Source: Diphasiastrum complanatum (Eukaryota > Streptophyta > Lycopodiopsida > Lycopodiales > Lycopodiaceae). Taken from it: a stretch of DNA of 64,000 nt. Positions 1-64,000 of the stretch are shown piece after piece. The notes beneath the pieces were generated by a model. That model was not told where the DNA came from. It worked only from the letters and a program-made list of their open reading frames with translations, and did no database searches. The position numbers were made by a program, and so were the translations under genes. The stretch's first letter is position 1. Each line of letters starts with the position of its first letter. The stretch lies in NCBI GenBank assembly GCA_029204225.1, contig CM055101.1:57472920-57536919 (forward strand). The letters are read 5' to 3'.

Positions 1-1886
1 GTTGATTGGCAAGAATTGAGAGAGGGAAACCAATCATAGATGAGATCCGGGAATTATGCCAAGTTATGCTAGTGAATATGGCAAAATGGCATGAGGTTTC
101 TAGTTCAACTTTTTGGAAGTTAGAACCTACCAAGGTCAGGGACACTTGGAGCGGCATCTCAAGGTGAGAATCAACAATGGCATTGTCAGATTCGGTGGTT
201 GTGGTTGCTTCACATGTTTTTGCAAAGAAATGTCACAATTGGAGAGACATTTACACTAGCTTGTTATTGGCGACAATGCAATGATGGCGGTCACAAGGTG
301 AAGGATGTCAATGGTAAGGTCAGCTGGATAAGCCAAAGTGGAAAATTGGTAACAAGAAGCAACAAGCAGGATATGTGTGGTGCTATGGAACTTAGTAATC
401 CATGATCAGAATGCCTTGATGGTGAGTTGGATTCTATGGCAAGAGAGACCCCTTGACTTATAGGTCAAAGCTTGCTAGCTTGTTTTTTTGTGAAGAGTCC
501 AAGTTGATATATGATCCATATTCTTTGTGAATGCTTGTCAAAGCATGTAACCTATAGGAGAAAGCTCATGAGATGTACGAGATTAATCAAAGCCTTTGGA
601 AGACATGTATGCTTGGTGCATGAAGGATGAATGTAGCTTGGCAAGGCAAGGCAAACTGGAATGGATGGTTTTGGATGGGACACTTGGACATGGATGTATC
701 TCTTGGAGGTACATGGTGCATTCGACTACATCTCAGGGCAGGTGCATGGAGCTATGGATGCATGGGTATTGTAGTAGTGGATCTACCTATGAAAAAGGTG
801 TATGGTACATGAGGATATCTTCTTCAACAAGTAGTGATCATCAGTTGAAATGTTTGTCATTCGTGTTGGTTGCATGAATGTGATTGCTTGCATGTGACTT
901 TGTCATGAAACTTTGAGTCTTTTGTGACTAGACGTAGATCTAAGTTGGAGTTTTAATTGGTTATGCATTTGCTACTAAAAAGAAAAGCAAAGTACTCATT
1001 TGATGCTCAATGACTTGTTGACATATCTACTATCTGATTTTCTAGTGAGGGTATAATCTTAGTGAAAGTAAGATTTCCTCAAGTTGAGCCATAGTCGCTC
1101 ATTGCTATCAGCGTTATGAGGTTGTCTTGTCAGCGTTTGATAGGATGTCAGCCTAGTAAGATGGGGATGACAATCTCATGATGGCAGTGAGGTTTCTCAG
1201 TGTGAGTCTTGTGTCTCACGTGGTCCACTTGTGTTTCAAGTTGGATGGTGAATACGTCAAGTTAAGAGTGTGGCAGACTCTTGTTGAGAGCATGGTGTTT
1301 GGTTGATACTTTGTGAAGTCAAGTGCTTTGACTGTGTACTTGAGTGTGAGTCGAGTACAGGTAGCAAGAAAATTGCATATGATCAATATGGACACTCCAG
1401 GACATGGCTACACATTTTTATTCGAATACTCTTATCACATTTGAGCTTAGATTTGATTTAATTTATTTATGAAAGCTTCAAAATGTGATACTGTAATAAG
1501 TGTACAGTTAGTTTGATACTTAAATCATACTTGAGTTTGAGAGAGGAGTTAGAGTTAGTAAGCTCAACTGTGATTGGACTTTTAGTGTAGTTAACAGTTG
1601 TTATGTACTGATTCAGTTTGGTAGGCTTTAGTTGAAAAGCCAGCCCGGGGGCTTGTCCCGGGTCGATAACGGGTTTTACCTGTATATAGGCTAAAATGCC
1701 ACGTAGACGCCAATAGTGAATTTCATGCATTTATTAGGTCTATGCCACATGGCATCCCCATGCTAAAGGGGACCATCGCTTGTATATGAACAGTTTCTCT
1801 TTGTAATAAAGATGCTTTTGCTTTGTGAGCTCTTTGCTTTATGTGGATGCTTTTACTTGTGGATGTTGTTTTATGGTTTCGATGGT
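1..1886. other. degenerate non-coding sequence, possible old LTR at its end
   Basis: I see no convincing gene in this stretch; the short open frames have no recognisable domain. The last 300 bases look LTR-like. There is a GC-rich dyad (CCCGGGGGCTTGTCCCGGG near 1642), a TATA-like TGTATATAGG near 1680 and an AATAAA near 1805, in promoter-to-polyadenylation order on the plus strand. No primer binding site or TG..CA boundary was found, so an old truncated LTR is only a guess. Confidence 0.3.
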
Positions 1887-1959
1887 AGTACAACTGAGTT
1901 TACTTTTACACATAGAAAATCAAATTCTCTATGTGTATTACAACTGAGTTTACTTTTAC

Positions 1960-2716
1960 ACATAGAAAATTTGATGCTCCCTCCTTATTTATCTTTTAGA
2001 AAGAATGTTCAGGCTCCAATGCCGACTGCAACAATCAAAATACAAATATCAATAAATCCTTACTTATTAAAGCAATGCCGACTGCAACAATCCAAATTAA
2101 AGCAACAAAAACAAACGAGCAATCCTCACTTATTCTCATATGGAATCAAATAAAATTTTGCCACTGGATTGCATTCGATGAGATATACAGCCTTATCAAA
2201 ATTGCTTCTTTTGTCTTCATTGCTCCCATAAAAAATGGACTAACAACAAAAACTACACCATGAGAATCAGAACTAATACTATCCTACAAAAAGCATCCTT
2301 CGGCTTTTACTATTACATCTGTAATCTTCTGGTGTTTTATCTTTAAGCTCGGCACAAATTCTGGGGCCTAATCTAAAGCTTCTATGTGAATCTGGAAGAA
2401 AGAAAGAAATCAAAATAATTGCCCAAGTAGATCAATTTTATTAGCTAAGTGGGCCTCGTAACTGATTATAATGGTCAGAATAAAAAAAAACTTGAGCGGG
2501 ATTCATATGGAATTTTGACAACAAGATTATATACAGGAGCGAGAAGAGAAATAGATATAATATTTACAGATCTCTCGGTTATTTTGTTGAGCTCCTCTTG
2601 GGTAATCATCACTTTCGTGTGAAGAAACCTTCTGAGGAGCTAGACGAATAACACCGAGGAGGAGAGGGCGATTCTGGGTCTGAATCAGATTCTCCAACAT
2701 CTGATTCAAACCTCAT
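1960..2716 (-). pseudogene. acidic 'SESD' frame and downstream conserved region, degenerate (A1)
   Basis: This is the decayed A1 copy of the frame that is best preserved at 8.03-8.60 kb (A2) and 55.22-55.79 kb (A3). The start methionine is at 2716-2714, followed by an acidic, Ser/Pro-rich stretch (ESDSDPESPSPP) and then a frameshift. Fragments of the later conserved region can be recognised between 2080 and 2480. It lies downstream of the histone-like frame on the same strand and may belong to the same transcript. Function unknown. Confidence 0.5.
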
Positions 2717-2867
2717 GCGAGGTCTCTTCATAGGGATAACTCAAGGAGGAAGAGAAACAACTGGCTTTCGAGATCCAAGTTTCTTGGTTTCAGGCTGTCT
2801 CTTTGTCCTCCTAGAGGTACTCGACAAGTTTGTTCTATTCAGAGGCAGGTCTCTAGAGGTGTTGGCG

Positions 2868-3245
2868 TTATCCACATGTAGACCATAATAACGATCCCAA
2901 AGTCTTATGAGAATGATGGGAATCTGTTGGCATGATGGTGACACGCCTTACCATGCATTCTCAAAAGACAGGTATCCTCAAAAAACTGGGCCAAAAAGTC
3001 TTCTATAGCACCTTGTAAGGCCTGCATGGCTGTCACGGCAAAACGAACATCTAGCCCAAGTGACAGAGTGACATTCTTGATAGATCGGCTGAAAGGAGCC
3101 CTAGGGATCAACAGTTCAGTTGATCTCTTATCTCCCTCAGCCAGACCTGCTTTCTACCACGTCTACGGCCAGTACCAGGGGGAACACAGGCATGGGATGG
3201 CTGTATAATGGTTATGACACGGGCAGTAGATTTGGTCCTAGCCAT
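2868..3245 (-). pseudogene. histone H3-like protein, full-length form with frameshifts (A1)
   Basis: The frame starts MARTKSTAR, as in canonical H3 (MARTKQTAR). It then has a shortened, unrelated tail, PPGT and an LREIR segment matching the H3 'PGTVALREIR' region. After a shift of frame near 3115 it continues as STELLIPRAPFSR..., matching the alpha-N/alpha-1 region (STELLIRKLPFQR in H3). Next come RFAVTAMQALQGAIEDFLAQFFEDT (in two parts: RFAVTAMQALQ, then GAIEDFLAQFFEDT), matching alpha-2. A second shift lies near LLRMHGK. From PF to ALQ the spacing is 28 residues, the same as canonical H3, so loop 1 is not extended as it is in CENH3. An 8-residue basic insertion (GRRRGRKQ) follows PPGT. The gene is driven by the divergent promoter at 3.5-3.9 kb. 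Homology is clear by eye; current function is unlikely. Confidence 0.75.
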
Positions 3246-3289
3246 CATTCTTAGAATAAAAATAAATAAATTAGAAAAAAAAAGTTTGA

Positions 3290-3505
3290 ATCCATGCGCA
3301 GGGAATGAAAACAAAAGAATTTGCGATCAGAAGACGCTTGAGATCGATACCAGAACTGAATATCGGTTTCGAGCACAAGATAGATAGAGAATATGAAGAA
3401 TTGCACTTGAAAGCGATATTGGAATCACAACAATATCGGTCTCGAGCGCACGGTGAGAAGGTGGAGTATTTTGCGAAGAGAGAGCGCGCTTGAGAGTAAT
3501 ATTGG
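3290..3505 (-). promoter_or_regulatory. three-dyad leader array upstream of the H3-like frame (A1)
   Basis: Reading the minus strand from 3505, an ~18-nt motif alternates in orientation. Forward copies (CCAATATTACTCTCAAGCGC type) start near 3505, 3422 and 3351. Reverse copies (GCGCTCGAGACCGATATT type) start near 3450, 3378 and 3309. Each forward copy is largely complementary to the reverse copy that follows, so the RNA could fold into three hairpins. The array begins ~48 bp downstream of the TATA box at 3553-3562 and ends ~45 bp before the ATG at 3245. It would therefore fill the 5' untranslated region. Confidence 0.7.
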
Positions 3506-3876
3506 GAGCGAAAACCAAAAATTTTACGAAAAAAAATAAAAATTCCAAGGGTGTATATATAGGAGATTTTCACACGTGTGCAAAAAATGGATGATGACAC
3601 GTGTCGGCATCTAACTGGTCCACATTGATTGTTCATACTGATAATGATGACTCAATTATGAGGCCACATGGGTCGAGGACACATGCACGAATCAGATTTT
3701 GACATGTGTCATTTGGCACGTGATAGTCGTCAGATTCATTGTCTATATGACGGAATATGAATGACCAATCATGCGACAACACGTGTCCTTTTGAAACTCT
3801 TCCACACGTGCAAATTTTTTTTATAAATAGGTCATTTTTTATGTGGATTTTCACGCAAATTTTTGATTTCTTATCC
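3506..3876. promoter_or_regulatory. bidirectional promoter with two outward TATA boxes and five G-boxes (A1)
   Basis: A TATATATA at 3553-3562 faces the H3-like frame on the minus strand, and TATAAATA at 3822-3829 faces the MSNFD frame on the plus strand. Each TATA is about 48 bp from the start of its own leader array, so the layout is symmetrical. Between them lie five CACGTG cores (near 3573, 3598, 3717, 3780 and 3804), most as ACACGTGT. These are binding sites for plant bZIP/bHLH factors and resemble abscisic-acid response elements. The promoter call is inference from layout. Confidence 0.65.
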
Positions 3877-4108
3877 GGATATCAATTTCAAGTGCGCCCA
3901 TTCCACTGTCTACGTTCCGTTGACAATCTTGCGCCTGGAACCAATACTGCATAGTCTGGTATCGCATTCAAGCGCGTCTTACATCTTTTTTTTTCTAATC
4001 TTTGTACACGTGCTCGGATCCGATACCCTATGTTCTTATATCTCTTTCGAGCGCACATTGCCTTGAGATTCTTGTCTAACCTACATTTTGCGCTTGAGTG
4101 CAATATTG
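3877..4108 (+). promoter_or_regulatory. three-dyad leader array upstream of the MSNFD frame (A1)
   Basis: Six motif copies alternate f-r-f-r-f-r. Forward copies are at about 3879, 3959 and 4038 (for example GGTATCGCATTCAAGCGCG) and reverse copies at about 3929, 4009 and 4088 (for example TTGCGCTTGAGTGCAATATT). Spacing within each orientation is 79-80 bp. The array ends ~30 bp before the ATG at 4139. Same architecture as the array on the other side of this promoter and as the copia leaders at 15.6 and 16.9 kb. Confidence 0.75.
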
Positions 4109-4138
4109 AAAATTTCACATTTGTTTTTTTTGCTCAGA

Positions 4139-4645
4139 ATGTCTAATTTCGATTCTAGTTTGCTTTCTGTTTTTCATGAATTTGGTATTAGTGATAATTT
4201 AGAGTATTTCAAATCCTTTCTTTTTCTTTTCTTTTTATTTATTCTTATTATTGAGGATCCTGGTGTGGAAGCATTTTTTGAGATTTATCTCAAATTTAAG
4301 TCTCTGATCAGTACTCCCTTATGTAGATTTTAGAATAAGGACATGATTCGATATCAGGACCTGGTGGCACTTGACAAGCATAGCTATAAAGCTAAGCTTG
4401 ACAGAATGTTCACCAAGTTACATAATGATTTCAAGTCTGTAGATGAGTGCCCAATTCACAATAAAAAATATAGATTTGTTGATTTTCAGTCTGCATTTGT
4501 TTCTTTTCTTTTGTTAAATATTTCTGACGATTCGAAAGCTGGCCCTTCCACTTCTAAAACCGTGGCAAGTTTTCTTAAACCGGTATCTTTAAATACTCAT
4601 TTTTTAAACAAGCAAATGAACCTTTTTATGAGTAGAAGACTTTAA
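4139..4645 (+). pseudogene. unknown protein, MSNFD family, with one in-frame stop (A1)
   Basis: A single frame of about 168 codons begins MSNFDSSLL, runs through VEAFFEIYLKFKSLIS, meets a TAG at 4331-4333, and continues MIRYQDLVALDKHSYKAKL to a stop at 4645. The same stop is present in the A3 and A4 copies, so it predates the duplications. It may be a genuine end, with the second part translated from its own ATG at 4343. The second half has the short segment CPIHNKKYRFVDF and a Ser/Thr-rich stretch. A4 (61,333-61,839) is nearly identical. I recognise no domain. Confidence 0.5.
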
Positions 4646-4743
4646 AAAATTGAGAAGCTTTATAAAATGCAAGTTTTTTGAGGATAACTCAAAAGAAATT
4701 TCCTTAGCATTGAACACTATCCTTTCGATTTGCATGTATGACA

Positions 4744-5392
4744 TGTGAGAAATTTCAACTAGTTTAGTCAAGATTGATTATAGTTTGATAAATTTCCAAG
4801 TACACAATTGAGGTCAATTTTCATATTAGACTTAGAGTTTGACTTTTTAAAGTTATATTAGTCTAAAAGCAGTTGAATAAACACTTTTAAAAAGTGTGGA
4901 AAATTATAGAACACGAGTTTTGGAGGGATTCAATTTGAGTAGTAGATACATTGAATCTAGTCACAAAAATAATATGATTTTCATTATGGAGGAAAACCAA
5001 AGTTTGAATTTAGGTTTGGACCTGCTATAAAAGGATGTAACTCATGGGAAGAGAGGACATTCTCTCTCTCTTATCTCATTCATGCTTATACATGGTTCTC
5101 TTGAGTTCTACTATCCATTGGTGCACTATACTTGTGATATCTTGCAATTCTATGTGTAGAATGTTCATTAATTGCTATTTTCAGATCCACACGTGTGAAA
5201 TACAGTAGCTTACTATTTTTTTATAGACATCAACATTATTTTATGTTTTTATTGATGTTTGATCAAGAGCTATTAGAGTTTGCATCTCATTCATAGTGTT
5301 TATCCAACATTGGCAAGATTGGTGATTTGCTTGTCTTTCTACTCAAAGATCAAAGGAACATTTTGGATCTTAATCATCTGGAATTCTTCACA
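4744..5392 (+). mobile_element. copia LTR nested in the left arm
   Basis: 649 bp beginning TGTGAGAAATTTC and ending TTCTTCACA, directly followed by TGGTATCAGAGC, the complement of the initiator tRNA-Met 3' end. It contains an ACACGTGTGA motif. It resembles the 655-bp LTR of the intact element at 34 kb in length and ends (TGTGAAAATTG.. to ..TTTTTCACA). The reversed copy is at 60,597-61,235. No 3' LTR is present; only the 5' end of the element survives. Confidence 0.8.
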
Positions 5393-6199
5393 TGGTATCA
5401 GAGCTTGTGTTTCAAATTATGAAGGAAACATTCACAAGTATCAATGATTTGGAGAAGATATCAATACTAGAGCATGCTAGATTTGATTCTACCCCAAAAT
5501 CGAGTTTCTTGCATATGTAGATTGGATCTTTTCTAGATCAAAACGCTAAATAGGGTTATATTCTTAATCAATTCCGATTTTCGCCACATTAATTGTTGAA
5601 TTTGGCAATTTTTAGAGCATTGGAAAAGCCTAAGTGGTGGCTACAAGATTGCATATCAAGTTTTACAATTGCATGTAGATTTTGAAATAATCAATTTTTT
5701 GTGATTTTGTCAAAACTCTAATTTTGTTGGATCTCTACATTGTGAGGTTACTGAACTTCATTTGAGTGTGTTTCAATCTTAGGAAGTGGCAAGAGTCATT
5801 AGATTGAGGATAGATCATAGGTTGATCAAGATTTCACTATTCTATGTGTTGATTTGCTTGGTATAAGTGCTACAAGAGAATTGAGAAGCTTTATATGTTT
5901 GTGATTTCCTTTTGAACACATTTGTTGTTGTTTAGAGGAGTCCTTTGTGCATTGAAATAGGTTGAAAGAGAGGATCAGGTCATTGCTACATCACTACATC
6001 AAGTTGAGTCATGTTGGAAGCCAATGATAGGCTTACCTCAACTAACTATTCATTGTGGAAAGTGAGGATGAAATCACTTCTTGAGATGAATGATATTTTG
6101 GATATTGTTGTAGGTTTGGAGGAGAGGCCAGCAACACAACAAGATCAAATAAGGTATGACAAGAGGGCCAAAAGGGCTCTACACATGATACATTCCTGA
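5393..6199 (+). pseudogene. copia primer site, leader and truncated gag
   Basis: The primer binding site is 5393-5404. After a ~600-nt leader, an ATG at 6011 opens a gag N terminus (MLEANDRLTSTNYSLWKVRM). This is related to the gag of the intact element at 36,038 (MLESSERLSSSNYSTWKVRM). Homology stops after RALHMI at about 6196, where a deletion joins it to an unrelated gene. In the right arm the same gag fragment is followed by ~2 kb of other sequence, so this junction is a later deletion in the left arm. Confidence 0.75.
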
Positions 6200-6998
6200 T
6201 ACAAAAGAAAATTTTGGACAAATAGTCCCAATTCCATTACCTAGTTTTGAAAGTGATGAATGGATTGCACCAGATGTTGCAGTTTCAGAATCATTTCGTT
6301 GCAAGATATATAATGATGTAAACAATTCATTAAAGATAAGCACGAGATCAAAAACAGTCAGATTGAGTTGGTTTATTTTCTTGAATATATTTGTGGATTT
6401 CTTTTAAAGTGTCAATGTACACAAAATCTCAACAATGTTTGTATGCAAAAAGCTATCAGATAGACTATTATCTGAACTTATGGATGAAGGATGGGACAAA
6501 AGATCAGATGGAGAAATAGAATGCAGAATTAAAATGTCTTCCATGTGCTTCTGTTATCAAATTGAAAAACAAATGTTGAGCTTATGCTTCCATTATCAAA
6601 GATGGAAAAAAAAAATAAAGGTAAATGGGTGCCACTCGATCAAGGCTTGGAAGCCAGTGGACATTCAAAACCAAAAAATATGAAATTATATACAATGATG
6701 TCATTTTGACATGCGTTGAGGTGGAAGAAGATTGGAGCCTAAATTACATCAGGCAGGAACTATTGCTCCTACGAGATGATGTACTTTCAGACTTCAGATT
6801 TGTTTTCAATAATAAACTCGTAAGTAACTATAATCACTTGATTCTTTATGAATAGTTTCAATCAAAACTTTCTAATACAATTTCTATATTTATTGTAACT
6901 CAAATTGTATTAGTTTTATGCAGGTACGTAAAAGACATGAGATCGAGATCAAATGCAGAGATATTGGCGAAACGATCACATTTATGGAAGAACACTGA
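6200..6998 (+). pseudogene. unknown intron-bearing gene, 3' part (left-arm copy)
   Basis: Coding similarity with the right-arm copy (56,946-57,852, minus) starts with IPDTKENFGQIVPIPL. A TAA interrupts near 6403, and the frame resumes through MFVCKKLSD and SELMDEGWDKRSDGEIE. After a one-base shift in an A-rich run it continues as KWVPLDQGLEASGHSK, then ILTCVEVEEDWSLNYIRQEL and SDFRFVFNNKL. A GT-AG intron (6820-6923) is followed by an exon encoding VRKRHEIEIKCRDIGETITF and MEEH, then the stop at 6998. Splicing keeps the phase. I do not recognise the family; the last ~75 residues could be a small beta-grasp fold, but that is a guess. Confidence 0.5.
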
Positions 6999-7082
6999 TA
7001 TTCACTATCAACAAACGGGTTGTTTACCTGTAAAATGATTGTATCTTTCTTTTTTTTTGTATCTCTATTCAGAAATGGATTA

Positions 7083-7383
7083 CTATTCAGTAATTTTTTC
7101 TATATTTTTTGTGTCACTATCAAGAACTAATAAGAGAACAGTTTCCTCTTCTATAATCTCGTCTTCCTCTATTTCGGGAAGGACTTCTAGGCCTTTTAAG
7201 ACAAGAAGCCTCTCTGCTATAATATCGCCTTCCTCTGTATTGGGAAGGACTTCTATTCTTTTTTTATCATGTAAAATAATATCTGCATCTTGAGAAACCT
7301 GAGAGGCTATTAAGGTAGGAGCAGCTTGCTTTTAAGGGCCCTTGATTTCAGGTGCAATGCTTACACCATTCTGTACATAGGTT
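7083..7383 (-). pseudogene. unknown acidic protein with a 22-residue repeat (left-arm copy)
   Basis: The minus-strand frame reads VLPNTEEGDIIAERLLVLKG, followed by a second unit beginning LEVLPEIEEDEIIEEE, and ends NIEKITE at 7083. A stop at ~7333, absent in the right arm, breaks it. A splice acceptor-like GATCAG precedes the first recognisable codons near 7383, so this may be an internal or last exon. Function unknown. Confidence 0.4.
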
Positions 7384-7819
7384 CTGATCAATTCTTGTCA
7401 AAATCTATATACATCGTCAGTAGTATACAACTCAAGAGTGAATTGTCATCACAATCAGCAAATTGCAAACAATGATAGTAAAAATATATGAATCAGAATG
7501 AAAGAAATTACAAATGAACAGAATATTATCTTTTCAATATCTAAATCCACTTGTAAATTATACCACTCAAAAAAAAGTTTTGTATTATACAGGACGAACT
7601 ATGCACAACTGACAGCGTCCATTTGCTGTACACACTGCATATATTGAACAAAAATTAGTAATATTATGATAGAAACTTTATTTATGCTATGATGATATAT
7701 TTAAACTACAAAAAAATACATGCATATCAGAGATAAATAGAATATACCTTGAGAGATTTTATGGTTATCTCTCCAATTGAGATTGCCGTTGTCTATATTT
7801 CTCGAACGACATCATGAAG
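7384..7819. other. intron-like spacer of the left arm
   Basis: A/T-rich sequence with no gene that I can support. The right-arm counterpart (56,020-56,430) has an intron-like layout, with AAGGTATATTC as donor and a pyrimidine-rich tract before ATATGCAG as acceptor. This may be the spacer between exons of the gene running from the histone-like frame towards the 22-residue-repeat frame. Confidence 0.3.
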
Positions 7820-8029
7820 TAGAAAATCAAATTCTCTAGGTGTATTACAACTGAGTTTACTTTTACACATAGAAAATTTGATACTCCTTCCTTATTTATC
7901 TTTATAGAAAGAATGTTCAGGCTCCAATGCCAACTGCAACAATCAAAATACAAATATCAATAAATCCATAGTTATTAAAGCAATGCCGACTAAAACAATC
8001 CAAATTAAAGCAACAAAAACTTATTCTCA

Positions 8030-8598
8030 TATGGAATGAAATAAAATTTTGCCACTGGATTGCATTCGATGAGATATAGAGCCTTATCAAAATTGGCTTC
8101 TTTTGCCCTCATCGCTCCCATAAAAAATGGACTAACAACAAAAACTACACCATGAGAATCGGAACTAATACTATCCTGCAAAAAGCATCCTTCGGCTTCT
8201 ACTATTACATCTGTAGTCTCTGGTGTTTTATCTTTAAGCTCGACACAAAATTTGGGACCTAATCTAAAGCTTCTATGTGAATCTGGAAGAAAGAAATCAA
8301 AATAATTGCCGAGAAGATCAAATTTATTAGCTAAGTAAGCCTCGTACTAGTTATAATGGTCAGAATAAAAAAAAAATTGAGCAGGATCGTATGGAATTCT
8401 GACAAAAAGATTATGTACAGTACTAGAAAGAGAAGTAGATACAATATTTACAGACTTCTTGGTTATTTTGTCGAGCTCCTCTTGGGTACTCATCACTTTT
8501 GGTGAAGAAACCTTCTGAGGAGCTGGAAGAATAACACGAGGAGGAGAGGGTGATTCTCCGTTTGAATCAAATTCTCCAGCATCTGATTCAGAGCTCAT
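8030..8598 (-). pseudogene. acidic 'SESD' protein with conserved C-terminal region (A2)
   Basis: The frame starts MSSESDAGEFDSNGESPSPP at 8598, followed by KVSSPKVMSTQEELDKITKK and VHNLFVRIPYDPAQ. A stop follows YSDHYN at 8349, and the same frame then continues through YEAYLANKFDLLGNYFDFFL, PDSHRSFRLGPKFCVELKDK and VVFVVSPFFMGAM. All four A copies keep this order with mostly conservative changes, which suggests past selection on the protein. The first part is acidic and probably disordered. I recognise no family. Confidence 0.45.
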
Positions 8599-8749
8599 GC
8601 AAGGTCTCTTGGCAGGGATAACTCAAGGAAGAAGAGAAACAGTTGGCCTTCAAAATCCAGCCCTTTTGGTTTCAGGCTACTTCTTTTTCCTCCTAGAAGT
8701 AGTCAGCAAGTTTGTTCTATTTAGAGGCAAGTCTCTTGAGGTGCTCGCG

Positions 8750-8908
8750 TTATCCACATGCAGACCATAATAACGATCCCGAAGTCTTATGAAAATGATG
8801 AAAATTTGTTGGCATGATGGTGACGTGCTTATCATGCATTGCCAAAAGACAGGTATCCTCAAAAAACTGGGCCAAAAAGTCTTCTATAGCACCCTGTAAG
8901 GCCTGCAT
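8750..8908 (-). pseudogene. truncated histone H3-like frame, alpha-2 to C terminus (A2)
   Basis: A 52-codon open frame from an ATG at 8908 (MQALQGAIEDFLAQFFEDT) through LLAMHDKHVTIMP to a TAA at 8750. It covers H3 alpha-2, loop 2 and alpha-3 (H3: MALQEASEAYLVGLFEDT, AIHAKRVTIMP). The tail and alpha-1 have been removed by a deletion that A3 shares. The remaining fragment cannot form a complete histone fold. Confidence 0.65.
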
Positions 8909-8909
8909 G

Positions 8910-9090
8910 GTTGAGATTGATACCAGAACTAAATATCGGTTTCGAGCGCAAGATAGATAGAGAATATGTGCAGAAAAGAGAGTTGCGCTCGAAAGCGATA
9001 TTGGAATCACAGCAGTATTGGTCTCGAGTGCACGGTGAGAAGGTGGAGTATTTTGCGAAGAGAGAGCGCGCTTGAGAGCGATATTGGGAG
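8910..9090 (-). promoter_or_regulatory. leader array of the H3-like frame, last reverse motif missing (A2)
   Basis: Alternating copies of the ~18-nt motif, minus-strand order: forward ~9085, reverse ~9035, forward ~9005, reverse ~8955, forward ~8925. The sixth (reverse) copy was removed by the deletion that also took the histone N terminus. The upstream TATA (GTATATATAGG near 9136) and several CACGTG cores up to 9390 are kept. Confidence 0.6.
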
Positions 9091-9525
9091 CCATAACCGA
9101 AAATTCTACAAAAGAAAATGAAAATTCCAAGGGTGTATATATAGGAAATTTTTGCACATGTGAAAAAAATGGATGATGACACATGTCAAAATCTAACTGG
9201 TCCACGTGGATTGTTCGTACTGGTAATGATGACTCAATTATGAGGCCATGTGGGTAGGGATACGTGCACGAATCAGATTTTGACACGTGTCATTCTGCAC
9301 GTGATAGATGTCAGATCAATCATTGTCTGTACCGCGGAATATTAATGACCAATCATGTGGCAACACGTGTCATTTTGAAACTCTTCCACGTGCAAATGTT
9401 TTTTATAAATAGGTCATTTTTGGCATGGATTTTGACGCAAATTTTTTATTTTTATCTGGATATTGATTTCAAGCGCGCCTTTTCCACGATCTAAGTTTCG
9501 TTGACTATCTTGCGCTTGGAACCAG

Positions 9526-10150
<625 letters not shown>

Positions 10151-11604
10151 AAGTAGAAATCCAAGGTCAAAGAGGTGTAGTCAACATCATTTTGATTGGA
10201 CCCCTTGTATATCTCCTCCTAATTTGATTGGTTTAGTGACATAAGGACCCTTGATTATGATTGGACCAATTTCATGGATCTTTCACTTTTCATTGGTCAC
10301 ATGACTTTATGACAACACATAGGAAAGTGTCACTAGCCCTCTCCTATCATGTCATGGGTAAAAGCCTAACCTACCTCAAGCTACATCACACACCAAAATT
10401 GGCCTAATCACCTAGTAACATGTGTGCATGGGGTAGAAAAGTCAAAGTACCCTCCAAATTTAAGATTAAGGCCTATTGACTATTCAAACTCTTTATAAAT
10501 GAACTAAACATATTATGGATACCCTCCACATGTGGGAACATGCTCCACACATGTGAGATTTCACTATGTACATGATATTGCAAAAGATCAAGCTAGATTT
10601 TGCGTATTTTTCACACATTGTTCAACTTGGTTCAAAGAAACATAGGATTTGGCATCTTAAGTTATTCTTTTGGAGTGTCCCAAGCTTATCGAGACATCAC
10701 AACATCGTTGATATGAGTAATCACATTATCTTCAACCAATAGATTGATAAAAATAAGTGATCATCGTGCTCTCTTATCATAGCTTTGGCATTGAATTCCA
10801 CCATGGTTGTCGAACACAATGCTATTGCTCATTTGAAAAAATGCCAACCTACACCAAATCACCTTCCTCCAAGTTTGACATAGTTCGGCTAAACATTTCA
10901 TGATCACAAATTCTTGGGATCAACATGTCGCCAGCTTCCTAGGCAATGAAATGGTTAAACTAGGTTTAATAAATGTTGATTTTCTACTTTGGGGTGAACT
11001 CTCGCTCCCAACATACCATACTTTGCAAGTAAAAGCTTTACCGCCTTGTATTTGGGTCGAATCTGGATGGCCCAAATAGTGGGTAGGGAGCCAAAAATTT
11101 CTTAAGTAGTCAATTTTAGACTATTCCTTCGAAGTGAAATAACTGTTCTTGTAAATGAATTTTACCTATTGCCTGCTTCATAGCCTTCAACTTGAAATTC
11201 TTTTATGAAGTTAACAGGCTCCTTGTCCTTCAAATCCATTTAAAACTTCATGATCAAGGAAACCTCCAAGAAAACATAAATTTTACCTTCAAATACTTCA
11301 GTTTGAGCATTTTGAAGGCTGCCTTTCAAGGAAAGTTGTTGCGAGAGAATTCGGGAAGATTTTGGCTATGTAGGGCCTAGGGAAAGTGTGTCCTCCCTCA
11401 TGGATTTTTTTTTCTCTTATTTTTCTTCTCCCAAGCCATGGCCGCTAGTGGAAAGTAGTCCAATTCAATTGGGAATTTCTCATGCTTTAGTGCATGGAGA
11501 AACTTGCCCTCAAATATGCTATTAATGACAACTTTCCAATCACACAAGATTTCCAAAAACACCCTCCCATACATTTTTAGATACCCATAGTTCCCTATTG
11601 TGGC
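10151..11604. other. no gene seen
   Basis: A/T-rich sequence without domains, introns or repeats that I can support. A short dyad around CCACATGTGGGAACATGCTC and its mate CCACACATGTGAG lies near 10,525-10,560. Confidence 0.5.
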
Positions 11605-12287
11605 TGATGGGGCAAGGAAGATGGAAGAACGCGGACGGAAAAGAGAGCAGGAATATTGCGGAATAGCTCTCCTGTTCTAGTCATGTGCTAAATGCAAAAA
11701 CAGTCTAATAGACAGCTTATGCTAAATGTAATCATAGCTTTAAGTGTTCTAATTGTCCAACAGGATCTTAAAAATTAATTCATACTCTCAAAAATGAAAG
11801 TACAGTCCACCGAAGAGATTAGAAATGGTTTGTGTGGTATTTAAACTAAAAATCAGATTCAATGTGAAGTATAATTCTGAAATAAATGGAAGAGCAGTAT
11901 GATATTGCGAGTTCCTCAGGCGTCAAAGACAGTCATCGTCTGAGGAGTCATAGACATCTGTGTTCTGATCAGAGTGAGTAAACAAGCGCGATCAAACAGC
12001 GATAGAGTGCATTCAATCACAACAAGCATTCATCTACGTTATACACAGATAGAAAAGGTGCTGCTACTATATTACACTGAAGCACAATACAAACAACAAT
12101 TACAACAAAAAATTGACAGCGTAACTGGGAGGCTCGAATAATATTTCTGACGACGGAGCAACCACTAATCTGTGCTTGGATTATCTATTTATAGATTTCA
12201 TCCGTGTATTAATTACATTGAATGTTTGTCACCTAATCAGGAAAGTCATTGTACTTGGAAGTATATGGCTTTTGTGACAACTATACA
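11605..12287 (-). mobile_element. solo copia LTR
   Basis: Aligned by eye over its whole length with the LTR at 41,041-41,740. Shared landmarks include ACAGTCCACCGAAGAGATTA, GTGTTCTGATCA and CAAGCATTCATCT. No primer binding site or coding sequence adjoins it. The inner end (TGATGGGG) is clear; the outer end is set at CTATACA by comparison and is uncertain by about 20 bp. No target duplication was identified. Confidence 0.65.
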
Positions 12288-12724
12288 TAGTATGTGTATG
12301 GAGAGCCCTAGTAGAGAAACCCACACGGATAGTTATGTTGTATCCATCACTTACGTGACAAGTTTTGTCCATAACTACGAGGGGGAACCATTTTTGGTTC
12401 TCTAGCTTTTCATTTTGACAAATTGTGTTTTTTTCCAGCCTTGCACGATTTACTTCCTCCCTCTTCTTGAAAAAAGAGGACATATGAGAGAGAATGTATG
12501 ATGTTGTGGAGAAAAAATAATTCTTGCTTTTCTAGTGGGCCACATGTGCCCTAAAATTCTAATGACCTACAATTGGCGGTTTTCTATTTTGAAAACTAGA
12601 GGGGCTCGTCGAGATTCCGAAAAAATCTAGAGAGAATGATTTAGAATAGTTGAAAATATAAATTATTCTTGGAATCTTCTAAAGAGGAGGATTCGTTAAA
12701 GAGAGAGAAGAGGAGGCAAGAGGA

Positions 12725-12730
<6 letters not shown>
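12288..12730. other. no gene seen
   Basis: Short spacer between the solo LTR and the GA microsatellite. Nothing recognisable. Confidence 0.4.

Positions 12731-12768
<38 letters not shown>
12731..12768. repeat. (GA)n microsatellite
   Basis: 38 bp of pure GA dinucleotides. Confidence 0.95.
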
Positions 12769-12770
<2 letters not shown>

Positions 12771-13141
12771 CACTCATTTTAACAAATGTATGAACACCAG
12801 ACTCATCATATTAAAAACAAACTTATCCCATTTGCCGCCACACGAAGATCATTGCCTCCCCAATGTCACAAGGCTAATGTCATACATGGACGGTGCATAG
12901 GCTTATTGTGAGATATAGACCCCCCTACTCGGCCCTAAGTTCCTAGGAACATGTTTGCATCTATCTCACATAGTGCCCTTCCTCTTATCACTCACGAATG
13001 TGACAGAGAGAGCCTTGGACCCACGTTGGCTTCCTTATCTCATCTCACCTGCCAAAGGGGGACCCTAAACGGCCTTCATGAACGTCCCGTTTCATGACTC
13101 GAGAGTCTTCGACTCTTCTACATTCATCTCTTCTCTCTACT

Positions 13142-13226
13142 TTTCTAGAGCTTTCTTCCAACCCTTCTACTCTCTCCTCTCTCTCCTCTCGCACTTTACG
13201 ACAATACATCCTCTTTATATATATTT
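13142..13226 (+). promoter_or_regulatory. promoter of the first hsp20 gene
   Basis: A TTTATATATAT box lies at about 13,215-13,225, roughly 200 bp before the ATG. Upstream, TTCTAGAGCTTTCTTCC (from ~13,144) is an imperfect heat-shock element with alternating TTC and GA units. The inverted gene copy has a better-formed element (TTTCTAGACCTTTCT on the minus strand) in the corresponding place. Confidence 0.5.
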
Positions 13227-13422
13227 TCCTCATCCTTCCATATCTTGCATAATGTCAGTGAGTTCGTGACGAGTTATCTACAACTACGCGGTCATAGTAA
13301 TTGATATAATCTCGACATTGGGGATTCTCAATTCATCAACTCTCGCCATTGAGACAATCTTAGCAATCGCAGACAGCAATTCATTTCTGAGAAGGAAGTT
13401 ATTTTACCTCTTTTAGCTGGAT

Positions 13423-14101
13423 ATGGCTTTGACCCCATTCTTCTTTGGCCGAGATCAAAGTATTTTTGATCCCTTGGATAGAATTCTAGAGCCTTTTGAC
13501 AGATTTCCTCTGTGGGACAATGCACCTTCTCGACAGTTCGCCCAGGATGTGAGTGCCATTGCCAGTACTCGAGTAGACTGGCTCGAAACCCCGGATGCTC
13601 ATATTTTCAAAGCCGATCTACCAGGTAATTCATTGTTCCTGATCTCAGCATATGTCTCTAAGACTTTATGCTCACAATTTCGAATAATCTTCCTCAGTAA
13701 TCTGCAAGCCAGAAAATCTTCATGCTCGGGCTCTCTTTATTGTACTTATTGTTGTTCTCTTTCTCTGATTCATCGGATCTGTATTCTAAATCTTTTGACT
13801 GTGTCTTGATTTGTTGCTATTCTCAATCTCAGGGTTGAAAAAGGAAGAAATAAAGGTTCAGGTGGAAGATGGTAGTACGTTACAGATAAGCGGGGAACGC
13901 AAGAAAGAGGAGGTGGAGAAGACGGACAAATGGCATCGGGTGGAGCGTAGGCAGGGCAGTTTCCTGCGACGCATTCGCTTACCAGAGAATGCGAAAGTGG
14001 AGGAAGTGAAGGCGAAGGTTGAGGATGGCGTCCTCACCGTCACTGTTCCCAAAATCGAGAAACCTAAGCACGAAGAGAAGCCCATCGAAATCTCCAGCTA
14101 A
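13423..14101 (+). CDS. cytosolic class I small heat-shock protein (Hsp20), two exons
   Basis: Exon 1 is 13,423-13,624, the GT-AG intron 13,625-13,832, and exon 2 13,833-14,101. Together they encode 156 residues, the usual size for class I Hsp20. The N-terminal arm ([11 protein letters not shown], then [16 protein letters not shown]) is typical of the class. The alpha-crystallin domain starts around residue 48 ([20 protein letters not shown]) and contains [36 protein letters not shown] and GVLTVTVPK. The C-terminal IEI near the end is the I-x-I motif that bridges subunits in the oligomer. The protein is an ATP-independent chaperone holding unfolding proteins in the cytosol. Intron phase 1 splits the Gly after DLP. 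A poly(A)-like AATAAA lies at 14,126. The gene looks intact. An intron is unusual for this class. Confidence 0.93.
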
Positions 14102-14827
14102 ATTGCAACAACATATTGCATGCCAAATAAAAGAGAACTTCAGATGTTTGAACAACATACGTGTAGCTCAATTTTACTGATTCGCTTTCCAAGCACTAAG
14201 AATGAAACTATGTCCATTATGAAGCCCTTGAATGACTCTGTATCAAGTTTTTGCTACTAGTAGTAATATATAACTTAGCCTATCAAAGGTTTTTATGATA
14301 AATGCGAGTGATGATTTTGGTTTCTTTTTTACCATCAGGTGTATTATCTCTGAGATTGTAGATGTCTAGTGTGCCTTGTTAGTTCTGTGGACGTGTGTGT
14401 TTTGTTGTCTACTCGCAGATATTGCTCTAGAAAATTCTGTCTTAAAATATGTTGATTAGGTTTTCCAAATTTGTTGGCACCTAATTATATGCAATGCAGG
14501 CTACATTACTCTCCAAATAGCACTCCAAATGCTATTTTTAAAAACCTATTGCTTATGTTCTGAAAACCTATGAAGTGGAAAGATTTTTTCAAGTCTTGAA
14601 GGGCACATTCTAGAATCTGCATCTACATATCATATCTCATTTAAACAATGTGTGCATTTGTGATTAGGTTGTGTTGTCACGCACATTGCCTCCTCACACC
14701 CAATGGAGTGTGACACCTCACCCAAATAGCTCCCCATGACGACTATTAGTATTTTATTCGCGTCAAAGAGGCGATGCAATGCTCTCAAACCAATATCCTT
14801 TTTGAAATCATTTGGGCATATACTTTC
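14102..14827. other. 3' flank of the first hsp20 gene
   Basis: To about 14,420 this matches, in reverse, the 3' flank of the second hsp20 gene (21,950-22,340). Shared landmarks include CTCTGAGATTG, CTTGTTAGTT and GTGGACGTGTGTGTT. So the hsp20 duplication includes ~300 bp beyond the gene. The remainder has no gene I can see. Confidence 0.6.
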
Positions 14828-15092
14828 TGTTAGAAATCAATGATAAACTTCATTGTTATTGTTTACGATGTACACTAATGTTGACAGCTGTTACCAGTTA
14901 TGATTAGCCGTAGGCTAGTCTATTAGTCTATTCGTAGGTTTTCTCTCTCTATCAAGGTTCAGGGTTTATATGTACACTTTATATTCAGTATGAAGTTAGT
15001 GTGATAGAGTGATATTGCGTGTTCTTTTTCCGTCTCCCTACTTGGTGATTGTTTATGGTGAATGCTTGATATTGCATATCTGATTATTGACA
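14828..15092 (+). mobile_element. copia 5' LTR with adjacent primer binding site
   Basis: A 265-bp segment from TGTTAGAAATC to ATTATTGACA, followed at 15,093 by TGGTATCAGAGC, the tRNA-Met primer site. It is the 5' end of the element whose gag lies at 16-18 kb. No matching 3' LTR was found in the window; the element is cut at 18,386 by an antisense copia. Confidence 0.7.
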
Positions 15093-15640
15093 TGGTATCA
15101 GAGCTACGATAGTCCTGCGTGCTTGATCAGTGGATACAACTTGTCACAGGCTCCGCAACGAAGTGAGAAAGTCCTTCACAGGAGGTGAAAGCTTGGAGAG
15201 ACAAAAACGGCTGGAAGAAATTCTTCTTGATGTATTTTACAGGTTTTGGAGCTCACAGTTATTAGTGGGGAATGAAGACACAGTCCCGGAGGCATCGGAA
15301 AGGCTAGGGCAGCATCAGACAGGTTGAAAATCTGTTGTGTGGGAAAAGTTTTACAATATGTTTTTTGGTCTTTGTGAAAAGTATCATTTCTCAGAGAGTT
15401 GTGCCAAGAAATCTCTCATTTGTTTGTTTGGGGTACTGCAAATCATACCAGATAGTGTCTAGTACTGCCATTTAGAGCCTTGAGGCTTCATAACTTTCAC
15501 ATTAGTGATATCTGTCTGTTTGAACGATCACTCGTTTTGAAATCTAAGCAAAGAGGAGGAGGCGTAGCCGCCGCGTCGAAGTAGGAAAACTGGAATATTC
15601 CCTCTGAAAGTTCTTATATTCTCTCTTTTTTATATTCGTA

Positions 15641-15882
15641 CTAATATCGGATCCAAGCGAGCTAGCTGAAGGGAAACCCGAACAGTCGTACATCTGCGCT
15701 CCAGTCCGATATCGCATGTTCGTACCGATATCGAATCCAAGCGCACGAGCTAAAAGAGAATTCTTAGCAGTTGTACATTTGTGCTCCAGTCCGATATCGC
15801 TTGCTCCAATATCGGATCCACACGCACAAGTTAAAGAGGATCCTGAGCAGTCGTACTTCCGCGTTCCATTCCGATATCAGGT
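15641..15882 (+). promoter_or_regulatory. three-dyad leader array in a copia element, first copy
   Basis: Motif cores ATATCG in forward orientation start at 15,644, 15,728 and 15,809. Reverse cores CGATAT start at 15,707, 15,792 and 15,872. Full forward copies read like AATATCGGATCCAAGCGAG and reverse copies like TGCGCTCCAGTCCGATATC. Each forward/reverse pair can form an 8-bp and a 6-bp stem around a small internal loop, with a ~30-nt apical loop. The array sits ~110 bp before the gag ATG at 15,993 and matches the arrays of unit A in order, number and spacing. Confidence 0.75.
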
Positions 15883-15992
15883 GTACAACCAAAAAAAAAT
15901 TATTATACAGTTCTGTGGCGTGATAAAATTTGGAGACTAAGTTGTGTACTCAGACTGAGCCATTTTTGTGATTCGGACTTGTCTATCCAGTA

Positions 15993-16690
15993 ATGGCAAC
16001 TCTAAGCGAGAGTGTCCTAAATGAGTCAAGCAAATTGGAAGGAGCTGGCAACTATGCAGTTTGGAATTCAAACTGAAGAACATTTTGATGGAAAAGGAGC
16101 TATGGGAGATCGTGACAGGTGAAGAGACAAGGCCATTGATTGAAGAAGATCAACGGACATTTGACAGGAGAAAACGGAAAGCACAGAATGTCATCAACTT
16201 ATCAGTTAGAGATGCAATTAATCCCTACATCTCGGATTCAAAAGGACCAAAAGAAGCATGGGATACGTTGAAGGCATTGTTTGAGACCACAAACACATCT
16301 CGAGTGCTTTTCTTGAAGATGAAGCTGCACACATTGCGGATGGATGATGGTGCAACTGTTGCTAATCACCTACTGAAGATCAAAGAGATTCGTGACCAAT
16401 TAGCAGCAGTTGGAGAGTACAGGATGGTGAGATCATCCAGTTGACATTGAATAGTTTGAATGAGTCACATTAGATGTTTGTGACAAGTATAGCCACACGG
16501 GAAAATCTTCCAACCAATGAAGAGTTAGGTGGATTGCTTTTGCAGGAAGAACAACGTCAAGAGAACTTGAGTCATCGCAACAGGGGATTTGATCAAGCTC
16601 TTGCAGTCAAGGGACGTGGTGGTAGATTTGGTCATGGAAGACACCAATCAAGAGGTGGAAACTCAAATCGTGGATCATTCCAACAATTTC
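15993..16690 (+). pseudogene. copia gag, first copy (frameshifted)
   Basis: ATG at 15,993 (MATLSESVLNESSKLEGAGN). A one-base loss near 16,058 shifts the frame, which then continues from 16,061 as KNILMEKELWEIVTGEETRP, NTSRVLFLKMKLHTLRMDDG and IKEIRDQLAAVGE. This is the UBN2-type capsid domain of copia. After another shift near 16,420 it resumes as ATRENLPTNEELGGLLLQEE and Arg/Gly-rich sequence. It stops before the zinc knuckle, where the duplication joint falls. Confidence 0.8.
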
Positions 16691-16923
16691 AAGAAAAATC
16701 TCTCATTTGTCTGTTTGGAGTACCACAAATCACACTAGATAGTGTCTAGTACTGTCATTCAGAGTTAGGAAGCTTCATACTTTTTGATCTCTGTCTTTTG
16801 AACGATCACACATTTCGAAATCTTTGCAAAGAGGAGGCGGTGTAGCCGCCGTGCCGAAGTGGAGAATCTAGAATATTCTCTTTGAAAGTTCTTATATTCT
16901 CTCTACTTTTCATTTTGTCCGTA

Positions 16924-17166
16924 CCAATATCGGATCAACGCGCCAGAAGTAAAGAAAACTAAGAGCAGTCATACATTCACACGTCATACTGATATCACAT
17001 ATCAATACCAATATTGGATCGACGCGCCAGAGGTAAAGAAAATCCAAAGCAGTCGTCCATCTGCGCATCATACCGATATCGCATATTTGTACCAATATTG
17101 GATCCACGCACGCGAGCGAAAGAGAATCGCGAGTAGTCGTGCACCCGCGCATCGTACCGATATCAG
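16924..17166 (+). promoter_or_regulatory. three-dyad leader array in a copia element, second copy
   Basis: Forward motifs (CCAATATTGGATCGACGCGC type) begin at 16,924, 17,008 and 17,092; reverse motifs (TGCGCATCATACCGATATC type) at 16,976, 17,060 and 17,144. Both series have an 84-bp period. Sequence has drifted from the first copy (15.6 kb), but order and period are kept. It precedes the gag start at 17,235. Confidence 0.75.
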
Positions 17167-17234
17167 GTGTCCAACCAAAAATTTACAGTTCTATGGTGTG
17201 ATAAATTTTGTGAGCCAGACTCATCTATCTAGTA

Positions 17235-18385
17235 ATGGCAACTCTAAGCAAGAGTGTCCTTAATGAGTCAAGCAAATTGGAAGGTGCTGGCAACTATGCA
17301 GTTTAGAAATTCAAACTGAAGAGTATTTTGATGGAAAAGGAGCTGTGAGAGATCGTGACAGGTGAAGAGACATGATTGAAGAAGACCAGCGGGCATTTGA
17401 TAGGAGAAAACGGAAAGCCCAGAATGTCATCAACTTATCAGTTAAAGATGCAATTGTTCCCTATATTTCAGATTCAGAAGGACCAAAAGAAACGTGGGAT
17501 ACATTGAAGGCATTGTTTGAAACGACAAATACATCTCGAATATTGTTTCTGAAGATGAAGTTGCATACATTGCGGATGGATGATGGTGCAACTATTGCCG
17601 ATCACATGCTGAAGATCAAAGAGATCCGTGACCAATTAGCAGAAGTTGGAGAGCGAGTACAAGATTGTGAGATCGTGCAATTGACATTGAATAGTCTGAG
17701 TGAGTCACATCATATGTTTGTGACGAGTATAGCCACAAGAGAAAATCTTCCAATCTATGAAGAACTAGGTAGACTGTTTTTGCAAGAAGAGCAACGTCAA
17801 GAGAACTTGAATCATCGTAACAGGAGCTATGATCAAGCTCTTACAGTTAGAGGCCGTGGAAAGTATCAATCGAGAGGAGGAAACTCAAGTTGGGGATCAT
17901 TTCAACAATTTCATGAGCAAGTCAATGATAGTCCGAATCGAGACAATTGGAATCAAGGTCGAGGTCAAGGACGCGGCTATTCAAGACAAAATAAACTTGG
18001 AAATTGTTGGTATTGCAACAAACCTGGACACTGGGAGCGTGAATGCTTCAAGAAACAGAAGGAGATGGAACAAAGAAAAGACAAAGGGCAAGTGGGAAAT
18101 TATGCTGATCAACATCAATTTGATGATTATTATCATGAAAACAATTATACTGATCAACATCAATACGATGATGATCAATATGAAGATGATACGAGTGAGA
18201 GCTCAAAATTGTTCATTGCAGCATTAATGACAAGTGATGAAACCAACGATATCTGGTACATTGATAGTGGTGCATCCAAGCACATGACTTCAAGGAAAGA
18301 GTGGTTTTTAGAACTCAAGGTGATAAAGTTGGACAAGCCGATGGCAAATTGCTATCTGTTAAAGGAGTTGGAGTGGTACCAATGA
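17235..18385 (+). pseudogene. copia gag and protease start, second copy
   Basis: Start at 17,235, with a TAG replacing Trp near 17,305 and a 7-nt deletion near 17,371. From 17,372 a long frame encodes the capsid domain, an Arg/Gly-rich stretch and a CCHC zinc knuckle (CWYCNKPGHWERECFKK, near 18,007-18,056), which packages RNA. An acidic Asp/Tyr-rich linker with DQHQ repeats follows, then the aspartic protease motif IWYIDSGASKHMT. A further shift follows EWF near 18,305. At 18,386 the sequence switches to an antisense copia. Confidence 0.8.
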
Positions 18386-19500
18386 AGGCTTCTGATTTCT
18401 TCTTTATGAAATACACTACAGTCCTTCTGGAGAATTCGTCAATAAAGGTTGTAAAATACTTGGCAGCCTTCAGCGAAGGATTTTTCATCGGGCCACAAAT
18501 AGCTGAATGTACAACATCTAGTAATCCTCTAGCAACATGTTGATGACTTGACTTAAATGGCTTTCTTGTCTTTTTACCAACTAGACAGTCTTGACAGACA
18601 GGTAGCTCGACCTTTTTGCGAGAATGGTCGATATCAAGAACAATAGATTGTCTAGACATTCGTTGTACAACAGCATAATTTAAATGACCAAGTCTATAAT
18701 GCCAAAGTAAACCTTTATTTGAATGAATTGAAGTACTGAGAGCCTGACTAAAGGCAGAAAAACAATGACTCAATTTATACAAGTATCCATGCCTCTTTCC
18801 GAGTGCTAGGATCTTGCTTGTCCTATTAACTACTTTACACTGATCACATTCGAATTCTACTTTGTGTCCTAGATCTATGATTCTACTTACAGAGAGTAGA
18901 TTCGTAGATAAATTTGGTACATAAAGGACTTTAGAGAGTAGCTTAGATTGATCATTTGCAAAGCATAATCTTATTGTGCCTTCACCTTTAATAGCTTGTG
19001 TGCTATTTGTTGCCAAGGTGAACGAATTTCTGGGTACTGTAAGGTGTATAGGACTTGAAATAGCCAATGAGGCGAGTGGCTCCGGAATCCAGGAATCAAG
19101 AACTGTCGCCAGATGCTCCTTGATGGTTGGTCATGAAGGCATCATGATCCGCTTCTTGAATGGGCTGTGGAGCTTTTGTAACTGCATTTGCCACTTGATT
19201 TGACTACCCTTTGCTGTTATTCTTTTCTTGAAGTATGCGACAGTCTTGTATTTCGTAGTTGTTTCATTTGCAGTATCTGCAAAACAACTTCTTCTTTGTC
19301 TGCGAATTTGATTGCTGCTTGTGTTGAGCTAGTTTCTGGTCTGGCTTTGATTGCTTCGGACCTTTCTTCTTCTTCTACTTTGTCGTGCTCTTGTTGGTGT
19401 ACAAGGCGTGAGAATCAGCTGAGGAACTCAAGGCTTCGTTCCTTCGCGTGTCTTCCTGCAACAACATAGCAATGACTCTCGAAAGAGTCAATTCTAGATG
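18386..19500 (-). pseudogene. antisense copia fragment: gag end, protease region, integrase start
   Basis: On the minus strand from ~19,500: LSRVIAMLLQEDTRRNE (gag end), a zinc-knuckle-like CRYCKRNNYEIQDCR, then IRLCFANDQSKLLSKVLYVP and STNLLSVSRIIDLGHKVEFE. The GAG-pre-integrase signature WHYRLGHLNYA and CQDCLVGKKTRKPFKSSHQH follow, then the integrase start up to KKKSEAF. It ends at 18,386 in the middle of integrase. It belongs to the same family as the plus-strand copy at 25.7-28.6 kb (shared LGHKVEFE.DQC and SQAL). Confidence 0.8.
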
Positions 19501-21949
19501 AGTCGTAATGATCATCACCCAGCTATCGTGGACATCACTACAAGAAATGGGATGATGTTTCGCCCCCCCCCCTATGTTTTGATCCTAATACAACCCTGGC
19601 TTCGAAAAAATTTGAAGACCAACTGCCAATGGCTCGAGTGTACTAGGCAATCCATGGACAACCAGATTTCAAGTGTGGACGGACTAATTTTGGCTCACAG
19701 ACATTCACAAGTCATTCTTAACCGCCAAGGACAAGAAAAGTATAAAAAGACTGATCTTCATGGATGAAGTTATCAACTATATTATCCAACAACGACGAGC
19801 AAAACGGGCACTCTACTAAACTCCATAGTACCAAGAAACCGACACTACTTTAAGTTGGAGGCCCTGTTGGAAGTATTCCCGTGTAAATAAATAAAATAGT
19901 CGAAAAAAAATTAGAAATAGTTGCGAGGGTCATGACATCCTGCATGCGTAAGCCTATGGCCTAATGAGCACTTGTAAATAATCATTTTTGAATAAATTAG
20001 ACTTTGGGCCATGTAATTAAAAATAAAAATAATATTAGAAGACCAAAGTTAAGTTAAACTTAAGTTTCTAAGTTTTTATAATTAGTCAAAAGTCAAATGG
20101 TGGTAGGTGGAGTGTGTTTATTCCTATACCATGGATTAGTTTGTGAAGAGTGTGAATTTCAATCCCATCTTTTTGCAAGTAGCCAAAAGGAAGCAAAGGG
20201 CAAGGGCCACCCCAAAAATAAAAAAGCACCATTTTTAACCATTTTGCATGCTTATCGAGAGGAGAAAACTCTATTAAATTGGAGAGCAAACATTCTCAAG
20301 TGCTAATCAATCTTGCTATTGTCTTTAGTTGTGTTTTGCTTTTTGCTTCCATTTTCCGGTTATTGTTTGTAGTAGTTATGGCTTTTACTTTAGCATGCAT
20401 ATTGAGCACTTGAGCTAATCCCTCTCTCTCTCTCTCTCTCTCCCCCTTTTCACCTACAATCATAATGAATGCTTGTGTTCAGAATTAGAAAAAGTAGAGT
20501 CAAGTTGGAGTAATGTTAAGATATATAGAGTTAAAAAGCATCTAAAATAACTAAGTATAGTTAAAAACTTATCTTTGTGTTCTAACCCTTCTTGATAGGC
20601 GAAGGGCAGCTCACCATTGAATCTACACACCCTACAGTTTTGATGTCCTCCGAACACTCCATATTCCTCCATGAAAAGCCTAGTCTTTGGGGATAAAGAT
20701 GGCTGGTTTTCCTAGAACCTTGTCGATTAACATTTTGATTGATGTCCTCAATTGATGAGTATGTTTGGTCATATGAACATTTGATTTAATTCCATAGTCC
20801 CTACCTAGCACCAGAAATTCCTAGAGTTTTGGGTTAACAATGGATCAACTTCTAGATAAAGCTACGATTTCATCGTTTTATTTTCTCACCTTTGGTTGCT
20901 CCATTGGTTCCAAGTCTTTGCAAGTAATTTTTTTTGACAAGTTACCTCTTTCTAATGATTTAACATTTTTATTCAAAAGTATCCAACATGTCAATTTCTA
21001 GATCTGACCAAGTATTTTTAATATCTTTTCGATTGGAAATCTTGGCATCGTCATCATTTCAGTAAATCCAATGGAGTCAAAAGTTTCTTGCAAATTTTTG
21101 GTTCAGCTGAGTTAAGAAGCGCATGCCAAATTGAAAAGTTACACAGATATTTATGCAAGAACTTTGAAAAATGTACAGTCCTTTCTCTTAATTATCTTTC
21201 CACTCAATTTTCTTTGTAATCTGAATAACGTACTGTCCTTTCTATGAATTATCTTTCAGCTCTGAACTCTCTTTGAAATCTGGAAAACGTCTGTCCTCTC
21301 TCTGAACTTCACTAAAAAACAAAACTCAAAATGAAAGAAGTGCAAAAGATGAATAGCAGAAAAAAGAACAAAATAAGAGAAGAAAAAATGCAGAGGGGCA
21401 GGCAACCAGGAGCACTGGATCAGGCACCTGGGAGCAGAGTCTTCAGAGGTAGCCTATGTCGAATTGGCCAAAACGCATTCAAATATCTTATTTCTTGCAA
21501 TTGACCATTGTTAAAAAAAAATGGAAGCATCTTGTATTTTCAGAGATTAATCACATGATGAGAGAGAGATTGATGAGAAATTCTAGTGTTACAGCTCGCA
21601 TTCTGTTTGAAAATTTTGTTCGACGGTGCTGCAGCGTGCTTCACTTCTTTGAAGCCAATTACTTGTAAGCGCTCTAGCCTCTAGGTACTGTATCGCTGTT
21701 TAGATTCTTGTTCAAAGATATTTATCAGCTGAAGAAACGCTCGACAAGAAACTTCTGCTACTAGTTTGGTAGATAACGTGACAGCGAAGGAAGAAAACGC
21801 AGTCAAGACTCAGAAGAGTGAGAGAAACAATCAATCAAAAAACAGTATTTTTTGGATGAAAGAACTGGAAAATGCGGGATTCTCGGCTGCCATTGGTACT
21901 GCTCATGATAACATATTAGCTTAGTATTGTTAATAAAAATATTGTATCT
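19501..21949. other. no gene seen; short (TC)n tract
   Basis: About 2.4 kb without a supportable gene. A 23-bp TC run lies at about 20,420-20,442 and a C run at about 19,563. Open frames here are short and have no recognisable domain. Confidence 0.45.
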
Positions 21950-22341
21950 GGCGACGGCATCTGTGCGGGTAGATAACAGAACACACACGTCCACAAAACT
22001 AACAAGACACATTAGATATCTCCAATCTCAGAATTAACAGACAACTAGACATCTGCAATCTCAGAGATAATACGCCTGAAGCTAATCTGAGATACAAGAA
22101 AAAATCAAACTCATCACGCGCATTTATCGTTAAAGCCCTTGAAAGGCTAATTATATATTAATAGTAGCAAAACTTGAAACAGAGTCTCTAAGGTGTCCGT
22201 CGCCATTCAAGCCTCAAGGGCTTTGTTATGGACATAGAGTGTCATTCTTATCGCTTGGAAAGCGAATCAGGAAAATTGAGCTAGACGTATGTTGCTCAAA
22301 GTTCAATCTCTATTATCTCGCATGTGGTATGTTGTTGGAAT

Positions 22342-23027
22342 TTAGCCGGAGATTTCGATGGGCTTCACTTCGTGCTTAGGTTTCTCGATTTTGGGAACAG
22401 TGACGGTGAGGACGCCATCCTCAACCTTCGCCTTCACTTCGTCCACTTTCGCATTCTCTGGTAAGCGGAAGCGTCGCAGGAAACTGCCCTGCGTACGCTC
22501 CACCCGATGCCATTTGTCCTTCTTCTCCAACTCCTCTTTCTTGCGTTCCCCGCTTATTTGTAACGTACGTCCATCTTCCACCTGAACCTTTACCTCTTCC
22601 TTTTTCAACCCTGAAATCCGAAACAGCCACAAATCAAGAGGCATTCAAAAGATTTATAATACAGGTCAAAGAAGTCGTACAAAACGAACAACAAGAACTA
22701 CCATAAGGAGCGCAAGATCATGAAAATTATCTGGCAATGTATAAGCCAGGCTGAGAAAGATTATTCGAAATTGTGAGCACAACAAAGTCAAGAGATAAAT
22801 GCTGAGATCGGGAGCAATAAATTACCTGGTAGATCGGCTTTGAAAATGTGAGCCTCCGGAGTTTCAAGCCAGTCTACTCGAGTACTCGCAATGGCGCTCA
22901 CATCCTGGGCGAACTGTCGAGAAGGTGCATTGTCCCACAGAGGAAATCTGTCAAAAGGCTCCAAAAATCTATCCAGGGGATCAAAAACACTCTGATCTCG
23001 ACCAAAGAAGAATGGGGTTAAAGCCAT
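22342..23027 (-). CDS. cytosolic class I small heat-shock protein (Hsp20), inverted second copy
   Basis: Exon 1 is 23,027-22,826, the GT-AG intron 22,825-22,611, and exon 2 22,610-22,342; again 156 residues, with the intron at the same codon as the first gene. About a dozen residue differences are scattered (for example [12 protein letters not shown] versus [12 protein letters not shown], and REDs conserved around WHRVER). [26 protein letters not shown] and the terminal IEI are kept. It faces the 13.4-kb gene tail to tail. Reading frames, splice sites and promoter are intact, so both copies may be active. Confidence 0.93.
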
Positions 23028-23219
23028 ATCCAGTCTAAGATGGTATAACTTCCTTCTCGGAAATGAATTGCTGCGTGCGATTGCTAAGATTGTGTAGAGT
23101 TGATCAATTGAGAATCCCCAATTCAGAGCTTATATCAAATACTATGACCGCGTAGCTGTAGATAGTTCGTCTAGAACTCAGTGCTCACTAATATTATGGC
23201 AGCAATGGAAGAATGAGGA

Positions 23220-23340
23220 AAATGAGAAATATATATATACAGAGAGAATGTATAGCGTTAAAGAGTAGAAGAAAGGTCTAGAAAGGTCGAGAAAGAGAGA
23301 GAGGAGGAATCTAGAAGACTCGAGAGAATGGAAAGGGGAA
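23220..23340 (-). promoter_or_regulatory. promoter of the second hsp20 gene
   Basis: On the minus strand the sequence has a TATATATAT box near 23,228-23,240 and, just upstream, TTTCTAGACCTTTCT and TTCTAGATTCC. These are alternating TTC/GA units fitting heat-shock elements bound by HSF. The layout parallels the first copy. Confidence 0.55.
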
Positions 23341-23399
23341 GTTCATGGCCCAAGGCCGTTTTGGGGTCCCTTTTGTGAGGTTAGGTAAGTTAAAAGAAA

Positions 23400-24180
23400 G
23401 CTAATATGGGTGCGAGGCTCTCAATTCTCCGAAAGATATGGACCATGCAAAATCAGCAGGTTTTTAATAAATTCAAGTCCCTTATCTCAGATACTACTCA
23501 ATTTCAATTCGCTTTGCATTTATGGATGCAACTTAGTACTAAGTCTTGCAGTGACTACCTCCTTGCATGGTGTGCACATAGTCCATTATCGTCTAGTTCT
23601 ACAATTGTTCCTTGGAGGGCTTTGACCGACTCGACCTTAAGCCGTTGTTTACCTTTTGTACCTATACAATAGTGAAAATATATTAATATCTTAAAATATA
23701 GTATCCCTCTAACTTGAAAGAATGGTCATCGCCAAGGTACATGCCAACTATGAAGAGAGAAGCGAAGTCTACACGGGAACGCTCATTGGTGAACAACTTT
23801 GAATTAGGGAGGATCTGGCAAGGGGCATGTGAACAAGTTGACCTTTTACGAGCCAAGGTGAGAGACGGTCACGGGTTGGAAAAGCAGATGGGAGGAGAAG
23901 CATGGGTGGAAAAGAGAAGTGGTCCGGATGGGCTCGTCAAGAGAAAGTGGGGTCGTGTCTGGCTACCGAGAAGGGACCAAATATCGAGAAAGGCAGAAGC
24001 AAGGTCTTTCAAGATAAAGGGCCCCTTAAGGCAAAAGGAGCCACCAAAGCTAAGCAGCTTACAAAAGGAAGAGGGAGGCCTAAGTGGGTGGAGGGGGGGG
24101 AACATCAATAGCAGAGGACATGAAAGAAATAAGAAAGTGCCAATGTTGAGATGGGTAGGAGAGAGGCATTAGAAAAAATC
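23400..24180. other. unassigned, includes a 152-codon purine-rich frame
   Basis: A plus-strand frame at 23,714-24,172 is Lys/Arg/Gly-rich and low in complexity. It has no recognisable domain or paralogue in the window. I leave it unassigned. Confidence 0.3.
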
Positions 24181-24526
24181 CATACACCAAAAGTGTCCAA
24201 AATCGGTGGTGCAGCAAAAACAAGTTCTAACACAAGAGTAGAACATTATATCTCAATGGGAGAACAATGTCGGTTCCAAAGATAGAGGTTCATAATCAAA
24301 ATCTGGATCGAGATACTAGTAGCGAAACTTACAACGAACAATTGTGAATTGGAAGTGTGTCAGTTGTGGAGTGAGTCGAGGGAGTCGAGTAAGTCAAATG
24401 AGTTGATGTTGTAGTCAAAGTCGATGGAGTAAGACTCTTTCGAGTTTTTTTTTTTTTTTGTAGTATGTATAGCTTTCAGGATTCTCATTACGGAATGGAT
24501 TTGGACCCGAGCAGTAAAATCCAACA
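24181..24526 (-). mobile_element. partial copia 3' LTR (antisense)
   Basis: The minus strand reads AAGGGGGAG (polypurine tract) then TGTTGGATTTTACTGC, starting at 24,526: the start of a 3' LTR directly downstream of the RNase H fragment at 24.5-24.8 kb. The far end could not be fixed. It includes a run of 16 T. Confidence 0.55.
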
Positions 24527-24529
24527 CTC

Positions 24530-24812
24530 CCCCTTAATGTGGATCTTGGAAAACTTCGATCTTCAGATTTAGAATGTTGTTAAATCTAATGTTATGATCC
24601 TTAGATAATGCTTTGGTGAAGTAATCTGCTGCCATAGAATCTGTCCTATAGTAGACTAATGATATTTCCTTGCTTTGCACCATTTTCTTGAAGTATTGAT
24701 ACCTGATTTCAATATGCTTACTTCGAGAGTAAAATCTTGAATTTAGAGACAGTGCTCTTGTGCTCTGATTATCACAATATATGGTTGTTGGTTGTAATTG
24801 AGCAAGGTCGAT
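24530..24812 (-). pseudogene. copia RNase H C-terminal fragment (antisense)
   Basis: The minus strand encodes IYCDNQSTRALSLNSRFYSR, SKHIEIRYQYFKKMVQSKEI and SMAADYFTKALSKDHNIRF. This is the typical end of a copia polyprotein, ending TAA just before the polypurine tract. The upstream part is lost where the plus-strand LTR at 24,814 begins. Confidence 0.85.
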
Positions 24813-24813
24813 A

Positions 24814-25346
24814 TGTCATGTCCATGACGAGTACATAGGATTCAATATACCCCTAGTCTTGGATACACAGTACTCCGTGAAACAAGCTGTTAGTTATGCC
24901 ACGTCATACTGGACGTGACCCGAAATCAACTAACATCTTTGTGAGGCCCGAAACACACTAAATGGAGTTAGTACAAGGTTTGGGACGATGTATGCATGTG
25001 TAGAGTTATCAATAACAATTCTATGAATAGAGGATCCATTTATAGAGACTCTATTCTAGATAAATCTCTATATAGGGGAGTTAGGACCTTGTATGACCAT
25101 GTGCACAGGTGGTTCCAGGCTCTATATAAGGAGGCCAAACTCGCCCTACTACCTCACCTTTTGGTTGATTCATTGCCAGACTCTCACTCTACTTTCATGC
25201 TTCTTATTCATTGGCTTGGGGGTGAAGCTTCTAGAGTTGATTGGTTGCTTCTACTTGGTTGGGTGGTTTCTCTATAGTGTGTTTTTCATTGTGTTTGTCT
25301 TGTAAGCAGGATCTTGAGAAGCTTTCATTTATAGTGGTATCAGAGC
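24814..25346 (+). mobile_element. retrotransposon LTR with primer binding site
   Basis: Starts TGTCATGTCCATG at 24,814 and contains CTATATAAGGAGG (TATA) near 25,123. It probably ends at GCTTTCA (25,323-25,328), followed after a few bases by TGGTATCAGAGC at 25,335. No gag is recognisable directly downstream. The ends are provisional. Confidence 0.5.
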
Positions 25347-25714
25347 AAGGCGGCTTACGAAGATCGGGAAACTTGGAGAGGTGGTGCTTTTCATTGAAAT
25401 TTTGGGGTAGATCAACTAGTATTCTCATCCAGGTGATGGAACAAATGTGCAAGTTGGTGGATCTTCCTAATTTCAATTTGCATGTTACTAAGATCCATGT
25501 CTCTCTTGATTTTTTTTTGGTTTTTGGTGAATTGTCCTAGAAAGCCAATTTGTGATGTTTTTTTGGAGCTTTTTCTTGTGTAGCTCAAATCTTGTGTAGA
25601 TCTGAACTTTCCAGCAAGTGTATTTTCATATTAGAGATGAAATTAAGGATGCTAGATCTTTCAATTATTTATGATTCTAGGCTATGTTTTGGTCAAAATT
25701 GCATGGTTTTTAAA

Positions 25715-28612
25715 CTATTCTCAAAAGTCTTGTATGTTTCTAAGCTCTCTATAAATTTGTTATTAGTAAGTAGAATTACAGATTTAGGTCATAAGGTGGA
25801 GTTTGAGTCAGATCAATGTAGAATTATCAATAGGAGCAATAAGATCCTTACACTCAGCAAGAGGCGTAGATACTTATATAGATTGGCACATTGTTATTCT
25901 GATTCTAGTCAAGCCTTGAAAACCTCTGTTTTTGTCAATAAAGCATTACTATGACATCACCACTTAGGACACTTGAATTATGCATCTGTTTTGAACATGT
26001 CCAGACAATCCCTAGCACTTGATCTCGACTATCCTTTTGACAAAGTCAATCTCCCTGTGTGCCATAAGCTACATTCTTGGAAAGCAAACTAGGATTCCTT
26101 TTAGATCGAGTCATAAGCATGCAGATGTTGTTCATTCAGATATATGTGGAGCTATGCAAACTCCATCATTACTAGATGCAAAGTATTTCATTACCTTCAT
26201 TGACTAATTCTCCAGAAGAACAGTTGTTTACTTCATTAAGCAAAAATCGGAGACTTTCATCAAATTCAAACAATTCAAAGAGCATGTAGAAAATCAAACT
26301 GACAAACGAATCAAAGCACTGAGGTCCGACAACGAGGGAAAATCATTAGAGGAATTCTGAATCCAAAAAAGACCCTTAAAGGAATGCCACATAGATTGAC
26401 AAAGTTTATTAATGTAAACTACCAAAATAAATTCATTTTCTATCCAAAGTCTTTTTCATTTCTACCCACACTTTTTTCGATGCTTAACCCTTCTATGTAC
26501 ATTACCATTTGTAGTTCATTGAAAATAGTATAACTTTTTAATTGTAGCTCCGATTGAGACAAAAATTATATCGTTGGAAAGCGCTTGATGAGAGCTTTCC
26601 AACAGTATCCTAGATGACCTAATTCCAAGTACCATTCAAAAGTTATGGCCGATTAAAGTCTCAACAAAAAGAAGTCCAAATATCGCTCTTGTGCGCGGAT
26701 AGAAGGGGCCATCTCTGTGTACAAGAATGATATTTGGACCTTTTTTTGTTGAGAATTTGACCGGCCATAACTTTTGAATGGTAGCCTGGAACAGGTCATG
26801 TAGGATACCGTTGGAAAACTCTCGTCGAGCGCTTCTCAACAATATAATTTTTGTCTCAATCGGAGCTACAGTAAAAACGTTATGCTATATTTAATGATAA
26901 TTGTATTTTATACTATGGATAACATGTCATGCTTGTGGGCTGTCCCCGACGCCAAATTATAAAATTATTAAGGATTTTTTTTTGTTTTTTCAATTCTAAT
27001 GAGCTACGTTACGTAGATTTCAAATTTGAGTGTTTTGATTGGTCCATGTATAAGCAAAATTTGAGAAAAGAATATAAAAAATATCTTTATAAAGGGTCTT
27101 TTTTGGATTTAGAACTCTAATGATATCTCCACCAAATTTAAGCAATACTGCCTTAACAATGGCATTGAGCAACAATACATTACCTCCTATTCGCCTCAGT
27201 CAAATGGTCTTGCTGAGAGAAAGAACAGAACCTTAGTCGAATCAGCAAAGTGCATGTTATCACATGCGACACTTTCGAAGTCCTTATGGGCTAAATCTGT
27301 ATCAATAGCAAACTATATTTAGAACAGATGTCCTATTAAAGGTGACTCAGACAAAACATTATTCGAAGTTTGGACAGCTACCAAACCTTCTTTATTAAGC
27401 TGACGAGTGTTTGGATGTACTGCTTATGCACAGATTCGAAGAAGACATTTACATGGTGCAACCCAAAGGTTATATTATTGAAGGTAAACACAATCATGTG
27501 TGTAAACTCTTTATGGCTTGAAACAATCTGCTCGAACATGGTTTCAAAGGATCAATACTTTTCTTATTGATCACGGCTACACACCTAGCTCTTCAGATTC
27601 GAATATTTACTTCAAGACAATGCAACAGTCTTTTATCATTATCACTCTATACGTGGACAACACATTGCTCTTTGGCAACAATATCGATCTGATAAAAGAA
27701 GCTAAGACTATGCTATCTTCCGAATTCGACATGACCGATCTGGACAAAGCTCATTTTTGCCTTGATATTCAAATCTATAGAGACAGAAATCAGAAGTTGC
27801 TCTACATTACTCAACAGAGGTACATCTACAATATGTTGGTCAGATATAATCTACTTAATTGCAAGTTATCTCTCTCACCAATGGAACCAGATCTCAAATT
27901 GTCAAAGGACCAATGTTCGCAAACAATCGAAGAAAAGGAGCAGATGTGTGAGTATTCTTATCATTCGATAATAGATCTCTTATGTACGTAATGCTCTATA
28001 CCAGGCTAGACATAGCTTCTGCAGTCAGCTCCCTAAGTCAGTTTATGACTAACTCTTGTATGACACATTGGAAGGCTCTTATCAAAGTCATGAGATATCT
28101 TCGAGCTACTATGGACTTTTGTATTTGTTATGGAGCAGTTGACAATGACAAACTCAATTTACTCAGTGGTTACATAGATGCAAGTTGGGCAGAAGATGTA
28201 GACACTCGTATATCCACTTCTGGTCGCAAGCAATCTTTGATAGCTCTATCTTCTACAGAATCAAAGTATATCGCAGCCTTACAAGCTACAAAGGAAGCAA
28301 TTTGGTTGAGAAACTTACTTTCAGATATCAGTCTAAATCAATATGCTCCGACATTACTATTTTGTGATAATCAAAATGCCATTGTCTTGTCAACCAAACC
28401 TAGATTTCATTCTAGGAGTAAGCATATTGAACTCAAGTATCACTATGTCAGAAGCAAAGTTCTCGACAAAGAGGTCAAATTGTAGTATTGTCGAATGCAA
28501 GATATGACAGTAGATATTTATACCAAAGCATTAAGCTTGGATGCACACAGAAAGTTCTGTGCAGAACTAAGTTTAAAGCTCAAGGCATTCATGGATTCGG
28601 ATTATGGGAGAG
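25715..28612 (+). pseudogene. copia polyprotein remnant (integrase, RT, RNase H)
   Basis: Order: GAG-pre-integrase region (SKVLYVSKLSINLLLVSRIT, LGHKVEFESDQC), integrase start with HSDICGAMQTPS and LRSDNEGK, an inserted foldback element (26,344-27,122), then SYSPQSNGLAERKNRTLVES. An internal deletion near 27,420 removes the end of integrase and the start of RT. RT resumes at EDIYMVQPKGY and carries YVDN instead of the catalytic YVDD. RNase H follows (SSTESKYIAALQATKEAIWL, FCDNQNAIVLSTKPRFHSRS). Several stops and shifts. The polyprotein ends just before the polypurine tract (ATTATGGGAGAG) at 28,612. Confidence 0.85.
26344..27122. mobile_element. foldback / TIR element inside a copia integrase
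   Basis: A 779-bp insertion with imperfect ~38-bp terminal inverted repeats: CATTAGAGGAATTCTGAATC at the left end against the reverse of GGATTTAGAACTCTAATG at the right. It splits the integrase codons DNEGK | ISTKFKQYC. Inside, 26,517-26,897 is a long imperfect palindrome, arms ~170 bp (GTAGCTCCGATTGAGAC at 26,544 and its mate ending 26,869). There is no coding capacity, so it must be non-autonomous. The flanks suggest a short AT target duplication, which is not certain. Confidence 0.7.
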
Positions 28613-29487
28613 TGTTGGATTATTCTCCTACTAATCAACTAATTGACATTTTAATATTTGTCCAACTTTTATCTTCGTGTTTTTATGTAGTCTGCATAAC
28701 TACTCGGAAATAGTTTACAATGTCGACATTTTTGGGATTTTCTCTCACTTCGGCTTTTTCGCAAAATACCAGATACCTCAAATGTTAAGGAAATGACTTT
28801 AGCGAAGACCTTCACGTTTTTCGCATTTTTCACAAGACAATTTATTGTTCATCTTAAAGGCTACAGACTTGCTCTAACCGTTTAGCAAGTAAATTTTCTG
28901 GAGACTATCGGGATGGATGCCAGCACATTACAGCCAATTGGATGACGCATTTGACGACTTAATTAGCTGTCCTACTATTGGACGTTGCCGCATTTTCTTA
29001 GTATAAATGACTGCTCATATTTCTACATTTCATATAGTATTGATGCGATCAAGAGATCAGCAAGTATTGAATAGTTAGCTCTCTCTCTCAAGCCTAAGAG
29101 CTTGGAGACTCTTGAGCAATCTAGCTCATTTCTTTAGAGTTGATTAGAGATTGCTATTGCGCTCACTGCTTATTAGCATTGCGCTTCATTCAGACTTTTA
29201 TTTAGTCACTCAAAGATAGCTTAGAGTACGCGACTTTGATCCGCAAACTTGTTGTACTCATTTACATTTGTTTCGGTTTTCATACTGAATCGATACTATC
29301 TTCTTATTACGTTCAGCTTCATCTCAAAATGTATGTCTTCCTATAGTTCTTCGCGACTGATTATTTGTCTGATCATTCAATGCTTAGTTATTTGGCTACA
29401 TAATCATTGTAGTACTAATGATTTCATCGTTAGTCACTATTAGATTGAATGTGATTTCTATCACTATTGTTTTGTTCGAAATTGACA
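28613..29487 (+). mobile_element. copia 3' LTR
   Basis: Begins TGTTGGATTATTCTCC right after the polypurine tract and ends at GAAATTGACA. The last ~100 bases resemble the end of the solo LTR at 57,888-58,790 (TTTCATCACTAACGTTCTG, GGTGTAGTCATG in the flank). It contains TATA-like TATAAATGA near 29,003. Confidence 0.6.
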
Positions 29488-29604
29488 GGCGTAGTCATGC
29501 ATAGAGAAAGAGGAAGATATTTTATTTCGTTGTGCACGATATGTTTTTATTCTTGTCGTTCAAATTCTTTTTATTCGAATCTTATTCGAATTATCTTTTA
29601 CACA

Positions 29605-30156
29605 CCACTTTTCAACAAGACCCAATGTGAAAATGATTGTATTTGGGTTGTAGTAGATTGATTAACTAAGTTAGCTGCTTTCATACCAATTAATATAAAG
29701 GCTTCTGATTTAGCCCAGATCTTTGTTGAAAGATTATTTCGGTTGTATGGTCTGCCAAGTGACATTGTTAGTGATAGAGATCCTAAGTTCATAGGTCACT
29801 TTTGGCCAACAGTATTCCATAAACTGAAAACTTCTCTGAGTTTAAGTTCTTCTAATCAATCTGAATTAGATGGCCAGACAGAAAGGACTAATCAAACTAT
29901 GGAAAATATTTTGAGGACATATGTTTTTCACAGGCAATCTCATTGGGAAGATTACCTCCCACTGGGTGAGTTTGCATATAATAGTAGAAAACATTCTGCT
30001 ATAAGTTACAGTCCTTTTATGTTTATGTACGGTTTTTAACCTAGATCTCCAGTAAATGTGGACACGAAACCTGTTAAGATCCATAAAGTTGTTGATTTCC
30101 TGCATGATATGCAAGAGACGTTACAAGTGGCTAAGTGTTATGTCCATTTCTAGTGT
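29605..30156 (+). pseudogene. Ty3/gypsy integrase core fragment
   Basis: The frame reads IWVVVD*LTKLAAFIPINIK, FVERLFRLYGLPSDIVSDRD and PKFIGHFWPTVFHKL. It continues DGQTERTNQTMENILRTYVF, HWEDYLPLGEFAYNSRKHSA and SPFMFMYGF, with a trailing DFLHDMQETLQVAKCY. These are the second Asp and the Glu regions of the DDE integrase and the sequence after it, as in plant gypsy elements. Stops break it. The rest of that element is absent. Confidence 0.85.
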
Positions 30157-31626
30157 GAGGGATTCAGAATAATTCCTGACATGGATAGCCGGTCACTCCA
30201 ATGTATGTGGTTATTAGTTATGCCTTGTCATTCCAGACTTGGTCGATAAAATAATTAATAATCATATGAGGGCCCAGACCTATATTTGGATATAGGAACA
30301 CTTGCATGGCGTTTGACTATTATAATACAAGAATATTATAGGTTGCATGGGGATCCTAACAATAATATTCTCTCCTCGCATGCGTGATTAATAGATTGAT
30401 CAAATGAATTTCTTGCAATAAGCTTTTTTTACAATTCTAGATCAAAAAGTTAATTTCCTAGTGGTTAGGCTATTTACGCAAAAAAATTCATTTGTTTTTG
30501 AAAAAATCAATGCATATCAAGTTGGATGCATATAGGATGTTTCGAAATGTTTTCATTTTGAGACGGTACCTATGAAATTGATTGATGAATCATTTTAATC
30601 GATTTTTACAATTGGTCCATTTTCAACGGATTTCGAAAATTCCAGTTTTCTATAAAGTTTAAGTTGGTCCTTTGAGGTAGTTGAACATGATGACCAAAAA
30701 AAAAAGAAATGACTTGGAAACCCATTTTTTTTAAATTTTTAATTTTTTTTTTAAAAATATCTAAATTTAAAATGTTTCAAATAAATATATTGTAATGTTG
30801 TATTTTGCAAGAAAATAATTCAAGCTACAAAAATTTGGTCAATAGATTTTCAAAAATAACTTAAAATTAGCTTATATAAAATAATAATACTACTCAAAAT
30901 AAAATCATTAGATACACAACCACTAAAATAACAAAAAAATAATTTTTGCTTATTTAAAACAAAAGTTATAGTTTTGTTTTTTTGAAATTTTAGAAGTTTT
31001 TTAAATTACAACTCTTGTATCAAAAAAAATATTTTTTAAATTATGATAAAAATTTTAATCAATATTTATTAAAGTTTTAAATTTTTTAAAATCTTTACTT
31101 ATACCTACGTAAGTTCATTGAATATCTAAACATTAAATAAATACAGAGGAAATTACTTTACAATAATCGAGATTAAATGATTTGTGAAAATATTTAAATC
31201 ACCCTGAAAAAATCTCTTCATTTCTTAAAATTTTTAACAATATTTTTCTTACAAAAAATATTATAATAACACATCCAAAATTAAAATATTATAAACCTGA
31301 CAAATTGTTACAATTTTAATTTTTGATAGTAATTATCAATGTTAAATTTTTTAAAATATTTCAAATGCTTAATTTTAAATCATTAAAAAACAAATTTAGA
31401 ACATTAAATCAATCAAAAAAATTTCAAAACACAATACATAAAAAATTATCAACGCAATTATTTTTTAAAACAAAAGAGAATTTTTTATTCCCAAAAATCA
31501 TCGAGGTCATTTACATCTTTTTCTTTTTCTTGAGTAGCCACTGTACTTTCAAGTGACACCTCTTTTATAGTTTTCTCGACTACCGTAACCACATTATAAT
31601 CTTGAACCAAGACATCAGCAAATTCT
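30157..31626. other. very A/T-rich spacer
   Basis: No gene seen. TGTCCATTTCTAGTG near 30,140 could begin an LTR and shares the phrase GTTAGTTATGCC with the LTR at 24.8 kb. From about 30,700 to 31,500 the sequence is almost entirely A/T. Confidence 0.35.
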
Positions 31627-31667
31627 CCTGTGTCGCCTACTTTTCTCGCTAGCAAGAGGCTAAGATT

Positions 31668-32570
31668 TCTTGGACAAGGAAACTACTGAATCCTCGCTAT
31701 CTAAACTCTTTCCCACCTCAGATAGTTCATCTGGCAAAAGTGAAAGAGATTTTATTCTCATTTTTACAAAATCAATTAAATTAGAATCTAAATCTACTAC
31801 AACAACATGTCTGTCTTTCTGAATAGTACATGCGTTTGTAGTGCCGCTACTGCTAAATAAATCGAAAATCCAATTAGCTGGGTGAGAAAAAATATCAATT
31901 AAATGATTAATTGATTGTTGTGATTTTTGTAGGGACAAGCCACGAAACCCGTCATTGGATCCTCTAATTTTTTAATCATGGCTGGATACTAGAACAAGTT
32001 TCCAAAACTTGTCAATCCGGAAGTGTTATAATAAAGCATCGAGCGTTTATCATCCAAAGAATAATAACCGATGGTTATGTATTCTATTTCATTGCAAAGT
32101 CATGCTCCTCTCGAGTTCTTGACATTGGGCTTGTACTTGACATGGAACATTACAAATAAAATAAATTTAAAATTACAACTTTAAAATAAAAAATTTAAAA
32201 TATAATTATAAATTAAAATACGAATTAATAATTCTGGAACTTAAAAACTTACTACACACCATTTTCTATTCCCGCATTATAGAAAGTTAGTAGAGCTTTC
32301 TATATTGAAGCTAACTACCAAGAAGAATGAAAAATAACAACTCTCTAAATTGGAGAAGTTGTGACTTCGAGAAAATCCTACATAAAACTATGGATTTCAC
32401 TGAATTTGAAGGGAAAATCATCATTTAATGATTCCTTCACCTGAAATCCATATGGTATATCGGCAATGCAGAGTGTATAAGGCCTTTTTTTTTTAAGATT
32501 TTGAAATTTCTCTGCAATTGCCCTCCTCAACCGAGTAAAAGCATGGTTGATCATCGACACTTTTGGAAAG
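31668..32570 (-). pseudogene. DNA N-4/N-6 methyltransferase relic
   Basis: On the minus strand, YTLCIADIPYGFQVKE (near 32,430-32,475) looks like the catalytic motif IV (DPPY) of amino-methyltransferases, with Ile for the first Pro. About 180 codons later, FRGLSLQKSQQSINHLIDIF and then NWIFDLFSSSGTTNACTIQK match the target-loop and S-adenosylmethionine motif I (DLFSGSGTT) of the N6_N4_Mtase family. RHVVVVDLDSNLIDFVKMRI follows, as expected for motif II. The IV-then-I order is that of the beta-class enzymes. A stop lies near 32,012 and the middle is frameshifted. Enzymes of this type methylate adenine N6 or cytosine N4 in DNA and are mostly bacterial or viral. Confidence 0.6.
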
Positions 32571-32862
32571 ATAGGTCTCTAATTGTTCCTCCTCCGCAGT
32601 GGTCTCACCCCGTGCTAATATCTCCTTGTCTCTTTTTTTTGCTTTTGCCTTCAGAATATGTCTCTTGAATTGCTCTAGAAGGATTTTGTTTTTTTTTATC
32701 TTCGGGAGACTGAAAAAGAAAAAGCCAGGCTTAGCATGGGAGACACAAAATATAAAATAGAATGGAACACTTAAAGTATCAAAAAAAAATAATTAAATAA
32801 AGAAAAAACTATGCTTAGCATAGGAGACATAAATTAGAGAGGTATTTGTTGTCGTCGTCAGT

Positions 32863-34210
32863 TCAGAGTGCTTTCACTTTTGTAGACATTTGTGTCTCAG
32901 CCATGGCCTTGAATCTCTTGAAGCATTCAAAGGCTTCAGATTTGTGCTTAATGAACATGACTATAAACCATCTAGAATAATCATCTATGAAAGTGATAAA
33001 ATAGATTGCATCTCCTAAGGACGGAGTTGGCATTGGACCACAAAGATCACTATGTACAAGATCCAATACATGCTTTGTTTTGATAGAATGTGATTTGGGA
33101 AACTTGTTTCTAGAGTGCTTCCCATAGATGCATGATTCACAAAAGAAAGTTTTTCTATCCAATGAAGAAGGAAAATGTAATCCATCAACTAAATTATTAC
33201 AACGCATATAAGAAAGTGATCTTGTATTCACGTGTCCAGATGGACTATGCCATAGTTTAGCATTATCGTATACATTTTCATGAGAGATGCTAGATAATGC
33301 AATTGAATTAAAGAGTACGTAAATATTTACGACTCTAGTGCATGTAGTCAGAGTAGTATCTTCATCGAAGAGTGTACACTGTTCAGATGAGAAAGTAACA
33401 ATGTAGCCCTCATCAGTCATCTTAGAAACTGACAACAAGTTCTTTGACAACTGAGGTACGTGAAGAACATTGGTGACATAAATAAAAAAATCATTTTTGA
33501 ACGCGATCTTGACTGTCCCTTTGCCTTCTATGCGTATGGTGCTTGAATCTCTGAGATAGATGAATTGATCTCTGTTGTAAGCTACATACTCGGTAAACCA
33601 TTCCTTGCTAGAGGCCATGTGTTGGGTAGCGCCGCTATCCAGATACTAGCTATCGTGGTCTTCGTTGCCACTATTGTTATCTTGCTCCTCCAATTTTGCC
33701 ACATTGGAGAAATTTGGCTATTGTTGTTGTTACTTATTTGTCCCATTGTAGATGCAGATACAACACTCTTTGATGTTGTGATTGGCTCTCTTGCAATATC
33801 TGCAGAAAAGCTTCTTGCATGATCCACTATTCTCAGCTTGAGTATGAGGCTTCTATTGTTGCTACTGCACTTGATTTTTGCCCTTGGAATAGTCTTTCTT
33901 CTTGGTGTATAGGGCCAAAGACTTGTCTTTGATGGACAGGTCACTGGTCTTTCTCCGTATTTCTTCTTGAAGTAGATGACCGATCACCTTTTGAAGAGTG
34001 AGGTTGGATTGTGTGGAGATCATCACCACAAGGTGTTCATATGACTTTGGAAGAGAAGAAAACAAGGTCATAACGACATCATCATCTTGCATAGCACATC
34101 CTACAGCTGATAATTGATCCAATAAAGATTTGAAACTACTGATGTGAGAAGTGATGGCAATAGAATCAGACATGATAAGAGTAAAGAACTTCCTTCTAAG
34201 ATGTATTCTA
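32863..34210 (-). pseudogene. copia host element, 3' part: gag end to integrase
   Basis: Continues the gag that starts at 40,972 and is interrupted by the intact element. From 34,210: SSFKSLLDQLSAVGCAMQDD, LFSSLPKSYEHLVVMISTQS and HLLQEEIRRKTSDLS, then a zinc knuckle (CRYCKRANHNIKEC). The protease motif YLDSGATQHMASSKEWF and GAG-pre-integrase/integrase (WHSPSGHVNTRSLSYM, CIYGKHSRNKFPKSH, HSDLCGPMPTPSLGDAIYF) follow. It ends at KVKAL near 32,863, with the rest of integrase, RT and RNase H missing. Confidence 0.85.
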
Positions 34211-34865
34211 TGTGAAAATTGTCAACATTTCCTAGCTAGTTTGAGGCCTAAATTGGCTAAAATTGTAAATAGTTTTGGTTCTGGAGTTTCACACGTGTGA
34301 ACCAGGCCACAATGTTTTTATTTACTGTATTTTTTCAGTATGATGAAGTGTCAAACTTCATACCCTTCAAAATGAGACCATTTTGATGTATTTTGATCAT
34401 ATAAGCCATTTTTAGCTATTTTTCCTATATAGGGAATATCTAGGGTCAAGTACCTTCTAGAGAGAGGAGAGAGAGTCATCTTCCTCATCCATAAATAGTA
34501 GGGAAGTCGTGGAGAACAGGTTGGAGAAACCTTTTGTATGCTTCATTGAGATCAATAGATCATTGTCATTGTTTCTTCCTCCATTGAGAGCATTGTTGTG
34601 TGTATTGTCTTCAAGCTATTGTGTATGATCTTAGGTGCTTTCCAAAAGTGATAGGCTGATGTATTATGGACTGTATAATGCTATTTTGGGCCGCACTTGA
34701 TGTTTATGGAAGTTTCAATTTGTGATAAATGCTTTTTGATCAAGTTCTTTGCATTCTAGGTAGCATAGAATGTGTTGCCAATTCCTAGATTATGTAGTTT
34801 GGAGTGCAAGCATTCAAGCCAATGATCTTGGAGTTTAGATCCACTTAGGATCTGTATTTTTCACA
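34211..34865 (+). repeat. 5' LTR of the intact copia element
   Basis: 655 bp with TG..CA ends. It contains a TCACACGTGTGAAC G-box dyad near 34,290 and CATCCATAAATAGTAGG near 34,490 as the likely TATA region. Confidence 0.97.
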
Positions 34866-34877
34866 TGGTATCAGAGC
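34866..34877 (+). promoter_or_regulatory. primer binding site (initiator tRNA-Met)
   Basis: TGGTATCAGAGC abuts the LTR end and is complementary to the 3' end of plant initiator tRNA-Met, which primes minus-strand cDNA synthesis. Confidence 0.9.
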
Positions 34878-36037
34878 TGGTTGGCTTCTATTTACAGTAA
34901 GTATTCCATTTTTGGTGATATTTGGATGTTTGATCAAGTTCTAGCATGATTTTGCATTGCTTTGTTGATCAAATCTTACTAACCTTTGTTTTGTGAGTTG
35001 AACTTGTGGATCAAAAGCATATTTCAGGTCTATTGAAGATCATAGGCTGAAAAGAAACTATTTTGGATCAGATCATAACACCTAATCATTTGTGATTTTG
35101 AGGCTTGTGCATATTCAATACTAACAATGTTCTTTTCAATCCTATTGTTGACAATCTCCATTCTTGGATGAACACTCTCCTTAAGTGGATGAAACTTCTC
35201 CTTAAGTGGATGACAAATGCTCTTTTGAGTGAGTTGTAATTCTCCTAAAGGCTGAGCAAAGCTCCCATTTGGATGAAAGATCCCCTTTTTTGGGTGAACA
35301 TATTGTAAGCTCCATTGTGAAGAGCATATTGTAAAGATTGTCATCAATTTTGGCATAAATTTTGGTGTACTTTGTTGAGCATGTAAGTAACTCTCCTTAT
35401 GTAATTTGATTGGAGCATTTGCTGGAAGGTGTTAACCATTATGCAAGTGTGTTTTCAGGTTCTTAACAGGTTGAGGAACATTCTCATGTGAAGTGATCTT
35501 AGATCTACATCTAAACACCAAGATTTGACAAGATAGTGAAGCTAGTCTTGTGATTCACTAAGTGTGCTCATTCATTCACCTCTAAATCTTGTATTTATCA
35601 CTTGCTGGAGTTTATAAACTTTTAGAAGTGTGGTTTACATGTGGTTTTACAGGTTGAATCAATATCTTAGTGTGTTGATCATATGTTGATCAAGTTTGTT
35701 CATTACTAGGTAATCTTGGCATCCTAGTTTTGGGTATTTTCTAAGAATGCAAGTAACTCTTCACACCATAACTTGATTTGGTCACTTGCTGGAAAGTTTG
35801 AGAGCTTAAGCAAGAGTGTGTTCAGGTTGGTTTGATTTTGTAATCCATTCTTAGTGTGTGCAAAGTGTTGCATGTGTTTCAATCTTCCTTTCTATGCTTG
35901 GAAACCATCTAGGTTCAAGATAGAAGTGTTTTAGGGTCCTAAATCTTCATAGATCTCTTTATCTATCATTTGTTGAGAGAAAAGTGAGTGCTAAGTGCTT
36001 TAGGACAGAACCTAAAAGTTGAAGAAACATTAGAATC

Positions 36038-39000
36038 ATGGCTTCCAATGGTGGGATCATGCTAGAGTCTAGTGAAAGGTTGAGTTCATCAAACTACTCT
36101 ACTTGGAAAGTGAGGATGGAGTCCTTACTTGAGTTGAATGAACTCATGGACATAGTTGCAGAAATTGAAGAGAGACCTCTCACACTTCAAGAGCAACAAA
36201 GGTTTGATAAGAAGGCCAAAAGGGCTCTTCATATCATTAAAATGAATGTTACAAATGAACTTCTCAAGGAAGTTGGAAAGTGTCAAAGTGCAAGTGAGGC
36301 ATGGAATGCCTTAAAGAAGCTCTTTGAATCAAAGTCCACATCTAGGGTATTGACCCTAAGGAGACAAATATTTTCTAGTAGGCAAAGAGAGGGTGAAAGT
36401 GCTCATGCATTTATCTTGAGAGTTAAGTCCCTAAGTGATGATTTAGCATGCATTGATGAGAACATAAAAGATGGTGAAATAGTCCAAGTTATGTTGAATG
36501 GTTTGCTAAATGAACATGCTAACCTTGTGCAAAGTTTTGCCATTCAAAGAGTCTTGCCAAGTGTGGTTGACTTGCAAGAAATCTTATTGGCTGAAGAACA
36601 TAGGTTGCAATCAAAGCTTGATGGTGCATCCTTGCAAGGTGGAGGTGAAGAGGCTTTCTTCACAAAAGGCAAATTCAAGGGCAAAGGTAAAGGCAAAGGG
36701 AAATGGTCCAAAGGTGGTAACTTTGATCATGATGATCACTCTTCCTCTTCCTCTTCTACTAAGAACAATAAGTCAAAGTTCAAGTGCTTTTATTGTGGGA
36801 TAAAAGGTCATTTTGCAAATGAATGTTATAAGAAGAAAAGAGAGCAAGGAGAGAGGCAAGGAAATCTTACAATAGATGAGGAAGAACATAACACATGTGA
36901 ATCACTTGTTATGACTTCAAGTTTGTTAGCCAACATAGATGATAATGATCCTTGGTGGATTGATAGTGGAGCCTCATCTCACATGACAAGACATAAGGAA
37001 TACTTTACATCCTTATTGTCTTATGAGGGAGAAGGTAACATCATCTACACTGCAAATGATGGTCAATGTGACATCAAAGGCATAGGCACTATTCCTATTT
37101 CCCTTTCAACAAATAGGAAAGCAAATCTTGAAAATGTTTTGTACATTCCTTCAATCACTAAGAATTTGCTTAGTGTAAGTCAAATGATTGACAAAGGACT
37201 TGATGTGGAGTTCATTGGAGATGCATGTTTGATAAGTAAATGTGGATCCTTGATTGCTCAAGGTAGGAGGCATGGTAAACTTTTCAAGCTTGATGCATGT
37301 GTGATCTCTAATCATGAAGGATGTATGGCTAGGGAGCAATTGACAAACCAAGAAGTTTGGCACAAGAGGTTGGGCCATCCCAACTTCAAATCTTTGGAGG
37401 TAATGGCAAAGAAAGAGCTTGTTCTTGGTCTCCCTAAAAGTCTTGTTGCAAACAATAGTGTTTGTGAACATTGTGCCTTGTCCAAATCTCATAGACTTGC
37501 TTATTCTAGATCTACTTCTAGATCTAAAGAAGCTTTTCAACTTGTGCATTCTGATATTCATTCTTCTAGTACAACTAGCAATGGTGGGGCAAAGATGTAT
37601 GCAACTTTCATTGATGACTTTAGTAGGTATACTTGGATCTATCTTCTTAAAAGTAAGGATGAAGTGTTTGCTGCATTTGTCAAGTTCAAGAATGAAATGG
37701 AAAACCAATTCAATACAAAGATCAAATGCTTAAGATCTGATAATGGAGGGGAATACACCTCAAATAGGTTCAAAGACTTTTGTATAGCACATGGGATTAA
37801 GAGGGAGATGTCTAGTCCTAGGACTCCACAACAGAATGGAGTGGCCGAGAGGAAGAATAGAACCCTTTGTGAATGTGCCAAGGCAATGAGACTACATGCT
37901 AATCTTGCTAAGTCTTTTTGGGGGGAAGCTTTAGCATGTGCTAACTATCTATGTAATAGATGGACAAGTGCTTCCTTGGATGGTAAAACTCCTCATGAGG
38001 TTCTTTATGGTAGAAGGCCGAGTGTCAAGCATTGTAGGATCTTTGGATGTACATGTTTTGTCAATATCACACTTGATGATAGAACTAAAGAAGATCCTTC
38101 ATCAAAGAAGGGTGTGTTTGTTGGCTATAGTGAAGTAAGCAAGGCTTACACAGTGTACATTCCTTCTACAAAGAAAGTTGTCATAAGTAGGGATGTCATC
38201 TTTCATGAAGAGAATGTTTCCAATGTTGTTGATGTTGATGTTGATGTGCCTACTAATCATCATGATGTGCAAGATGTCTTGGATGAAGATGGAGATGCCA
38301 CTCCAAAGCAAACTTCAAGGAAGACTCAAAGGCAAAGGGCTAAGCCATCAAGGCTAACCTATGATGAAAAAGGAAAGCAAGTGGTGGACAACTCTAACTT
38401 TGCTTTTCTTACCTCTTTTGATGAACCAACTTGTGTAGGTGAAGCAATTCAAAAGAAGGAATGGATCCAAGCCATGGATCATGAGCATCAAGCACTCATC
38501 AAAAGCAACACATGGAGGTTGGTAAAGCTTCCAAAGGACAAGAAGGCAATTGGTTGTAAGTGGATCTTCAAGATCAAGACAAATCAAGATGGATCAATCA
38601 ACAAGTACAAGGCAAGGTTGGTGGCAAAGGGGTATGCTCAAGAATATGGTATTGACTATGATGAGACCTTTGCACCCGTGGCAAAGATGGTAACTATTCG
38701 AATCCTAATCTCTCTTGCAACTCTTTATGATTGGGATATGTGGCAAATGGATGTTACTAATGCCTTCTTGAATGGTGATCTTGAAGAAGATATTTACATG
38801 GAGCAACCCGAGGGCTATGTTTCACATGATGAGCCTAATCATGTGTGCTATCTCCAAAAGAGTTTGTATGGGCTAAAGCAAGCACCAAGGAGTTGGTATG
38901 CTAAGCTCAATTCCTTCTTACTTTCTCAAAACTTTGTTATGAGTGAGTATGATCATTCTCTCTACTTTAGATTGAATGAAAATGATATCACTTTACTTTT

Positions 39001-39991
39001 GATCTATGTTGATGACATTATCTTAAGTGGTGGTAACAATCTAGATATAGATGAAATCAAGATGGCACTCAAAAGAGAGTTTGAAATTCAAGATCTTGGT
39101 AAACTTCATTATATCTTAGGAATAGAGATTATTAGAACTTCTAAATCTACATTCATATGTCAAGAAAAGTATGTTAACTCTATTCTAAAAAGGTTTCATA
39201 TGGAAGATTGTAAAGTTGTTTCTACTCCTATGGAATCAAATGTAAAGCTAACTACAAGAAGTAATGAAAGATCCTTCAAGGACATTACTCTCTATAGAAA
39301 GCTAATAGGATCTCTTATATGGTTAACCATCACAAGACCTGATCTAAGCTTTGTGGTTGGTAAACTAAGTCAATTTATGCAAGATCCTAGTGAGGCTCAT
39401 TGGAAGCTAGGAAAGAGAGTACTTAGATACATCTCGGGATCTAGAGATTTTGGCATCTTGTATGGAGGTACTACACCTAACCTTTGTGGATTTTCAGATT
39501 CAGATTTTGCAGGTGATCAAATGGATAGGAAGTCAACAAGTGCCTTTGCAATCTATCTTGGAGATGGAGTGGTCTCATGGCTATCAAAGAAGCAACCAAC
39601 TATCTCTCTATCTTCCACCGAAGCCGAGTACAAGGCATTAACAACATGCACCAAGGAGATTCTTTGGATCAAGAGGATGTTATTGGATCTTCACTTGCTG
39701 GAACCAGAGAAGACTCCAATCATACTTTGTGATAACCTTTCAGCCCAAAGCTTGGCAAGCAATCCTGTTTTTCATGCAAGGAGCAAGCACATTGAGATTG
39801 CTCACCATTTTGTGAGAGATCAAGTCATTGCCAAAGAGGTGGAGCTTCAACATGTCTCTTCAAAGGAGTGTGTGGCTGATATCTTCACCAAACCATTGGG
39901 AAAGGACCTATATTTAATGCATAGATCTAATCTTGGAATGTGCTCAAAGACTATGTTGAAACTAGCATCCAATGTTGAAGAGGGAGTGTGA
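36038..39991 (+). CDS. intact copia gag-pol polyprotein, 1317 aa
   Basis: Domains in order: UBN2-type gag (from ~13, SSNYSTWKVRMESLLEL) and a CCHC zinc knuckle at ~250-263 (CFYCGIKGHFANEC). Protease is at ~306-315 (WWIDSGASSH) and GAG-pre-integrase at ~442 (WHKRLGHPNFKSL). Integrase has its acidic residues at HSDI (~505), LRSDNGGEY (~567) and VAERKNRT (~604). Reverse transcriptase has YVDD at ~990, and RNase H has DSDFAGD (~1155), SSTEAEYKAL (~1192) and DNLSAQSLASNP. The ATG at 36,038 is ~1.16 kb after the primer site. No stop or frameshift interrupts it, and all catalytic residues I can check are present. The stop codon (39,989-39,991) lies inside the 3' LTR, so the last codons are LTR sequence. 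Gag and pol share one frame, so processing by the protease is expected. Confidence 0.97.
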   Translation: MASNGGIMLESSERLSSSNYSTWKVRMESLLELNELMDIVAEIEERPLTLQEQQRFDKKAKRALHIIKMNVTNELLKEVGKCQSASEAWNALKKLFESKSTSRVLTLRRQIFSSRQREGESAHAFILRVKSLSDDLACIDENIKDGEIVQVMLNGLLNEHANLVQSFAIQRVLPSVVDLQEILLAEEHRLQSKLDGASLQGGGEEAFFTKGKFKGKGKGKGKWSKGGNFDHDDHSSSSSSTKNNKSKFKCFYCGIKGHFANECYKKKREQGERQGNLTIDEEEHNTCESLVMTSSLLANIDDNDPWWIDSGASSHMTRHKEYFTSLLSYEGEGNIIYTANDGQCDIKGIGTIPISLSTNRKANLENVLYIPSITKNLLSVSQMIDKGLDVEFIGDACLISKCGSLIAQGRRHGKLFKLDACVISNHEGCMAREQLTNQEVWHKRLGHPNFKSLEVMAKKELVLGLPKSLVANNSVCEHCALSKSHRLAYSRSTSRSKEAFQLVHSDIHSSSTTSNGGAKMYATFIDDFSRYTWIYLLKSKDEVFAAFVKFKNEMENQFNTKIKCLRSDNGGEYTSNRFKDFCIAHGIKREMSSPRTPQQNGVAERKNRTLCECAKAMRLHANLAKSFWGEALACANYLCNRWTSASLDGKTPHEVLYGRRPSVKHCRIFGCTCFVNITLDDRTKEDPSSKKGVFVGYSEVSKAYTVYIPSTKKVVISRDVIFHEENVSNVVDVDVDVPTNHHDVQDVLDEDGDATPKQTSRKTQRQRAKPSRLTYDEKGKQVVDNSNFAFLTSFDEPTCVGEAIQKKEWIQAMDHEHQALIKSNTWRLVKLPKDKKAIGCKWIFKIKTNQDGSINKYKARLVAKGYAQEYGIDYDETFAPVAKMVTIRILISLATLYDWDMWQMDVTNAFLNGDLEEDIYMEQPEGYVSHDEPNHVCYLQKSLYGLKQAPRSWYAKLNSFLLSQNFVMSEYDHSLYFRLNENDITLLLIYVDDIILSGGNNLDIDEIKMALKREFEIQDLGKLHYILGIEIIRTSKSTFICQEKYVNSILKRFHMEDCKVVSTPMESNVKLTTRSNERSFKDITLYRKLIGSLIWLTITRPDLSFVVGKLSQFMQDPSEAHWKLGKRVLRYISGSRDFGILYGGTTPNLCGFSDSDFAGDQMDRKSTSAFAIYLGDGVVSWLSKKQPTISLSSTEAEYKALTTCTKEILWIKRMLLDLHLLEPEKTPIILCDNLSAQSLASNPVFHARSKHIEIAHHFVRDQVIAKEVELQHVSSKECVADIFTKPLGKDLYLMHRSNLGMCSKTMLKLASNVEEGV

Positions 39992-40641
39992 AAATTGTCA
40001 ACATTTCCTAGCTAGTTTGAGGCCTAAATTGGCTAAAATTGTAAATAGTTTTGGTTCTGGAGTTTCACACGTGTGAACCAGGCCACAATGTTTTTATTTA
40101 CTGTATTTTTTCAGTATGATGAAGTGTCAAACTTCATACCCTTCAAAATGAGACCATTTTGATGTATTTTGGTCATATAAGCCATTTTTAGCTATTTTTC
40201 CTATATAGGGAATATCTAGGGTCAAGTACCTTCTAGAGAGAGGAGAGAGAGTCATCTTCCTCATCCATAAATAGTAGGGAAGTCGTGGAGAACAGGTTGG
40301 AAAAACCTTTTGTATGCTTCATTGAGATCAATAGATCATTGTCATTGTTTCTTCCTCCATTGAGAGCATTGTTGTGTGTATTGTCTTCAAGCTATTGTGT
40401 ATGATCTTAGGTGCTTTCCAAAAGTGATAGGCTGATGTATTATGGACTGTATAATGCTATTTTGGGCCGCACTTGATGTTTATGGAAGTTTCCATTTGTG
40501 ATAAATGCTTTTTGATCAAGTTCTTTGCATTCTAGGTAGCATAGAATGTGTTGCCAATTCCTAGCTTATGTAGTTTGGAGTGCAAGCATTCAAGCCAATG
40601 ATCTTGGAGTTTAGATCCACTTAGGATCTGTATTTTTCACA
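39987..40641 (+). repeat. 3' LTR of the intact copia element
   Basis: 655 bp. It differs from the 5' LTR by four substitutions: A to G in TTTTGATCAT, G to A in TTGGAGAAAC, A to C in TTTCAATTT and A to C in CTAGATTATG. The first five bases also supply the polyprotein stop. Confidence 0.97.
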
Positions 40642-40972
40642 TTCTAGTGGTTACATCATGAGTCTCATAGACTTTTGATAACAAATCTAATACATCCTTA
40701 GAGGTTTTGCATGTGGTAACATGAGATATTTGGAAGTCGGCCAGATTGAGTGTGATACATGCTAAGGCTTTCTGATCTTTGATTTTCCAGGCCTTTGCTT
40801 GATCACCAGCTTCTGGTTTCAGGTCAGAACCTTCTACTACATCCCAAAGATCTCTATCTATCAATATCATCCGGAGTTTTAACTTCCAGATGTAGAAGTT
40901 AGAACCATTGAACTTGTCAATGATTCTAGTCTCGTTGGATGATGGAGATGAAGAGCTACCAATGTGAGACAT
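40642..40972 (-). pseudogene. copia host element, gag N terminus
   Basis: Starts MSHIGSSSSPSSNETRIIDK at 40,972, continues FNGSNFYIWKLKLRMILIDR and ends ETHDVTTRM where the younger element has inserted. The reading continues at 34,210. In copia gag this is the N-terminal capsid part. Confidence 0.85.
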
Positions 40973-41024
40973 GTTAACAGTAATACAAATAGAACAAACT
41001 TGATCTATCAGTTTATATGAGCTA

Positions 41025-41740
41025 CTGTCTGATACCAATCTGATAGGGCAAGGGAGTATGAAAAATACGAATGGAGAAGAGAGCAAGAATATTTGCGGAA
41101 CAGCACTCCCATTGCAATGGGCTACTAGATGCAAAAACAGTCTAATAGAATGTTTATGCTAAGTATAATCACAGCTTAAATGTTTTGTTGCCCAACAAGA
41201 TCCTATAAATTAGTTCATACTCACAAAAACAAAAATGAGTACAGTCCACCGAAGAGATTAGAAATGGTTTGTGTGTGGTATTACTAAAAAATGGATTTAG
41301 TCAGAAGTTTAGTTCTTTAATAGATTGAAATAGCAGTGTGATAGCGCAAGTTTCTCTCAGGCATCAAAGACAACCATCGACTGATCAGAAGCTGAGGAGT
41401 CGTAGACGTCCGTGTTCTGATCATAGTGAGTGAACAATTGTTATCAAACAGCAATGAAGTGCATTCAAATCACAACAAGCATTCATCTATGTTATACATA
41501 GATAGAAAAATGTGCTGCTGCTATGTTACACTGAAGCACAACAAAATAGTAGTTACAACCAGAATGACGACATAACTTGCAGGTTCAAAATCATTCTTCT
41601 CATGGATGGAGCATCCTGTAGAGTGTGCCTGGATAATCCGTTTATAGAATTCATCCATGTATTAATTACAGTAAATATTTGTCACCTAATTAGATAAGCC
41701 GTTGTACTTGGAAGTATTTGGCTTGTGTGACAACTGTACA
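41025..41740 (-). mobile_element. copia host element, 5' LTR and primer binding site
   Basis: On the minus strand the LTR (41,740-41,041) ends CCTATCA. Three bases (GAT) later comes TGGTATCAGACAG at 41,037-41,025, a tRNA-Met type primer site. The solo LTR at 11,605-12,287 belongs to the same family. The 5' boundary at 41,740 is provisional. Confidence 0.7.
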
Positions 41741-42790
41741 TGGTATGTACGGTCAACGAATCAAAAAATGTTGATGCGGACAAGGATGTTGCAAATTCTC
41801 TCACTTTGCATTTTACGTAAAGTGGCTTTCTCTCACTTTGCACGTTTTAGAAAGTGCCTAGAATGTTTCTCATTGAAGATAGACAACTGTTGGAATTTTT
41901 CTCTCTTCGGAATTTTGCAAAAAAGCCGACAATGCATGTAAAAATGTGAAGGTGCCCTTAAAAAAGCGATAGTGTTTTTAAAACAATTTAACTTCTTCAA
42001 AATAGTTGAAAGGAAGAAGCTGAAGCCAAGTGTTGCATTTTTCGGGAAAGTGCAAAAAGACCGACACAATCACATTTTGGGAAAATGCGAAAAAGATGAC
42101 ACTTGAAAAATAGTTGAACTGTTGAACTATGCTGAAGTGTCGCATTTCGGGAAAAGCTGACACTATCGCATTTCGAAAAAAGTTGACACTGTTAAAAACA
42201 TAGTTCATTTCTGCAGACTGTTTCAACACTTAGTGTATTTCAGCAAACTATTGCGACACTTAGTGTATTTCTACAGAGTTGTTCGAAATGCTAATTCGTG
42301 GAAGATCTTGAAGATGGCCAAGTCTTCAGTGATCTTCAAATTATTAACTTAACATTTGAACTTGAAATATGATAGGATTGGTTACCCTTTGCTGGAGATT
42401 AGCCAGAAGCCTGTTGTAGACGTTTTTTAAATAATTTGATTGTCTAAGTTATGATTCCTTCAGGCATCAGATGCGCAGACGTAGAACCAAGGTTGGTTTC
42501 ACCTAATCCTAGATCAACAATCAATACGTGCAAGAAGAATCTTAAAATAAAAATTAGTCATTCACCAAGGAGACAACTGTGGACTTAATTTCCAACAGAT
42601 ATGAGAGTAAGCAATGCATCCAAAAACTCGAATGTGCTTGAATGAGGGTTTTGAATATGTCCATACCTCATAAGGTGTTTGTCGTTTAGAGCTTTTGTAA
42701 TGGATCGATTTTGTAGATAGGCAGCAGTCGTGATAGCTTATGCCCTGAATTTCTTTGGAAGAGACGCATGGGCCAACATGCTCTTGGCAC
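41741..42790. other. short dispersed repeats, no gene seen
   Basis: Between 41,800 and 42,260 phrases such as TTTCGGGAAAA and GACACTATCGCATTT recur irregularly; related phrases occur near 44,970-45,120. No open frame with a recognisable domain. Confidence 0.4.
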
Positions 42791-42799
42791 TTTTAATCA

Positions 42800-43563
42800 A
42801 TGTTTTCTTGTCGCCATTCTGTTGCTTCGGCTTTTTTTTTTTTTTCCAACTGCCTTTGTTGGCTCCTTCTGTTTGTTGGTCTTGATTCTGCCTTCGATCT
42901 GACTACCTCTTACGCTTGAACTGCTTCTTTCGCTTCTCCTTGTTGTTGTAGAGAGCTTGATCAGAAGTGTCCTTATGATCAAGGTGCTCACAAGCTTCGA
43001 CTTCTTCTCAAATCTCGATCACTACCGAGTGTCATTGCTGGATCCTTTGCTAGCAACGGTTGGGTTGCCTAGAAAGATCTCGGTAAAGCACGTAATAGGT
43101 AGGTGAGCCGCTTCTTCGCTGATAATGCATTCTCTATTCCGGCATTGTGTAATGAAAGAAACTGATCCTTCATCTTTCTGATAAAGGAGGTATGGTCTCT
43201 GCCATCCCATCGTAGGTTCGTCAACTGATCTTCAAGAAGCATGATCTGGCTGCGTGATTTTGTCTGAAATCAGGTAAGCAATGTATCCCACATCTCTCTT
43301 GCATTAGAAAGTGTCGCGAGGTCAAGCATCAGGCTATCGTCGATGGATGATGACAACATGGCTACTGCCTTGTCATTCTTCTCTCTCCATTCTCATAGTT
43401 ATTTGTTGGTGGTTGTAGGCATCTCTTCGGTGCGGTCTACCCCTGGCCATAGTCCTTCTCCCTTCAATATGAGAGAGGTCTTTACCTTCCATGCTAGGAA
43501 GTTCGATTCGGCTGAGTCGAGAATTGTGTAGATCTTCAGCTGTATACTGCTCATCGATGCCAT
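42800..43563 (-). pseudogene. antisense copia gag
   Basis: The minus strand starts MASMSSIQLKIYTILDSAES, then NFLAWKVKTSLILKGEGLWP, MLSSSIDDSLMLDLATLSNA, LLEDQLTNLRWDGRDHTSFI and SLHNAGIENALSAKKRLTYL. These appear after stops and shifts. It is a copia gag of a family different from the intact element. A Lys-rich region follows and the element is cut near 42,790. Confidence 0.7.
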
Positions 43564-43673
43564 TGTTGTAGATTGTGTTCTTCAGTTTTTCTTCTGGTTT
43601 CTTGTTTTGAATGCTTGTCTCCTGGATCTGATAGCTCTTAAGCTATGTCAGGGCTCTCAGATATGAGCTTGCA

Positions 43674-43685
43674 GCTCTAATACCA
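43674..43685 (-). promoter_or_regulatory. copia primer binding site, variant
   Basis: TGGTATTAGAGC on the minus strand, one base from the usual TGGTATCAGAGC. It lies just upstream of the gag at 43,563. Confidence 0.6.
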
Positions 43686-43686
43686 C

Positions 43687-44960
43687 TGTTGAGAGAAACG
43701 CAGACAGTGGGGATGATTTCCAGAACATCAAACACTCTGACACCACTATTGAGATTCTCACAAAAAGAAATCTAGATGGAATTCGATTATGTCCTCGGGT
43801 CTACTACTCTCTGTGACAAGATCTAAAATCCTCCAAGATGTGTAATTTTTTTTTTTTATGTATGTTTGTTTATGCATTCAACAAGACAAAACTAGTGTGT
43901 GGAATAAGATTAAACCAACTGATTACAAACATACAACTATCAAACAATTAAGCACTCGATCGTGTCCAAGACAAGAAACTCATCTACATAAAACATCTAC
44001 TACATTATCAAAGAATTCCTTAAGCATTGCTGTGATAGACCACAGTGCATCGGCGCGAAAGAAACTCTGTCTTTTGCAAATCAAAACTTGTCGCGCTTAC
44101 TAGCGGACTTCTTAACAGCTGGCTACATGGTGTTCGACTTACATTTGGTATACTACCAATATATATGAACATTGTTGTCTTCTACATAATCATCATATAT
44201 TCAAAATAACATCTGGATTGATAGGTTAAGCAATCTAAAACTAATCACAGATTACAAAAATGTTTGATTAGGCATGTCCTAACATTCCTTTGGATGAAAT
44301 CATTGGAATCATATCAGGAGACTGTACTTTATGGTACTTTTTTTATTTTTCTATACTTGGAAAGTAAAGCTAGCAGTACATCAAATAAGGCTCAATATTA
44401 TACTTAATTGGAAGCATAAGGAACAATTAGGCGTCTGAGACTATTGTGCAATTATCTGATACTGCTATTTAGATATAAAAAAATGTAAGAACAATTAGGC
44501 GTCAAAGGCAGCCATACATTTCTTCGTTTATGATACTTGCAAAAGAAGACTAAGAGTTATTTACATTCAATGGAATGCAGTGAGATAGAACAATAGCGAA
44601 TCTGTATATTAATGTTGTAATAACAACGATCAGATTACAATACAATTGCGCTAATAAGTGCGTGATCCTACTTACATAAACAAATCAATTGCTATAGTCC
44701 TGAATATTTTCTCTCTATATATATATTTTCTAACTCTGAGGAGTCAAATACTGTGAAGACCAATTTTGGTTGTTAGATCTCTGTTGGAGAATCTTCATGC
44801 ATCATCTTTAATCTACAACGCTCATCTACTTATATAGCAACTGAATGATCTTGTGTTATTCTAACTTTACAATTACAAAGTCGTTAACAACTGTTGAACT
44901 AATCAATTAAAATCGTTATTATTTGAACGTGAAGACGTAGACAATCTGTACTTGAAATCC
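43687..44960 (-). mobile_element. probable 5' LTR region of the antisense copia
   Basis: The inner end (CTCTCAACA) adjoins the primer site at 43,685. TATATAAGTAGATGAG on the minus strand near 44,835 is a likely TATA region. The outer boundary is unknown. It shares short phrases with the 41-kb LTR (GGCGTCAAAGGCAGCC versus GGCATCAAAGACAACC). Confidence 0.4.
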
Positions 44961-45239
44961 TGTGTAACTCTGTAGTGTCGTATTTTTTGAGAAAATGTCA
45001 CGTTTTTTATTACAAATTGAGTGTCGCAAAAAATTCTCGAAAAGCACTTTAGAAATGTCTTGAAATATTTTGGAAGAAATCTAGAAAAATTCTCGAAAAG
45101 TTCTTGAAAAGATTCACAAAAAATGTTGGGTGTCCGCCAGCATCCTCTGAATGTAAGGCTTGAACAACCTTTTTAATATCTTCAGTTTCGAGACATCTTC
45201 TTAGTTGATGATCAGCACCAAGCTTGTACAGGACATTGT

Positions 45240-46998
45240 TAATAATCATATAAGGTGCTACCGTATATTGAAAAACTATCTTTTTTCAAATCATAACCAT
45301 TTGGATATATCTGATCCTTAAGATAAGTAATAATATCAGAATATAACGAATTCGTAGATGAAATTTCAAATAGATTTTTGTCTATAAAATCATCATTAAT
45401 TGGTTTTTCAACTTTTCTAGTGCTAAGTCGCGATAGATAATTAGCATTTGTATGATATTTTTCTTGGCGAAGTTCTACTTGGTAAGTCAATTCCTACAAA
45501 AGTAGAACCCATCGAGCAATTCATCTTGATAAATCTGGTTTATTCACAAGATAGTTTAGAGCATAGTGATCAAATGAAAAATGAAAACATAAATAATGCC
45601 GAAATTTCTTAACAATAAAAATCATTCCGACTTCTCTGAGGCACTGAGCTGTCGACTCGCATAGTATATGAGATGATCTTTCTTCTGATCGTCCTTCTGG
45701 CTCAAACAGACGCCAATAGAAAATGCTGAAACATCAACATAACTATGAAATAGAATAGCCTAGTTGGGTGGTCTCTGAATAGGAGCATTGATCAATCTTT
45801 GCTTAAGTTCGTCGAACGCTTTTTGTTGTTCATTCATCCGCAAGTATTCCACTTGTTTCTTGAGTGGATGCATAAGAGAAGCAGCAATAGAAGCATGATT
45901 TTGGATAAAACTCCGATAATAGCCGACATGTCCTAAGAAAGCTCTTAGTTCACGTAGATTGGTTGGTATCTGGAGGTTCTTTATAAGCTCAACTTTATCT
46001 TTATCGATCTCTATTCCTCTGTTTGATATTCTATGTCCAAGTAAAATTCCTTCTTTCATACCGAAAAAACATTTTTCTGGGTGAAGGGATAAACAAGTAT
46101 CTTGACACCGTTGCAATGTAAGTTTCAACTTTTGTAGATGTGTCTTTATATCACTATATACATAGAAATCATCAATGAAGATTTCAACAAAAGTTCTTAG
46201 GAAGACAGCGAAGATTAACATCATGATTCGCTGAAAAGTTGATGGTGCGTTGCAAAGACCAAAGGGCATTTTGTTGTAGGCATAAGCGGCCCAATCCGTA
46301 GTAAAGGTGGTCTTTGAACGATCTTCCTTTCTCACTCCAACCTGATTATAACTAGAGAAACCGTCACAGAAACTGTAACGGTCTTGACCAGCAACCTGAT
46401 CTAAGATAGAATCAGTGAAGGGCAGAGGATATTGATCCTTCCTTGTGGCAACATTGAGCTTCCGGAAATCCTGGCATATTCATATTTTGCCAGTCTTCGT
46501 TTTTGGAACAAGAACAATGGGAAAAACCCATTAACTGTTTAAAACGGGATAAATAATACCTGCCTGAAGGTGCTTGTTGAGTTCGTCTTTAACCATGAGG
46601 GAGTACTTTGGATTGAGACGATACTGTCTCTGTCGAATAGGTACAACATCTTCTTTAAGATCAATACGGTTCTCTCCAAATTCTGCAGGTATTCCTTTCA
46701 AATCATCGAGCGACCAAGAAAATACATCTTGGTACTCCAACAATTTTGTGAATTCAGCTAATTCCGTTTCTCCAAGTGACTTTGAAACATGCACAAATCT
46801 ACCAGATGCAAGTTCAATTAGTTTAGTAGAATCTAATAGAATAATACCTTCTGTCATACTGGCCTTGGTGTGGCCATGAATTTCGTGCATGGTTGACTCC
46901 ATAGACATTCTTGTCGTCAGTATAGTTCTTATTACCAAATTCGTGTTTAAATTCGTCACTTGAATCATCATTAGACTCTTTAGAGTTCGTGTCTGCAA
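45240..46998 (-). pseudogene. gypsy reverse transcriptase and RNase H
   Basis: RT start: IDLKEDVVPIRQRQYRLNPK and ELNKHLQAGIIYPV (46,690-46,531). After a break it continues TTFTTDWAAYAYNKMPFGLC, NAPSTFQRIMMLIF and FVEIFIDDFYVYS, the catalytic segment in which xDD is kept. LHPEKCFFGMKEGILLGHRI and LRAFLGHVGYYRSFI form the thumb. RNase H is reduced, but its end HTNANYLSRLST (45,440) is clear. Stops near 46,480 and 45,760. Confidence 0.8.
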
Positions 46999-47440
46999 CT
47001 TTAATTTCTTTATTCAAAACATCCGCTTCAGTGTTGCAAGCATCGAAGAATTCTTCTTCGTCAAATTCCTCATAGCATTGGAAATATTGCACTTCGATGT
47101 CAGATGCATTGGAAAAAATATTTAAAGCATAAGAAGAATTTTCTGAGATGAAACTGGTGTCACCTTCGTATTTTTCACCACTCCAGGTGATTATTTGTTC
47201 TGCTGGCGTACCTCGATTATTGGTCTGACCAGTCTGAAATCTCAGCTCTCTAGATTTCCAGTGAACACTTGCATTTGATTGAAAAAGCCAGGGCCGTCCA
47301 ATTAGCACAGAATAAGATGACAAACCAAGTGGTTTGATAACTACTAAATTCATTGTAAAAGGCTTGGCTTGAATATAAACAGTGACATCCTTCAATTCTC
47401 CAACAGGTTGTTGTCACGTCGAATCAGCTAACTTGATATT

Positions 47441-47845
47441 TCACTGTGTTGGTTGAATGTCAGTCAACCCCAAAGCATGAACTGTGTTTTCTGTTATTAT
47501 GTTCATGCTTGAACCAGAGTCTATCGACACTTTTTCAATCAAGCAACCAGCAATGGTAACATCAATTTCAGGTGTGCCGAGATCTCCTAAATTGATAGAG
47601 AGGTTACCAGCATCTGGCAAATAAACTCTTTTCTTATTCTTAGGGGCAAAAAGACCTTTCAGTTGCTTATGGTAATAAGTGTTATCTGCCAACAATTGCT
47701 CAAAAGTGATGTTCGGATGAAGAGATCCAATATCATTCACTATGTCATAGTCCTTCGTCCTTGATTTCGAGGTTGGCTTGTCAATAACAGCACTAGACAA
47801 TTTAGTCTTTGGTATTTTATCGTCCTCTTCTTCGAACATGACCAA
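47441..47845 (-). pseudogene. gypsy aspartic protease
   Basis: VTIAGCLIEKVSIDSGSSMN contains the retroviral-type D-S-G active site; HALGLTDIQPT follows. It is preceded by a Lys-rich linker and followed in another frame by QAKPFTMNLVVIKPLGLSSY and SVLIGRPWLF, the end of the protease fold (47,395-47,280). Confidence 0.7.
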
Positions 47846-48317
47846 CTTCTCTACAGTAGCTGACTGAAGTTTAGTGTTGATAATTTCTTTTGCTTATGCT
47901 GAGATGTCTTTTGCAAATTTTTTGCAGCATTACAGTCATAGTCGGGGTCATCTTTAAGATCTTCTTTGGTTGTAGATTTGTTCGTTGACTTGCTAGAAGA
48001 TTTCTTCTTTGAAGAGTTTCTACACTTCGTTGAAGATTTCTATTCGGGTTTCGAAGAGTCTGGGTTCTCGTTGTGACTTTGAATATCTTCTGTATGTCAC
48101 TTGGCCAAGACTGGTCTTCTGTATTCGCCAATTTTTCTTCAATTATATCAATCCTCTGCACAACAACATCAATCGAAGCTTTTGCTTTCGAGTCTGCAGC
48201 AGTCGGTGTTTCTACATATTGATATTTAGGTCGCGACTTCTATGGCTGAGGACAGTCAAGATACTCGTGGTCAGGCTCCCTACAGTTCGAGCATAACGGT
48301 ACATAACCAATCGGCTT

Positions 48318-49456
48318 TCATGGCTGAGGACAGTAAGGTGAAAAATGTCTTGGCTCTCCACAGTTGTAACAGTTGTCCGACACTGGTTTAGTCGTGGTTT
48401 GTGACTTCATTGCTGGTCCAACAAATTCAGGAGGATTCTGTCTTCTTGGTGCGAACTTTGGTCTATTCTGTTGGGCTAATACTGCAGTACCCTGAACATA
48501 ATTAGTAGTCGCATCATTTTGAAAAGTAAAAAGTACCTCTTGGGCAAGATCTTCAATATACTTTACATTCATAGTGGTGCAGTCTTCCTTAGTATGTCCA
48601 GAAGTTCGACATTTCATACACCACATTCCTGAGTTGGAAGATGAAGCTTTTGGTCTTTTGGCTGCAACTTCAGAGATCTACACTTTCAAATCATTAAACT
48701 TTTTATTAAGATCAGCCATATTATTCTTCCAAAGCTTTTCAACTTTAGAAGTTGATGACTTATCCTCGATAGTTTTCTTGTCATCCTTTCGTTTAGGTCG
48801 TCATTTGTTTTTCTTTCTCCTTTATCAGCTTCTAATTCTGATGAATCACTGCCTTCGGACTCCAAGCTTGAAGAACTGGTACTTGAGTCAGTATCTGAAT
48901 CATCTTCGCTATTACTAGAATCAGTTTTGGACTTACGAGATCTTTCAGTTAAGCATCGCTCAGCACTAGCTATTACTGCTGCTAAGGAGGTCATGTCCCC
49001 TTGTCTGCAATATCGATCAATTTTTGGTGGTAAACCAGCCAAAAGCCATTCCATCTACATATGAATGGGATATACACCGGTTAGTTTTCCTATAAGATTC
49101 TTAACCTTTTGTGTATATTTTCAAAGGGATTCTTTAGTCTTCTTCTGAACATTGTTCAGACATCCGAGAATTCTAGATTTATAGCCGATTTCTCTGAATT
49201 GGTTCAAAAATGCATCTTTCAGTAGTAACCAGGTTCCTACACGGCCTGGTTCAACTTGACTGTACCATATGCGTGCTTGCTTTTTCAGCAGACTAGGGAA
49301 GTTTTGTAGTTTATCTACGTTAGTTCCTTCGTTATTTGCATTAGCGATTGACTCAAATTGCGAGACATAGCTATCTGCATTATCTGAAGTAGTCCCTTCA
49401 AAATAAACGTACTTAATTTTTAAAATAGAAGTGAAACGTGCAGCAGGACCCTCCAT
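48318..49456 (-). pseudogene. gypsy gag with zinc knuckles
   Basis: Starts MEGPAARFTSILKIKYVYFE; ARIWYSQVEPGRVGTWLLLK and FLNQFREIGYKSRI are the retrotransposon gag core. After a shift it continues MEWLLAGLPPKIDRYCRQGD and a long acidic Ser-rich stretch, then two knuckles, CMKCRTSGHTKEDC and CYNCGEPRHFSPYC. Frameshifts lie near 49,090 and 48,640. Confidence 0.75.
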
Positions 49457-49664
49457 ATCGAAGCTAATTAGAAGTTCAAGTAACTGGGCAGTGATTTCGT
49501 CGAGATTTCTTCGACTCGCACTCTCACTTTGTCTTCTTAAAAATTCCTCTCTAAGCTTACGGTATCATTCTAATCGGGATTGTCTATCTGACATACACTA
49601 GGATTGGAGGTAGATGTGTCAGTTTTCTTATAACTTTCCTAAGCTATCCCCAACAACGGAGCCA

Positions 49665-50650
49665 AAAATTGGTAGATGTCGTACTATACCAACAAGGTTA
49701 ATATAGATTTTGTAGTAAATGTCGAACCCATAGAGGACAACGTTAGAAATTTATGTATTTGGTACAATTTATGATTTATTTTGAGTGAAATGGCTACGTT
49801 CGTTATTCTGGTTGTCAACAGACATTAGAAAGTAACTAGTATTACTTATGTTGGGGGTGTGTAGTGTTAATAATTCCAAAACATCAATCTTGCCTCTATC
49901 AAATCGAATGAAATGCGTTCTATAGGTGAGATGTTATTAGAGTAGTACAACAGTACTACACTCCGACTGATTAAGGTGTCAACAGAGAGTCGAGAAATGT
50001 TCGATGTATTCGTGGTTGTGTAGACAATTAGCTAATTGTATTCGCAGACTGTTTGTTTCTAGACAGAAGTCCTCAACAACTTATGTCCAAGGATATGGTT
50101 AAAGAGCATGAATAATTTTAGAGCACGTTAGAAACTTATGTCAGTTACAAGCAAGAACACAGATCAAGGACTCAATTCTTCAGTCAGGGACTGACATCTC
50201 AGATATATACATACAGTTTTATTCAATGATCATGCTAGACTGTACCAAATGTAGACGTTATTCGAGTGCCAAAAAGAACATATTTGCGACAGACGAATAA
50301 GATGATTTTAAGACAGTTCTTTAGAACATATTTACGGATACACAACAAACGACTGTAATGTGCTAGAGAGTCTGTTTGACCAGAGAGTAATTCACGTAAT
50401 GCGTTAGAGATTGCTAGTAGACTCAGGATCACTCACATTCATTAGTGCGTAGAACATAGATAAGGGAGAATAATTCTCTGCACTCTATTCACTTCTTCAA
50501 CCTCTCACAAATACATAAACTCTTCTCTCTCAATGGTCAAGATTGAAGCGTGTGATCAATATATGTTTTTCGGGTCGAACAAACACACCTTTAAAACAAC
50601 AGAGGTGTCGCTCCCGTGAAAAGGTCTAGTTAACAATTAGGTTGCATGTA
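49665..50650 (-). mobile_element. probable 5' LTR of the gypsy element
   Basis: Sequence directly upstream (minus strand) of the tRNA-Asp type primer site. It has no open frame and carries TATA-like TATATATC near 50,200. The outer end is set only roughly. Confidence 0.4.
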
Positions 50651-51559
50651 TGTTCAATTATACCATAAGATCTATATTTAACTAAGATTTAAAGCTACTC
50701 TAGAAGGTTGCATGAGTAATATTGTTATTTTTGCAAAAAAAGATTTTTTTTTGGCAAAAATAGATCAATATGACAAATGGCCTAAGTTTATTGTTCGCCC
50801 AACTAACTGATTATCAAAAATAATAAGTAGGACTGACACAGACTTTGGCAATGGTTTAGGCAAAGGTTCTTCTTAGAGAATTGATATTTTTGTAGATAGT
50901 TGTAAATTTTCCACAAAAGGTTAACAACAACTAGATGAACAGTCACTTTGGCCTTCTATTTTTGGTATTATTCTTTGCCGGCCTAGTAGTAGATAGATCT
51001 GAACCACACCTATGCACAGTGAATCGAACAAAGGTTCTATTTCTGTATTTTTCAGGGTTTTGATGGTTTTTTGGTATTTTATGATGGTTTTTCTGATGTT
51101 TTTGCAGATGTGTTGGGAATTAGCCTTCGCCGTTCAATCTGAAAGTTTTGTGGCTTCTGGCAACTTGGTGAATGTTTCCTATAAGAGGATAAAAAGTTAT
51201 CAGCTCTGATGACGATTTTGTCTACTTTTTGCTCAAATCTGGCAGAAATGACCGATGTTGGTTGTTTTTCTTGATTTCTCATATCCAAATAGATCTTAAG
51301 AATTGTGATCTAAATAGTTTCCCTTGCTCAACAATCATAGTAGATTTCAAACAAGCAGATCCACTCAATCAAGCAAATTTACTCTCAATCTAACCCTAAA
51401 ATGCAATTTTAATTTTCAAAACAAGATGCCTAATGCAAGCTAACATCCATCCTAACATGCGGAGGTTCGATCCCATGAGAGTGATAGCATAAATCAAAAT
51501 CTAGCATGCATAGATAATCCACAATCAACTCTAAGATCCATTAACACTAAGCATTAACC
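50651..51559. other. no gene seen
   Basis: A/T-rich sequence without supportable features. Confidence 0.4.
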
Positions 51560-52030
51560 CTACATCCATTAATACTAAGATCCACAATGATGATTGCTTA
51601 CCCTTCTCTCTCTCTTCTTGCAATATTTCCAAAAGAGTTTGGTCTTCGGTTTTCCTTGCTATCGATCGTGTTGTTGTTGCTAGTTTGAATCACTCTGCTC
51701 AATTTAGTGTTCTTGTCCTTTGGATTATTCTTCTTGGACTATTGCTTGGTCGAATAGCAGACGAGTGTCTTTGTATTCAACGAGCTGGGTAAGCTCTTCC
51801 TTCTTACTTCTTCTTGCAATAAACTTGTTGTCAGCTTCTATAGAGACAGCTGTAAACTATTGCTCAAAAGCAATACTAGATTGTTGTAAGAAGGAGGATG
51901 ATTGGATAGAAGAGACATGTTGGCATTTTTGTCCAATATCGGTGAACCCACTATAGCTGGCTAGTTGAGCAGCTGTTTGAAATCGGTCAGATGATCAGTG
52001 ACTAATGTCTCTTCAATAATCTTGAGAAAT
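51560..52030 (-). pseudogene. copia gag fragment (antisense)
   Basis: The minus strand reads VTDHLTDFKQLLN*PAIVGS, ANMSLLSNHPPSYNNLVLLL and TSLLQEEVRRKELTQL. This is the C-terminal half of a copia gag, comparable with SSFKSLLDQLSAVG, LPKSYEHLV and HLLQEEIRRK at 34 kb. It is broken by stops, and its neighbours are not recognisable. Confidence 0.6.
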
Positions 52031-52068
52031 ATTCGTAGAAAAATGCTAATAATGAATACCCAACAAAC

Positions 52069-52071
<3 letters not shown>

Positions 52072-52150
<79 letters not shown>
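52072..52150. repeat. (TC)n microsatellite
   Basis: 79 bp of pure TC dinucleotides. Confidence 0.97.
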
Positions 52151-52153
<3 letters not shown>

Positions 52154-53114
52154 GGTTGGTATCTACTAACTACATTTTGCAACCTTTTGAAGACATACAG
52201 TGTTGGGTGACTTTCTCATTTATTTGTAAGTCTCGTACCTAATATTGGTCTTCTGGAAAACCCCTCCCAAATTTCTTATGATATAATTTTGATGGTCAAG
52301 ATCGATCCAATGTCATCCTATGGACAAGAATTGTTGCTCTCTTCACAAGTTATCAAATGGATGTCTCCACTTAGCCTTGTCTCTTACGTAGAGCAATGGC
52401 TATTGCTTATATAAGGGTGACATATTCTTTCATTACTACCATTCTCCTTCTTCTCCCTCTTCCTCTCTTCCTTATCAAAAGATCTCTTTTTGAATTAATT
52501 TCTTAAATGAAACCTAAGCATATGTTAGGATAATATTTAGTATAATATGGGTTGATAACCTAAGTTCTCTTAAAAGCACATGGATTTGTGCAAGATCTAT
52601 TGCATTCATAGGGATTGGAACGATGTGGAATTGCGCTAATCTTATTGTGAATGTTAGGGTTAAACTCTTTAGTAGTTGTATATGCACACATGTATTGTTT
52701 AACTTGTTAATAAGATACAATTAGACTTTAAGTTTCATAAAATAGGAGGATAGCTTGTGTGCTCTTGGAAAGTATGGATATGCTGAAGAATTACGAAAAC
52801 TATACATTACCTGTTCTTCATACAACAAGTAAAAGTATTTGTATGGCATGGATTTGCCCCTATACTTATGTACATTTAAATCCAAGCTACTCCTAGTTTG
52901 CTATATGCAATCTATTTATTATAGCTAGATTTCAATACTTAATGAATGATTGAATATAAAGATAAGGACCAATACAAATATATACTGATCATAATGGCAT
53001 AGGCCTTGATATGGTAAGGTTACGGTTTGTCCTACCGCTATAAGCAATACGTAGTAGGGAAGATTGGACTATATAATGTCATTGGTATTGCATGTTGTCA
53101 AGTGGGTGAGCTTA
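52151..53114. other. no gene seen
   Basis: Spacer between the TC tract and unit A3. Nothing supportable. Confidence 0.4.
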
Positions 53115-53639
53115 TTTTGTTTTGAATTATTCTCATAAAACCTGCATTTTATAAAGCTTCTCAATTTTTTAAAGTCTTCTACTCATAAAAAATGTTTATT
53201 TGCTTGTATAAAAAATGAGTATTTAAAGATATCGGTTTAAGAAAACTTGTCACGATTTTTCCTCTGACTCCATGATTCAAGCAACATGACACAATGGCCA
53301 CATAGGCATCCATGTGATTTCACCTGTTGCAGTGCCAATAGGCAGATTTATAGAAGCTAAGCAAATCAGATTTTACAAATAAAAATAATCAGAACCTTAT
53401 TGTAGCTAGAATCTTTCCCTTGAGTAAAGCTCATCATTATGTATATAATGTCATAAAAGAATTATTATCTATATTATAAGTAGGCAATGTGATAAGACAT
53501 TTATTAGAAGGAGAAAGGGTGTTGGGAGTTCTAGGGCCAATAAATGATGCACTGTTTTGTCCAGGATCACAATTTGTACAGTCATCTAAACTAATACTCT
53601 TATCAATAAAAAAATATCTATACCTACAATCTTCGACTT

Positions 53640-54090
53640 TTGAGACTTTGTACCACTGGAAGAAGCAGCTTTAGAAGTGGAAGGGCGAGTTTTCGAATAG
53701 TCAAAAATATTTAACAAAAGAAAAAAACAAATCCAGACTCAAAATCAACAAATCTATATTTTTTATTGTGAATTGGGCACTCATCTACAGACTTGAAATC
53801 ATTATATAACTTGGTGAACATTCTGTCAAGCTTAGCTTTACAGCTATGCTTGTCAAGTGTCACAAGGTCCTGATAATGAATCATGTCCTTCTTCTAAGAT
53901 CTAAATAAGGAGTACTGATCAGAGACTTAAATCTGAGATAAATCTCAGAAAATGCTTCCACATCGGGACCCTCAGTAATAGAAGGAAGAATAAAAAGAAA
54001 AGGAGAAAGAAGGGATTTGAAATACTCAAAATTATCACTAATACCAAATTCATGAAAAACAAAAAGCAAACTAGAATCGAAATTAGACAT
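53640..54090 (-). pseudogene. MSNFD-family frame (A3), frameshifted
   Basis: MSNFDSSLLFVFHEFGISDN at 54,090, then DVEAFSEIYLRFKSLISTP, a one-base loss, and MIHYQDLVTLDKHSCKAKL with CPIHNKKYRFVDF. After PSTSKAASSSGTK it departs from A1/A4 into the extra ~410 bp, and the common end (SFLKPISLNTHFLYKQ) follows near 53,250. Function unknown. Confidence 0.45.
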
Positions 54091-54119
54091 TTTGAGCAAA
54101 AAATACAAATGTGAAATCT

Positions 54120-54353
54120 CCAATATCGCTCTCAGGTGCAAAATGTAGGTCAGACAAAAATTTCAAGGCAATGTGCACTCGAAAGAGATATAATAACATA
54201 GGGTATCGGATCCGAGCGCATGTACAAAAATAAAAAAAGAAGCAGATGTAAGATGCGCTTAAATGTAATATTGGACTATGCAGTATCGGTTCCAGGTGCA
54301 AGATAGCCAACGGAACGTAGATAGTGGAAAAGGTGCACTTGAAATCGATATCC
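54120..54353 (-). promoter_or_regulatory. three-dyad leader array, MSNFD side (A3)
   Basis: Same six alternating motifs as 3877-4108, read on the minus strand from 54,353 (CGGATATCGATTTCAAGTGC) to 54,120 (TGCACCTGAGAGCGATATTG). Confidence 0.7.
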
Positions 54354-54726
54354 GGATAAGAAATAACAAATTTGCGTCAAAATCCACGTAAAAAATGACC
54401 TATTTATAAAAAACGTTTGCACATGTGGAAGAGTTTCAAAACGACACGTGTTGCCACAAGATTGGTCATTAATATTTCGCGGTACAGACAATGATTGATC
54501 TGACATCTATCACGTGCAGAATGACACATGTCAAAATCTGATTCGTGCATGTATCCCGACCCACGTGGCCTCATAATTGAGTCATCATTATCAGTACAAA
54601 CAATCCACGTGGACCAGTTAGATGCTGACATGTATCATCATCCATTTTTTTCACATGTGCAAAAATTTCCTATATATAAACCCTTGGAATTTTCATTTTT
54701 TTTTGTAGAATTTTTGGTTTTCGCTC
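54354..54726. promoter_or_regulatory. bidirectional promoter (A3)
   Basis: Outward TATA boxes: TTTATAAATA on the minus strand near 54,401-54,410 and TATATATAAA on the plus strand near 54,671-54,680. Several ACACGTG/CACGTGG cores between them. Layout as in A1. Confidence 0.6.
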
Positions 54727-54905
54727 CCAATATCGCTCTCAAGCGTGCTCTCTCTTCGCAAAATACTCCACCTTCTCATCGTGCACTCGAGACCAATACT
54801 GCTGTGATTCCAATATCGCTTTCAAGCGCAATTCTCTTTTCTGCACATATTCTTTATCTATCTTGCGCTCAAAACCGATATTAACTTCTGATATCGATCT
54901 CAACC
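54727..54905 (+). promoter_or_regulatory. leader array of the H3-like frame, five motifs (A3)
   Basis: Forward motifs at about 54,727, 54,811 and 54,889 and reverse motifs at 54,781 and 54,862. The last forward motif (TGATATCGATCTCAACC) runs directly into the ATG at 54,906; the deletion removed the sixth motif and the histone tail. Confidence 0.7.
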
Positions 54906-55064
54906 ATGCCGGCCTTACAGGCTGTTATAGAAGACATTTTGGCCCAGTTTTTTGAGGATACTTGTCTTTTGACAATGCATGGTAAGCGTGTCAGTATCAT
55001 GCCAACAGATTCTCGTCATTCTCTAAAGACTTCGGGATCTTTATTATGGTCCACATGTGGATAA
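54906..55064 (+). pseudogene. truncated histone H3-like frame (A3)
   Basis: 52 codons: MPALQAVIEDILAQFFEDTC, then LLTMHGKRVSIMPTDSRHSL, ending WSTCG and TAA. This is H3 alpha-2 to the C terminus only. The frame is open from an ATG that directly follows the leader, so a short peptide could be made, but it lacks half of the histone fold. Confidence 0.65.
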
Positions 55065-55215
55065 CACCAGCAACTCCAGAGACTTGCCTCTGAATAGAAC
55101 AAACTTGCTGACTACCTCTAGGAGGAAAAAGAGGTAGCCTGAAACCAAAAAAGATGGATTTCAAAGGCCAGCTGTTTCTCTTCTTCCTTGAGTTATCCCT
55201 GCCAAGAGACCTCGC

Positions 55216-55790
55216 ATGAGCTCTGAATCAGATGCTGGAGAATTTGATTCAGACCAAGAATCACCCTCTCCTCCTCGTGTTATTCGTCCAGCTCCTCAGA
55301 AGGTTTCTTCACCAAAAGTGATGATTACCCAAGAGGAGCTCGACAAAATAACCGAGAAATCTATAAATATTGTATCTACTTCTCTTTCTGCTCCTGTACA
55401 TAATCTTTTTGTCAGAATTTCATACGATCCTGCTCAAGTGTTTTTTTATTCTGACCATTAAAACCTGTACGAGGCTTACTTAGCTAATAAAATTGATCTT
55501 CTCGGCAATTATTTTGATTTCTTTCTTCCAGATTCACATAGAAGCTTTAGATTAGGTCCCAAATTTTGTGTCGAGCTTAAAGATAAAACACCAGAGATTA
55601 CAGATGTGATAGTAGAAGCCGAAGGATGCTTTTTGCAGGATAGTATTAGTTCCGATTCTCATGGTGTAGTTTTTGTTGTTAGTCCATTTTTTAGGGAGCG
55701 ATGAAGGCAAAAGAAGCCAATTTTGATAAGGCTGTATATCTCATCGAATGCAATCCAGTGGCAAAATTTTATTCCATTCCATATGAGAAT
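55216..55790 (+). pseudogene. acidic 'SESD' protein with conserved C-terminal region (A3)
   Basis: MSSESDAGEFDSDQESPSPP, KVSSPKVMITQEELDKITEK and VHNLFVRISYDPAQ, with a TAA at 55,459-55,461. The same frame then continues NLYEAYLANKIDLLGNYFDF, FLPDSHRSFRLGPKFCVELK, EAEGCFLQDSISSDSHGVVF and VVSPFF. A one-base loss follows near 55,700, then MKAKEANFDKAVYLIECNPV. It lies 150 bp after the histone-like stop; the linker contains a basic TTSRRKKR segment in A2 and A4 that could be a nuclear localisation signal. Unknown family. Confidence 0.45.
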
Positions 55791-56019
55791 AAGGATTGCT
55801 TGTTTTTTTTTGTTGCTTTAACTTGGATTGTTGTAGTCGGCATTGCTTTAATAAGTAAGGATTTATTGATATTTGTATTTTGATTGTTGCAGTTGGCATT
55901 CGAGCCTGAACATTCTTTCTGTAAAGATAAATAAGGAGGGAGTATCAAATTTTCTATGTGTAAAAGTAAACTCAATTGTAATACACCTAGAGAATTTGAT
56001 TTTCCACTTCATGATGTCG

Positions 56020-56431
56020 TTCGAGAAATACCAACAACGACAACCTCAATTGGAGAGATAACCATAAAATCTCTCAAGGTATATTCTATTTATCTCTGAT
56101 ATGCATGTATTTTTTTTTTTAGTTTATAGCATAAATAAATTTTTTGTCATAATATTACTAATTTTTGTTTAATATATGCAGTGTGTACAGCAAATGGACG
56201 TTGTCAGTTGTGCATAGTTCATTCTGTATAATACAAAGCTCTTTTTTGAGTGGTATAATTTACAAGTGGATGTAGATATTGAAAAGATAATATTTTGTTC
56301 ATTTGTAATTCCTTTCATTCTGATTCATATTTTTTTACTATCATTGTTTGCAATTTGTTGATTCACATGTTTTGTGATGACAATTCACTCTTGAGTTGTA
56401 TACTACTGACGATGTATATAGATTTTGGCAA
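56020..56431. other. spacer with an intron-like segment
   Basis: AAGGTATATTC near 56,077 and TTAATATATGCAG near 56,180 have the form of a GT-AG intron. Flanking coding sequence is too short to confirm it. Confidence 0.3.
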
Positions 56432-56743
56432 TAATTGATCAGAACCTATGTACAGAACGGTGTAAGCATTGCAACTGAAATCAAGGGCCCTCAAAAGCAA
56501 GCTGCTCCTGCCTTCACAGCCTCTCAGGTTGCTCAGGATGCATATATTATTACACATGATAAAAAAGGAATAGAATTCCTTCCCAATACAGAGGAAGGCG
56601 ATATTATAGCAGAGAGGCCTCTTGTCTTAAAAGGCCTAGAAGTCCTTCCCAAAATAGAGGAAGACAAGATTATAGAAGAGAGAACTGTTCCCTTATCAGT
56701 TCTTAATAGTGATACTAAAAACATAGAAAAATTTACTGAATAG
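56432..56743 (+). CDS. unknown acidic protein or exon with a 22-residue repeat
   Basis: An open frame of about 100 codons without the stop that breaks the left-arm copy: NGVSIATEIKGPQKQAAPAF, then two similar units beginning GIEFLPNTEEGDIIAERPLV and GLEVLPKIEEDKIIEERTVP, ending NIEKFTE. There is no upstream ATG in frame; a GATCAG acceptor-like site precedes the first codons, so it is more likely a last exon than a whole gene. Rich in Glu/Ile, possibly a helical or disordered linker. Function unknown. Confidence 0.4.
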
Positions 56744-56945
56744 AGATCCATTTGTAAATAGAGATACAAAAAAAAAAAAAAGATACAATCATTTTACAGG
56801 TAAACAACCGGTTTATGGAGTTTTTATTGATATCAATATAGATTCTTACAATCAGGTTGTGTCGATAATAGTGTAATATTGGAATACAATTTTCTATATT
56901 GATAAAAAGACATGATAATTGGAATGTATTTGTTGATAGTGAATC

Positions 56946-57852
56946 TCAGTGTTCTTCCATAAATGTGATCGTTTCGTCAATATCTCTACATTTGATCTCG
57001 AGCTCATGTCTTTTACGTACCTGCATAAAACTAATACAAACTGAGTTACAATAAATACAGAGATTGTATTCGAAAGTTTTGATTGAAACTATTCATAAAG
57101 AATCGAGTGTTTATAGTTACTTACGACTTTACCATTGAAAACGAATCTGAAGTCTGAAAGTACATTATCTTGTAGGAGCAATAGTTCCTGCCTGATATAA
57201 TTTAGACTCCAATATTCTTCCACATCAACACATGTCAAAACGACATCATTGTATATAATTTCAATATTTTTTCGTTTTGAATGTCCACTGGCTTTCAAGC
57301 CTTGATCGAGTGGCACCCATTTACCTTAATTTTTTTCCATCTTTGATAATAGAAGCATAAGCTCAACATTTGTTTTTCAATTTGATAACGGAAGCACATG
57401 GAAGACATTTTAATTTTGAATTCTATTTCTCCATCTGATCTTTTGTCCCATCCTTCATCCATAAGTTCAGATAATAAACTATCTGATAAATTTTTGCATA
57501 CAAACATTGTTGAGATTTTGTGTACATTGGCACTTGAAAAGAAATCCACAAATATATTCAAGAAAATAAACCAACTCAATATGACTGTTTTTGATCCCAT
57601 GCTTATCTTTAATGAATTGTTTACATCATTATATATCTTGCAACGAAATGATTCTGAAATTGCAATATCTGGTGCAATCCATTCATCACTTTCAAAACTA
57701 TGTAATGGAATTGGGACTATTTGTCCAAAATCTCCTTTTGTATCAGGAATGTACATTGATTCATAAAAAAAGATCCCACTATCAACTAGATCTTTTGCAG
57801 TTCTACCTCGATATTGCAGCTGTCCAGTAACAGTGTGAATAACATTTAACAC
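56946..57852 (-). pseudogene. unknown intron-bearing gene (right-arm copy)
   Basis: A better preserved copy of the 6.2-7.0 kb gene. From ~57,880: NEWEPSGSLAGVLNVIHTVT, RTAKDLVDSGIFFYESMYIP, FGQIVPIPLHSFESDEWIAP, FRCKIYNDVNNSLKIS, then MFVCKNLSDSLLSELMDEGW and MCFRYQIEKQMLSLCFYYQR. A one-base shift follows near 57,305 (also in the left copy), then KWVPLDQGLKASGHSKRKNI, LTCVDVEEYWSLNYIRQEL and SDFRFVFNGKV. A GT-AG intron (57,124-57,021) and a last exon of 25 codons ending MEEH at 56,946 complete it. Upstream sequence is displaced by a solo LTR at 57,888. Unknown family. Confidence 0.5.
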
Positions 57853-57887
57853 ACCTGCTAGAGATCCACTAGGCTCCCATTCATTTA

Positions 57888-58793
57888 TGTTGGATGGATA
57901 TAAATCTACAAGAAGATAATGATCAGATTGACAAGTTTGTTGGATTTATTTCCTTTACTTTCCTAAATCCCATTTTATCTGCCTCCATTCATGCTGCATA
58001 TTTATTCTCGTTGTCGTGCAGTCTACATATTAACATGCAAATTCTCACAGGCGAAGAAAAGACAAAAGAATCACGACACTGTGTTTTTACACGTGTTCTG
58101 GTGACAACCAACGTTCACCTCAGCAAAGGCTGATGTCGCACCCTTTTCAGGCTCACCCCATGCAGCTGTGCTAACAGACTGGACAATGATTGCAGCCACC
58201 CAGGATCTCCTACAGACAACACATCCACCCTGTACTTTCTTCATCTGCACACCTGTAACAATATGTATATATACTGAATACCATTTGCGTACTCAATTTT
58301 ATGATTGAAGATCAGAAGAGAAGAGTGTATGTAAATTAGCATCAGAAGCTTATAAGAGAAATAGACGAAGTAGTTGTGCATTGATTCTTTATTGTTAGTA
58401 TTAAGGTTTCATTCCTTCACAAATTGAAATAAGCTTTGTAGAGCATGCAGTTTCATCTGCTATTGTCTTGTTTTCTACCACATTCTTGACATGTATACTT
58501 GATATACTTAATTTGATAACAACGTTCAGATCTGTGTTAATATTGGTATGCTTACTATTCATTCTGTCTGACTTTTCTGATTACTCATTTTGGTAATTTT
58601 GCTCATTTCTGATTGCTCATTCACGACTAATTATCAGTCGAGCCCAGTCTAGCTCTTCACGAATCATTTGCGACACATAATCTGTCTTGTTGTTCACGGC
58701 AATTATTCTTCTGGTGCTTCATCCATTAATGTTTGGCTGCGTAATCAAGAATGACTGTGATTTTCATCACTAACGTTCTGTTTGTTTTGATAG
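57888..58793 (+). mobile_element. solo copia-type LTR
   Basis: Starts TGTTGGATGGATATAAATC and ends TTTGATA, with its last ~90 bases like the end of the LTR at 28,613-29,487. It sits at the upstream edge of the unknown gene. It falls in the segment missing from the left arm. No target duplication was recognised. Confidence 0.5.
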
Positions 58794-59782
58794 GTGTAGT
58801 CATGTTCTGTTCGTTTCACTACACACGAACACTTTCTGTTCGTGTTTCATTTCTCGTTCGTGTTCATCTTCCCTTTTGAGCTAATTTTTGTTTCTCACAC
58901 ACGACACCCTCTTTTCTCTCTCTCTCTCTTAAATAAGTTTACTATTAGATATTTATGAATGACAAAAATCTAAATTTAAAAAATATCAATGCTCATAGTT
59001 GCTTTTTTTGTGACCCTGATGGTTGAATCCTTGCACATTTATCTCTAAATGCATATATACATGTTGGACTAAAATTTTAGATATAGATTTTCCAACTGAT
59101 GATGTTCTGAAATCCAAATTTTGGCCTTCCAATAAGATCAAAATGATAGTTTTGACATTTTGCTTTTTCGAAATGCTCCTCTTGATGCTAGATGCATCAA
59201 AACCCAAGAGGTTTATGAATATTTTCTTGGCACCCATAATCCATTATCATCTGTCTCGTTGAATAGAAGCATAGAGTCAATTGAGGAGCACGGCCTTCTT
59301 GATGGCGTCATTCGTAATGTGCATGCAAAAATCTGAAACAATGAACTATGAATCTGAAAATTTGCGTAGACAAAAAGCCATGAATTTGAGAAAATGTGTT
59401 GGCTTAAATTTAAAACACTGGTCTATTTGACGTCACGAATTAACTCTGGTTAGCCCTGTTAACCATGACTTGAAAATGCATATACATTAATGGTACATCG
59501 ATTTTCTCATCTCAACCATCTGTCATATTCATTTTCAATATTTTTGGATCTCTTCGGGCAGTGATGAGCGGGAAGGGCAGACCTCATCAACCAATAGCAT
59601 TTCCACTGTTGCCCGATGAAACATCAATATATTTTAAAAGTTTTTATTTTATTTATGTTTGGAAAATTCTACATTACGTAGAACCCCGATTTCAACGTTT
59701 CAATTGGTCCACATGGCAATGAAAATAAAATAAAAAATAAAAAAAATCTTTTTCAAAGACCCTCTTCGGGCTCTAAGTTTCT
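58794..59782. other. right-arm-only segment with repeat terminus
   Basis: No gene seen. 59,740-59,790 (AAATCTTTTTCAAAGACCCT to CTCTAATG) matches the repeat end at 9,535-9,585, and TACATTACGTAGAACCCC near 59,670 resembles the interior of the foldback element near 27,008. These may be relatives of that element family. Confidence 0.4.
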
Positions 59783-59785
59783 CTA

Positions 59786-59974
59786 ATGTTCAATTTTTAT
59801 CATGTGTAGAGCCCTTTTGGCCCTCTTGTCATACCTTATTTGATCTTGTTGTGTTGCTGGCCTCTCCTCTAAACCTACAACAATATCCAAAACATCATTT
59901 ATCTCAAGAAGTGATTTCATCCTCACTTTCCACAATGAATAGTTAGTTGACGTAAGCCTACCATTGGCTTCCAA
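59786..59974 (-). pseudogene. truncated copia gag (right-arm copy)
   Basis: MEANGRLTSTNYSLWKVRMK.. to KRALHMIKI, the reversed copy of 6011-6199. Truncated at the same residue, where the repeat terminus at 59.74-59.79 kb begins. Confidence 0.75.
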
Positions 59975-60596
59975 CGTGACTAAACTTGATGTAGTGATGT
60001 AGCAATGACCTGATCCTCTCTTTCAACCTGTTTCAATGCACAAAGCACTTCTCTAAACAACAACAAATGTGTTTAAAAGGAAATCACAAATATATAAAGC
60101 TTCTCAATTCTCTTCTAGCATTTATACCAAGCAAATCAACACATAGAATAGTGAAATCTTGATCAACCTATGAAATATCTTGAATCTAATGATTCTTGCC
60201 ACTTCCTAACATTGAAACACACTCAAATGAAGTTCAGTAACCTCACAATGTAGAGATCCAACAAAATTAGAGTTTTGACAAAATCACAAAAAATTGATTA
60301 TTTCAAAATCTACATGCAATTGTAAAACTTGATATGCAATCTTGTAGCCACCACTTAGGCTTTGCCAATGCTCTAAAAATTGGCCAAACTCAACAAGTAA
60401 TGTGTTGGAAATACGAATTGATCAAGAATATAACCCTATTTAGAGTTTTTATCTAGAAAAGATCCAATCTACATATGCAAGAAACTCGATTTTGGGGTAG
60501 AATCCAATCTAGCATGCTCTAGTATTGATATCTTCTCCAAATCAGTGATAGTTGTGAATGTTTCCTTCATAATTTGAAACACAACCTCTGATACCA

Positions 60597-61235
60597 TGTG
60601 AAGAATTTCAGATCATTAAGATCCAAAATGTCCCTTTGATCTTTGGCTAGAAAGCAAATCACCAATCTTGCCAATGTTGGATAAACACTATGAATGAGAT
60701 GCAAACTCTAATAGCTCTTGATCAAACATCAATCAAAACATAAAATAATGTTGATGTCTGTACAAAAACAGTAAGCTACTGTATTTCACACGTGTGGATA
60801 TGAAAATAACAATTAATGAATATTCTACACATAGAATTGCAAGATATCACAAGTATATTGCACCAATGGATAGCCCAAGAGAACCATGTATAAGCATAAA
60901 TGAGATAAGAGAGAGAGAATGTCCTCTCTTCCCTTGAGTTACATCCTTTTATAACAGGTCCAAACCTAAATTCAAAATTTGGTTTTCCTCCATAATAAAA
61001 ATCATACTATTTTTGTGACTAGATTCAATGTATCTACTACTCAAATTGAATCCCTCCAAAACTCGTGTTCTATAATTTTCCACACTTTTTACAAGTGTTT
61101 ATTCAACTGCTTTTAGACTAATATAACTTTAAAAAGTCAAACTCTAAGTCTAATATGAAAATTGTCCTCAATTGTGTACTTGGCAATTTATCAAACTATA
61201 ATCAATCTTGACTAAACTAGTTGAAATTTCTCACA
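60597..61235 (-). mobile_element. copia LTR (right-arm copy) with primer site
   Basis: The minus strand runs TGTGAGAAATTTC (61,235) to CTTCACA (60,597), followed by TGGTATCAGAG at 60,596. Reversed counterpart of 4744-5392. Confidence 0.8.
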
Positions 61236-61332
61236 TGTCATACATGCAACTCGAAAGGATAGTGTTCAATGCTAAGGAAATCTCTTTTGAGTTATCCTCA
61301 AAAAACTTGCATTTTATAAAGCTTCTCAATTT

Positions 61333-61839
61333 TTAAAGCCTTCTACTCATAAAAAGGTTCATTTGCTTGTCCAAAAAATGAGTATTTAAAGATACCGGTT
61401 TAAGAAAACTTGCCACGGTTTTAGAAGTGGAAGGGCCAGCTTTCGAATCGTCAGAAATATTTAACAAAAGAAAAGAAACAAATGCAGACTGAAAATCAAC
61501 AAATCTATATTTTTTATTGTGAATTGGGCACTCATCTACAGACTTGAAATCATTATGTAACTTGGTGAACATTCTGTCAAGCTTAGCTTTATAGCTATGC
61601 TTGTCAAGTGCCACCAGGTCCTGATATCGAATCATGTCCTTATTCTAAAATCTACATAAGGGAGTACTGATCAGAGACTTAAATTTGAGATAAATCTCAA
61701 AAAATGCTTCCACACCAGGATCCTCAATAATAAGAATAAATAAAAAGAAAAGAAAAAGAAAGGATTTGAAATACTCTAAATTATCACTAATACCAAATTC
61801 ATGAAAAACAGAAAGCAAACTAGAATCGAAATTAGACAT
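61333..61839 (-). pseudogene. MSNFD-family frame with the shared in-frame stop (A4)
   Basis: Almost identical to 4139-4645 (first part identical, second part one residue different). The same TAG separates MSNFDSS..CRF from MIRYQDL... The near identity shows that the two arms were copied or homogenised recently. Confidence 0.5.
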
Positions 61840-61869
61840 TCTGAGCAAAAAAAACAAATGTGAAATTTT

Positions 61870-62103
61870 CAATATTGCACTCAAGCGCAAAATGTAGGTT
61901 AGACAAGAATCTCAAGGCAATGTGCGCTCGAAAGAGATATAAGAACATAGGGTATCGGATCCGAGCACGTGTACAAAGATTAGAAAAAAAAAGATGTAAG
62001 ACGCGCTTGAATGCGATACCAGACTATGCAGTATTGGTTCCAGGCGCAAGATTGTCAACAGAACGTAGACAGTGGAATGGGCGCACTTGAAATCGATATC
62101 CGG
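61870..62103 (-). promoter_or_regulatory. three-dyad leader array, MSNFD side (A4)
   Basis: Reversed counterpart of 3877-4108 with all six motifs. Confidence 0.75.
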
Positions 62104-62474
62104 ATAAGAAATCAAAAATTTGCGTGAAAATCCACGTTAGAAATGACCTATATATAAAAAAATTTTGCACGTGTGGAAGAGTTCCAAAAGGACACGTGTT
62201 GTCGCATGATTGGTCATTAATATTTCGTCGTATAGACAATGATTGATCTGACGACTATCACGTGCCAAATGACACATGTCAAAATCTTATTGATGCACAT
62301 GTCCTGATTCACGTGGCCTCATTATTGAGTCATCATTATCAGTACGCACAATCAATGTGGACCAGTTAGATGCCGACACATGTCATCGTCCATTTTTTGC
62401 ACACGTGTGAAAATTTTCTTTATATACACCCTTGGAATTTTCATTTTTCTTCGCAGAATTTTTGGTTTTCGCTC
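62104..62474. promoter_or_regulatory. bidirectional promoter (A4)
   Basis: TTTATATATAGG on the minus strand near 62,147-62,158, TTTATATACACC on the plus strand near 62,420-62,430, and CACGTG cores at several positions between. Same layout as A1. Confidence 0.6.
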
Positions 62475-62697
62475 CCAATATAGCTCCCAAGAGCTCTCCC
62501 TCTTTGCAAAATACTCCACCTTCTCACCATGCGCTCGAGACCGATACTGTTGTGATTCTAATATCACTTTCAAGTGCAATTCTTCATAATCTCTATCTAT
62601 CTTGTACTCGAAACCGATATTCAGTTCTGGTATCGATCTCAAGCATTTTCTGATCGCTAATTCTTTTGTTTTAATTCCCTTGCGCATGGATTCAAAT
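62475..62697 (+). promoter_or_regulatory. three-dyad leader array, H3 side (A4)
   Basis: Forward motifs near 62,475, 62,558 and 62,628; reverse motifs near 62,528, 62,601 and 62,680 (CTTGCGCATGGATTCAAAT). It ends ~40 bp before the ATG at 62,736. Confidence 0.7.
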
Positions 62698-62735
62698 TTT
62701 TTTTTTCTAATTTATTTATTTTTATTTTAAGAATA

Positions 62736-63112
62736 ATGGCTAGGACCAAATTTGCTACCCGTGCCATAACCATTGTACAGCCATCCCATGTATGTGTTCC
62801 CCCTGGTACTGGCCGTAGACATGACAGAAAGCAGGTCTGGCCGAGGGAGATTAGACATCAACTGAACTGTTGATCCCTAGGGCTACTTTCAGCCGATCTA
62901 TCAAGAATGTCACTCTGTCACTTGGGCTAGATGTTTGTTTTGCCGTGACAGCCATGCAGACCTTACAGAGTGCTATAGAAGACTTTTTGGCCCAGTTTTT
63001 TGAGGATACTTGTCTTTTGGCAATGCATGGTAAGCGTGTTACCATCATGCCAACAGATTCTCGTCATTCTCAGAAGACTTTGGGATCGTTATTCTGGTCT
63101 ACATGTGGATAA
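62736..63112 (+). pseudogene. histone H3-like protein, full-length form (A4)
   Basis: MARTKFATRAITIVQPSH, VCVPPGTGRRHDRKQVWPRE and IR, then a shift of frame before STELLIPRATFSRSIKNVTL, SLGLDVCFAVTAMQTLQSAI, EDFLAQFFEDTCLLAMHGKR and VTIMPTDSRHSQKTLGSLF, ending WSTCG at 63,112. Matching H3 segments are PGT..REIR, STELLI, the PF.R at alpha-1, FEDT and H.KRVTIMP.D. The C terminus is ~10 residues longer than H3. The single frameshift (about 10 nt missing between REIR and STELLI relative to H3) is shared with A1. A small intron there, ending at ATTAG, is a less likely alternative. Confidence 0.75.
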
Positions 63113-63263
63113 CGCCAGCACCTCTAGAGACCTGCCTCTGAATAGAACAAACTTGCCGACTACCTCTAGGAGGAAAAAGAGACAGCCTGAAACCAAGAAA
63201 GCTGGATTTTGAAGGCCAGTTGTTTCTCTTCCTCCTTGAGTTATCCCTACCAAGAGACCTCGC

Positions 63264-63840
63264 ATGAGCTTTGAATCAGATTTTGGAGAATCTGATTCAG
63301 ACCAAGAATCACCCTCTCCTCCTCGTGTTATTCGTCTAGCTCCTCAGAAGGTTTCTTTACCAAAAGTGATGATTACCCAAGAGGAGCTCGAAAAAATAAC
63401 CGAGAAATTTGTAAATATTGTATCTACTTCTCTTTCTGCTCCTGTATATAATCTTTTTGTCAAAATTCCATACGATTCTACTCAAGTTTTGTTTTTTATT
63501 TTGACCATTATGAGTAGTATGAGGCTTACTTAGCTAATAAAATTGATCTTCTTGGCAATTATTTTGATTTCTTTCTTCTAGATTCACATAGAAGCTTTAG
63601 ATTAGGCCCCAGATTTTGTGCCGAGCTTAAAGATAAAACACCAGAGATTATAGATGTAATAGTAAAAGCCGAAGGATGCTTTTTGTAGGATAGTATTAGT
63701 TCCGATTCTCGTGGTGTAGTTTTTGTTGTTAGTCCATTTTTTATGGGAGCGATGAAGGCAAAATAAGCCAATTTTGAGAAGGCTGTATATCTCATCGAAT
63801 GCAATCCAGTGGCGAAATTTTATTTGATTCCATATGAGAA
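63264..63840 (+). pseudogene. acidic 'SESD' frame and conserved region (A4)
   Basis: MSFESDFGESDSDQESPSPP, KVSLPKVMITQEELEKITEK and YNLFVKIPYDSTQ, then a frame change and EAYLANKIDLLGNYFDFFLL, FRLGPRFCAELKDKTPEIID and VVFVVSPFFMGAMKAK. More stops than A2/A3. Continues to the window end in degenerate form. Confidence 0.45.
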
Positions 63841-64000
63841 TAAGTAAGGATTGCTCGTTGGATTGTTGCAGCCGGCATTGCTTTATTAAGTAAGGATTTA
63901 TTGATATTTGTATTTTGATTGTTGCAGTCGGCATTGGAGCCTGAACATTCTTTCTGTAAAGATAAATAAGGAGGGAGCATCAAATTTTCTATGTGTAAAA

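Follow-up and report, generated by a model that had tools for sequence, protein, structure and literature searches.

The TnpA sites of the Spm/En (CACTA) elements are short repeated motifs that occur in both orientations near the promoter and in a subterminal position, and TnpA of Spm provides a model for element-encoded proteins whose sites serve self-regulation or act as a transposition accessory. In Drosophila, the copia leader enhancer comprises repeated enhancer motifs situated between the LTR and gag. The gypsy insulator of Drosophila is an array of 12 Su(Hw) sites that occupies 340 bp in the 5' untranslated region (PMC2374998). A fungal hAT transposon captured histone H3, and the H3-like sequence was amplified within it (PMC6710886). 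A literature search of titles and the starts of abstracts returned nothing matching a leader or motif of the kind analysed here, which does not imply absence, and among the described cases found the gypsy insulator is the nearest. The locus compared with these systems lies in a 64,000-nt stretch of a clubmoss genome (the window), in which Pfam identified copia gag, RVT_2 and an HSP20-family frame. The window also contains repeated blocks, and its content suits plant nuclear DNA.

Paired motif arrays flank a bidirectional promoter

At the principal locus, copy A, two genes diverge from a common promoter core and each is preceded by a leader containing repeats of a bipartite site (core ATATCG, seven bases, GCGC; Table 1). 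A preliminary description of this DNA had counted six motifs in each leader. The plus leader does contain six, which form three dyads in the order f-r-f-r-f-r, and the minus leader contains five clear motifs and a degenerate sixth near 3290. This sixth minus motif scores 5.8 in copy A, against -9.7 for the reversed control. It scores 6.3 in copy A' and 8.7 in loci L012 and L025, and exceeds 10 in only one of 24 copies (L018, position 5057, score 17.5); the other motifs of copy A score at least 21, on a slightly different matrix. The motif period of ~80 nt and the complementarity of each f motif to the next r motif, both noted in that description, are real in the copy A leaders, and the distances it gave from TATA to array and from array to ATG fit the sequence. 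As it also stated, the two genes have unrelated products, and each array lies downstream of a TATA-like box and ahead of the start codon (ATGs at 3249 on the minus strand and 4139 on the plus strand), a position from which the arrays would form the 5' untranslated region. A single f-to-r dyad of copy A has a spacing of 43.

Table 1. Coordinates of the leader arrays and associated features in the 64,000-nt window
Feature	Position	Strand	Details
H3-like frame with C-terminal extension	2655..3249	-	Interrupted in copy A; start codon 3249; longer frames in other copies
Degenerate sixth motif r3, copy A minus leader	3285..3305	-	Score 5.8
Copy A minus-leader array	3332..3504	-	f1 3484-3504, r1 3431-3451, f2 3401-3421, r2 3358-3378, f3 3332-3352; motif scoring, alignment
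Bidirectional promoter core, copy A	3549..3835	.	TATA-like boxes facing both ways; five CACGTG boxes (3573, 3598, 3717, 3780, 3805)
Copy A plus-leader array	3877..4108	+	3877-3897, 3929-3949, 3957-3977, 4008-4028, 4036-4056, 4088-4108; motif scoring
MSNFD gene start	4139..4645	+	Interrupted in copy A
Copy B minus-leader array	8905..9086	-	Copy B is without ~305 bp containing the H3-like start
Copy B plus-leader array, truncated	9458..9530	+	
Copia leader array C1, three dyads	15642..15879	+	Upstream of gag start read at 15994; gag by Pfam
Copia leader array C2, second tandem copy	16925..17165	+	Before second gag frame
Copy B' plus-type leader array	54121..54353	-	Block inverted within window
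Copy B' minus-type leader array	54728..54909	+	
Copy A' plus-type leader array	61870..62101	-	
Copy A' minus-type leader array	62476..62648	+	

The window holds three further copies of the copy A block (B, A' and B') and two copia arrays, none of which the preliminary description mentioned. The region at 1.95-9.5 kb has an inverted counterpart at 53.7-64 kb, which matches it at 94% over 4,247 bases and at 92% over 2,538, and each of these two blocks has two promoter-array units, A with B and A' with B'. Every unit consists of a bidirectional promoter between motif arrays, which are truncated in copy B. At the scale of the window, positions 1954-9523 and 54288-64000 constitute a large inverted segmental duplication, and a locus ~130 kb upstream of the window (L026) matches window positions 4089-8000 at 99%, inverted. 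Two smaller repeats were also observed in the window: an inverted pair, 86% identical, at 13223-14231 and 22214-23223, with the HSP20-family frame in its second member, and a palindrome of ~380 bp (83% identity) at 26516-26897 that has a weak motif-like match near its centre.

Inverted duplication of a promoter-leader unit

In copy A, alignment of the minus arm with the plus arm extends from TATA to start codon and scores 133 (300 shuffles: mean 57.7, maximum 84), and the majority arms of 24 copies align along their length with a score of 161, against a maximum of 83 in 500 shuffles. In the 24-copy majority sequence the promoter core is itself an imperfect inverted repeat (score 68, shuffle maximum 38), and likeness between the arms is not significant for the TATA part alone (33, shuffle maximum 42) or the last 45 bases alone (23, shuffle maximum 37). 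Judged by these alignments, promoter and leader together are one imperfect inverted duplication of a single unit, and this duplication explains how the same leader came to stand before two different genes. The proposal that the module had been acquired is therefore best read in terms of the inverted duplication of one promoter-leader unit; two independent acquisitions of the leaders are not favoured, given that the arms align.

The carrier DNA transposon

The copy A region represents the centre of a DNA transposon of ~9.7 kb, a length measured at one locus (L028 with L029), where the element spans 1456 to about 11780 minus a 633-bp insert and includes an additional copy of the promoter and plus leader. 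The insert lies at 10355-10988, and part of it also adjoins the element end in L022. Twenty loci were fetched from 100 listed motif places in the 1.74-Gb genome, and at all 20 the motif arrays are present and alignable to copy A. At 1.8 matches per locus, the family would comprise an estimated 1,800 copies, a rough figure given that the sampled loci were chosen by exact match. Two other sampled loci (L046 and L047) are diverged copies of the DNA element, and most copies are probably decaying.

The arrays are central in the sampled elements. The element ends are short and, by eye, resemble each other when one is inverted: the sequence CATTAGAGAAA, or a close variant of it, was recognised at the left ends in L012, L018, L022 and L028 and, reversed, at the right ends in L027 and L028, and blastn of the two L028 ends returned no significant terminal match. 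No clear target site duplication was seen at L028, the sole locus showing both ends.

L012, L020, L021 and L024 likewise encode an H3-like protein that continues into a long C-terminal extension. None of 223 candidates proved to be a relative of the MSNFD product at an E-value of 1 or less, and the 500-aa stop-to-stop frame for this product in L028 had no Pfam match at the curated cut-off. The element's transposase-like protein likewise had no Pfam match at the cut-off; its predicted fold is similar to RAG1/Transib, and on this modelled fold it resembles a RAG1/Transib-type transposase.

A copia family carries the same module

Both gag frames that follow the copia arrays in the window were identified as Retrotran_gag_2 by Pfam (6.1e-22 and 6.1e-26). 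Ten copia loci were fetched, all of one family, of which eight were counted and two that overlapped others were dropped; L049 also belongs to this family, which is estimated at ~1,050 copies. Across 29 copia dyads (eight loci and the two window arrays) the f-to-r spacing, searched between 45 and 58 only, is 52 in 28 dyads and 53 in one. The r-to-f spacing in the copia loci is 28 or 32. The three dyads of the copia array are recent tandem copies, with unit identity of 0.84-0.88. The distance of the array from the LTR promoter differs, given that the array lies ~550 bp beyond the presumed primer-binding site.

Motif and spacing are conserved across unrelated spacers

Genome-wide, the DNA-element motif has 3199 matches at up to two mismatches (1566 + 1633), against 29 for the reversed control pattern (18 + 11), which bears out the earlier claim of a conserved module rather than chance repeats. 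The copia form has 2893 matches (1507 + 1386) against two (0 + 2), and an r-f junction pattern common to both families has 1296 (627 + 669, some places being counted on both strands) against none in the control. In the DNA element, 92 of 107 adjacent f-to-r pairs are spaced at 52-53, and 76 of 85 adjacent r-to-f pairs at 26, 28 or 30. The dyads of the module repeat at a period of 80-84 bp. The r-to-f spacing varies, and therefore not every site is helically phased.

Over 24 copies, conservation is higher in motif columns (0.861, 231 columns) than in spacer columns (0.770, 187 columns; p = 1.5e-8), although the motifs contain CpG. Spacer length is 31-32 in eight of the nine majority dyads, the ninth being without a clear r motif. 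Spacer identity between the families (0.22-0.52) is at shuffle level (null mean 0.39, 95th percentile 0.53), and in the DNA element, too, the majority of spacer pairs come close to that level; m2 and p2 are alike at 0.66, above all nulls. The constant spacing may partly reflect shared descent, through the copia tandem copies and the alike DNA-element spacers.

Two further places show some likeness to the array. In L045, a small contig, two weak dyads ~80 bases apart were found at 1438-1600, and foldback repeats at 1140-1680 in L048 have a core, TAATATCGGTTCAGCGCGC, that resembles that of the array; some of them form 74-bp tandem units, and the likeness may be due to chance. As third contexts both are weak and doubtful candidates.

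Explanations for the arrays

The arrays are read here, with moderate confidence and from sequence comparison, as a cis-acting DNA module of paired sites for a sequence-specific protein. Each array would offer six bipartite sites in inverted pairs whose starts are 52-53 bp apart, about five helical turns, so arranged that the protein, most likely as a dimer or tetramer, could bridge both sites of a dyad. The putative protein would bind just downstream of the promoter and there activate, repress or insulate; in the DNA transposon, the inverted-duplicated unit would place the divergent H3-like and MSNFD genes under joint control. With the same module present before gag in the unrelated copia family, a protein of the host is a likelier binder than one encoded by either element. 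A wider proposal is put forward only tentatively and is rated as less than probable: two unrelated classes of transposon, via the same leader architecture and in thousands of copies, would have recruited one host DNA-binding protein that reads inverted site pairs five helical turns apart, so that class I and class II elements would share one control code.

The preliminary description had left open whether the module acts in RNA or in DNA, and the evidence points to the DNA branch. If each dyad were an RNA stem-loop in the 5' untranslated region, governing translation, stability or packaging, the leaders should fold, and the excess stability anticipated over shuffled controls was indeed found in copy A, where z is -3.6 for the minus leader and -5.2 for the plus leader, slightly stronger than in the antisense (-3.0 and -4.2). 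Over 20 copies, z falls below -2 in 19/20 minus and 12/20 plus leaders (20 of 21 rows per leader, one being dropped for length or missing sequence), but the antisense folds equally (20/20 and 12/20; paired p 0.22 and 0.65), with mean z of -3.78 against -4.35 for the minus leader and -2.10 against -1.96 for the plus leader, sense against antisense. Partner-specific complementarity is detectable in H3-type leaders (14.47 against 14.09 permuted, p 0.02, 17 dyads), in copia alone (p 0.05; with eight loci 13.45 against 13.22, p 0.0016) and in both families together (p 0.001), and among double changes 33 keep a standard pair while 23 do not. Against this, the partner effect within leaders reaches only p 0.06, 38 of 120 permutations are as good in the consensus-level test, and the covariation between paired arms that had been looked for is weak across the aligned copies: in five dyads (21 rows, three window copies dropped) pairs compared with permutation gave p 0.04, 0.35, 0.23, 0.71 and 0.07.

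The kinds of change do not favour RNA pairing either. Single departures from the paired consensus, counted over 24 rows and the copia dyads, comprise 111 G-U against 148 A-C, or 48 against 63 by distinct column and type, so that wobble is not preferred. At one position, three of the five dyads repeatedly show a C.C mismatch (18/20, 20/20 and 13/17), while the fourth dyad has A.C there (17/20) and the fifth is paired (14/17), and the core bases are identical in both families although pairing would permit change. No match at the Rfam gathering threshold and no tRNA was found in the window. These RNA tests are diluted, as most copies are probably decaying and carry late neutral changes. With covariation weak, no preference for wobble and equal antisense folding, a stem-loop is not favoured as the main reading and is considered unlikely. 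Strand-symmetric folding would suit hairpins that are sources of small RNAs, MIR-like or heterochromatic, which silence the elements, as would inverted arms of ~20 bases around loops of ~31. However, a silencing source need not keep its sequence identity across families or its spacing, and the arms are imperfect with recurring mismatches; such a role is very unlikely.

The paired sites could instead be bound by the DNA transposon's own protein, as in the TnpA model, with copia having taken the array from the DNA transposon. The central position of the array agrees with this, as does the score of 94 between copia array C1 and the DNA-element minus arm (shuffle maximum 59). The other three copia array-arm comparisons fall within shuffles (54, 50 and 44 against maxima of 67, 69 and 59), the spacers are without likeness between families, and no motif above 10 occurs near the fetched ends (left L012, L018, L022 and L028; right L027 and L029), so that, although transfer to copia is possible, binding by the element's own protein is judged improbable. 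Finally, the arrays could lack a function, being an old duplication, both tandem and inverted, that transposition has spread and whose conservation reflects recent shared ancestry only. Copies do descend by transposition, many have decayed, the copia dyads are near-identical and some DNA-element spacers are still alike. Yet motifs and spacing persist where most DNA-element spacer pairs are near shuffle level, and motif columns outdo spacers within copies; little credence is given to this explanation.

Comparison with known systems

If the arrays are protein-bound DNA modules as favoured here, two elements of one genome, a retrotransposon and a DNA transposon, have a compact control module in common, and a single factor of the host can govern unrelated elements by the thousand, or be exploited by them, simultaneously. 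The motif and its spacing are precise enough that the putative binder could be looked for and tested on this reading. A carrier that combines an H3-like gene with a RAG1/Transib-like predicted fold also bears on the occurrence of such transposons and of captured histones. As in the fungal hAT transposon, an H3-like sequence has been amplified inside a DNA transposon; unlike that case, the clubmoss H3-like frame is long-extended and diverged from H3, and the transposase-like protein of its element is RAG1/Transib-like in predicted fold.

The Spm/En TnpA sites resemble the clubmoss arrays in that short motifs recur in either orientation close to the promoter of a transposon, but are subterminal, whereas the clubmoss arrays are central and common to a copia family. 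The Drosophila copia leader enhancer similarly places repeated motifs between LTR and gag; to our knowledge, it has no inverted dyads of 52-bp spacing and is not common to a DNA transposon. Nearest is the gypsy insulator, likewise a cluster of repeated sites for a DNA-binding protein in a retroelement, and the clubmoss array, ~240 bp with six candidate sites, similarly precedes the first gene of its element. The two differ in that the printed Su(Hw) consensus is not similar to the clubmoss motif, and in that the clubmoss sites, whose binding is putative, form inverted pairs at fixed spacing in two classes of element.
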